Part shown: positions 1 through 38,544 of the stretch, piece after piece
Layout: every line of letters begins with the position of its first letter
Position numbering within the stretch: the stretch's first letter is position 1
From: Acidobacteriota bacterium
GTDB lineage: Bacteria; Acidobacteriota; B3-B38; Guanabaribacteriales; JAGGZT01
Assembly (NCBI GenBank): GCA_021161905.1
Contig: JAGGZT010000016.1
Location: forward strand, 1-38,544
Direction of reading: 5' to 3'
DNA: 38,544 bases
Position numbers and translations under genes: made by a program
The notes under the pieces: generated by a model
Databases searched by the model: none
Told to the model about the DNA's origin: nothing
Seen by the model: only the letters and a program-made list of their open reading frames with translations

Positions 1-925
1 CACCTATTTTATGACTGAACGCGGTGTGGGAAAGGTGGTGGATGGGATTAGTTTTCGCTTGCTTCCGGGTGAGGTTTTGGGGATTGTTGGGGAGTCGGGC
101 TCGGGAAAGACGATGACCGCCCTCTCCCTCATTCGGCTTCTTCCCCCCAGGGCGCGGGTGGTCTCGGGGAGGGTGATCTTTTCCGGGGAGGATCTGCTTT
201 CCCTCCCTGAGCATCGGATGAGAGTGATCAGGGGGGCTGAGATAGGGATGGTGTTTCAGGAGCCTATGAGTAGTCTTGATCCGGTTTTTACCATCGGGGA
301 GCAGATGGTTGAAGCCCTTCGTTTTAAGCGAGGAGTGAAGGGGAAGAAAGCGGTGGATGAAGCTTTGTCCTATCTCTCTGCCGCAGGCATTCCCGAGGCG
401 AGAAGGGTGTTTTTCTCCTATCCCCATGAGCTTTCTCGGGGGATGTGCCAACGGGCGATGATCGCCCTCTCCCTCTCCCTTCGCCCAAAGCTCCTCATCG
501 CCGATGAACCAACCACTGCCCTCGATGTCACCGTGCAGGCAGGGATAATAGAGCTTCTCAAAGGTCTCGTTTCCTCCTTTTCCCTTTCCCTCATCTTCAT
601 TTCCCACGATATCTCCTTGGTGGGGGAGATTGCCTCGCGGGTCCTTGTCCTCTATGGGGGATGGGCTATGGAGGAGGGGTCGGTAGACGATATCCTTGAT
701 CGTCCCCTTCATCCCTATACCCGGGCGCTCATCGCTGCTGAGCCGGGTTTGGATGGGGAGCTACCGGAACCGCTTCCCGGCTGCCTCCCCGATATCTTTA
801 TTAAAGGGGAAGGGTGTCTTTTTCACCCCCGCTGCCCCGAGGGCGAAGAAAGATGCCGTTATGAAATACCCCCTTACAGGGATATCGGGGGGAGGAAGGT
901 TCGTTGCTTCAAGGTGGAGGGGTGA
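1..925 (+). CDS. Peptide/nickel-type ABC transporter ATPase, DppD/OppD family (5' partial)
   Basis: Cytoplasmic ATPase that powers an oligopeptide, dipeptide or nickel importer, pairing with the ATPase gene that starts at 926. The first ATG is at 11, but the frame stays open to the window edge and reads T-Y-F just before it, as in the usual family start (LKTYF), so the true start lies upstream. Counting from the ATG, Walker A GESGSGKT is at 27-34, Walker B LLIADEP at 161-167, the switch His in ISHD near 198, and the C-terminal peptide-importer tail has the Cys-rich CLFHPRCPEGEERC at 269-282. The signature motif is LSRGM (141-145) rather than LSGGM. The stop codon directly abuts the next start, so the two are co-transcribed. 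Substrate cannot be told without the permease and binding-protein genes, which would lie to the left. Confidence 0.9.
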   Translation, partial: TYFMTERGVGKVVDGISFRLLPGEVLGIVGESGSGKTMTALSLIRLLPPRARVVSGRVIFSGEDLLSLPEHRMRVIRGAEIGMVFQEPMSSLDPVFTIGEQMVEALRFKRGVKGKKAVDEALSYLSAAGIPEARRVFFSYPHELSRGMCQRAMIALSLSLRPKLLIADEPTTALDVTVQAGIIELLKGLVSSFSLSLIFISHDISLVGEIASRVLVLYGGWAMEEGSVDDILDRPLHPYTRALIAAEPGLDGELPEPLPGCLPDIFIKGEGCLFHPRCPEGEERCRYEIPPYRDIGGRKVRCFKVEG

Positions 926-1876
926 ATGGGTGGTGCTCCGCTTCTTTCCTTTAAGGAGGTGAGCAAGCGGTTCATCCGCTCTGGCCTTTTTTCCTCCCGC
1001 TCCCAAGAGGTTCTCGCCCTTTCCCAGGTGAGCTTCGATATCCATCGAGGAGAGGTGCTTGGGCTGGTGGGGGAATCGGGTTCAGGGAAAACCACCTTGG
1101 GGAAGATAGCGGTAGGGCTTATCCCCCCTTCCTCGGGGCAGGTGCTCTTCGAGGGGAAGGAGCTCTCCCCTAAGCTGGAGCTTGGACGGAAGATGGGGAT
1201 GGTTTTTCAGAACCCTTTAACCTCCTTGAACCCGAGGATGCGGGTGGGAGAGATAGTGGAAGAGCCTTTGAAGATTCAGCTTAAACTTTCCTCCTCAGAG
1301 AGGCGTCTTAGGTTAAAAGAGCTCTTTGAAAAGGTGGGACTTCCCCTATCGCTCGCCAACTGCTACCCGGATGCCCTCTCCACTGGTCAGAGACAGCGGG
1401 TGGGGATAGCGAGGGCGATTGCTACCTCCCCTCGGTTCGTGGTTCTCGATGAACCGGTATCCGCTCTCGATCTTACGGTGCAGGCGCAGATACTTGCACT
1501 TCTGTCTCAGCTTTGCTCGGAGTTTGGGCTTACTTATCTTCTAATCAGCCATGATCTCAGGGTGGTAGCCGGGATGAGCGATCGGGTGGTGGTGATGTAT
1601 CGGGGAAGGGTGGTTGAGCTTGGAAGAAGAAAGGAGATAATGGAGGAGGCGAGACATCCTTATACCAGGGTCCTTCTAAACTCCATTCCTACCCCCAAGG
1701 GGAGGAGAAGGGCGAGGTTTGCCCTGGCAAAGGAGGAGGCTCCGCCTTTAACAAATGGTAGAGGATGTCCCTTTGCACCTCGTTGCCCTGAGGTGGAGGA
1801 GAGATGCAGGAGGGAAACCCCTTCCCTTCGCCCTGTTTCTTCTTCCCATTTTGTCTCCTGCCATCTGATTGAATAA
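926..1876 (+). CDS. Peptide/nickel-type ABC transporter ATPase, DppF/OppF family
   Basis: Second ATPase of the importer. It is 316 aa, normal for DppF/OppF. Walker A GESGSGKT is at 49-56, the Q-loop VFQNP near 93-97, the signature LSTGQRQRVGIARA at 151-164, Walker B VVLDEP at 172-177, and the H-loop LISHD near 206-210. The C-terminal Cys cluster CPFAPRCPEVEERC (281-294) is typical of this family. ATG at 926 follows the upstream TGA with no gap, and GGAGG precedes it inside the upstream gene. The third residue of the signature is Thr instead of Gly, as the partner also deviates at this place. The gene ends the importer operon; no clear hairpin terminator is visible after it. Confidence 0.93.
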   Translation: MGGAPLLSFKEVSKRFIRSGLFSSRSQEVLALSQVSFDIHRGEVLGLVGESGSGKTTLGKIAVGLIPPSSGQVLFEGKELSPKLELGRKMGMVFQNPLTSLNPRMRVGEIVEEPLKIQLKLSSSERRLRLKELFEKVGLPLSLANCYPDALSTGQRQRVGIARAIATSPRFVVLDEPVSALDLTVQAQILALLSQLCSEFGLTYLLISHDLRVVAGMSDRVVVMYRGRVVELGRRKEIMEEARHPYTRVLLNSIPTPKGRRRARFALAKEEAPPLTNGRGCPFAPRCPEVEERCRRETPSLRPVSSSHFVSCHLIE

Positions 1877-1960
1877 AAATGAAGGAGGGGCGTAATTTTA
1901 ATGTAAAATGGAAACAAAGGCTGGATAAATTTCGTAAGTCTAAGTGAAAAGGAGGATAGG

Positions 1961-2701
1961 ATGTCAGAGGGGATCAATAAGGAGGGGACAAGCGGTCCTT
2001 TAGCAAGGATAGTAGGGATTATTACCTCACCTACCGAGACCTTCAGGGAGATAGCGTCAAAACCGAGCTTCGTTGCTCCGCTGATCGTTATCATCGGCTT
2101 CTTCATAATCTTCGCCCTGGTCTATACCTCTAAGACCGATATGGCTGAGATGATGCGGATACAGCTCGAAAAAAGCGGTAGGCTCGACCAGATACCCTTG
2201 GATCAACAGGAGGCAGTTCTCAGTAAAGCGGCGAAGATCGGTTCCTATTCTATGGTCATAGGTGGCGCGATAGCGATCCCTCTCGTTTTCGTGGTCGTTG
2301 CCGCGGTGCTTCACCTTGTAGGGACCTTAGCTAATGCCGAGACCAACTTCAAGCGCGTGTTCTCTGTAACCACTTACTCCTTTGTCCCCGGGATCTTCCG
2401 TTATATTTTGGGGACGCTCCTCTTGCTGTTAAAAAGGGCTAACACTATTTCAATGGAGGCTTTGGTGAAGTCCAATCTGGGGGCGATGCTGGGCTACGAG
2501 TTGGGGAAAGGAGTTCTTTCTAAAGTTCTTTATTCTGTTGATCTGTTTACCATCTGGTCTCTGGTTCTTCTCGGGATAGGTTATTCCCAGGTATCGAAAT
2601 TCAACACTAAGCGTTCCATATTTATAGTATTTGGTCTTTGGGTGTTGTGGATCGTAATTAGGGTGGCGCTTGGAGAGGCTTTCGGCGTAAAAATTAATTA
2701 A
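1961..2701 (+). CDS. Yip1-domain polytopic membrane protein
   Basis: Membrane protein of 246 aa with about five hydrophobic segments (roughly residues 38-55, 98-120, 140-157, 189-207 and 219-237). The N-terminal pattern IITSPTETFREIASKPSF is characteristic of the bacterial Yip1 domain family (PF04893-like), whose biochemical role in bacteria is not settled. The start ATG at 1961 has AAGGAGG just upstream. It heads an apparent operon with the MacA/MacB-like export genes (next start 18 nt after its stop), so it may assist that exporter, but this is inference from position only. Confidence 0.8.
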   Translation: MSEGINKEGTSGPLARIVGIITSPTETFREIASKPSFVAPLIVIIGFFIIFALVYTSKTDMAEMMRIQLEKSGRLDQIPLDQQEAVLSKAAKIGSYSMVIGGAIAIPLVFVVVAAVLHLVGTLANAETNFKRVFSVTTYSFVPGIFRYILGTLLLLLKRANTISMEALVKSNLGAMLGYELGKGVLSKVLYSVDLFTIWSLVLLGIGYSQVSKFNTKRSIFIVFGLWVLWIVIRVALGEAFGVKIN

Positions 2702-2719
2702 GGAAAGGAGCAAGCTGCA

Positions 2720-3937
2720 TTGAAGAAAAAGTCGCTGGGTTTGATCGTTATTGTGGGGTTAATCGCAACCGTTTTCCTGGTGAGTTTCCTCAAGTCCGGT
2801 AAGGAGAAAGGTAAGGAGGTATATGCAGAGAAGGTAGGGAAACGGGACATCGTATCTACCGTCTCCGCTTCGGGGGTGATTGAGCCCAAGGTAAGGGTGA
2901 ACATCAGTTCGAGCGTGATCGGGAGAGTGAGCAAACTGGCAGTTGCCGAAGGCGATTATGTGAAGAAGGGGGATTTTCTCCTCCAGATAGATCCACAGCG
3001 GTATCAGGCTCAGGTGCGGAGTGCGGAGGCGAACCTCCGTATGGCGAAGATCGGAGTAGAACGGGCGAAGGTTGATCTCGATAATGCCAAGATCAACCTT
3101 GAACGAACCCGTTCCCTCTATGAGCGTGGTTTTGCCTCCAAGCAGGACCTGGAGCAGGCGGAGCTCCGTTATCAACAGGCGAAGGTGGAGCTCGATTCTG
3201 CGGAGGAGAGGGTACGCCAGGCACAGGCACAACTCGATCAGGCAAAAGATGAGCTCTCTAAGACCACCTTCTATGCCCCGATGAGCGGGGTAGTTGCTAT
3301 GCTGAATGTGGAGGAGGGGGAGACGGTTATCACTGGAACGATGAACAATCCGGGTACAGTGATAATGATGATCGCCGATATGAGTGAGGTATTAGCCACA
3401 GTTAATGTGGATGAGACCGATGTCACTGCGGTAAAGATGGGACAGAAAGCAACGGTGGAAGTAGATGCAGTAGAGGGAAAGAAGTACTTGGGCAAGGTGG
3501 TAGATATCGCCAGTTCCGCTACCAAGGAGGGTGATGTTTCGGTGTTTAAGGTAAAGATCCTTCTCGAAAAGCCGGATGCTCGCCTCCGCCCAGGAATGAC
3601 CGCTCATGCCAAAATAGAGACCAGGAGGAGGGAGCAGGTTCTTGCTGTTCCCATCCAGTCGGTAGTAGAGCGGGAGGTAGAGGTTTCCCCAGGGAAGAAG
3701 GAGAAGCGGGAGGTGGTATTTGTAGTGGAGAAAGGGGTGGCAAAGATGAAGGAGGTAAAGACTGATATATCCGATGCCTCCTATGTAGCGATACTTTCCG
3801 GGATAAAGGAGGGAGATATGGTGATAACCGGTCCTTATCGCACCCTTAAAGGAATTAAGGATGGGGACCCGGTTACCATAAAGAAGAAGGAAGAGGAAGG
3901 CAAGAAGGGACAATCCGTTCAGGTTAAGGTAGAGTAA
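2720..3937 (+). CDS. MacA/HlyD-type periplasmic adaptor subunit
   Basis: Membrane-fusion protein of a MacB-type ABC exporter. It is 405 aa: a signal anchor at about 6-24, a biotinyl-lipoyl half near 45-80 (SASGVIEPK, then [17 protein letters not shown]), a long alpha-helical hairpin rich in Glu, Ala, Gln and Arg at about 85-180, the second lipoyl half ([20 protein letters not shown]), then beta-barrel and membrane-proximal domains. The start is TTG at 2720 with GGAAAGGAG nine nt upstream; no in-frame ATG fits the anchor. It is followed at an 10-nt gap by an ABC ATPase and then an FtsX permease, the standard macAB-like order. No outer-membrane TolC partner lies in the window. Substrate unknown. 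Confidence 0.9.
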
Positions 3938-3947
3938 GGAGAAGGCG

Positions 3948-4646
3948 ATGAGGAATGAGAACAATTTTCTTATAAAGACCGAGGAGCTCACCAAGGTCTA
4001 TCGGCTCGAGGGGGAAGAGGTAGTAGCGGTGGACAGGGTGAATCTCAAGGTGAATGAGGGGGAGCTATTGGCGATTATGGGACCATCCGGTTCCGGCAAG
4101 TCGACCTTGATGAATCTTCTTGGCTGCCTTGATACTCCGACCGCGGGTACTTATTTCCTTAAGGGACAGGATGTCTCCAAGCTCAGCGATGATGAGCTAG
4201 CCGAGATAAGGAACAGGAGGATCGGGTTCGTCTTCCAGACATTCAACCTCCTCCCTCGGGCGACCGCGCTCCATAATGTGGAGCTTCCCCTGATCTATTC
4301 CCGGGTATCACCCAAGGAGCGAAGGGAGCGAGCTTTTTCCGCCCTTGAGTCGGTAGGGCTTGCCGATCGAGCCAATCACCGCCCGAACGAGCTCTCCGGA
4401 GGTCAAAGGCAGAGGGTGGCGATCGCTCGAGCATTGGTTACCAAGCCCGCCATCATCCTTGCTGATGAGCCCACGGGAAATCTTGATTCGAAAGCGAGTG
4501 AAGAGCTAATGGAGCTCTTTCTTGCTTTGAATGAACAGGGAAATACCATAATAATTGTGACCCACGAGCACGACATTGCGAGGAAGACCAGAAGGATAAT
4601 CCATCTTCTTGATGGGAAGATAACCGGAGAAGAGAGGCTAAGCTGA
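3948..4646 (+). CDS. ABC transporter ATPase, LolD/MacB type
   Basis: ATPase of the FtsX-type exporter, 232 aa, the usual length of the stand-alone LolD-like subunits. Walker [10 protein letters not shown] lies at about 46-54, the Q-loop [13 protein letters not shown] follows near 92-104, then the signature [15 protein letters not shown], Walker B IILADEP, D-loop TGNLDS and H-loop VTHEHD. AAGGAGAAGG precedes the ATG. The stop TGA at 4644-4646 overlaps the permease ATG at 4646 by one base, so translation is probably coupled. In this family the two halves of MacB are one polypeptide in E. coli but split here, as in Gram-positive and many deep-branching bacteria. Confidence 0.94.
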
Positions 4647-5869
4647 TGTTGGTATTACTCTATGAGAGCTTCAAGATAGCGTTAGGTGCGATATCCGCTA
4701 ACAAGATGCGCTCCATACTTACCACATTGGGGATAATCATTGGGGTGGCTGCAGTTATTGCTGCTGTATCCATCGTTCAAGGGCTTTCTTATCTGGTCAA
4801 TAACCAGTTGGCTGAGCTCGGTGCCGATTTTATCCTGGTTATCCCTCACCGTCCCCCTGGGGAGGAGGGGCTCAAGCTGGGAAGGATTAAGCTTACTTAC
4901 GAGGATGGATTGGCGATCCTCGAGGAGGCTACCGCCATCCGTGATTATTGCCCCACTGTGCAGAGAACAGTACTGGTGAAATATGGTGAAGAGCACGCGG
5001 CTACCACGGTTACCGCTACCACCTCTTCCTATCAAGACATCAATGTCCATTATGTCGATGAAGGGAGGTTCCTCTCCAGAATAGATGTAAAGCATAGGAA
5101 AAGGGTTTGTGTTGTGGGGAGGAAGGTGCTGGAGAACCTCGGTATAAAAAGCGATCCCATCGGGAAGCAGATCATAGTGGGGAAGGATAGTTTTACCATC
5201 GTTGGAATAATGGAGAAGAAGGGGCAGGCTCTCGGTAAGGATGCCGATGACTTAGTGATAATCCCTTATACCTTGGCAAGCAACCTTTTTGGAAGACGGG
5301 TCCTCGACCAAACAATACTTGCCTTCAAGGCGAGTTCAGTTTCTCTGGTGGATCTGGCTAAGGATCAGATAACGGGGATCCTGAGGAAGAGACACGGCTT
5401 AAGGAAGGACCAACCTGATGATTTTCAGGTTATACTTCAAAGCGATATGCTTAAAGGGGTGAGTAGCATTCTCGGCGGGGTTACCGCTACCGTCGCTGGT
5501 ATAGTGGGGATCTCCCTCTTAGTCGGTGGTATCGGGATAATGAATATAATGCTCGTCTCAGTGACCGAGCGGACAAGGGAGATAGGGATAAGGAAGGCGG
5601 TGGGAGCGAAGAGGAGGGACATCCTTCTCCAGTTCTTGATCGAAGCGATCGCGCTCAGTCTCGTCGGTGGGGCTATTGGAGTTCTGTTTGGTTTTGGATT
5701 AGGACGGCTGGTGACCTCCTTGATCTCGGTTCTTCCTCAAGCCCATGTGCCGGTATGGGCGATCTTTCTTGGTTTTGGCTTTTCTACCGCTGTCGGTCTC
5801 TTCTTTGGCATCTATCCTGCGGCAAAAGCGAGCAGACTTGATCCTATAGAAGCCCTCCGCTACGAATAA
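4646..5869 (+). CDS. MacB-type FtsX-fold permease
   Basis: Inner-membrane permease, 407 aa. It has one TM helix near 24-45 after the amphipathic start, a large periplasmic MacB core domain (about 50-270), and three C-terminal TM helices. The cytoplasmic coupling loop TREIGIRKAVGAKRRDIL and the end PIEALRYE are hallmarks of the MacB/FtsX family. Together with the preceding adaptor and ATPase it forms a tripartite-type export or lipoprotein-stress system. The operon ends here, with a strong hairpin terminator starting 23 bases after the stop. Confidence 0.93.
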   Translation: MLVLLYESFKIALGAISANKMRSILTTLGIIIGVAAVIAAVSIVQGLSYLVNNQLAELGADFILVIPHRPPGEEGLKLGRIKLTYEDGLAILEEATAIRDYCPTVQRTVLVKYGEEHAATTVTATTSSYQDINVHYVDEGRFLSRIDVKHRKRVCVVGRKVLENLGIKSDPIGKQIIVGKDSFTIVGIMEKKGQALGKDADDLVIIPYTLASNLFGRRVLDQTILAFKASSVSLVDLAKDQITGILRKRHGLRKDQPDDFQVILQSDMLKGVSSILGGVTATVAGIVGISLLVGGIGIMNIMLVSVTERTREIGIRKAVGAKRRDILLQFLIEAIALSLVGGAIGVLFGFGLGRLVTSLISVLPQAHVPVWAIFLGFGFSTAVGLFFGIYPAAKASRLDPIEALRYE

Positions 5870-5892
5870 AACCTTACTTAGTAATCGATCTT

Positions 5893-5925
5893 ACAGCTGG
5901 TAGCGAGTACCAGCTGTATTTTTAT
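5893..5925 (+). terminator. Rho-independent terminator of the MacA/MacB-like operon
   Basis: A perfect 10-bp stem, ACAGCTGGTA (5893-5902) and TACCAGCTGT (5908-5917), with a 5-nt loop GCGAG, is followed by ATTTTTAT. It separates the exporter operon from the exbB promoter. Confidence 0.88.
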
Positions 5926-5968
5926 GTATGGGATAAGCGAGGAGGTAGGAGTTCGAAAGAAAAAAGAC

Positions 5969-5998
5969 TTGACAATGATTTTTCCGCTGTGGTAGAAT
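5969..5998 (+). promoter_or_regulatory. Sigma70-type promoter of the exbB-exbD-tonB operon
   Basis: TTGACA at 5969-5974, an 18-nt spacer and TAGAAT at 5993-5998. It lies just after the terminator and points at exbB. Transcription would start near 6005, giving an unusually long leader of about 165 nt before the GTG start at 6172. Confidence 0.75.
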
Positions 5999-6022
5999 TC
6001 AGCTTTGTCAAGAAGGGGTAAT

Positions 6023-6164
6023 AGGTTGAAAAGAAAAGAGCTTATCCCTTTAAGACGCCCACCAAAAGGGGGTGGTGAGCGGGGAACTAAAGAATGGAGA
6101 AAAGGTTAGGGGTTTTCCCCGCCGGAATGGTAGCTCTAGTAACCTTTTAAAACTATAAGGAGGT
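6023..6164 (+). ncRNA. Structured 5' leader of the exbB operon, riboswitch-like cis element of unknown class
   Basis: The leader can fold into nested helices: AGGTT (6023-6027) with AACCT (6141-6145); AGAGCT (6037-6042) with AGCTCT (6132-6137); inside these a hairpin CCACC/GGTGG (6059-6063, 6071-6075) and an 8-bp helix GCGGGGAA/TTCCCCGC (6079-6086, 6115-6122). A competing fold is equally visible: AAAAGGTTA (6100-6108) is exactly complementary to TAACCTTTT (6140-6148), and GGGG (6109-6112) faces CCCC (6117-6120) across TTTT. The second fold would break three of the helices of the first. The Shine-Dalgarno AAGGAGGT lies right after. I do not recognise a known class; resemblance to the ydaO (c-di-AMP) consensus is only loose. 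Confidence 0.5.
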
Positions 6165-6171
6165 ATGAGCA

Positions 6172-6810
6172 GTGAGCTTCCAGGGTACGTTGGTAGGTTA
6201 CTTCCATAAGGGTGGTCCGGTTATGTGGCCGTTGCTTTTCTTCGCTATCCTTACGCTGGCTTACGCAATTGAGAGATTGTGGTTTTATTCGAAGGCGAAG
6301 GTCCGTACTGACGAGTTTCTCGGTAAGCTCCGTGCTGCCCTTCTCAAGAAGAAAAGCGTGCAGGAGGCGATAAAGGTATGTGAAGAGTATAAGGGTCCTA
6401 TTGCTAACATCCTGAAGGCTGGTCTTCTCAAGTATGGAACTACTGAGGATGAGATAACCAAAGCGATGGAGATTGCAGCTACCCATGAGCTCTCTCGTCT
6501 GGAAAGGGGAACGGCGGTTCTTGCTACTTCAGCTAATGTTTCCCCCATCCTTGGCTTCTTGGGCACGGTTACCGGGATGATCAAATCGTTCGGTGTGTTG
6601 GCAGCTGCTGGTCTTACCAACCCGGCGAAGGTGGCGGAGGGTATCTCTGAGGCGTTGATCACCACCGCTACTGGGTTGGCTATCGCGGTTCCCGCCCTTC
6701 TCTTCTACAACTGGTTTATGAGCACCATAGGCCGATTTGTTTTGGAGATGGAGACCGGTTCTACTGTGCTCCTCGAGACCTTCGCCGAGATGGAGAGAGA
6801 GGGGAAATAA
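6172..6810 (+). CDS. exbB: ExbB/TolQ-family proton-channel subunit
   Basis: Inner-membrane subunit of the proton-driven motor that energises TonB, 212 aa. TM1 is at about 16-38 (PVMWPLLFFAILTLAYAIE), TM2 at about 120-142 with SPILGFLGTVTGMI, and TM3 at about 163-185 with ITTATGLAIAVPAL; these are the conserved MotA/TolQ/ExbB motifs. The start is GTG at 6172 with AAGGAGGT seven nt upstream; an ATG at 6165 is out of frame. It leads an operon with two exbD copies, tonB and a TPR gene, so ExbB is more likely than TolQ. A structured leader precedes it and may control expression. Confidence 0.92.
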   Translation: MSFQGTLVGYFHKGGPVMWPLLFFAILTLAYAIERLWFYSKAKVRTDEFLGKLRAALLKKKSVQEAIKVCEEYKGPIANILKAGLLKYGTTEDEITKAMEIAATHELSRLERGTAVLATSANVSPILGFLGTVTGMIKSFGVLAAAGLTNPAKVAEGISEALITTATGLAIAVPALLFYNWFMSTIGRFVLEMETGSTVLLETFAEMEREGK

Positions 6811-6822
6811 GAGGAGTAATTG

Positions 6823-7245
6823 ATGAAGCTTAGAAAACCGAAAACCTTAGGAGCTTACATCCCTACGGTCTCCATGGCGGATATTGCTTTCCTCCTCATC
6901 ATCTTCTTTATGCTAACTACCACCATTCCTGTGGATAGGACGCCGGTGCAGTTGCCGAAGAGCATCGAGCGAAGCGGGTTCCCTGAGGGGTCGGCGGTGA
7001 TCGCCATTACCCCCGAGGGACTGATCAATGTTTCTGATGGAAAGGAGCAGAGCCATCCTGTGGCGGATATTTCCGATATCTTCTCCTTTGCCGCCAATGT
7101 GTTGGTTGATGACCCCACTCATACCTTTGTGATAAAGGCTGATGGGCAGGTTCCTTACCAGATCATAGATGCTGTTATAACCCAGCTTCGTTCTGCTCGG
7201 GTGGAGAAGATCGTTCTCCTTACCGACCAGGAGACCGTAAGTTGA
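6823..7245 (+). CDS. exbD: ExbD/TolR-family protein, copy 1
   Basis: Single-pass inner-membrane partner of ExbB, 140 aa from the ATG at 6823 (a TTG one codon earlier is too close to GAGGAG). The TM helix at about 17-33 contains the conserved membrane Asp (D20 in SMADIAFLLIIFFML), which carries the proton in this family. The periplasmic domain follows and ends with the usual Y-Q-x-I-D-x-V-I and a Val-Glu-Lys-Ile-Val-Leu strand. Its TM-coding DNA is almost identical to that of the next gene, although the rest of the proteins differ. Confidence 0.92.
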   Translation: MKLRKPKTLGAYIPTVSMADIAFLLIIFFMLTTTIPVDRTPVQLPKSIERSGFPEGSAVIAITPEGLINVSDGKEQSHPVADISDIFSFAANVLVDDPTHTFVIKADGQVPYQIIDAVITQLRSARVEKIVLLTDQETVS

Positions 7246-7255
7246 GGGGGTGCCA

Positions 7256-7732
7256 ATGAAGATTAAGCGTAAGAAGTTTACTCCCGAGATCCCCTCTTCG
7301 TCGATGGCGGATATTGCCTTCCTCCTCATCATCTTCTTTATGCTCACCTCGGTGTTCAGTATGGATAAGGGGATCCAGTTCAAACTCCCCAAGGATGAGC
7401 CAGCGACGATAACCCAGCCGGAGGAGGCGATTCACATCCATGTCCTCGATGATGGGAGCATTGTGGTCGATAATAAGCCAATGGTGCTTTCTGATATCAG
7501 GGAGTATGTCAAGAGCAAGGTGGAGATAAACCGAACCAAGCCGGTTATCGTTCATTGCGAACCGGGAACACCTTACGCCCGGTTGATCGATGTTCTCGAT
7601 GAGTTGAAACAGCTTGAACTTGAGATGTATCCGGAAAATAAGGATGATGATCCTACAAATGATAAGCACATCTTCATCTCTATACCCACCCAGGAGGAGA
7701 TAGCTGCTTGGGGCCAGTATCTCGGGAGTTGA
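7256..7732 (+). CDS. exbD: ExbD/TolR-family protein, copy 2
   Basis: Second ExbD, 158 aa from the ATG at 7256 with GAGGGGGT upstream (a GTG at 7250 is in frame but overlaps that site). The TM helix at about 16-32 has the membrane Asp D19. The periplasmic part is longer than in copy 1 and has an acidic stretch (NKDDDPTNDKH) near the C-terminus. Two ExbD proteins per ExbB are common in Acidobacteriota, Bacteroidota and relatives, where they may form a mixed dimer inside the ExbB pentamer; that arrangement here is inferred. Confidence 0.92.
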   Translation: MKIKRKKFTPEIPSSSMADIAFLLIIFFMLTSVFSMDKGIQFKLPKDEPATITQPEEAIHIHVLDDGSIVVDNKPMVLSDIREYVKSKVEINRTKPVIVHCEPGTPYARLIDVLDELKQLELEMYPENKDDDPTNDKHIFISIPTQEEIAAWGQYLGS

Positions 7733-7753
7733 GAAAATTAATGGGAAAGGACT

Positions 7754-8488
7754 ATGGCAAAGAAGGAGAAAGAGAATAAGGCGTTGAATCCTTCGGCGGA
7801 CGAGGAGGTGGGGTTAAGTTATCTCGTTGAACTCTATTCCCCTCGCGAGAATAGACGTCTCAAGATAGCGACCCTGATCTCCCTTCTGGTTCACATCGGG
7901 CTCTTCTTCATCGTCTTCCCTGAGGTTAAAGAGACGGTGACCAGCAAGGCGAAGGAGAAGCCGATCGTTTCCATTAAGAAGTTCAAGCTTCCCCCTCCTC
8001 CGAAGAGACAGCCACCAAAACGGAGAAAAACAACGGCGGTGGTGAAGAAGGGTAAGATTGTTCCTATACCTGACCCCACCCCGGATGAACCCGAGCCCTA
8101 TAGGGAGTATGTGGAGTATGTGGAGGAGTATACTCCTCCACCCCCGGATACCGAGTTTGAGTATGGTATCCCTGCGGAAACGCCGGGTCCCCTTAGGGTC
8201 GGTGGGAATGTGAAAAAGCCAGTCCGGATTAAGTATGTACCTCCAGTTTATCCTGAGTTGGCGCGGAAGGCGAGAATCCAGGGGATTGTGATTATAGAGG
8301 CGGTTATCGACAGACATGGGAATGTGGTCCGGGCGAAGGTTCTTCGTTCTCCGGGGAAGGCGTTCGGCTTCGACCAGGCTGCCATCGATGCGGTGAGACA
8401 GTGGAAGTTCAAACCCGCCACCTTGAACGGCAAACCGGTGGATGTTTACTATAATCTCACGGTGATCTTCAAGCTCCAGGGCCAGTAG
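7754..8488 (+). CDS. tonB: TonB-family energy transducer
   Basis: Links the ExbB/ExbD motor to outer-membrane receptors. It is 244 aa: a cytoplasmic N-terminus, a TM helix at about 38-56, a Pro/Lys then Pro/Glu-rich periplasmic spacer at about 75-140 (KLPPPPKRQPPKRRK, then a Glu/Tyr-rich part), and a TonB C-terminal domain at about 155-242 with YPELARKARIQG and QWKFKPATLNGKPV. The long cytoplasmic N-terminus is typical of the Acidobacteriota-like TonB form. It sits after both exbD genes in the same operon. No TonB-dependent receptor is in the window. Confidence 0.92.
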   Translation: MAKKEKENKALNPSADEEVGLSYLVELYSPRENRRLKIATLISLLVHIGLFFIVFPEVKETVTSKAKEKPIVSIKKFKLPPPPKRQPPKRRKTTAVVKKGKIVPIPDPTPDEPEPYREYVEYVEEYTPPPPDTEFEYGIPAETPGPLRVGGNVKKPVRIKYVPPVYPELARKARIQGIVIIEAVIDRHGNVVRAKVLRSPGKAFGFDQAAIDAVRQWKFKPATLNGKPVDVYYNLTVIFKLQGQ

Positions 8489-8516
8489 GGTTAGGCTTAA
8501 TTTCTATTCGGGTTCG

Positions 8517-8535
8517 CTTTTCCGTGTGGGAAAAG
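8517..8535 (+). other. Hairpin between tonB and the TPR gene
   Basis: CTTTTCC (8517-8523) and GGAAAAG (8529-8535) form a 7-bp stem with loop GTGTG. There is no T-run after it, so it is not a classic terminator; it may be an RNA-processing or attenuation point between tonB and the next gene. Confidence 0.3.
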
Positions 8536-8605
8536 AGAGGGATTTTGTAAATCGGTAAAGAGGGGGGTTTGGAAGCGGTTCTTATAAACTATGCGAGGAG
8601 GGGAA

Positions 8606-9694
8606 ATGAGTAGGAAGATATGGGGTATTTTCCTCGTTTCCTTGCTTCTTTTCGGTTCGTTTGCCCTTGCTTTTCAAACGGAGTATAAGAAGGGGTATGC
8701 TCTTTATAAGCAGAAGAAGTATAAGGAGGCGATAGGGGAGTTCAAGAAGAGCGTTGACCTTTATCCTGAGTGGTGGTGGCTTCCCTATATGATCGGCAAA
8801 TGCTACCGGAAGATGGGGAATTACAATCAGGCGTTTGCCTACTTGAAACAGGCACAGCAGTTGGCGAGGAAGCCCAAGGAGAAATTCGCCACCATATACG
8901 AGCAGGCAGATATCTACTTCTCTCGGAAAAATTACAAGAAGGCTATCTCTGTGATCAGACCAGCGGGAAGGCTCAAATTGCCCCGGAGGGAGAAAGGGGA
9001 ATATTACAAGCTGGTAGGCCTTTCTTATATGAGGTTGAAGGATTATAAGAGGGCAGCGGCTAACCTCTCGCGGGCGATGCAGCTTTTGCCTAACGATTTC
9101 GATGTAGCGAGCCATCTCGGTTCTGCTTATGTGAAGCTGAATCAGCCGGATAAGACGATAAGGGCTATGCTGCGTGCTGTTAAACTGAGACCGCGGGATA
9201 AAGAAGCGCTTTATGTGCTTGCTCGTGCTTATCTCACTAAAAAGGATTACAGGAATGCCCTTAAATACGCCCTTCAGGGGGTGAAGTACTATCCTGCCGA
9301 TCTTCGTTTCAGAGGCCTTGCTGGAGATGCTTACCTCGGAATGAAGGATTACAACAACACTATAAAGATGTATAAAGTCGTGCTGAATAAACAGCCGGAT
9401 AATGGTCTTGCCTACTTCAGAATAGGGGAAGCTTATAAGATGCTCGGGGATTATGGGAACGCCACGGAGAACCTGTTGATGGCTGCTCGTTATATGCCGA
9501 ACGAGGCTCAGATATTCTCCTCACTTGGGTTTATCTATGAAAAGAGCAAGCGGTATGACGATGCCATTCAGGCTTATACTCAGGCGTATAAGATAAAAGC
9601 CGATCCCAAGTTCAAACAGGCTATCGATCGGGTGAAGAAGAGGATAGAGCAGGAGAAGAAGAGCGGAGGCACAGAGGGATCTGCCCAGCCTTGA
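8606..9694 (+). CDS. Exported TPR-repeat protein
   Basis: Secreted or periplasmic protein of 362 aa with a clear signal peptide (about residues 1-22, ending SFALA) followed by back-to-back tetratricopeptide repeats, seen as recurring W/Y-A/G-Y-A-P patterns such as YKEAIGEFKKSVDLYPE, YKRAAANLSRAMQLLPND and YDDAIQAYTQAYKIKAD. It ends in a short Lys/Glu and Gly/Ser tail. ATG 8606 is chosen over the in-frame ATG at 8591 because GAGGAGGGG lies between them and spaces correctly to 8606. TPR proteins often follow exbBD-tonB in these phyla and may scaffold the system; function is otherwise unknown. Confidence 0.85.
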   Translation: MSRKIWGIFLVSLLLFGSFALAFQTEYKKGYALYKQKKYKEAIGEFKKSVDLYPEWWWLPYMIGKCYRKMGNYNQAFAYLKQAQQLARKPKEKFATIYEQADIYFSRKNYKKAISVIRPAGRLKLPRREKGEYYKLVGLSYMRLKDYKRAAANLSRAMQLLPNDFDVASHLGSAYVKLNQPDKTIRAMLRAVKLRPRDKEALYVLARAYLTKKDYRNALKYALQGVKYYPADLRFRGLAGDAYLGMKDYNNTIKMYKVVLNKQPDNGLAYFRIGEAYKMLGDYGNATENLLMAARYMPNEAQIFSSLGFIYEKSKRYDDAIQAYTQAYKIKADPKFKQAIDRVKKRIEQEKKSGGTEGSAQP

Positions 9695-9722
9695 ACTCTC
9701 TTTTGGGTAGTGAGAGGGAATC

Positions 9723-9757
9723 AAGCCCCTTCGGTAAGAAGGGGCTTTTAATTTTTA
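9723..9757 (+). terminator. Rho-independent terminator after the TPR gene
   Basis: A perfect 10-bp stem, AAGCCCCTTC (9723-9732) and GAAGGGGCTT (9738-9747), with loop GGTAA and a T-rich tail TTTAATTTTTA. It closes the exbB-tonB-TPR operon. Confidence 0.88.
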
Positions 9758-9775
9758 TGCGAGGAGAAATGACTG

Positions 9776-10459
9776 ATGGTGGAAACCGTTGATGAGCTCG
9801 CTAAGGCAATAGATTACACCTTACTGAAACCCCAAGCTGAGCGGAAGGTGGTACTCGATTTTCTGGAGAAGGCGAAGAAATATCGATTTTACTCCGTATG
9901 TATTCTCCCTTATCTTCTGCCCTTGGCAGCGAAGAAGCTCGCAAAAAGTGAGATGAGGCTCTCTACGGTGGTAGCTTTCCCTTTCGGGGGTACCACTAAG
10001 GAAGCGAAAATCGCCGAGGCGGTTGAGTGTGCTAAAATTGGTGCTACTGAGCTCGACATCGTGATCAACCTTCCCGCGGTTAAGATGGGGGATTATTCCT
10101 ATGTGAAAGAGGAACTCAGGTTGATAATGGAAAAAACCCCGGAAGTGGTGCATAAGATGATAATAGAGATCTCCCTCCTTTCGCCGGAGGAGCTGGATAA
10201 AGTGATAGGGATTATGAATGAGCTCTCTCCCGCTTTTGTGAAGACAGGGACCGGCTTTACCGCTCGGGGGGTCTCAGTAAGTGATGTTCTCCTCCTTAGG
10301 AAAAGGCTTGATCCGAGAATAAAGATTAAGGCAGCAGGCGGAATTCGCGATTTAGAAGCCGCCCTTGCCCTTATCGATGCTGGTGCAAAACGCTTAGGAA
10401 CATCGGCTGGGGTTGAGATCCTGAAGGAGTTCATTGAGAAAAAGGGTGGGGCTAATTAG
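9776..10459 (+). CDS. deoC: Deoxyribose-phosphate aldolase
   Basis: Cleaves 2-deoxyribose 5-phosphate to glyceraldehyde 3-phosphate and acetaldehyde in deoxynucleoside breakdown. It is 227 aa, the family size. The catalytic features are visible: D94 in ELDIVINLPAVK, Schiff-base K156 in FVKTGTGF, and K185 in IKAAGGI. GAGGAG lies nine nt before ATG 9776; the ATG at 9769 stops at once. The gene is alone between a terminator and a convergent operon. Its last eight bases form the palindrome CTAATTAG, which supplies both its own stop and the stop of the opposing gene. Confidence 0.94.
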   Translation: MVETVDELAKAIDYTLLKPQAERKVVLDFLEKAKKYRFYSVCILPYLLPLAAKKLAKSEMRLSTVVAFPFGGTTKEAKIAEAVECAKIGATELDIVINLPAVKMGDYSYVKEELRLIMEKTPEVVHKMIIEISLLSPEELDKVIGIMNELSPAFVKTGTGFTARGVSVSDVLLLRKRLDPRIKIKAAGGIRDLEAALALIDAGAKRLGTSAGVEILKEFIEKKGGAN

Positions 10460-11633
10460 TTTTATTTCCTACCTTCTCGAGGAGAAGATGATATTTGGAG
10501 ATGACCCGGTCCCAACGGTAGTTTTGGTGAGCGTAGCTAAAACCATTCTCGCCGAGTATATTTCGTAACCTCTCATCCTTAAGTAAGAGGATTAGACTCT
10601 CAGCAAATTCCTCGTAGTTTTTGTAATAAAGCCCCCCATTTGCCCGAAGGACATGTTCCACTAAGACAGGGCAATGTCCGTTCACCAATACCGCTTTCTT
10701 CTGAGCGAACGCCTCGAGGAGGGTGAGGGAAAGGCTTTCCAAAGGTGCAGGGATGACGACGAGTTCTGCTCCTTTATAGAGAGCGTATTTATCCTCCTCG
10801 GGCACAAAACCGAGATAGCGAATGTGGGGGTGGTCCGGTAACTTCATAAGAAGTTTCCCTATCAGGACGAGCTCGAGTTTTTCCCTTTCCTCCTTGAGGA
10901 AATGACTGAAAAAGGAGATGAGTTCTCCTATTCCTTTCCCTTTTTCAATTCTTCCCCCATAAAGGAGATAAGGCAGACGAAGGTTGTATTTTCTTTTCGC
11001 CCTTGCCGGTGATATCCCTTCTGGGAATTCCACCCCGCAGCCGATGACTTCGCTCGGTTTTTCTTTAAGCTCTGGGAAAAGCTCAACGAGAAACTTCTTC
11101 TCCCAGGGGGAGTTGTAAGCGATCCCTCTGGGAAGGGAGAACATCTCCCGGTAGATCTTAAGTCTTATTGCTGGCTCATCGTGGGCAGTCGGCTGGAGGA
11201 TGCTTTTTTCTCCCACCTCCTTTAGTCCGTGATAACAGGGGTAGTAAAGATAGGTGAAGAAGAAGAAGAGGTCGAACTGGTTTTTGGCTTTCTTGAGATA
11301 GGATATCATATCCGGCGAATAGGGTCCCTGGTCGCGAAGCCATTTAAGCTCATCCCCTCTCGTGTGGGGGTTGTTGAATATCCAATCGGAGTAGCGATTG
11401 AACTCTTCTATATTCCGTTCTCTCACCACCGGAAAGCGGATGATGGGGACGGAGTCGAGTTCATCCTTCCCCTCAGGGTACTCGTTCTTCCAGCTTATAT
11501 AGTCCTTGGCACAAGTGGTGATGACGGTGATATCGTAGCCACCCTTAAGGTGATTTATCACCTTGCGGCAATGTGCTTCCGACCCTCCGGTTACCTCCTT
11601 GCCGTACCGTTGGATGACGAAAGCTATTCTCAT
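10452..11633 (-). CDS. Glycosyltransferase, GT4 family (type A paralogue, distal)
   Basis: Retaining GT-B glycosyltransferase, 393 aa, the last gene of the glycan operon. The N-terminal Rossmann half starts VIQRYGKEVTGGSEAHCRKV, with the glycine-rich acceptor loop; the C-terminal half has a nucleotide-sugar site with the E-x7-E motif (ESLSLTLLEAF) near residue 300. It is clearly similar along its length to the gene at 13772-14995: both have QRYG, the TTCAxDY, W-x-NEYPxGK and ESLS..LLEAF blocks. The start overlaps the upstream stop by four bases (ATGA). The sugar transferred cannot be read from sequence. Confidence 0.88.
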   Translation of the reverse strand: MRIAFVIQRYGKEVTGGSEAHCRKVINHLKGGYDITVITTCAKDYISWKNEYPEGKDELDSVPIIRFPVVRERNIEEFNRYSDWIFNNPHTRGDELKWLRDQGPYSPDMISYLKKAKNQFDLFFFFTYLYYPCYHGLKEVGEKSILQPTAHDEPAIRLKIYREMFSLPRGIAYNSPWEKKFLVELFPELKEKPSEVIGCGVEFPEGISPARAKRKYNLRLPYLLYGGRIEKGKGIGELISFFSHFLKEEREKLELVLIGKLLMKLPDHPHIRYLGFVPEEDKYALYKGAELVVIPAPLESLSLTLLEAFAQKKAVLVNGHCPVLVEHVLRANGGLYYKNYEEFAESLILLLKDERLRNILGENGFSYAHQNYRWDRVISKYHLLLEKVGNKTN

Positions 11634-12706
11634 AGGTTGCCTATCTCCCTCAATATCTTCAAGAGCTTAGAAAGGGGTTTCTCCTTCTCCAAATGGGAGA
11701 TTCTCCTCCTCCCTCGCTCGATCAACCTTTTTCGTAGTTTTTCGTCGGTTGCGATGAGTAAGGTTAGCTCCGCTATCTCTGCGGGGTTCTTCTTCATAAG
11801 GAGTATTCCCCCCTCCCCCAGTGTTTCCGCTACCGCACCGGCGTTATAAGCGATTATGGGAAGGGAGAAGAGCATACCTTCCACCAGTGGAAGACAAAAC
11901 CCCTCGTGTTCGCTCAGGGATAGATATAGGGTCGCGTATTTGTAGAAAGAGATGAGTTCAGAGAAGGGGATGTGTCCGGTGAAGAGTAGTTCATCATCCC
12001 TGAGTTTCAGCCTGATGCCAAGCTCGAGGAGTTCCCTGTGATAATTGGGAAGGAGGTTCGTCTTGCCAACTACGATCAGGCGGAGACCATTTCCGACGAA
12101 ATGTTTGTAATAGGAAGCCACCTTTATCAGGTCTTCGATCTTTTTGTTGGGGACGACCCTGCCCACGAAGAGGATGTTTACTTTTTTGTGGGAGAGAAAT
12201 CGCTTTATAAAAGGAGAGGGTTCTGTCTCTCGATAGGGGCGGAAATCTATCGGTAGGGGGAGGACGGCGGTATTTTTAAAACCGAGTGCGATAAGCTCCT
12301 CCCTATTGAAACTGGAATCTCCAAGGGCGATATCGGGAAAGGAAACCAGCTCCTTGAGCTCCTTGCGGGCGAGGAGGGAGAGCCGGGTGAGTTCCCAGCT
12401 ATATTTGCTGAAGAAGGAAGCGGGGGTGACATTGTGGTAGATGAGCACTTTTTTCCCTGAGAGGTTTTTGAATGTCTCCGTTAGGGGAGAAGGGAGCATG
12501 AAATGAAGGATGGTTATCGAATCTCGTTCGTATTCCTGGAGGAAGTTCTTGAATTCCCTTGCCTCATTCCTGAGCCCCGGATCGATGGTGAGGGCGTAGA
12601 TTTCAGAGCGAATACCCTGCTCGATGAGAAAGTTCCGGATCATCCGAATCGAGTTACCGATGGCATCCCCCTCATGGAGGGCGGGAACGAGTTGATAGAC
12701 GATCAT
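11630..12706 (-). CDS. Glycosyltransferase, GT4 family (type B paralogue 2)
   Basis: GT-B glycosyltransferase, 358 aa. It begins VYQLVPALHEGDAIGN and has the donor-site FVGRVVPNKKIEDL near residues 175-190 and E-x7-E in SEHEGFCLPLVEGM near residue 260. It shares both blocks with its neighbour at 12703-13770 (GDAI, YHNITPA, GRIxPNKR, SEHEGFCLP), so the two are tandem duplicates that have diverged. Four-base overlaps on both sides (ATGA) suggest tight translational coupling in the operon. Donor and acceptor are unknown. Confidence 0.88.
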   Translation of the reverse strand: MIVYQLVPALHEGDAIGNSIRMIRNFLIEQGIRSEIYALTIDPGLRNEAREFKNFLQEYERDSITILHFMLPSPLTETFKNLSGKKVLIYHNVTPASFFSKYSWELTRLSLLARKELKELVSFPDIALGDSSFNREELIALGFKNTAVLPLPIDFRPYRETEPSPFIKRFLSHKKVNILFVGRVVPNKKIEDLIKVASYYKHFVGNGLRLIVVGKTNLLPNYHRELLELGIRLKLRDDELLFTGHIPFSELISFYKYATLYLSLSEHEGFCLPLVEGMLFSLPIIAYNAGAVAETLGEGGILLMKKNPAEIAELTLLIATDEKLRKRLIERGRRRISHLEKEKPLSKLLKILREIGNL

Positions 12707-13770
12707 CTCCCGTTTATCTCATTTAGCAGGTTTGCAAGCTCTTTCTTAAGATCGCGAGAAAGGTGTTTTTTTAAGACCCTTTTCTCATCCACTATAACCT
12801 TTTTCCTGAACTCCGCATCCTCTACGAGCTTGTGGACGATCTCAGCTATCTTCGGGGGGTCCTTTTCCTCCACCAGGATCCCTGCTCCCCCCATCGTCTC
12901 CGGTACAGCAGCAGCGGCAAAAGCGATCACCGGAAGCCCAAAGTAGTAAGCCTCAAGGATGGGAAGACAGAACCCCTCATGTTCGCTCATAATGATGAAG
13001 ATGTGAGCGAGTCGGTAGTAGGTGACGAGCTCGGAGAGGGGTATGAGCCCGGTGAAATGGACATCGGTCAGTTTTAGGGAGCGGATGAGATCGAGAAGAT
13101 AATCATAATACCGCTCGAATCCGCGATATTCCCCCACCAAGATGAGACGCGAGTTTGGATTTATGTAATGCTTGTAGTGGGAGAAGATCCTGATGACATC
13201 GTCCACCCGCTTATTGGGGATGATCCTTCCCACATAGAGGATGTTGGTTTTCCCGTCCCCGAATATTCGGCTGAGCACCCTATTCTCCTCGATATTGAAC
13301 TTCTTGAAGTTGATGAATACGGGAAGGACCCTTGTCCTGGTAAATCCAATTTCAACGAGCTCCAACCGGTTGAACTCGGAATCCCCTACAGCAACTTCGC
13401 ATTTATCTACAAAGGCAGCAAGCTCCCTTCGTCCATGATAACACTCCCTCGCCAGATGGGGATGGAACTTCAGGAAGAAGTGAGCCGGGGTGATGTTGTG
13501 GTAGATTAGAATCTTCTTCTCCTTGAGGTGATAGGCGAGCTTCGAGGCAAGGGAGGCGATAGAGAAGTGGAAGATGATGATGTTCTCCTTTGAGGAGAAT
13601 TCGGGATAGAAGGAGAGCGGTTTTACCTCCGAGGCGAGCTTTGGATCGTGGTTTTCGGCGAATATTAGGGAGCGGTAGCCAAGTTCCCGGAGTATCCTTC
13701 TTATCTCGAGGGCGTAATCGGTTATCGCATCACCATAGGAAGCTCCGGCGAGAAATTGGTGGATCTCCAT
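12703..13770 (-). CDS. Glycosyltransferase, GT4 family (type B paralogue 1)
   Basis: GT-B glycosyltransferase, 355 aa, sister of the gene at 11630-12706. N-terminal IHQFLAGASYGDAITDYA, a central HNITPAHFF, donor-site YVGRIIPNKRVDDV, a SEHEGFCLPILEAY E-x7-E motif and GGAGILVEEKDP near the C-terminus are all standard for GT4 enzymes of O-antigen or exopolysaccharide clusters. It begins one base after the upstream stop. Presence of two B-type copies between two A-type copies suggests two rounds of a similar pair of additions. Confidence 0.88.
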   Translation of the reverse strand: MEIHQFLAGASYGDAITDYALEIRRILRELGYRSLIFAENHDPKLASEVKPLSFYPEFSSKENIIIFHFSIASLASKLAYHLKEKKILIYHNITPAHFFLKFHPHLARECYHGRRELAAFVDKCEVAVGDSEFNRLELVEIGFTRTRVLPVFINFKKFNIEENRVLSRIFGDGKTNILYVGRIIPNKRVDDVIRIFSHYKHYINPNSRLILVGEYRGFERYYDYLLDLIRSLKLTDVHFTGLIPLSELVTYYRLAHIFIIMSEHEGFCLPILEAYYFGLPVIAFAAAAVPETMGGAGILVEEKDPPKIAEIVHKLVEDAEFRKKVIVDEKRVLKKHLSRDLKKELANLLNEINGR

Positions 13771-13771
13771 C

Positions 13772-14995
13772 TTAGTCTCTCTTGCTTAAGGTGAGAGGAG
13801 GTTCCCCATCTTCTGTGAGAAGCCGATTTATTATCTTCAGGTATTTTCCCTCGATTACCTCCCAACGGTAGTTCTCCTCGAAGTAGGACCTCCCGTTTTT
13901 TCCCATTCGTTCCCGCAGTTTCTTGTCTGATAAGAGGAGGTTTAACGCCTCGGCAAATTCCTCGTAATTCCGGTAATAAAGGGCGGCATTGCTCCTTTTT
14001 GCCTGCCCTCTCAAAACATCGCAAGCGCCGTTTACCAAAGCAGGTTTCCCCACCGCAAATGCCTCGAGCAACACCATCGAGAGCGATTCATAGTACGAAG
14101 GCATAACGAGAAGCTCAGAGGCAGCTAAGGCGTTGAACTTATCCTCCTCAGGAAGGAAGCCCAGGTGCACTATATTTGGATGGTCCGGAATGTCGAGTAC
14201 CTCTTTTCCGATGAGTACGAGAAGGAGATCCTCTTTATACTCTCGGATGTATTGCTCGAAGAAGCGAAAGAGCTCAGGGCAGCCTTTATTCTCATCGATC
14301 CTACCGAGGTAAAGGATAAACCGTTTCCCGATGTTGTATTTTTTGCGGAATGAAGTTGGAGAGATTTCATCCGGGATCTCAGCGCCTACCCCTACTACTT
14401 CCCCCGGTATATCCTCGTTTCCCGATGTTTTGTTTATCATCTCCCGCTCCTCATAGGAGTTATAGATTATCGACCGGGGGAGGTTGAAGAAGGGTTTGAA
14501 TATCTTGAGACCGATGACCGGGTCCTTCTCCGCAGTGGGAACGAGGATGCTTTTTTCGGGCACGGTATTAACCCCATGATAGGAGTGGTAATACCGGTAG
14601 GAGAAGAAGATGAAGAAGCGGTAGTCCTTCCGTTTCTTCTTTATATAGCGGATGAGGGCGGGGGAGTAAGGTCCCTCCTCTTTTAAGAAGTTGAGTTCAT
14701 CCTTTTCTCGATGGGGGTGGTTGAAGACGAACTCCTGTATCATCCCGAAACGGAAGGGATCGCGTTTCCTCCGCACCCGGAAGCGATGGACCGGGATGTC
14801 GTTTATCACCGTTTTCCCCTTCGGGTATTCGTTTGCCCAGGTGAGATAGTCGATGGCGCAGGTGGTGAGCACCTCGACGGGAAGGTATTTGTTTAAGTGT
14901 TCCGCAATAAGTCGGGCATGGTATTCGGCACCACCGCTTACCTCGAGGCCATACCGTTGAACTACAATGGCAACCTTTAGCCTGCTATTTTCCAT
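13772..14995 (-). CDS. Glycosyltransferase, GT4 family (type A paralogue, proximal)
   Basis: GT-B glycosyltransferase, 407 aa, sister of the gene at 10452-11633. It starts VAIVVQRYGLEVSGGAEYHA, carries TTCAIDYLTWANEYPKGK at about 60-77, the linker region with LYLGRIDENKGCPELF, and the E-x7-E motif in ESLSMVLLEAF. The start overlaps the end of the coiled-coil gene by 11 bases. No membrane helix is evident, so it should act at the cytoplasmic face on a lipid-linked or activated acceptor, as is known for the family. Confidence 0.88.
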   Translation of the reverse strand: MENSRLKVAIVVQRYGLEVSGGAEYHARLIAEHLNKYLPVEVLTTCAIDYLTWANEYPKGKTVINDIPVHRFRVRRKRDPFRFGMIQEFVFNHPHREKDELNFLKEEGPYSPALIRYIKKKRKDYRFFIFFSYRYYHSYHGVNTVPEKSILVPTAEKDPVIGLKIFKPFFNLPRSIIYNSYEEREMINKTSGNEDIPGEVVGVGAEIPDEISPTSFRKKYNIGKRFILYLGRIDENKGCPELFRFFEQYIREYKEDLLLVLIGKEVLDIPDHPNIVHLGFLPEEDKFNALAASELLVMPSYYESLSMVLLEAFAVGKPALVNGACDVLRGQAKRSNAALYYRNYEEFAEALNLLLSDKKLRERMGKNGRSYFEENYRWEVIEGKYLKIINRLLTEDGEPPLTLSKRD

Positions 14996-15539
14996 CTTCC
15001 CCTTTTTCTTTTTTCTCCTTAAGGGTAAGCTCCTCTAAAGTCCGTTCCCGCGTTTCCAGGAAGTCGACCCTTCGGGTAAGGGCGTTCAAGCGATGGCTTA
15101 GGTCCTCGTGGTCCAACCGGAGCTTGGTAAGTTCGAAGATAAGGTTATGGATCAGCTCGGCAAACACGAGATTGATCCTCGCCTGTTTGTTGATCTCCTG
15201 GATCAGGGGGTTGATATGGAACATAAGCTTGGCTACCAACCGGAGCCTTCTCCTTACCCAGCTTACTATACGGCCCAATGTGGTGGGACGGGAGATATAG
15301 AGTTTATCCACAGAGAGGGATACATTCCACTGGGGGTTCAATCGTTGTAGTTCCCTTACGAGGTCGCTTTTCAGCTCCGATGATTGGACGAAGAAGGAAG
15401 CGACCTTAGCCTGAGCGAGCCTCAATAGCTCTTCCTCGCTATATATCCCTTTTTTCTTCTTCTCCTCGATCCTCCTCCTTATCTTTTCCATTATCTCAGC
15501 CACATCGATATTCTCATAATCGATAGTGAACTTCTCCAT
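14985..15539 (-). CDS. Coiled-coil protein of a glycan operon, unknown function
   Basis: 184 aa without TM helix or signal peptide. The N-terminal stretch YENIDVAEIMEKIRRRIEEK resembles a short motif seen at the start of several proteins, including methyltransferases, in O-antigen clusters (inference from memory of the pattern). The middle has a basic segment (WVRRRLRLVAKLMF), then a region rich in I/L/N (INPLIQEINKQARIN), and the C-terminal third is a predicted coiled coil (RLDHEDLSHRLNALTRRVDF) ending in a Lys/Glu tail. It sits between the UbiA-type enzyme, whose stop abuts its start, and the first GT4 gene. It could scaffold the glycosyltransferases at the membrane; no catalytic motif is seen. 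Confidence 0.7.
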   Translation of the reverse strand: MEKFTIDYENIDVAEIMEKIRRRIEEKKKKGIYSEEELLRLAQAKVASFFVQSSELKSDLVRELQRLNPQWNVSLSVDKLYISRPTTLGRIVSWVRRRLRLVAKLMFHINPLIQEINKQARINLVFAELIHNLIFELTKLRLDHEDLSHRLNALTRRVDFLETRERTLEELTLKEKKEKGEDGK

Positions 15540-16454
15540 TTATACCCCCTTATAGAATAATTGATGGATGATGCCTTCTATCTTTGAAAGGTAGATGATA
15601 ATCGTTATCGCTCCTGCCCAGAGGGCGATAGCTATGAGGAGGGGTTTATCGGAGATGAGGATCTGGGAAGGATTTCCTCCGAGCCCTTTCTTATAGACGA
15701 GGTAGAGGTAGCGGAGTATCCCGTAGAGCACGAAGGGGATGGTAAGCGGAAGGTAGGGTCCAAATTTGATTACCGTCTCCATTGAGGTGGTATAAACGGC
15801 ATAGGATATAATGGATGAGGTGGCGGCGATCCCTATCATCTGATCAAGAAGGGATGGAGAATACAGGGTAAGATGTTCCCGATGGTAAGGGGCGTTTTCA
15901 GATAGGAAGAGAAGTTCATGCCTCCTCTTGGCTAATGCGAGGAAAAGAGCGAGGAAGGTGGTGCAGATGAGGAGCCAGGAGGAGAAAGGGACCTTGATCA
16001 CCACCGCCCCTGCCACCGCCCGGAGGACGAATCCCAAGGAGATGATGATGACATCGAGGATGAAGACATCTTTGAGGCGGAAGGAGTAGGAGATCATCAT
16101 CAGGAAGTAGATGGCCGAGATGAAGCCGAATGCCGGTTCAAGTATAAAGGAGAAGAGGAGGGAGAAGGCGGAAAGAAAAATAGCTGTTATAACCGCCACT
16201 TTCGGGCTTATCTTCCCTGCTGCAATTGGTCTTTTGGATTTTGTTGGATGAGCCTTGTCCCTATTTTTATCCTTCACATCGTTTATCAGGTAAACCGCTC
16301 CGGCCAAGAGAGAGAATAGGAAGAAGGCGATGGTCGTTTTTGAAAGCATAGCGAGATTGAAGAGGTTCTTCGAGAAGATAATGCCGGCAAATATCACCAG
16401 GTTCTTCGTCCATTGTTTGGGTCTCAGGGATACAATAAGATGTCTTACTTTCAT
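15540..16454 (-). CDS. UbiA-type polyprenyl-phosphate phosphoribosyltransferase (DPPR synthase-like)
   Basis: Polytopic membrane enzyme of 304 aa, close in length to the mycobacterial decaprenyl-phosphate 5-phosphoribosyltransferase. It opens with LRPKQWTKNLVIFAG, and has the UbiA aspartate motif NDVKDKNRD (58-66) followed by HPTKSKRPIAAGKIS, both typical of the branch that moves phosphoribose from PRPP to polyprenyl phosphate rather than prenylating quinones. In mycobacteria the product feeds arabinan synthesis through DprE1/DprE2, but no such epimerase is in the window. As first gene of an operon with four GT4 enzymes it probably provides a lipid-linked furanose donor. The exact lipid and final sugar are inferred, not shown. 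Confidence 0.85.
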   Translation of the reverse strand: MKVRHLIVSLRPKQWTKNLVIFAGIIFSKNLFNLAMLSKTTIAFFLFSLLAGAVYLINDVKDKNRDKAHPTKSKRPIAAGKISPKVAVITAIFLSAFSLLFSFILEPAFGFISAIYFLMMISYSFRLKDVFILDVIIISLGFVLRAVAGAVVIKVPFSSWLLICTTFLALFLALAKRRHELLFLSENAPYHREHLTLYSPSLLDQMIGIAATSSIISYAVYTTSMETVIKFGPYLPLTIPFVLYGILRYLYLVYKKGLGGNPSQILISDKPLLIAIALWAGAITIIIYLSKIEGIIHQLFYKGV

Positions 16455-16496
16455 CCTCTATCCTTATTAAGGTTAAATAAGCGGTAAGGCTTTCAT

Positions 16497-16525
16497 TTCT
16501 TATCACAAAAGGGTTTTCTTGTCAA
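16497..16525 (-). promoter_or_regulatory. Candidate promoter of the UbiA/GT4 glycan operon
   Basis: On the minus strand TTGACA (16525-16520), 17 nt, then TAAGAA (16502-16497), a perfect -35 with a weak -10. It falls in the only gap of the region, 74 bases between the metalloenzyme stop and the UbiA-type start, and leaves a leader of roughly 35 nt. Confidence 0.5.
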
Positions 16526-16528
16526 CCA

Positions 16529-17398
16529 CTACCCGAGGATACTGAGGATGGCTGGGGTGAGGTCGGTAAGCGAGGCGACTTCATCGATCAGTGTTTTCTT
16601 CTCTCTCCCGAAGGCAAGGAGGGGAACTGGATTCTCAGTGTGTTCTTTGGTTGAGAGGTCCTCCAGGTTGCCATGGTCGGAGATGATGGCGACCGTCTCC
16701 TCGTCAAGGTTGATATGGGAAAGGAGGGAGGTGAGGAAATTTTCCAGCTCGGCAATCAGAGTGCAAGCAGCGGAGAGGTCCCCCCGGTGTCCTATGATAT
16801 CGGTTTTGAAATATTCATAGAGGGTAAAATCGTAAGAGGCTGAGATGTTAGCAAGTCGTCTTCCCGCCTCCTCTGGCTTCAAGGGAGAGACAGGGTATCC
16901 CCGTTCGATAAGAAAGTGGTTGGTAAAATCTTGATATATTGCCTTTCCCTCGTTCAGATCCTCAAGGGTGAAGATGGGAAGAGAGGAAGCAAGCACAGAA
17001 GCGGTAGTTACCGATACCCGACGGATTAAGCGGTTGAGGAAGTCAGGGCGATAGGCGTTGGCAAAGGCAACCTTTTTCCCCCTTTCCTTCAATATCTTCA
17101 GGATGTTATATTCCGCAAGAAGCTCCACAAGCTCCCGATTGGGAAGGCTGGGAAGATGTTTCCCTATTACCATTGCCGCATTTATTCCGGTGAGGATGCT
17201 CGTTTGTCCCGTAGCACTCTGGGGAAGTCCAGGAACGGAAAGACGAGCATCCACCTCCCGCACCGTACCGTAAAAGGGGGGCTTTAGACTTACCCCTCGG
17301 CGAGGGAAATATCGGGAGGGAAGGCGGGCAAAGGGATTTCGTTTGGGATCGTCCTCACCCACCCCCACCCCATCGAGGAGGATAAGAAGAAAGCCCAT
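16529..17398 (-). CDS. Alkaline-phosphatase-superfamily metalloenzyme (phosphoglycerate mutase/phosphopentomutase-like)
   Basis: 289 aa. Metal-binding motifs of the iPGM/phosphopentomutase group are in place: D9 in LILLDGVGVG, the nucleophile loop SATGQTS at 61-67, D200 and H204 in DIIGHRG, D240-H241 in ISDHGN, and H253 in KEHTENPVPL. It is much shorter than iPGM (about 510 aa) and lacks room for its second domain, so it is one of the small unassigned metalloenzymes of this superfamily. A longer in-frame start at 17467 would run 67 bases into atpE; the ATG at 17398, directly after the atpE stop with GAGG before it, is far better. Co-transcription with F0 genes is likely; substrate unknown. 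Confidence 0.8.
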   Translation of the reverse strand: MGFLLILLDGVGVGEDDPKRNPFARLPSRYFPRRGVSLKPPFYGTVREVDARLSVPGLPQSATGQTSILTGINAAMVIGKHLPSLPNRELVELLAEYNILKILKERGKKVAFANAYRPDFLNRLIRRVSVTTASVLASSLPIFTLEDLNEGKAIYQDFTNHFLIERGYPVSPLKPEEAGRRLANISASYDFTLYEYFKTDIIGHRGDLSAACTLIAELENFLTSLLSHINLDEETVAIISDHGNLEDLSTKEHTENPVPLLAFGREKKTLIDEVASLTDLTPAILSILG

Positions 17399-17399
17399 A

Positions 17400-17726
17400 C
17401 TACCTCGCAAAGAGAAAGATAATCGCCAGTGTGTATAGGGCAAGCGATTCGATGAAAACCAAGCCAAGGATGAGACTTCCTCGAATGTCTCCGGCGGCTG
17501 AAGGGTTTCTCGCTATCCCCTCACAGGCTGAGGAGGCCGCTTTTGCTTGCCCAATACCGCAAAGCCCGGAGGCGATCGCCATCCCGAAACAGGCAGCGAG
17601 GACAGCCATTTTTGCTACCTCGGGATTGGTCTTTTTAAGGTCCACCTTTTCTTGAGCGAAGACAGTATGGGGAAGGATGAGGATGAGGATGATAAGACTG
17701 ACGAGCAGGATCACTTTTTTCTTCAT
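17400..17726 (-). CDS. atpE: F0F1 ATP synthase subunit c with Na+-binding signature
   Basis: Rotor-ring proteolipid, 108 aa, longer than usual (about 80-90) because a signal-peptide-like segment, residues 1-24 ending VFAQ, precedes the two-helix hairpin. Helix 1 has GIGQAKAASSACEGIARNP and helix 2 has FIESLALYTLAI. The ion-binding carboxylate is E93. Q60, S94 and Y98 fall at the same spacing as Q32, S66 and Y70 of the Ilyobacter tartaricus Na+ ring (Q-to-E distance 33 in both), so a sodium-driven synthase is suggested. The conserved loop R-N-P is intact. It follows atpB after 12 bases. Confidence 0.93.
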   Translation of the reverse strand: MKKKVILLVSLIILILILPHTVFAQEKVDLKKTNPEVAKMAVLAACFGMAIASGLCGIGQAKAASSACEGIARNPSAAGDIRGSLILGLVFIESLALYTLAIIFLFAR

Positions 17727-17738
17727 TTTATCCTCCTT

Positions 17739-18449
17739 TTACTCTTCGGGGTTTAGCGCCCCGGCAAGATAGATTATCGATAAAACTACAAAGACATAAG
17801 CCTGAATTATAGCGACAAAGAAACTTAGTCCCATAAAGGGAATAGGGAGCACAAGGGGAAGAAAAGAGAAGAAAACGAGATAGACAATGTGATCCCCATA
17901 GATGTTGCCGAAAAGCCGTACTGAAAGGGAGAGGATTCGAGCCAGATGGCTTAGTATTTCGGTGGGGAACCTAAGGGGAAGAAGCCATAATGGTTGTCCT
18001 CCAATGCTCCTGATATAGCGAAAGAACCCGTGCTTCTTTAAACCAGCATAGTTGTAAGCGAAGAATGAGATAAGGGCAAGGGCTAAGGTAGTATTATAAT
18101 TGGCGGTGGCTGAGGAGAACCCGGGGACATAACCGATGATGCTTGCTACCAGAATGAAGAAGCCGAAGGTACCGACCAGGGGGAGGTACCTCCTACCCTC
18201 TTCTCCAATGTAGTCATCGATGAGACGCTCTAAGTATTCAACCGTTATCTCCAGTATCTGTTGTAGATAGCTGGGTCGCCTGATCCTGAAGCGACGGCGG
18301 AGGAGGGGCAGAAAGATCGCCGCAAGGAGAACGATGAAAGCGGTCATCACTACCTGATCTGGAATGAGATGGTAATCTGGAGGATAACCGAGCAGGTGAT
18401 TAAGGACACTGTTTATCAGCTTGGTAAGTATCGATTCCTCAACTTCCAT
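17739..18449 (-). CDS. atpB: F0F1 ATP synthase subunit a
   Basis: Stator channel subunit of F0, 236 aa, with at least five hydrophobic helices. The essential arginine is R178 in SLSVRLFGNIYGDH, followed by the conserved last helix FVAIIQAYVFVVLSIIYLAGA, which contains the Gln facing the ring. The start overlaps atpI by 11 bases. Together with atpZ, atpI and atpE it forms a set of membrane-sector genes only; the b, delta and F1 genes are not nearby, so the operon is split in this genome. Confidence 0.93.
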   Translation of the reverse strand: MEVEESILTKLINSVLNHLLGYPPDYHLIPDQVVMTAFIVLLAAIFLPLLRRRFRIRRPSYLQQILEITVEYLERLIDDYIGEEGRRYLPLVGTFGFFILVASIIGYVPGFSSATANYNTTLALALISFFAYNYAGLKKHGFFRYIRSIGGQPLWLLPLRFPTEILSHLARILSLSVRLFGNIYGDHIVYLVFFSFLPLVLPIPFMGLSFFVAIIQAYVFVVLSIIYLAGALNPEE

Positions 18450-18798
18450 CTGATGCTCTCTTCCTCAGCTTAACGGCGAACAGGGAACCAACTGGTGCCC
18501 CCAAAATACCTATTATAACTCCAATGGGCTCAATTATACCTCTTTTTAGTATCAAAAATAAGATTCCACCAAGGATGAAAAGCTTCAAGGGGATGATAAT
18601 TAGGAGGAGTTTTCTCCTTTTCCCTGTGGTCAAACTGATTACAAGGAGGTAGCTGGAGCCAAGGCTAATAAGAGCTATTACACCACCGAGGATAATACCG
18701 GGAAGAAACTCCCTTTTCAAGAAGAGGGAGAGGAAAGCAGACAAAAAAATGAATATTATAGTGGCAAGAACCATTCGCTTTAGGGAAACTTCCCTCAC
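18439..18798 (-). CDS. atpI: ATP synthase subunit I-like membrane protein
   Basis: 119 aa with four hydrophobic helices (about 9-27, 31-55, 62-83, 86-108) and charged ends, the size and layout of AtpI, which helps assemble the c ring. Sequence conservation in this family is low, so the call leans on its position directly before atpB and after an AtpZ-like gene. The ATG at 18798 overlaps the upstream stop by four bases, indicating coupled translation. Confidence 0.75.
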   Translation of the reverse strand: MREVSLKRMVLATIIFIFLSAFLSLFLKREFLPGIILGGVIALISLGSSYLLVISLTTGKRRKLLLIIIPLKLFILGGILFLILKRGIIEPIGVIIGILGAPVGSLFAVKLRKRASDGS

Positions 18799-19028
18799 TT
18801 TTTCCTCCTCCTTTCCAATTGGGAGAAAGCCTTGAGGAAGCTGTAAAAGCCCAAAGCGGATAAGCCCAAGATGGAGAAGAAGGTGAGGATGGGGTGGGTG
18901 CCGAACCTTTTATCGAGATGGTTTCCAATGAGATAGCCGATATAGGCATAGACGGGAAAGGTGAAACCGGCGGAGATGAGAAAGGCGTAGTCCTCAAATA
19001 TACTCCCCTTTCTCCCTTTTCTTACCAT
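18795..19028 (-). CDS. atpZ: AtpZ/AtpI-family F0 accessory protein
   Basis: 77 aa with two TM helices (about 11-31 and 42-64). The pattern F-P-V-Y-A-Y-I-G-Y-L-I-G followed by DKRFGTHPILTFFSILG is the AtpZ (putative F0F1-ATPase subunit, Ca2+/Mg2+ transporter) pattern. The start at 19028 is preferred to the in-frame ATG at 19076 because GAGGAG lies just before it and the longer form would begin in an A/T-rich promoter-like stretch after the sHSP terminator. It opens the atpZ-atpI-atpB-atpE-metalloenzyme operon. Confidence 0.78.
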   Translation of the reverse strand: MVRKGRKGSIFEDYAFLISAGFTFPVYAYIGYLIGNHLDKRFGTHPILTFFSILGLSALGFYSFLKAFSQLERRRKK

Positions 19029-19055
19029 CTTTTCTCCTCTTTGTTTCTTATAATA

Positions 19056-19091
19056 ACAAAAAAATAAAGCGGCCACCAGTAAGGCGACCGC
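19056..19091 (-). terminator. Rho-independent terminator of the small heat-shock gene
   Basis: On the minus strand GCGGTCGCC (19091-19083), loop TTACT, GGTGGCCGC (19077-19069), nine pairs with two G-U, then TTTATTTTTTTG. It ends the sHSP transcript just before the atpZ leader. Confidence 0.85.
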
Positions 19092-19112
19092 AAGAAGAGG
19101 AGAAAAAGCGTC

Positions 19113-19556
19113 TTAAGAGGTGGTTTTTATCTCTATCTTTTTCTTCTTCGCCTCTTCCCGTTTGGGGAGGGTTACGGTAAGCACCCCTTTGTCGTATTTA
19201 GCCTCCACCTTGTCCCGATTGACCGAGGTTGGAAGCTCAAAGGTTCGCTGGAAGGAGCCGTAATAACGTTCGATCAGGTGATAGCTCTCCTTTTTTACCT
19301 CGTCGGAGAACCTGCGCTCCCCTTTGATGGTGAGACGGTTGTCCTCAAGCTTGACATCGACATCTTTGATATCGATATCAGGAAGTTCCGCTTTCACCAC
19401 GATCTCGTTATCCGTTTCGTAGATGTCCACCGGAGGGGTCCAGCTCCTCCATTCTGAGGTGAAGAGTTCAGGGAAGAGGTCCTCATCGAGTAATTTCTTA
19501 AGACGACGGTTGAGAAGAGAGAGTTCCTGCATTGGGTTCCCGCGAGTAAGTTTCAT
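19113..19556 (-). CDS. Small heat-shock protein, Hsp20/alpha-crystallin family
   Basis: Cytoplasmic ATP-independent chaperone, 147 aa. A short N-terminal region (RGNPMQELSLLNRRLKKLL) leads to the alpha-crystallin domain at about 38-130, with WTPPVDIYETDNEIVVKAEL, LTIKGER and the GVLTVTLPK strand. The C-terminus ends with I-E-I, the I-x-I motif that docks into neighbouring dimers. AAGGAGGTGAT precedes the ATG. The gene stands alone between its own promoter and terminator. No CIRCE repeat is seen. Confidence 0.95.
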   Translation of the reverse strand: MKLTRGNPMQELSLLNRRLKKLLDEDLFPELFTSEWRSWTPPVDIYETDNEIVVKAELPDIDIKDVDVKLEDNRLTIKGERRFSDEVKKESYHLIERYYGSFQRTFELPTSVNRDKVEAKYDKGVLTVTLPKREEAKKKKIEIKTTS

Positions 19557-19605
19557 TGATCATCACCTCCTTGTTTTCGGTCCCTGATTTCTTTAGCCAC
19601 TTTTT

Positions 19606-19634
19606 AATATAAAATCTTAGTTTGTTTTTGTCAA
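19606..19634 (-). promoter_or_regulatory. Strong sigma70-type promoter of the sHSP gene
   Basis: On the minus strand TTGACA (19634-19629), spacer of exactly 17, then TATATT (19611-19606). The leader would be about 45 nt, including a perfect AAGGAGGTGAT. Confidence 0.8.
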
Positions 19635-19667
19635 GTCTTTTGATAAAAAATCTTCCCCTCCCTACTC

Positions 19668-19696
19668 TTGACATAACACATCCCCTAAGCTACCAT
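19668..19696 (+). promoter_or_regulatory. Candidate promoter of the alpha/beta hydrolase gene
   Basis: TTGACA at 19668-19673, a 17-nt spacer and TACCAT at 19691-19696. It diverges from the sHSP promoter 34 bases away. Expected leader is only about 12 nt and barely contains GGAAGGAG. Confidence 0.6.
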
Positions 19697-19715
19697 CCTT
19701 AGGGAAGGAGTGGGA

Positions 19716-20426
19716 ATGAAAAAATGGCTTTTCTTCGCAATCATTGTTCTTCTCCCCTTCCTTATTGCCTGGTCGAGGGAGGTGGAACTAACCACCAATG
19801 ATGGGCTCACCTTGGTGGGAGAGTTCTTGGAGACAAACTCCCCCCTTGCTCCAGCAATCCTTCTCCTTCATCCTTTGGGGGAGCAAAAGGAGAGTTGGGA
19901 CGGTTTCATCAATTCCCTGAATGATAACGGTTTTTTTGTCCTTGCCCTTGATCTTAGGGCGCATGGCGCATCGCAGGGGAAGGGAAGCTGGCTTTACTTT
20001 ACCAGAGACGATTTCGCCAAGATGGTTCTTGATGTCAAGGCAGGGGTCGATTTCCTCCGAGCGCAGCCTGGGGTGAACCGGGATGCAATCGTCATCATTG
20101 GGGCAGAGCTTGGGGGAAGCCTTGCCCTTCTTTATGCGGTAGATGACCCAGGGATAAGGGGGGTGGTTATCCTCTCTCCTGGCTTGGATTACTGTGGGCT
20201 CGACCTCCACAAGGCAGCTGAGGGGTATAAAAATCGCCCCCTGTTCTTGATCTTTGGTGAAGAGGATGTTTATTCTTCCTATTCGGCGAAGGTGCTTAAG
20301 GAGATGGTGGGGGAGAGTTGCAAATTGGAACAGTTTCCCGCCGCGGGGCATGGAACGAAGATGCTCTTCACCAATAAAGAGCTTGTTGGAAGGATAATAG
20401 AATGGTTGTTAAAGGTTGTTCCTTGA
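19716..20426 (+). CDS. Exported alpha/beta hydrolase-fold protein with Glu at the nucleophile position
   Basis: 236 aa with a signal peptide or N-terminal anchor (about 4-20). The fold is plain: oxyanion-loop HPLGEQKESW near 52-61, LALDLRAHGAS at 76-86 (the usual D-x-R-G/A-H-G), a nucleophile elbow GAELGG at 129-134, acid D184 in GEEDVYS, and H212 in AAGHGTKML. The elbow normally reads G-x-S-x-G; here the codon at 20106-20108 is GAG, so the serine is Glu131. The protein may be a binding protein or an enzyme with unusual chemistry. An in-frame GTG at 19710 overlaps the ribosome site and is less likely than ATG 19716. It converges with the next gene after three bases. Confidence 0.82.
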   Translation: MKKWLFFAIIVLLPFLIAWSREVELTTNDGLTLVGEFLETNSPLAPAILLLHPLGEQKESWDGFINSLNDNGFFVLALDLRAHGASQGKGSWLYFTRDDFAKMVLDVKAGVDFLRAQPGVNRDAIVIIGAELGGSLALLYAVDDPGIRGVVILSPGLDYCGLDLHKAAEGYKNRPLFLIFGEEDVYSSYSAKVLKEMVGESCKLEQFPAAGHGTKMLFTNKELVGRIIEWLLKVVP

Positions 20427-20429
20427 GGG

Positions 20430-20810
20430 CTAAGGGAGGAAGATCCACATAAAGGGTAGCCAGAGTTCACGGGCGTAAGGTATTCTTTTTTTATTCACCA
20501 GAACCTGGTACCGTTCGAGTTTATTCAAGACCTCAACCAGCTGGAACATCTGAGGGACATCCTCTATGCCGTAAGTAGCGAGATGATGTTTGAATTTACC
20601 TTCCCCTTCCTCGTGGTAGTGGGGTGCTTTTTTGGCAAGTGATACCGCCTCGGGGTAAGCGGGGTGATCTATCGGGGAGAAGGCTAAGGTGATAGTGAAG
20701 GGAGGACGGTGCCGTTCCGGGTAAAGCACCTCCTTCATTTGGGGATCGAGGTGGGAAAGGTCTTCTTCCTCGTATTCGATAATATCGGGGAGGTTATCGA
20801 GGAAACCCAT
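20430..20810 (-). CDS. Hypothetical protein, 126 aa
   Basis: I do not recognise this protein. It is acidic at the N-terminus (LPDIIEYEEEDLSHLD), has a central strand FTITLAFSP, a His-rich run (APHYHEEGEGKFKHH), and an aromatic C-terminus YARELWLPFMWIFLP. There is no signal peptide or clear TM helix. The start at 20810 has AAAGGAGT seven bases upstream and fits the promoter at 20832-20861; the open frame runs on to 21245 but that extension has no coding character. It lies tail to tail with the hydrolase gene and head to head with plsC. Confidence 0.6.
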   Translation of the reverse strand: MGFLDNLPDIIEYEEEDLSHLDPQMKEVLYPERHRPPFTITLAFSPIDHPAYPEAVSLAKKAPHYHEEGEGKFKHHLATYGIEDVPQMFQLVEVLNKLERYQVLVNKKRIPYARELWLPFMWIFLP

Positions 20811-20831
20811 TCCGCTGACTCCTTTCGCCCT

Positions 20832-20861
20832 ATAATAACAGGGGGAAAGTAAGGCTGTCAA
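20832..20861 (-). promoter_or_regulatory. Candidate promoter of the 126-aa gene
   Basis: On the minus strand TTGACA (20861-20856), 18 nt, TATTAT (20837-20832). Its -35 box is one arm of the 9-bp inverted repeat described at 20855-20905. Confidence 0.6.
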
Positions 20862-20905
20862 GGAAGGGCAAGCTACCGGGTTATGCCCTACTATCACCTT
20901 GACAG
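20855..20905. repeat. Nested inverted repeat between divergent genes
   Basis: Outer arms CTGTCAAGG (20855-20863) and CCTTGACAG (20897-20905), nine of nine matched; inner arms AGGGCA (20865-20870) and TGCCCT (20884-20889), six of six. The outer arms each contain a TTGACA box, facing away from each other. Confidence 0.65.
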
Positions 20906-21023
20906 TGGGGAAAAGGTGATGGCTCTGGTGGGAGGGGCTGAAGGGCGGTGGGGAGGCATTTTCCTTCGCCTTGACTCCTTCTCTTTTGGAAACTACAATG
21001 AAGATAAGCACTTTGAAAGGGAG

Positions 21024-21752
21024 ATGCTTTTTTCTATCATTGCTTGGGCAGGTGGAGTAATAAATACGGTATTCTGGGGAACCATTGCCCTGTTCCTTTC
21101 CCTGTTCGATAGAAGTGGGGATTGGGGGCACCTTTGCAGTCGTTACTGGTCTCGGGTGAACCTGATGATAAGCAGAACCAAGGTAAAGATCACAGGACTT
21201 GAGAATGTCATTACCGATGGTCCTCAGATATTTATGGCGAACCATCAGAGCATCTATGACATCCTCGTTTTAGCGGGATATCTTCCTGTTCAGTTCCGCT
21301 GGTTGGCGAAGAAGGAGCTCTTCCGTATCCCGTTTATGGGCTGGCATATGTCGCGGGGGGGATATATCAAGATTGACCGTGCCAATTTGCGGGCGGCAGC
21401 AAGAAGCATAATTGAGGCGGGAAGACGAATAAAATCGGGAGTATCAGTGGTCATTTTCCCTGAAGGAACGAGGAGCCTTGATGGAAGGCTTCAACCGTTT
21501 AAGCCAGGTGGTTTTTCCATCGCCCTTGAGGCAGGGGTACCAATCATCCCTATCGGCATATATGGTAGCAAGGATATAATCAGGAAGGGATCGCTCCGGG
21601 TCAATCGAGGATCGATTGGGGTCTCGGTGGGCAAGCCGATTTTGGTCGCCTCTTACCGTAAGAGCGAGAAAAAACGGCTGATGGAGGAGGTGAGGAGGGC
21701 GATTGAGAGCGAGCTCTTACGGGCTAAAGAGCTTATATCTTCGAGCCGATAA
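21024..21752 (+). CDS. plsC: 1-acyl-sn-glycerol-3-phosphate acyltransferase
   Basis: Adds the second acyl chain to lysophosphatidic acid at the inner membrane. From ATG 21024 it is 242 aa with one N-terminal TM segment (about 4-27), H74-x4-D79 in MANHQSIYD, KKELFRIPFMGW at 96-107, and FPEGTRS at 145-151; all four PlsC blocks are present. The frame is open back to an ATG at 20883, but that extra 47 aa (MPYYHLDSG...) does not look like the family. The Shine-Dalgarno at 21024 is cramped (AAGGGAG abuts the ATG), so the start is the uncertain part. ogt begins two bases after the stop. Confidence 0.9.
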   Translation: MLFSIIAWAGGVINTVFWGTIALFLSLFDRSGDWGHLCSRYWSRVNLMISRTKVKITGLENVITDGPQIFMANHQSIYDILVLAGYLPVQFRWLAKKELFRIPFMGWHMSRGGYIKIDRANLRAAARSIIEAGRRIKSGVSVVIFPEGTRSLDGRLQPFKPGGFSIALEAGVPIIPIGIYGSKDIIRKGSLRVNRGSIGVSVGKPILVASYRKSEKKRLMEEVRRAIESELLRAKELISSSR

Positions 21753-21754
21753 TA

Positions 21755-22246
21755 ATGGAGAGGGTGGTATATACTGAGTTAGAAAGTCCGATAGGGAGCA
21801 TCTTTCTCGCCGGAGGGGAGAAGGGGTTGGTCAGGTTGAGTATAGGAAGAGGGGAGGATGAGTTTTTGTCCCAGTTTCCTCCTCACTTTGAGTTGATCAA
21901 GGACGATGAGGTACTTAAGACGCCGATTGATGCCCTTTCTCGCTATTTTGCCGGGGAACGGGTTTCCTTTGCCAATATCCCGTTAATCCTTTCGGGGACC
22001 CCTTTTCAGATGCGGGTGTGGCGTGCTCTCCTTGAGATACCTTACGGAAAACTGAAAACCTATAAGGAGATCGCCAGAGCGATAGGCAATGAGCGGTCGG
22101 CACGAGCGGTCGGTGGAGCGGTGGGGAGGAATCCTATAGCGATAATCGTTCCCTGTCATCGGGTGGTGGCGGTTGATGGACTTGGTGGTTTCGGTCCCGG
22201 TCTTTCCGTAAAGCAGTACCTCCTTAAGCTTGAGGGAGCGATTTGA
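21755..22246 (+). CDS. ogt: Methylated-DNA--protein-cysteine methyltransferase
   Basis: Repairs O6-methylguanine by transferring the methyl group to its own cysteine. It is 163 aa. The active-site block IIVPCHRVV is at 131-139 with acceptor C134, preceded by the helix-turn-helix part TYKEIARAIGNERSARAVG (103-121) and PYGK (96-99). It sits in a four-gene plus-strand run with plsC and two unknown genes; its TGA overlaps the next ATG by one base. Confidence 0.94.
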   Translation: MERVVYTELESPIGSIFLAGGEKGLVRLSIGRGEDEFLSQFPPHFELIKDDEVLKTPIDALSRYFAGERVSFANIPLILSGTPFQMRVWRALLEIPYGKLKTYKEIARAIGNERSARAVGGAVGRNPIAIIVPCHRVVAVDGLGGFGPGLSVKQYLLKLEGAI

Positions 22247-23100
22247 TGATGTATGAAGAGGCTGATTTTGAGACTACCACCGAAGAGTTGGTGGCTAAGC
22301 TTTCAGCGATTAAGGATATAAAGATGAGGACCCATCTCCTTGCAGAGCGGCTTAAGATGTATCCTCCGGGGGTGGTGGTGGAGATTATCCGCTTCCTCTC
22401 GGAGAAGGCAAGCAGGCGGGATGATTATCGAGAGGTACTTCTCAGCCTGGTTGATTTGGAGACGATAAGGGGTTATCTGGGGAACGAGCGAATGAGCGAT
22501 ATCTACACCAGGGCTAAGGAGCGGGGATACGACGAGGTGGTGAGGATCTTTTCTCATCCCCGGGCACTTTCTCATCTTAAGCCACCTGAGGAAGGGGGGG
22601 CTGAGCTAAGGAGTTTCTTCGACGATACCACCGTTGGGGAACGAAGGGCGCTCGCTAAGGGGCAGGATCGGAATATCTTGGAACGGCTCCTTTATGACCA
22701 GAATCCCCTGGTCATTCGTGATCTCCTTTTGAACCCCCGGCTCACCGAGCGAGATGTGATAAAGCTTGCCGCGAGAAGGCCCAACTTCCCCGAGGTGCTT
22801 GAGGAGATATTCAATTCCTCTCGTTGGATAGTGCGTTATGGGGTTAAGGTGGCATTGGCGCGAAACCCCTATACCCCACCCAAGATAGCGATAAGGTTGA
22901 TAAGTTTCCTTATGGGTTCCGATCTTGCTGAAATGATGGAGGATGATACCCTTCATCCCGAGGTACGGGAGGCAGCGCGAGCGGAGTTTTTCAAAAGGCG
23001 GGCTGGATCAGAGGAAAGGTGTAATGAGAGTTACTTTACCTCTCCCAAAGAAGGGGGTATGATAGAGTTATCCTCTCGTCAAGAGGAAAATGATGGATAG
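22246..23100 (+). CDS. Helical repeat protein of unknown function (LRV/HEAT-like)
   Basis: 284 aa, no signal peptide or TM helix. The second half has repeats of the kind D-x-N-P-L-V-x-R...L-x-x-N-P-x-L-T and R-W-I-V-R-Y-x-V..L-A-R-N-P-Y-T-P-P-K, which recall leucine-rich-repeat-variant or HEAT solenoids, about three to four units between 140 and 260. ATG 22246 has GAGGGAG seven bases upstream and a TGATG overlap with ogt. Solenoids of this kind usually bind proteins. It overlaps the following gene by 11 bases, so the pair is probably one functional unit. Confidence 0.72.
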   Translation: MMYEEADFETTTEELVAKLSAIKDIKMRTHLLAERLKMYPPGVVVEIIRFLSEKASRRDDYREVLLSLVDLETIRGYLGNERMSDIYTRAKERGYDEVVRIFSHPRALSHLKPPEEGGAELRSFFDDTTVGERRALAKGQDRNILERLLYDQNPLVIRDLLLNPRLTERDVIKLAARRPNFPEVLEEIFNSSRWIVRYGVKVALARNPYTPPKIAIRLISFLMGSDLAEMMEDDTLHPEVREAARAEFFKRRAGSEERCNESYFTSPKEGGMIELSSRQEENDG

Positions 23101-23752
23101 CTATAAAGAACAGATTGTAAGTTATTTTACCGCTAAGTTGAAAGAGGAAGGGAGGAGTGTATCCTCCGAGGAACGGGCTCTTCTTTCCCTCTGGGAGGAA
23201 GCTGGTGTCCCCCTTAAGGTTATCATTGAAGGGATAGATGTCGCCTTTCGGGATCGAGGTGAGCGGATACACTCCCTCTGTGACTGTCAAGGAGCAGTTC
23301 TTGAGCTCTGGCTTGACTATAAGAGTTCTACTCAGGCAGGTGTGGTGGTGAGCCCCAGACGAACAAAGCTTACCAATGAGGAACTCGATGAGCTTTTCTC
23401 CCGGGTTGCCTCTTCCTTCAATGCTGCCCGGTTTGCTGCCGAGAAGGAGAAGAATGTGAGGTTGATCGACATCTTGGATAGTTTCTTCAAGCGTCTCTTA
23501 GGGATAAGGGAGATATTTGGACAGGGGAAGTTCACTGTAGAGGATTTACGCCTTCAGCTTTTCGCCCTCGATTGGGAGCTTTCTGCCGTCCTTCCCCACG
23601 CCCTGGATGAAGGGGAGCTCTCCCGCCTTAGGGATGAGGCGGCGAAGGGGGGAGTTTCCCTTGACGATGAGGTTTCCTTCTCCCGCTATGTAGCAGAACA
23701 TCTTAGGAAGAGGTTGCATCTTCCTCCTCTCGTCGAATTTCTTCCACGGTAG
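23090..23752 (+). CDS. Hypothetical helical protein, partner of the upstream solenoid gene
   Basis: 220 aa, mostly helical, no signal peptide. I do not recognise a domain. Recognisable pieces are SVSSEERALLSLWEEAGVPL, DRGERIHSLCDCQGAVLELW with two close cysteines (C65, C67 region), FNAARFAAEKEKNVRLIDIL, and a C-terminal LRKRLHLPPLVEFLPR. It overlaps the end of the previous gene by 11 bases. Its last 50 bases also overlap, on the other strand, the 3' end of ricT. The first codons MMD use either of two adjacent starts (23090 or 23093). Confidence 0.68.
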   Translation: MMDSYKEQIVSYFTAKLKEEGRSVSSEERALLSLWEEAGVPLKVIIEGIDVAFRDRGERIHSLCDCQGAVLELWLDYKSSTQAGVVVSPRRTKLTNEELDELFSRVASSFNAARFAAEKEKNVRLIDILDSFFKRLLGIREIFGQGKFTVEDLRLQLFALDWELSAVLPHALDEGELSRLRDEAAKGGVSLDDEVSFSRYVAEHLRKRLHLPPLVEFLPR

Positions 23753-24413
23753 CTTCTTTTTCTTCCTCTCCTTCGGTTTTCCTCGCCTCGAAGGTAAGGC
23801 AGCACATAAGTCTTCCACAGAGACCGGAGATCTTCATTGGGTTTAAGGGGAGGTTTTGCTCCTTCGCCATCCTTATAGAAACCGGGGTGAACTCCTTGAG
23901 GAAGGAGGAGCAACATAAGGCACGACCACAAAGTCCCACCCCCGAGATGAGCTTTGCCTCATCCCGCACTCCAATCTGACGGAGTTCAATCCTCACCTTG
24001 AACTCTCGGGCAAGATCCTTGACCAACTCCCGGAAGTCCACCCTTCCATCGGCTCGGAAGTAGAATATCGCCTTCTTTCCTTGATTGATGAACTTCGCCT
24101 GGATGAGCTTCATTGGAAGCCCTCGTTTCTTTATCCGCTCAACACAGAAGGTGAAGGCGCGCTTATTCTTCTCTTTGAGCGTCTGATGGTATTTCAAGTC
24201 CTCAGCAGTGGCTAAGCGGATAATGGGGGGTAGCCTCTTGATGTATGGAGGGGGGAGGATCCGCGAGTTACCGAGAACCACCCTTCCCAATATCTCTTCA
24301 TCTCCAATTTTAATGATGCAGTAATCCCCCTTCTTTACCTTGAACCCGTTTGTGGAAACGAACTTTATCGGTCTTGTTTCATCTATTTCTACTGCTGCTG
24401 TTTCCATCTCCAC
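23703..24413 (-). CDS. ricT: PSP1-domain protein RicT/YaaT
   Basis: 236 aa. PSP1 core at about 15-155, then two cysteine clusters, LCGRALCCSSF (C162, C167, C168) and LCGRLMCCLTFE (C199, C204, C205), that in Bacillus subtilis RicT help bind iron-sulfur clusters in the RicAFT complex (RNA maturation, phosphorelay). It ends in an acidic tail. The start is GTG 24413 with GGAG seven bases before; ATG 24407 is a near alternative. The frame overlaps holB by 35 bases, and order tmk-holB-ricT is the one conserved in Firmicutes and several other phyla. No ricA or ricF is nearby. Confidence 0.9.
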   Translation of the reverse strand: MEMETAAVEIDETRPIKFVSTNGFKVKKGDYCIIKIGDEEILGRVVLGNSRILPPPYIKRLPPIIRLATAEDLKYHQTLKEKNKRAFTFCVERIKKRGLPMKLIQAKFINQGKKAIFYFRADGRVDFRELVKDLAREFKVRIELRQIGVRDEAKLISGVGLCGRALCCSSFLKEFTPVSIRMAKEQNLPLNPMKISGLCGRLMCCLTFEARKTEGEEEKEATVEEIRREEEDATSS

Positions 24414-25398
24414 ATCCTATCTCCGAAAGCGAAAGGAGAAGTTTCTTGGCAATATATTTCGGATTGACATTTGCAGAGAGTTCTTTCCCCATCTTCTCCA
24501 GCCTTAGGAGAAGATCGCTTCCCTCTATTCCTATCTTTGTCGCTAATTGTTCCAGCCTTTTTTCTTTTGAGTTTATGAGGAGCCTTGTTTCCCCTACGGT
24601 GGAGAGGATTATTGCATCCCTTATGAACTCTTTGAACAAGTCGATTTTTTCCAGAAACTCCTCCCGATCTAAGCCAGTCAGCTCTTGGGCAAGGTTTATT
24701 TGTTCGCCTATACTTCGTTTAGAGAGAGCCCGAGAAAGGAAGGAGAGGGTTTCGTTTTTCTTTCTCCGTGTCTCAGCAAGGTCAAGGGAGAGCGCGATGC
24801 CGATTCGTCCTTGGGAAATTTTAGCGAGCTCTTCCGCCTCATTTTTGTCCTTGCCCCACCCTTCCCGGAGGACCTCAGCAAGCCTTTCCACGGGAAACGG
24901 CTTGAATCGGTATGCCTGGCACCGGGAGCGGATGGTGGGGAGGAGGGAGAGATATTTAGTGGTAATGAGGATAAAGTGGGTGGTGTCGGTTGGCTCTTCG
25001 AGCACCTTGAGAAAGGCGTTTGCTGCCTCCGGGGTCATTCTATCCGCCTCGTCGATGATGAAGACCTTATATTTCCCCATAAAAGGTCGGAGAGAGTTCC
25101 CTTTAATGAGGCTTCGGATGTCGTCGATCGATATGGTTCTTTTCCCCTCCTCTGGAGCTATCAGTTGGATATCGGGATGTGAAGTTATCGCCAGTTTGCA
25201 GGAGGGACACGATCCGCAGGGGCGAGCCCCCGCACCCCCACAGGTTATCGCTCGGGCTAAGAGGATGGCAAAGGTTTTCTTCCCCACCCCAGAAGGACCG
25301 AAGAAAAGGAGGGAGTGGGGAAGTCTCCCTTTGGTAAGCGCTCTGGTGAGCCCTTTTTTTATCTCCTCGTTTCCTCTGAACTGATCGAAGCTTTCCAT
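24379..25398 (-). CDS. holB: DNA polymerase III delta' subunit
   Basis: Clamp-loader subunit of the replicative polymerase, 339 aa. Walker A GPSGVGKKT at 34-42, a zinc site with C53, C61, C64 and C67 (CGSCPSC), Walker B IIDEADRM at 114-121, and SRC at 158-160 in IRSRCQAYRF. The C-terminal half is the three-helix oligomerisation part. Length and context with tmk favour HolB over DnaX, which is usually longer and sits beside recR. The ATG at 25398 follows the tmk stop with one base between. Confidence 0.9.
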   Translation of the reverse strand: MESFDQFRGNEEIKKGLTRALTKGRLPHSLLFFGPSGVGKKTFAILLARAITCGGAGARPCGSCPSCKLAITSHPDIQLIAPEEGKRTISIDDIRSLIKGNSLRPFMGKYKVFIIDEADRMTPEAANAFLKVLEEPTDTTHFILITTKYLSLLPTIRSRCQAYRFKPFPVERLAEVLREGWGKDKNEAEELAKISQGRIGIALSLDLAETRRKKNETLSFLSRALSKRSIGEQINLAQELTGLDREEFLEKIDLFKEFIRDAIILSTVGETRLLINSKEKRLEQLATKIGIEGSDLLLRLEKMGKELSANVNPKYIAKKLLLSLSEIGCGDGNSSSRNR

Positions 25399-25399
25399 T

Positions 25400-26017
25400 T
25401 TAAAGTATCTTCCTTACCTCCTTCTCGACCCGCTTTGCCACCTCTTCCACCGGTAGATCTCCAGGGATGATCTTTATCCGCTCGGGATATCTTTTTGCCA
25501 ACTCGAGATAACCTTCTCTCACCCGTTTATGGAAGGCGAGTGGTTCCTTCTCAAAACTTTTGATTGCCTCGGAGCTAACTCGGGCAAGGGATGTTTCTGG
25601 AAGAAGGTCGAAAAGGAGGGTGAGATCGGGTGTGATATCCTCATCGAAGAGGATGAGTGCTTTTGTTACCAACTCTAAGGCGAGCCCTCGCCCATATCCT
25701 TGGTAGGCGATGGTGGAATCGATGAACCTATCTGAGAGTACGATTGCTCCCTGAGAAAGAGCGGGGAGGATTACCGACCGAAGATGTTCTCTTCTATCAG
25801 CGAGGAAGAGGAGGAGTTCTGCCTTAGGGTCGATTTCGGAAAGATCCCCCTCGAGTAAGAGCTCTCTTATCTTCGCGCCCAGCTTGGTTCCTCCTGGCTC
25901 CTTTGTTTCTACCACCTTAACCCCCTCCCTCTTGAGCTTAGTTGAGAGAAGAGTAAGCTGGGTTGTCTTTCCCGATCCCTCTATTCCTTCAAAGGTAATA
26001 AGCTTCCCTTTTTTCAT
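25400..26017 (-). CDS. tmk: Thymidylate kinase
   Basis: Phosphorylates dTMP to dTDP in the cytoplasm. It is 205 aa. The P-loop is GIEGSGKT (11-18), the acceptor-binding region TKEPGGTKLG at 38-47, DRF at 96-98 in place of the usual DRY, and a QGYGRG block at 106-111. It follows a terminator of the upstream AmrB-like gene by 16 bases, so the tmk-holB-ricT operon probably depends on readthrough or on a promoter inside that spacer. Confidence 0.94.
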   Translation of the reverse strand: MKKGKLITFEGIEGSGKTTQLTLLSTKLKREGVKVVETKEPGGTKLGAKIRELLLEGDLSEIDPKAELLLFLADRREHLRSVILPALSQGAIVLSDRFIDSTIAYQGYGRGLALELVTKALILFDEDITPDLTLLFDLLPETSLARVSSEAIKSFEKEPLAFHKRVREGYLELAKRYPERIKIIPGDLPVEEVAKRVEKEVRKIL

Positions 26018-26033
26018 CCTAACTTATAGTAGC

Positions 26034-26069
26034 ATAAAAAATAAGAGGGGAAAAGGTCTCCTCCCCTCT
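26034..26069 (-). terminator. Rho-independent terminator after the AmmeMemoRadiSam B gene
   Basis: On the minus strand AGAGGGGA (26069-26062), a 10-nt loop, TCCCCTCT (26051-26044), then TATTTTTTATG. An 8-bp perfect stem with a strong T-run, directly ahead of tmk. Confidence 0.82.
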
Positions 26070-26083
26070 AAGTTTTCCCCTCA

Positions 26084-26887
26084 TTACCAGATTATTATCC
26101 CGGCATATCCCACCACTTGGGAGTAATCCCGGTTTACATCCCCTGAGGTAGCATATTTTACCAAGCGGGCGTTTTCCGCTCCCAGCCTTTTTGCCGCTAT
26201 GATCGCAGATACTACTGGAGCAACGCCGCACATAGTGATGTTATAGGAGATCACCGTATCGAGAAGTTTTCTTGGGGAGAGTGCCAGTATCTCCTTTATC
26301 GCCAGCTTGTCCTTCTGCTCGGCGCTTTTTTGGTCCTCGTAATGGGTCATATCGCTACTTGCCACGATCAAAGTCTCCTCCTTGCTTTCCGTTATCGCTT
26401 CTGCTATCGCCTCACCTATATTCTCCAATTTGTTGTAGTCATGGGTGGCAAGCACTATGGGGACGATGGAGATGTCCTTCCTCAGATATTGGAGGAACGG
26501 AACCTGGACCTCGAGGGAGTGTTCGTAGAGATGCGCTTCCACATCCTGAGAGAGGGTATTTGATTTCTCAAGGATGGAGGTGGCAAGCTCATCGTCTATC
26601 TTCACCTCGCCGAATGGTAGCTCCCAACTTCCGCTGGTCATTATCGCTGCTTGTGCCCCGTAACCGGTGTGGTTCGGTCCCAAGATGATTATCCTTCTCG
26701 GTATCTCTACCTCGGAGAGTACCGCTCCCGCTACTCCTCCCGAGTAGATGTAGCCCGCATGAGGCGAGACTACCGCCTTTGCCTTTATCTTTTCCTTATC
26801 CGGGGCGATGAAATCTGCAAGCATCCTTTCCAGTTCTTTAGGGTTTGCCGGGTAGAAGCGCCCTGCTACCGCTGGCTTCCTAATCAT
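26084..26887 (-). CDS. amrB: AmmeMemoRadiSam system protein B (MEMO family)
   Basis: 267 aa. It starts MIRKPAVAGRFYPANPKELE and has SPHAGYIYSGGVAG at about 41-54 and GPNHTGYG at about 74-81, the histidine-containing blocks of the MEMO1 fold (related to extradiol dioxygenases). SDMTHYE with a third His is near 186-192. The bacterial proteins occur with AMMECR1-like and radical-SAM partners in a conserved but poorly understood system; neither partner is within this window. AAAGGAGGAAAAGG precedes the ATG. A terminator follows directly. Confidence 0.92.
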   Translation of the reverse strand: MIRKPAVAGRFYPANPKELERMLADFIAPDKEKIKAKAVVSPHAGYIYSGGVAGAVLSEVEIPRRIIILGPNHTGYGAQAAIMTSGSWELPFGEVKIDDELATSILEKSNTLSQDVEAHLYEHSLEVQVPFLQYLRKDISIVPIVLATHDYNKLENIGEAIAEAITESKEETLIVASSDMTHYEDQKSAEQKDKLAIKEILALSPRKLLDTVISYNITMCGVAPVVSAIIAAKRLGAENARLVKYATSGDVNRDYSQVVGYAGIIIW

Positions 26888-26963
26888 CCTTTTCCTCCTT
26901 GAAGGGAACCTTTAGTCATCGGTTCTCTTTAGATTTAATGTAGCTTAAAGGGCTCTTCTAATC

Positions 26964-26997
26964 AACAAAAATAAGGGGCGGGGTTCTTCCCCCGCCC
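26964..26997 (-). terminator. Rho-independent terminator after the HtrA gene
   Basis: On the minus strand GGGCGGGG (26997-26990), loop GAAGAA, CCCCGCCC (26983-26976), then CTTATTTTTGTTG. It lies 26 bases beyond the protease stop. Confidence 0.88.
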
Positions 26998-27022
26998 AGT
27001 CTCCTTGTAAGTGTTTTTTATG

Positions 27023-28534
27023 CTACTTCTTGCTCGGAAGCTCGATGGCGAGATAAACGGTTGTATCACCCCTCCTTAAAAGGATGAGGATGGTATCTCC
27101 TGGTTTCACTTTCCGCATCACTCGTTTGTAATCACGCACTGAACGGATGGGGATACGGTTTATCTCCTTTATCAGGTCTCCCCGCCTTATCCCCTGATAA
27201 TAAGCGATACTCCCAGGACGGACCTCGGTTACCACTACTCCCTCTTCTCCAGTATAGCCGAGCCTCCTCGCAAGCTCCGGTGTCAAGGTCTGTACCTTTA
27301 TCCCCAACTCGGAGGATACCTCAGGCGATGGCTTGGCGGATACCTCTTCACCGGGAAGCTCCTCTAATCGAGCAGTGAGAGTGAGTTTTTTCTTTCCCCT
27401 AAGTACGGTGAAACTTACCTTGGTTCCGGGGGCGGTTTTCGCCACCTTTATCGAGAGTTCGGTAGCCCCCTTTATCGGTTTCCCGTTCATCTCGAGGATG
27501 ATATCGCCCCGCTTAAAGCCGGCTTTATCCGCTGGGCTATCGGGAACGACACTGGCGACGATCACCCCTCCTGGACGAGAAAGCTTGAGAGCCTTTGCCA
27601 TAGTGGCATCGATCGTCTGGATGGTGACTCCGAGGTAGCCCCGGACCACCTTACCCTTGGTGATGAGTTGCTCCATCACCGCCTTCGCCATATTTATCGG
27701 GATAGCAAGGCCAATGCCAGCGAAGGTTCCCGTCCTCGTCTCGATGGCGGTGTTGATCCCGATGACCTCACCCCTCATATTGACTAAAGCACCGCCGGAA
27801 TTCCCTGGATTGATGGCAGCGTCGGTTTGGATGAAATCCTCGTACTTGGCGAGACCTACATTGGAACGTCCCTTAGCGCTGATTATCCCCGCAGTAACCG
27901 TGTTCTTTAGTTCCTTACTAAAAGGACTGCCGATGGCGAGAACCCATTCGCCCACCTCGATCTTATCGGAGTCGCCCAGTCTCGCTGCAGGGAGGTTCTT
28001 TCCTTCTATCTTGACCACTGCAACATCGGTCTTTGGGTCCCTTCCGATAAGCTTCGCCGGGAATTGGCGATCATCGGCTAAGGTAACGGTTATCTTGTCC
28101 GCCCCTTCCACCACATGGTTATTGGTTAGAATATAACCGTCTTTGGTGACGATGACCCCGGAGCCGAGCGCCCGTTGTCTTAGCTCCCCTCCAGGTGGTG
28201 ATCCGAAGAATTGGCGGAAGAACTCGTCTCCAAAGAAGTCCTTAAAGGGGTTTTCAAAAAAGGGGCTCTCTTTAGGAACCTTAACCACCTTCTCAGTAGA
28301 AAGGGTAACTACTGAGGGAATCACCAGCTTCGCTACCCGGGTGAAAAGAGGACTGGGATCATTACCGGCAGAAGGGGTGAGGGGTGGATAATCGGCTAAG
28401 GAGAGATTTCCCCCCTTCGTCCCAGCGTATGATTTATTGTCGCAGTTGAGTGAAGAGGTAAGCAAAATTCCAAGAACAAGCCCTACCCCTCCGAAGATGA
28501 GGGCGAGCACAACGATCTTTTTATTCGTTTTCAT
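27023..28534 (-). CDS. degP: Periplasmic serine protease Do, HtrA/DegP family
   Basis: Envelope protein-quality protease, 503 aa. A signal anchor is at about 8-28, followed by a Cys at 31. The trypsin-like domain carries H140 (ILTNNHVVEG), D170 (KTDVAVVKIEG) and S246 (NPGNSGGALVN). Two PDZ domains follow, at about 300-390 (YLGVTIQ...FKRGDIILEMNGKPI) and 410-495 (GIKVQTLT...RRGDLIKEINRIPI). An insertion rich in Phe and Pro (FFENPFKDFFGDEFFRQFFG), at about 92-111, corresponds to the regulatory LA loop. GGAGGAAG precedes the ATG; the gene is monocistronic. Confidence 0.95.
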   Translation of the reverse strand: MKTNKKIVVLALIFGGVGLVLGILLTSSLNCDNKSYAGTKGGNLSLADYPPLTPSAGNDPSPLFTRVAKLVIPSVVTLSTEKVVKVPKESPFFENPFKDFFGDEFFRQFFGSPPGGELRQRALGSGVIVTKDGYILTNNHVVEGADKITVTLADDRQFPAKLIGRDPKTDVAVVKIEGKNLPAARLGDSDKIEVGEWVLAIGSPFSKELKNTVTAGIISAKGRSNVGLAKYEDFIQTDAAINPGNSGGALVNMRGEVIGINTAIETRTGTFAGIGLAIPINMAKAVMEQLITKGKVVRGYLGVTIQTIDATMAKALKLSRPGGVIVASVVPDSPADKAGFKRGDIILEMNGKPIKGATELSIKVAKTAPGTKVSFTVLRGKKKLTLTARLEELPGEEVSAKPSPEVSSELGIKVQTLTPELARRLGYTGEEGVVVTEVRPGSIAYYQGIRRGDLIKEINRIPIRSVRDYKRVMRKVKPGDTILILLRRGDTTVYLAIELPSKK

Positions 28535-28620
28535 AATCTTCCTCCTTTTTATCTAATTCGTATCCTATGGCATTTCTCAATCTCCTCATTAATTTAGACG
28601 CTTTAAGAAAAGGTTTATCC

Positions 28621-28663
28621 ACAAAAAATGTAGCCCCCGCCGAAATAAAAAGCAAGCGGGGGC
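28621..28663 (-). terminator. Rho-independent terminator after the transaldolase gene
   Basis: On the minus strand GCCCCCGC (28663-28656), 15-nt A/T-rich loop, GCGGGGGC (28640-28633), TACATTTTTTGT. Perfect 8-bp G/C stem. Confidence 0.82.
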
Positions 28664-28674
28664 GGGGAGATATC

Positions 28675-29322
28675 TTATTTCCCCCTCAGTTTTTCCCAAT
28701 CATCGAGGAATCGTTTGAGCCCGATGTCGGTAAGGGGGTGGGCAAGTAGCTTCTCGATCACGGCAAAGGGGATGGTGGCGATGTGAGCACCGGCGAGCGC
28801 CGCTTCTACCACATGCATCGGGTGGCGCACACTTGCCACGATTATCTCCGTCTCGAAGCCGTAGTTTTCGTAGATGGTGACAATATCTCGGACGAGATCC
28901 ATTCCGAAACTGCTTATATCGTCGAGCCTTCCCACGAACGGGCTGACGAAGGTGGCACCTGCTTTCGCTGCGATTAATGCCTGAAGCGGCGAGAAGACAA
29001 GGGTGACATTGGTCTTTATCCCCTCTGCGCTCATCATCTTCACCGCCTTTACCCCTTCGCGGATGATAGGTACCTTTATTACGATGTTATCGGCGATCTT
29101 AGCGAGCTCCCTCGCCTCGGAGAGCATCCCCTCAGCATCTCTGCTAATCACCTCGGCACTTACCGGACCAGGTACTAAACGGCAGATCTCTGCAAGTACC
29201 TCCCGCGGTTCTCCTCCCGCCTTGTAAAGGAGGGAGGGATTGGTAGTGACCCCGTCGACTAACCCCATCTTCAATGCTTCTTTTATCTCATCTATCTTAG
29301 CGGTATCGATGAAGAATTTCAT
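28675..29322 (-). CDS. tal: Transaldolase, TalC/MipB-like short subfamily
   Basis: 215 aa, the short form of the family shared with fructose-6-phosphate aldolase. The Schiff-base lysine is K83 in NIVIKVPI; D6 in MKFFIDTA, the [13 protein letters not shown] block at 24-36 and [12 protein letters not shown] at 104-115 are all conserved. At the two positions that separate the activities in E. coli, this protein has Glu57 (AEVIS) and Phe129 (SPFVGR), as in transaldolase B, whereas the aldolase FSA has Gln and Tyr. So the transaldolase reaction of the pentose-phosphate pathway is favoured. GGGGGATG precedes the start region; the gene stands alone, divergent from galU. Confidence 0.88.
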
Positions 29323-29410
29323 AATTTCATCCCCCTTTTTACTGAATGAACTTTTTCTTTATCTTACCATAAGTACAGGCGGGGGGGTAGATTTAACCCT
29401 TTATCTCTGA

Positions 29411-29416
29411 TATAAT
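29411..29416 (+). promoter_or_regulatory. Candidate -10 box of galU
   Basis: TATAAT at 29411-29416, 32 bases before the start codon in an A/T-rich stretch. The -35 at the right distance (TAGATT, 29388-29393) matches at only three of six positions. Confidence 0.45.
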
Positions 29417-29448
29417 TTTTAAAAATAAGAAGAAGCAAGGAGGAGAAG

Positions 29449-30312
29449 ATGAAGGTGCGGAAGGCGGTTTTTCCGGCAGCGGGTTTGGGGACGAGGTTCC
29501 TCCCGGCGACGAAGGCACAGCCTAAGGAAATGCTTCCCATTGTGGATAAACCTCTCATCCAATATGGGGTGGAGGAAGTGGTTGCTTCGGGGATAAAGGA
29601 TATCATCATTATCACTGGTCGAGGGAAAAACGCTATTGAGGACCACTTTGACATATCCTATGAGCTTGAGGAAACCCTGAAGGAACGGGGGAAGGAGAAG
29701 ATGCTCTCTCAGGTAAGGGAGATATCGGAACTTGCTGAGATCGCTTATATCCGCCAGAAGCAAGCACTGGGAGTAGGGCATGCGGTTTATCTCGCCAAAA
29801 ATTTGGTGGGAAGGGAACCTTTTGCCGTGCTTTTCGCCGACGATATCATCTATTCCGAAGTTCCCTGTACCAGACAGCTCGTCGAGGTGTTTGAGGAGGT
29901 TCAAGGAGCGGTTATCGCCATTCAGGAGGTTCCGGAGGATGAGGTTGAGAAATACGGAATAATAGCGGGGAAAGAGCTTTCCCCTGGTCTGTACCAGGTG
30001 GAGGATCTGGTGGAAAAGCCTCCTCCCTCGAAAGCCCCCTCAAATCTGGCTATCGTGGGACGTTATATCCTTACCCCGGAGATATTCGATGAGCTCGCCC
30101 ATATCGAGGTGGATCATACCGGAGAGCTTCAACTGACCACTGGGCTTCGCCTTCTCCTCAAGAAACAGAGGATATACGCTTATCGCTTCCAGGGCATCCG
30201 CTACGATGCGGGAAATAAGGTCGGCTTCCTCAAAGCCACGGTGGAGTATGCCTTGAGGAGAACCGACTTAGGGAAGGAATTCCGGGAATACCTAAAGAGC
30301 CTCGATCTTTAG
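29449..30312 (+). CDS. galU: UTP--glucose-1-phosphate uridylyltransferase
   Basis: Makes UDP-glucose for surface glycans. It is 287 aa. The nucleotidyltransferase signature is PAAGLGTRFLPATKAQPKEM at 9-28, then VDKPLIQYGVEE, a metal/UTP-binding region FADDIIY, and a VEKPPPSKAPSN block near 184-195, all as in bacterial GalU. AAGGAGGAG lies before the ATG. Its stop overlaps the stop of the opposing barrel gene. It may supply donors for the two glycan operons in the window. Confidence 0.95.
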   Translation: MKVRKAVFPAAGLGTRFLPATKAQPKEMLPIVDKPLIQYGVEEVVASGIKDIIIITGRGKNAIEDHFDISYELEETLKERGKEKMLSQVREISELAEIAYIRQKQALGVGHAVYLAKNLVGREPFAVLFADDIIYSEVPCTRQLVEVFEEVQGAVIAIQEVPEDEVEKYGIIAGKELSPGLYQVEDLVEKPPPSKAPSNLAIVGRYILTPEIFDELAHIEVDHTGELQLTTGLRLLLKKQRIYAYRFQGIRYDAGNKVGFLKATVEYALRRTDLGKEFREYLKSLDL

Positions 30313-31016
30313 AAATGGTAGGCAAGCCCGAAGCTTATTAGGAACCCCTTGAATTTTAGAGCCTCCATTTCTTCTATTTCCTCCACTTCAGGAGCTATGA
30401 AGAAAAAGGGGAATATTCCTTTGACCTCAGCGAGAACGCCGAATCTTTTACTAAAGGCAAACTCTATCCCGCCTGTGAGGTGCCATGCAAGCTCACCGGT
30501 ATATGTTCCAAGGGAGAGCTTGATGTTAGAAGTAGTAGACGATGCCTCCACTTTGATCAGTCCGAGATAACCCCCTATGCCACCGCCGAGGTAGGGGATT
30601 AGCAGGTATTCCCTCTTCCTTCCTAAAGGAAGGAGTTTGATGGTAAAAGTAAGGGGAATGGTCTCGAAAGTACCTTTTCCCTCTATCCTTTCCGCTATCC
30701 CCGAAAAGATGGTAGCCGAGGCGGTGGCGGTTTGCCGGTAATAGCCAAAGCCCGTAGCGAGTTCGAAGTGTTGTCCCACCATAGAGGAGAATTCAAACTC
30801 CATCCCGAAAGGGGAGGATATGGAAATTGTCCCTGCGAGTTCTTCTGAGTGATACTCGAGTAGATTGGCAAGATCACTCGCCGGGAAATAATCCGCCTTA
30901 ATGAGGAATGTATGTTTTAGTCCTCTTCTGTTCTTACTCCGGGGAAGAGGGAAGGCGAGCAAACTTGTTCCCCCAATAACGAGGAGAAAGATTATGAACA
31001 GCCCTTTTTTTATCAC
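30309..31016 (-). CDS. Small outer-membrane beta-barrel protein, copy 1
   Basis: 235 aa with a signal peptide (about 1-21, KKGLFIIFLLVIGGTSLLA). The rest has alternating strands with aromatic residues, for instance FEFSSMVGQHFELATGFGYY and YLLIPYLGGGIGGYLGLIKV, and ends in the strand GFLISFGLAYHF with a terminal Phe, the BamA recognition pattern. The GTG start at 31016 has GAGGAG and AAAGG upstream. It resembles the OmpW/OmpX-like small barrels by size and is a paralogue of the next gene upstream. The ligand is unknown. Confidence 0.82.
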   Translation of the reverse strand: MIKKGLFIIFLLVIGGTSLLAFPLPRSKNRRGLKHTFLIKADYFPASDLANLLEYHSEELAGTISISSPFGMEFEFSSMVGQHFELATGFGYYRQTATASATIFSGIAERIEGKGTFETIPLTFTIKLLPLGRKREYLLIPYLGGGIGGYLGLIKVEASSTTSNIKLSLGTYTGELAWHLTGGIEFAFSKRFGVLAEVKGIFPFFFIAPEVEEIEEMEALKFKGFLISFGLAYHF

Positions 31017-31084
31017 GACTATCCCTTTCTCCTCGTTATTTTACTCTTTCTTACCTCCCTTTGGCAACCAGTTCTTAAAGAGCC

Positions 31085-31816
31085 TTAAAAGCGATAAGAA
31101 GCGCCAAAGTTGAGGGCGAGACCTCCCAGGTCGAACCTCTCAAAGCCAACGAAGTCGCTCGAGAGCTTTCCCTTGAGGTAGGTCTTCTTTATCTCGATAA
31201 TCACCCCAACCTGATTGGTTACTGGAATTTCCGCACCGGCAACGAGGTGGAAGCCGAGATCGGACCCAGGGGATTCAAAGGCGGTAGGCCAAATGGTCAT
31301 ATCGGTGAAGTCGATGTAGTCACCGACCTCCTCATAGCGCCAGAAGTAGATGCCGAAGCCAGCGCCAAGGTAGGGAATGACACTCATCCCCCTTTTTCTT
31401 CCCAAAGGTAATCCCTTGAAGGTGAAGGTTATAGGGATGATTCTTAAGGAAAGTTGCTGTTCGATGGGATTTCCCTCGGAGTCGACATAGTCTCGGTAGG
31501 AGGAGTAGTGGGTTGCTTGGTAATAGCCGAAGCCGAGGGCGAATTCCGCAAAGCGTCCCGCCATCGAGGAGAACTCCACCTCGAGGGAGAAATCGTTGAA
31601 ATCCGAGGGAGAGACGGTGAGGAGTTCGGAATTGTACTCCCAGAGATCGCTTTCTCCAGCAGGCATAAAGTAGCCCAGCTTTACAGTAATTGCATTTTTC
31701 ATCCCGAAGCGTGGGGGTCTTCTGTATCTCCTTATTTGGTGTTCCCTTGGGAATGCCGCTATGGCGATAGCGAAGAGGATGAGGAGGACAATTCCTATAT
31801 ATTTTTTCCCTTTCAT
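31085..31816 (-). CDS. Small outer-membrane beta-barrel protein, copy 2
   Basis: 243 aa; signal peptide at about 1-21 (YIGIVLLILFAIAIAAF). It matches copy 1 in blocks: FSSMAGRFAEFALGFGYYQ, TFTFKGLPLGRKRG..IPYLGAGFGIYF, and a final strand LGGLALNFGASYRF ending in Phe. The core between strands is quite different, so the two diverged after duplication. AAGGAGGTAAG precedes the ATG. A TATACT box (31845-31840, minus strand) sits 24 bases before it as a probable -10. It faces away from the sigma factor gene. Confidence 0.82.
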   Translation of the reverse strand: MKGKKYIGIVLLILFAIAIAAFPREHQIRRYRRPPRFGMKNAITVKLGYFMPAGESDLWEYNSELLTVSPSDFNDFSLEVEFSSMAGRFAEFALGFGYYQATHYSSYRDYVDSEGNPIEQQLSLRIIPITFTFKGLPLGRKRGMSVIPYLGAGFGIYFWRYEEVGDYIDFTDMTIWPTAFESPGSDLGFHLVAGAEIPVTNQVGVIIEIKKTYLKGKLSSDFVGFERFDLGGLALNFGASYRF

Positions 31817-31932
31817 TTTTCTTACCTCCTTCCTTACAGAGTATAAAGCAAATGGTATGCCACAAAGACATCTTTTGCAAGTTATTTATGAACCGCAAGT
31901 TAATTTTATGGAGGGTGGATAATGGGAGGTTT

Positions 31933-31973
31933 TGTCCTCAATAGAGGACACCGTTTGGTTTCTTATTTATACA
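31933..31973 (+). promoter_or_regulatory. Promoter P1 of the ECF sigma gene with overlapping operator
   Basis: TGTCCTC (31933-31939) and GAGGACA (31944-31950), seven of seven matched around AATA, form an operator-like inverted repeat. Its right arm is also the -35 AGGACA (31945-31950), followed by 17 nt and TATACA at 31968-31973. A dimeric regulator bound there would block the polymerase. Confidence 0.5.
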
Positions 31974-32006
31974 TCTTAGCCCTTAATTTTTATTGTTTTC
32001 TTTCGT

Positions 32007-32035
32007 TTAGGATTGCGGTAGGATGGAAATCCTAA
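32007..32035 (+). repeat. Inverted repeat in the sigma factor leader
   Basis: TTAGGATT (32007-32014) and AATCCTAA (32028-32035), eight of eight with a 13-nt loop. No T-run follows, so it is not a terminator; it could be an RNA hairpin or a second protein-binding site. Confidence 0.45.
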
Positions 32036-32065
32036 GGTGATAAATTTTCGTCTTTTCTTATTGTT

Positions 32066-32095
32066 TTGGCATCTAAATAATAGAAGACTTATAAT
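32066..32095 (+). promoter_or_regulatory. Promoter P2 of the ECF sigma gene
   Basis: TTGGCA (32066-32071), 18-nt spacer, TATAAT (32090-32095): five and six matches to the consensus. Transcription would start near 32102, only about four bases before the GTG at 32106. Confidence 0.6.
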
Positions 32096-32105
32096 CCGGA
32101 GATCG

Positions 32106-32702
32106 GTGGAAGAGCGGGACGAAGTTTTAGTAGATAGGTTCCTTTCTGGAGACGAGGCGAGCTTCAACCAGCTTTTAAGAAGGTGGGAGAAGCCGGTTTA
32201 TAACCTTGTCCTCCGCTTGCTTGGCGATGTTGAGGAGGCGAAGGATGTATGCCAGGAGGTGTTCCTTAAGGTTTACCAGAACCTTGGCCGGTTTAAGAAG
32301 AGGGCGAAGTTCTCCTCCTGGCTCTATCAGATCGCGATAAACCAGTCGAGAAGCCACCTCCGGAGAAGAAGGGGTAAAAGGTTCATCTCCTTAGAGACGC
32401 CGGAGGGGAAAAGGCTTGAGGAAGGTGATGGAAAAGGAACGGATTCCCTTCTTCCTCCTGAAGAGGAGGTTCAGCGGAAGGAGGTGGTTGCCTTGCTTAG
32501 AAAGGCGCTCGCTCTGCTTCCCGAGGAGCAGAAATTGGTGGTCCTCCTCAAGGAGTACCAGGGGCTTAAGTTTTCAGAGATCGCCGAGATCGTTGGCTGT
32601 CCCTTGAGTACGGTTAAGTCCCGCCTTTATCTTGGGCTTTCTAACTTGGCGGGGATCATTGCAAGTTTAAATGGGGGAGATAAAAAATCCCTTTTGCTAT
32701 AG
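32106..32702 (+). CDS. ECF-family RNA polymerase sigma factor
   Basis: 198 aa from GTG 32106 (GGAG four bases upstream). The open frame reaches back to a GTG at 32037, but the extra 23 aa are hydrophobic and not family-like. Region 2 is at about 12-80: LLRRWEKPVYNLVLRLLGDVE, then DVCQEVFLKVYQNL and FSSWLYQIAINQSRSHLRRR. A linker with charged residues follows, and region 4 is at about 130-185 with LPEEQKLVVLLKEYQG and FSEIAEIVGCPLSTVKSRL as the helix-turn-helix. It is followed 12 bases later by its zinc-finger anti-sigma gene. The upstream region holds two candidate promoters and an operator. Confidence 0.92.
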   Translation: MEERDEVLVDRFLSGDEASFNQLLRRWEKPVYNLVLRLLGDVEEAKDVCQEVFLKVYQNLGRFKKRAKFSSWLYQIAINQSRSHLRRRRGKRFISLETPEGKRLEEGDGKGTDSLLPPEEEVQRKEVVALLRKALALLPEEQKLVVLLKEYQGLKFSEIAEIVGCPLSTVKSRLYLGLSNLAGIIASLNGGDKKSLLL

Positions 32703-32714
32703 GGGGTTGGGGGT

Positions 32715-33410
32715 ATGATGAAGGATAAAGAGCATAAAGATTTCCAAAACGAGCTGATCGAATTCCTCTACGGTGAGCTCTCGCCCGAGAAGGAGAAGGA
32801 GTTAAAAGCTCATCTTGAGGAGTGTGCTTCCTGTCGCGATGCCCTTTCTCGCCTTTCCTCAGTTAGGGAGCTTCTTGGAAAGTGGGAGGATGTTGAGCCA
32901 CCATATCGCCTTATCTTCCTCGCGTCCTCGAAGGAGTCCTTTTTCTCCTCGGTTCGTTCCTTCTTTTCTCGGCTTTCCCCGGTAGTTAAAGGAGTGAGCG
33001 TTTCCTTTATTTTTCTTTTCGCTTTTCTCGTTGTCGCTTCACTCGTCAATCTCGAGGTGAGTTATGAGAAGGGTAAGTTTCACCTTTCGACCGCGCTCTT
33101 TCCCAAAGCCAAGATAAAAACGCTCACTCCTGCCGATCGTGAAGAGATCTATCAGGCGATAAGGGCGGCACAGGAGGAGACCTTGGCTACGGTGAATAAC
33201 CTTCTTCTCAAGCAGGATCAAGCGCAGAGGGAGGATCTTGCTCAAGCGTTCGATGAGCTACTTGATCAGATCGATGAAAGAAGGAGAGCTGATCTCGCCT
33301 ACTTTGGGGAAGGGCTGAGCTATCTCGATCAGCGCTCCTTGTTGAATTACCAGCGGACGAAGGAGCTTATGAAGTATGTCCTGAAAACCTCGGGTAAACC
33401 TCCCCGCTGA
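32715..33410 (+). CDS. Zinc-finger anti-sigma factor with one membrane helix
   Basis: 231 aa. The cytoplasmic N-terminus has the ZAS zinc motif H33-x3-C37-x2-C40 (AHLEECASC) within a region that starts ELIEFLYGELSPEKEKEL. TM helix at about 93-113. The periplasmic part is a charged, mostly helical tail (QREDLAQAFDELLDQIDERR) with no recognised sensor domain. It should hold the upstream ECF sigma factor at the membrane until an envelope signal releases it. Two adjacent ATG codons (32715, 32718) are possible starts. Its stop and the stop of the facing gene together make the palindrome TGATCA. Confidence 0.88.
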   Translation: MMKDKEHKDFQNELIEFLYGELSPEKEKELKAHLEECASCRDALSRLSSVRELLGKWEDVEPPYRLIFLASSKESFFSSVRSFFSRLSPVVKGVSVSFIFLFAFLVVASLVNLEVSYEKGKFHLSTALFPKAKIKTLTPADREEIYQAIRAAQEETLATVNNLLLKQDQAQREDLAQAFDELLDQIDERRRADLAYFGEGLSYLDQRSLLNYQRTKELMKYVLKTSGKPPR

Positions 33411-35492
33411 TCACTTCCTTCCCTTTCGGGCGAGCTCGAGGAAGTTGAAGGCGACCGCTATTCTCCTTTTGTCTTCGCTCATTCCAAGCTCTTTCGGGGA
33501 GGAGACCCATTTATAGGTGAAATCCACCCGGTTTATCCCATAATGGAATATCCCTTCCCCTAGATTAAATGCATAGTTATTAAACCCTTCAGCTAAGGTG
33601 ATAGGGGGTAATTTCTTCCCGTTCACGCTGATAAAGAGCATTTGCTTCGGCATTTTAGGATGGACGAAGGGAGCAGCGTTCACCACCATTTGTAGAGGTT
33701 CTCCCTTATCAAGGTAGAAGAATAAGGTTGATTTTTCTCCGCAAGACCAGCGGAAGGGGATCTTTCCGTCCCAGCGTTCTGGGTATGACCAGCCATCGCC
33801 GAGGAATATTCGGTCGTTCTTTCCGAAGTCTATCCGTGCTCTTCCAAAGCGTTTTCCCGGCTGTAGGAGCCAGTTTCCGAAGAGGAGATCACACCTTGCT
33901 GGTGAGAGCCCTGTCTTCAGGGAGAAATAAAGAGTTAACGGGAATGAGAAGGGGTAACCGATGAACCGATAGAGGAGACCGATCTTTCTTCCCGCGAGGA
34001 AGGAGAAGGAGACGGAGCTTTCCCGTGGGATCACAAAGGTGGCGAAGAGGGTGGCAAGGAGTATGTTCGAGAGCATAAAAAGAACGATGATGGTAAAGGC
34101 AATCTCGGTAGATCTCTTCCTGATAAACCTGATTAGAGCTTCGATAAAGGAAGCGAGGCCAATGGCGAAGAAGAGGGATGAACAGATAAATCGCCTGTCG
34201 CCGAAGGAGCCACCAGCCCACCAATTGGTGGCAGCGGAGTTCACCCAAAGCATTCCAAGGAAGGGAATGGCGAGGAGAAGGGTTAATTTTCTATCTCGGG
34301 GGTAAAAGAGGAAGATGCCAATCAAGGCGAGATATATAAGTGGTGTCCAGGAGAGGAGCCCATGCCGGGAGGAAAAGAGTACCTCGAGCACCCGGGGGGA
34401 CCCCCAACGGAGGAAGCTCCCGCCATAGGGGTTGCCGATATAAGGGACGCCGTAAATTATCTTCCACACGATCATCTGGGGGGAGGCCCCAAGGAGGAAA
34501 CCACCCAAAAAAATGAGATTTCCCCAAAAGAGCTTCTTGGTAGCGACAAACTCCCTTCTTTTGAGGTACTCAAAATAATAAAGAAGAGAATCGATAGCCG
34601 GGACGATCATAAAGAATCCGGTCTGGTAGCGGACCATCGTCATCAGACCACCAGCGATCCCCATAAGTAGCCAATTTTTGAAGCTCCGCCTCCCCCGTCC
34701 CCGATACCAGAGGTAGAGGAAGAGGGTTACCGCAAACAGGGAGCAGGCGTGGGGCATATGTGGCTGTCCTACCAGGTACCAGAATATCTGGGTGCCCAGG
34801 GTGAGGGCGAAGGCGGTGATGATAGCGGTCTTTTTCTCGAAGAAATCCTTCAGCACTTCGTAGATGAGAAGGATGCCGAAAAAGCCGTAGGTGAGGCTTC
34901 CTAAATGTACCCCCATGGCATAGGGATAGCTAAAACCGTCCAGAGGCACTACCGCCCCAAGAAGGGCGAGGAATTTAGCCACCCCCATTCCGAGGAGGAA
35001 GAAGGGGATCCAGAGGAAGGCGGGTCCAAAGGCATAGATGTTTCTCAGGTGTCCCGTTGGGGAGCGCCATTTGAGATAGGGTCTGTCAGCTATTCCGAAT
35101 ATCTGGTATTCGTTGTCGAAGTGAAGATCGTGATCAATGAACATTGAGCGAACATAAGAGTAGTAGTACATACCGTCGGCACCAATGTGCCCCCCAGTGG
35201 TAGTAGCGGTGATGGCGATGAGTACAGAGAAGAGGAGTATGAGGAGAAATATATTCCTATCCCGGATCCTAAAGAAGGAATGCTCCCCCCTTTTCCCGAA
35301 GAAGGCGCCCTTGGGGTTTAAGAAGATGATGAGGAGGAAAGCCGAGAGGACTAAGACAGTGAGGAAATAACATCGATAAAGGAAGGATAGCGATGGCACC
35401 TTTTCCAGGTAGGGACCGCCGAGGGTAGAAAATAGAAATAAACCGCCGATGATTAACAAACTGATCTTTATTACCAGAGAGAATCTCTTCAT
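33411..35492 (-). CDS. Polytopic glycosyltransferase-like membrane protein with C-terminal beta-rich domain
   Basis: 693 aa with about twelve TM helices up to residue 530 or so. The first large periplasmic loop begins near 100 with GGHIGADGMYYYSYVRSMFI and an acidic D120-H-D122 group, as in GT-C enzymes (ArnT/PMT/GT39-like), which use polyprenyl-phosphate sugars. The last 128 residues (566-693) are soluble, with VSSPKELGMSEDKRR and VNGK motifs, and match the C-terminus of the SGNH hydrolase encoded just upstream. GGGGAGGGGAAA precedes the ATG. Being last in the operon with a carbamoyltransferase and hydrolase, it likely acts in surface-glycan decoration. The precise sugar is unknown. Confidence 0.78.
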   Translation of the reverse strand: MKRFSLVIKISLLIIGGLFLFSTLGGPYLEKVPSLSFLYRCYFLTVLVLSAFLLIIFLNPKGAFFGKRGEHSFFRIRDRNIFLLILLFSVLIAITATTTGGHIGADGMYYYSYVRSMFIDHDLHFDNEYQIFGIADRPYLKWRSPTGHLRNIYAFGPAFLWIPFFLLGMGVAKFLALLGAVVPLDGFSYPYAMGVHLGSLTYGFFGILLIYEVLKDFFEKKTAIITAFALTLGTQIFWYLVGQPHMPHACSLFAVTLFLYLWYRGRGRRSFKNWLLMGIAGGLMTMVRYQTGFFMIVPAIDSLLYYFEYLKRREFVATKKLFWGNLIFLGGFLLGASPQMIVWKIIYGVPYIGNPYGGSFLRWGSPRVLEVLFSSRHGLLSWTPLIYLALIGIFLFYPRDRKLTLLLAIPFLGMLWVNSAATNWWAGGSFGDRRFICSSLFFAIGLASFIEALIRFIRKRSTEIAFTIIVLFMLSNILLATLFATFVIPRESSVSFSFLAGRKIGLLYRFIGYPFSFPLTLYFSLKTGLSPARCDLLFGNWLLQPGKRFGRARIDFGKNDRIFLGDGWSYPERWDGKIPFRWSCGEKSTLFFYLDKGEPLQMVVNAAPFVHPKMPKQMLFISVNGKKLPPITLAEGFNNYAFNLGEGIFHYGINRVDFTYKWVSSPKELGMSEDKRRIAVAFNFLELARKGRK

Positions 35493-35558
35493 TTTCCCCT
35501 CCCCAAGATGTAGCTTTCCCCTTAATGTTAGCCGAGTGAGGGCAAAGGTTCAACCAGC

Positions 35559-37073
35559 TTATCTTATTCCAATGGCGTCGAAGCAGACGGAAAGCTTCCG
35601 CGGGTCATCCCCCAACCCATTCTCCTTGGGTGAAGAGGAATAGGCATAATAGAAGGTAATGCTGTTAAACCCAGGACGGAGAAGCCCCGGCGTTAGAGGG
35701 AGGGTATAGTCCCTAAATCCCGGCTTAGAAACGAGAGTGATGTTTCCACTATATTTCCCATTTACGATAACGGTTATCTTCTGTCTTCTCCCCTTCTTAG
35801 GGAGGAAGGGATAGCACCTGAGGTGTAAGGTCCCCTTCTCCTTCGGCGAGTAAAGGAGGATGTGCGATTCCTCTCCCACCCCCCAGCGGAAGTTTACCCC
35901 AGCACCTCTTTCCTTGGCGGAGAGACCAGAGACGATAAAAAAGCCATCTTCTCCTCCGATGTCAACGGTTGTTGGTATTTTGTTTTTGGGAAGGCTGAGG
36001 ATATCCTTCCGTAAGAGGAATGTTTGGATCTCGTCGGCGATCAATCGGTGTATCTTCGCTTTTGGGTGGAAGTAATCGAGGAAGGGGTTTTCCCCGGTTC
36101 TCTTATGCCATGCTTTGAGTACCGGATAGAGATCGAGCACCTCTATATCAAATTCCTTGGCGAACCCTTCAATTATTTGCTGAGGTTTAATCGATAAATC
36201 GTCGTAATATATCTGGGCGAGACTGGGGATGAGGACGAAGACCAATTTAATTCCCCTATCCGCAGCCATCTTAGCCATCCCCTGCATTTCCTTTTTTGCT
36301 TCGCGGTATATGGGGTCGTTTGCATCGAGGGGGGCATAGAGCTTCTTTTCTGGAATAAAGGTTGCCTCTTTATTCCTTTCTCCTCTTCTTTCTGGTTTTC
36401 CTTTCCTAACTCGGGAGAGAAGAAATTGGAGGAATCTGCTCTTCCTCACTATAAATGGAGGGGGCTTCAGGTTTACCCCCTCTGAGTGGAGAGAATATAC
36501 CCTCTGCGAAGCGATGAAACCGTTACCGAAGTAATAGGAACGGGCACCGTCAAAGTCGTTGTCCATACAGATAGCAATTATGGCTACCTTCGGTTTTAGT
36601 ATAGGATAAAGGAGTTTAAGGAGCTCATAGTATTGGGTGAGGTTGTACCCGTTTATCCCGGCATTTATTACCTCGATGGGTAGTTCAAATGGGTTGTCGG
36701 AGAGCTTCTCCTCAAGCACCTTGGGGAAAGTATCCGAAATACTTACCCCCCAACCAAAGGTTATGGAGTCGCCTATAGTGATTATCCTTAAGCCAGAAAA
36801 TTCTTTTTTTATCTCGTATTCCCTATCCCGCAAGCCGAGCGAATTTATGTAAACCCGAATACCGTTTCCCATAAGGTAGCGGGAATTCGGCTTTAAGGTA
36901 TATCCCAGCCGCTTATTTTTGCTCTTTAGATAGATGAACCGGTCGATCTTTTTCCGAAGTTTTGGATGCCAGAAGAGCCTCGTCCCTATTTCTGCTAAAC
37001 CGAAGAAGAAAAGGATAGAGAAAAGGGTAAGGAGGCTTCCTATGATGAGTTCCTTGCGTTTCCCTTCCGCCAT
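35559..37073 (-). CDS. Membrane-anchored SGNH/GDSL hydrolase with C-terminal beta-rich domain
   Basis: 504 aa: an N-terminal TM helix (about 9-28), then an SGNH esterase/acyltransferase domain with GDSITFGWG at 101-109 (nucleophile S103), NAGINGYN at 138-145 (Gly and Asn blocks), and DYFHPKAK at 333-340 (D333, H336). A second, separate C-terminal domain (382-504) contains VNGK and YSSSPKENGLGDDPRK. The hydrolase part is of the kind that adds or removes O-acetyl groups on exported glycans (AlgJ/AlgX-like in general function). The C-terminal domain recurs in the next gene. It follows the 59-aa gene after 17 bases. Confidence 0.85.
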   Translation of the reverse strand: MAEGKRKELIIGSLLTLFSILFFFGLAEIGTRLFWHPKLRKKIDRFIYLKSKNKRLGYTLKPNSRYLMGNGIRVYINSLGLRDREYEIKKEFSGLRIITIGDSITFGWGVSISDTFPKVLEEKLSDNPFELPIEVINAGINGYNLTQYYELLKLLYPILKPKVAIIAICMDNDFDGARSYYFGNGFIASQRVYSLHSEGVNLKPPPFIVRKSRFLQFLLSRVRKGKPERRGERNKEATFIPEKKLYAPLDANDPIYREAKKEMQGMAKMAADRGIKLVFVLIPSLAQIYYDDLSIKPQQIIEGFAKEFDIEVLDLYPVLKAWHKRTGENPFLDYFHPKAKIHRLIADEIQTFLLRKDILSLPKNKIPTTVDIGGEDGFFIVSGLSAKERGAGVNFRWGVGEESHILLYSPKEKGTLHLRCYPFLPKKGRRQKITVIVNGKYSGNITLVSKPGFRDYTLPLTPGLLRPGFNSITFYYAYSSSPKENGLGDDPRKLSVCFDAIGIR

Positions 37074-37090
37074 TTCAAGATCGCAACAGA

Positions 37091-37270
37091 CTAAAATAGG
37101 GTGTAGATGAGTGGAGCAAGCGCCGAGCTCTCGGTAAAGATGATAAGAGCAGCGACGAGTAGCAACAGGATAATAATAGGAAGAAGCCAGAAGCGTTTCC
37201 GTTGCTTGAGGAAAGCCCAGAGCTCGGAGAGGGAGTATATCTTTCTTTTTATCCCCTTTATAATTCCCAT
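37091..37270 (-). CDS. DUF5989-family small membrane protein
   Basis: A 59-aa protein, below the size that automatic finders often keep. It reads MGIIKGIKRKIYSLSELW, then AFLKQRKRFWLLPIIILLLL, one TM helix (about 29-45) and the ending TESSALAPLIYTLF. The pattern K-x-x-S-E-L-W-x-F-L-x-x-R-K-x-F/W-W-L-x-P and the end S-x-x-A-P-F/L-I-Y-T-L-F are those of the DUF5989 family, found next to carbamoyltransferases and SGNH hydrolases. GAGAGGAGATT is right before the ATG. It starts nine bases after the carbamoyltransferase stop. Function unknown; probably a membrane partner of that pair. Confidence 0.85.
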   Translation of the reverse strand: MGIIKGIKRKIYSLSELWAFLKQRKRFWLLPIIILLLLVAALIIFTESSALAPLIYTLF

Positions 37271-37279
37271 AATCTCCTC

Positions 37280-38544
37280 TCAGTCAAGGGGGATTTCCTT
37301 CCGCCATTCCTCATAGGGAAGCGGAGGTACATCCCTTTTATCGATAATGAAATTCTCCATTACCAAATAGTCAAGCCCCGTTCTCCTGAGGCAGGAGTAA
37401 GCGTCGGAGGGGGTGCAAACTATCGGTTCTCCCCGAACATTGAGCGATGTATTAAGGATCACAGGGCATCCGGTCAGTCTCTTGAAGGCGGATATTAGTT
37501 TGAAGTAGCGAGGGTTATCCTCATAGCGTACTGTATGAAGTCTTGACGAGCCGTCGATGTGGGTTATTGCTGGAACCTCGGTGGGCTTTTTCACCTGGGC
37601 AGTAAGCAGCATAAACGGGCTTTCGCCCTCGATATCGAAGTAGTCAGAAGCATCATCTATAAGCACTGAAGGGGCAAAGGGACGGAACCATTCCCGGAAT
37701 TTCACCCTTTTGTTGAGTTTTTCCTTCATATCGGGATCACGGGGATCGGCTAAGATGCTTCTATTTCCCAGCGCCCGAGGACCAAACTCCATTCTTCCCT
37801 GAAACCAGGCGACGAGCTTACCATCGGCGAGTAGCTTAGCCGTTTCTTCGATAAGCTCATCATCAGCAAGTTCGCGGTAGGGTACCTTTTCCCTATCGAG
37901 AAAGTCCCTTATCTCCGCTCGGCTGAAGGCGGGTCCATAATAGGGGTGATGCCATGGCTTACTCCTTCCCTTTTTTAGGATTGAGCTGTAAACGAAAAGT
38001 GCTGCCCCCACTGCCCCGCCAGCGTCACCCGCCGCCGGCTGGATGAACAGCGATGAAAAGGGTGATTGACGGAGAATCCTGCCATTTGCCACGCAGTTCA
38101 ACGCCACCCCACCCGCCATACAGAGGTTGGGCAAACCCGTTTCCCGATGGAGGTGATCCACCATTTTTAGAAGGATGTCCTCGGTCACCTTCTGGATACT
38201 CGCGGCGATGTCCATATGTCGCTCCTCTAAGGGAGATTCCGGTTCCCTTGGTGGTGAGCCGAATAGCTCTTCAAACTGCTTCGATATCATCCTCAAGCCA
38301 TAGTCGTAGGCGAAATAGTGCATATCGAGTTTGAAGCTTCCGTCATCCCTAAGTTCGATCAGTTCCATTATCTTATCGTAGTAGCGTGGCTTACCATAAG
38401 GAGCGAGCCCCATTACTTTGTATTCAGCGGAGTTCACCTTGAAGCCAAGGTAATAAGTGAAGGCGGAATAAAGAAGACCGAGAGAATGGGGGAAGCGGAT
38501 CTCCTTTAATATTTCGATCTCCTCACCCCTCCCCACACCGTAGG
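37280..38544 (-). CDS. Carbamoyltransferase, NodU/CmcH family (5' partial)
   Basis: The gene continues past the right edge; the 418 aa after the first in-window GTG (38536) are its C-terminal two thirds, and the preceding codons Y-G fit the family pattern YGVGRG. Conserved blocks: FPHSLGLLYSAFTYYLGFK, YKVMGLAPYGKP, a LCMAGGVALNCVANGRIL block, QPAAGDAGGAVGAAL, GRMEFGPRALGNRSIL, EWFRPFAPSVL and LNTSLNVRGEPIVC. These are the TsaD/Kae1-like ATP-using domain and the C-terminal carbamoylating part of NodU, TobZ and CmcH. It adds a carbamoyl group to a sugar hydroxyl or similar acceptor, and is the first visible gene of the glycan operon. Confidence 0.92.
   Translation of the reverse strand, partial: YGVGRGEEIEILKEIRFPHSLGLLYSAFTYYLGFKVNSAEYKVMGLAPYGKPRYYDKIMELIELRDDGSFKLDMHYFAYDYGLRMISKQFEELFGSPPREPESPLEERHMDIAASIQKVTEDILLKMVDHLHRETGLPNLCMAGGVALNCVANGRILRQSPFSSLFIQPAAGDAGGAVGAALFVYSSILKKGRSKPWHHPYYGPAFSRAEIRDFLDREKVPYRELADDELIEETAKLLADGKLVAWFQGRMEFGPRALGNRSILADPRDPDMKEKLNKRVKFREWFRPFAPSVLIDDASDYFDIEGESPFMLLTAQVKKPTEVPAITHIDGSSRLHTVRYEDNPRYFKLISAFKRLTGCPVILNTSLNVRGEPIVCTPSDAYSCLRRTGLDYLVMENFIIDKRDVPPLPYEEWRKEIPLD

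Follow-up and report, generated by a model that had tools for sequence, protein, structure and literature searches.

The described systems that come closest to the proteins discussed here include three proteins. The GT-C arabinosyltransferase EmbC has a C-terminal lectin-like carbohydrate-binding module (CBM) that binds the acceptor glycan (PMC3044687); AlgX, an alginate O-acetylation protein, combines an SGNH domain with a C-terminal CBM (PMC4148444); and BcsB of cellulose synthase carries carbohydrate-binding domains (CBDs), among which CBD-1, a jelly roll, docks BcsC (PMC11379886).

The window (the whole stretch of DNA that was analysed, 38,544 nucleotides) contains an operon with genes for a GT-C protein and an SGNH protein that end in one and the same domain of ~140 residues (Table 1). 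Like EmbC, the GT-C protein is a GT-C enzyme with a predicted jelly-roll module at its C-terminus, and AlgX offers a precedent for the SGNH protein, an SGNH domain with a C-terminal jelly-roll module; but the EmbC C-terminus consists of two subdomains with a Ca2+ site, AlgX acts on alginate, and no sequence relation to the domain was found for either. BcsB (Pfam PF03170) is the top Foldseek match of both copies, with a weak sequence signal to the corresponding strands, and is, as predicted for the domain, a periplasmic jelly roll serving a membrane glycan synthase; BcsB, however, repeats a CBD together with a flavodoxin-like domain, whereas the domain in the window is single and fused to catalytic domains (BcsB itself is absent from the window's own genome). 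Families CBM35, CBM36, CBM6 and CBM51 match in predicted fold, but have no significant sequence relation to the domain, which has its own signature and, unlike CBMs on glycoside hydrolases, is found mostly on biosynthetic and modifying enzymes.

A shared C-terminal domain on two different enzymes

Compared as whole proteins by BLASTP, the GT-C and SGNH proteins match with 76.6 bits (E = 7e-19; 36% identity and 52% positives over 132 columns), and the only significant local match pairs residues 554-683 of the former with 370-499 of the latter. The local score is 189, whereas 1000 shuffles average 28 and never exceed 56. By this comparison the two C-termini are homologous, as the initial annotation of the window had proposed, and every motif block it quoted is found in both proteins. 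The domain limits it gave (566-693 in the GT-C protein and 382-504 in the SGNH protein) are right at the ends but not at the start: profile envelopes (541-693 and 358-504, respectively) place the start ~15 residues earlier. The N-terminal halves are unrelated, as was also claimed, with PMT_2 matched in one and Lipase_GDSL_2 in the other.

The GT-C protein shows both features expected of its class, a PMT_2-type membrane region (41.1 bits; cut-off 26.1) and a catalytic-loop acidic motif, GADG at 104, which lies in an outside loop. The SGNH protein matches Lipase_GDSL_2 above the cut-off and has the residues expected of an SGNH hydrolase intact: the serine of the GDS block (101-103, S103) and the aspartate and histidine of a DxxH block (DYFH at 333-336, D333 and H336). 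Both copies of the domain are probably extracytoplasmic, because the hydrophobic segments and loop charges of the GT-C protein put its C-terminus outside, and basic residues stand ahead of the N-terminal anchor of the SGNH protein (positive-inside rule); this agrees with the periplasmic placement suggested initially.

Table 1. Coordinates of the window features and of domain-bearing loci elsewhere
Feature	Sequence	Coordinates	Strand	Length	Basis
ECF-type sigma factor and putative anti-sigma factor genes	window	32037-33410	(+)		read from sequence
Gene adjoining the GT gene	window	32715-33410	(+)		
GT-C-type polyprenyl-sugar glycosyltransferase-like membrane protein	window	33411..35492	(-)	693 aa	Pfam PMT_2, E 2.7e-10; hydrophobic segments, positive-inside counts
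Domain copy 1 (residues ~550-693 of the GT-C protein)	window	33414..33845	(-)		BLASTP, profile envelope, conserved columns, AF2
SGNH/GDSL hydrolase or transferase, N-terminal membrane anchor	window	35559..37073	(-)	504 aa	Pfam Lipase_GDSL_2, E 7.6e-11
Domain copy 2 (residues ~367-504 of the SGNH protein)	window	35562..35975	(-)		BLASTP, profile envelope, conserved columns, AF2
DUF5989 small membrane protein	window	37091..37270	(-)	59 aa	Pfam PF19451, 77.3 bits, E 9e-22
NodU/CmcH-type carbamoyltransferase, N-terminus lost at contig end	window	37280..38544	(-)		Carbam_trans_C, E 1.6e-73; Carbam_trans_N matched from profile position 172 on
Glycan locus, same genome	L015 (G000:C31)	1491-18659			
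Degenerate N-terminal domain copies (two)	L015 (G000:C31)	in 1491-3428 and 16461-18659			
Sulfatase-type proteins with [WY]-T-x-x-S	L014; L015	12558-14783; 8207-10513			Pfam Sulfatase
B12-binding radical-SAM protein, C-terminal copy	L110 (G000:C39)	5578-7272			
Almost domain-only lipoproteins	L113; L114	6304-6849; 6883-7473			

Predicted fold and conserved residues

AlphaFold2 models of both copies are all-beta with the same strand order (copy 1: pLDDT 60.3, pTM 0.60; copy 2: pLDDT 65.1, pTM 0.64), the cores reaching 70-90; confidence is moderate overall and poor in the first ~40 residues, and the models are not independent, as both runs used window-only alignments of the same two sequences. 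Foldseek searches of the PDB return for both copies BcsB CBDs, CBM36, CBM35, CBM6, CBM61, CBM51, a CE2 esterase and PL4, with E-values of 1e-4 to 2e-5 against CBM and BcsB jelly rolls and TM scores (query) of ~0.4-0.55 for CBMs, while a viral structure library gives mostly generic phage tail/adhesion proteins and no closer relative. Both copies are predicted, at the moderate confidence of the models, to have the galactose-binding-like/jelly-roll fold of CBMs. A beta-domain resembling jelly-roll CBMs is what had been expected, and the outcome named as speaking against it, different folds for the two regions, did not appear.

Sequence signals towards known folds are weak, but concordant with the jelly-roll/galactose-binding-like class. 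The best PDB profile match is CBM35 2w3j (E 0.05); the domain consensus matches Pfam BcsB (PF03170) with E 0.0015 and 17.4 bits, below the cut-off of 21 (the window copies themselves give no match to this model); and hhalign against BcsB from six relatives aligns the right strands with a probability of 10% and P 0.003, which is not significant.

The signature of the domain is GW...E...F-x-W ... VNG ... G-x-N ... SP ... D-x-R-x-L. Columns W27, W41, P125, D134 and R136 of the consensus (R 97%) are conserved in both main host groups; the arginine is at 95-100% in these groups and in the rest, and the Trp pair and Asp are near-invariant. The conserved residues are G567, W568, E572, W582, Q617, N624, G652, N654, P666, D674 and R676 in copy 1, and G383, L384, E388, W397, Q431, N438, G468, N470, P482, D490 and R492 in copy 2 (where Leu replaces the first Trp). 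Both a binding site and a structural lock are conceivable for these residues.

For the window copies, a Pfam search relaxed to E <= 10 still returns nothing for the domain region, which also lacks an NCBIfam match and a PDB sequence match covering it. Thirty family members compared with named domains of the Pfam/NCBIfam type give isolated sub-threshold hits only, and a literature search found no published description. The domain is real, widespread and unnamed in Pfam and NCBIfam, a new family within a known fold and working principle. The initial annotation had also called it unnamed, and the full match to a described Pfam or CAZy module that would have spoken otherwise was not encountered.

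Spread across genomes and host enzymes

A 30-row profile (E <= 1e-4), run on sampled genomes, finds the domain in 140 out of 396 genomes (97 out of 210 genera) of the phylum of the window genome, and in 25 out of 68 genomes of Hydrogenedentota. A scan with the GT protein gave one Hydrogenedentota locus, where the match lies within the GT part and the domain is absent. No match to plasmids was found by tblastn with the SGNH-type copy, nor to plasmids and phages with the domain consensus.

The 66 domain rows of our census come from distinct host proteins: 25 sulfatase-superfamily proteins (alkaline-phosphatase superfamily), 24 GT-C proteins (17 assigned by sequence and seven from their TM content), three pectate-lyase-like proteins, two SGNH proteins, one Wzy protein (O-antigen ligase-like) and 11 others. 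The pairing of glycan-building with glycan-modifying hosts, read initially from a single operon, is thus seen far beyond it. Position goes with host type: every one of the 25 sulfatase-type hosts has the domain at its N-terminus, whereas GT-C, SGNH, Wzy and pectate-lyase-like hosts have it at the C-terminus. Further N-terminal placements are seen in a 12-TM protein (L047) and in a weak copy in L015:1491-3428.

Wherever the active-site segment of the sulfatase-type hosts is readable, it reads [WY]-T-x-x-S, with Thr at the nucleophile position, and the C/S-x-P-x-R formylglycine signature of true sulfatases is not found in these segments. Phosphotransferases of the alkaline-phosphatase superfamily also have Thr there. 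Because of this residue, a phospho-type transferase or hydrolase activity is likelier for these hosts than a sulfatase activity; they also give weak matches to phosphoethanolamine (pEtN) transferase models. Proteins with [WY]-T-x-x-S that match Pfam Sulfatase include one each in L014 and L015 (Table 1) and their relatives.

Small lipoproteins that are little but the domain occur in three genomes (G349, G176 and G098; in G098 the ORF has a long N-terminal extension, which probably reflects a misplaced start). Two almost domain-only lipoproteins (L113, 181 aa, and L114) adjoin a conserved gene of ~430 residues and of unknown function. Tandem pairs of the domain in a single protein are seen in L044 and L045, the latter protein being O-antigen-ligase-like (Wzy_C).

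Clustered copies in the same genome

In the window's own genome (2.09 Mb searched), copy 1 finds eleven places and a nine-copy profile fourteen, ten of them clear. These ten form four clusters: each has another copy within 10 kb (10 out of 10, versus 0.84 expected under random placement), and hosts of different enzyme classes occur together at three of the four loci. Among the clear hosts, GT-C proteins lie on contigs C62 (three in a row), C31, C71 and C16; C31 and C71 also carry sulfatase-superfamily hosts, and the SGNH protein completes the list. Weaker copies are found in a Wzy_C protein, a B12 radical-SAM protein and a small lipoprotein-like protein.

In the glycan locus on C31 (L015), glycosyltransferases occur together with a sulfatase-type protein and two GT-C proteins that carry the domain; two degenerate N-terminal copies are present as well. 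The gene for the B12-binding radical-SAM protein (L110) has no visible glycan locus around it, and the protein, with a C-terminal copy, has no obvious export signal.

History of the domain

In a maximum-likelihood tree of 66 copies, many deep forks of which are unsupported, the copies group by host type: the sulfatase label changes six times (20.2 in shuffles) and the GT-C label six times (19.7 in shuffles). The GT copy of the window falls closest to GT-C copies from C62, and the SGNH copy is placed elsewhere. Identities within loci are 0.19-0.40, not clearly above the between-locus mean of 0.27. The module is thus old on each enzyme type, with a small number of transfers, and not freely mobile. 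Two parts of the initial annotation find no support: the domain was called mobile, whereas it mostly follows enzyme type and the copies of the operon are not closest relatives; and it was thought to bring both enzymes to a common polymer, but likeness within a locus does not clearly exceed likeness between loci.

Possible roles

We infer, with moderate confidence, that the domain is an ancient, autonomous, extracytoplasmic jelly-roll accessory module, CBM-like, which probably keeps a glycan or its carrier close to the catalytic domain. It would sit outside the cytoplasm, next to the catalytic part of enzymes involved in building or decorating envelope or exported glycans, and would position the acceptor glycan, or a moiety shared by lipid-linked glycans, beside the active site; in the operon it would serve sugar transfer in the GT-C protein, and acyl transfer or removal in the SGNH protein. 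The homology, the clustered copies, the mixed host classes, the shared strand order of the models, the fold matches, the weak sequence signals, the conservation of W/W/E and D-x-R in both host groups, and the parallels with EmbC, AlgX and BcsB speak for such a module. Against it stand the two-sequence models (mean pLDDT 60-65); the weak hhalign result for BcsB; the key polar residues, near-invariant across enzymes expected to act on different glycans, which are as compatible with a structural role as with a common ligand; and the B12 radical-SAM host without visible export signal and outside an obvious glycan locus, since a cytoplasmic-looking host argues against a strictly periplasmic role.

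Jelly rolls also act as purely structural or protein-docking modules. Packing of the jelly roll on the catalytic domain, or binding to partners in the envelope machine, with no glycan binding of its own, would agree with the fixed position in each enzyme class and the tracking of host type on the tree, and the invariant P, D and R within one long loop resemble a structural lock; such a role stays alive because one BcsB CBD, CBD-1, docks BcsC (PMC11379886). We regard it as somewhat unlikely, given the domain-only lipoproteins, the tandem copies in single proteins, and the attachment, on either side, to very different catalytic folds. It is more doubtful that the module uses the Arg and Trp residues to recognize a substrate-wide feature, such as a conserved anchor sugar or polyprenyl-(pyro)phosphate, and so marks the lipid-linked pool instead of one polymer: the near-invariant Arg (95-100%), Trp pair and Asp would fit, and the hosts are largely enzymes of lipid-linked glycan chemistry, but the pectate-lyase-like hosts have no obvious role on lipid-linked glycans. 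Recent copying of 3' ends between the neighboring operon genes (gene conversion or duplication), without functional meaning, would fit the adjacency of the genes and a likeness limited to their 3' part, but we reject it as hardly credible, with an identity of only 34-36%, a window GT copy that resembles copies on another contig and other GT-C copies at least as closely, and a domain present in 140 out of 396 genomes of the phylum.

If the CBM-like module does bind glycan, acceptor recognition by GT-C enzymes becomes testable on a small soluble domain. In its widest form, which we put forward as speculative and probably too broad, the family defined by the Trp/Trp/Asp-x-Arg signature would be a shared recruitment module for glycan assembly and decoration outside the cytoplasm, in two bacterial phyla or more, recognizing one feature of lipid-linked or exported glycans and thereby co-localizing transferases, ligases, and phospho- and acyl-modifying enzymes. 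The breadth of hosts is informative. The domain flags loci at which sugar transfer, phospho-type modification, acylation and ligation probably act together in a single glycan system, and the family merits a name for more than 100 sampled genomes whose envelope glycan enzymes are annotated by their catalytic half only.

Genomic surroundings of the two genes

Between the SGNH and carbamoyltransferase genes lies a gene for a DUF5989 protein that the initial annotation does not mention. The start of the gene cluster is out of view, because the carbamoyltransferase gene is cut by the end of the contig, whose length is exactly 38,544 bases. On the other side of the GT gene, the gene pair read as an ECF-type sigma factor and a putative anti-sigma factor abuts it, the adjoining gene being convergent with the GT gene.
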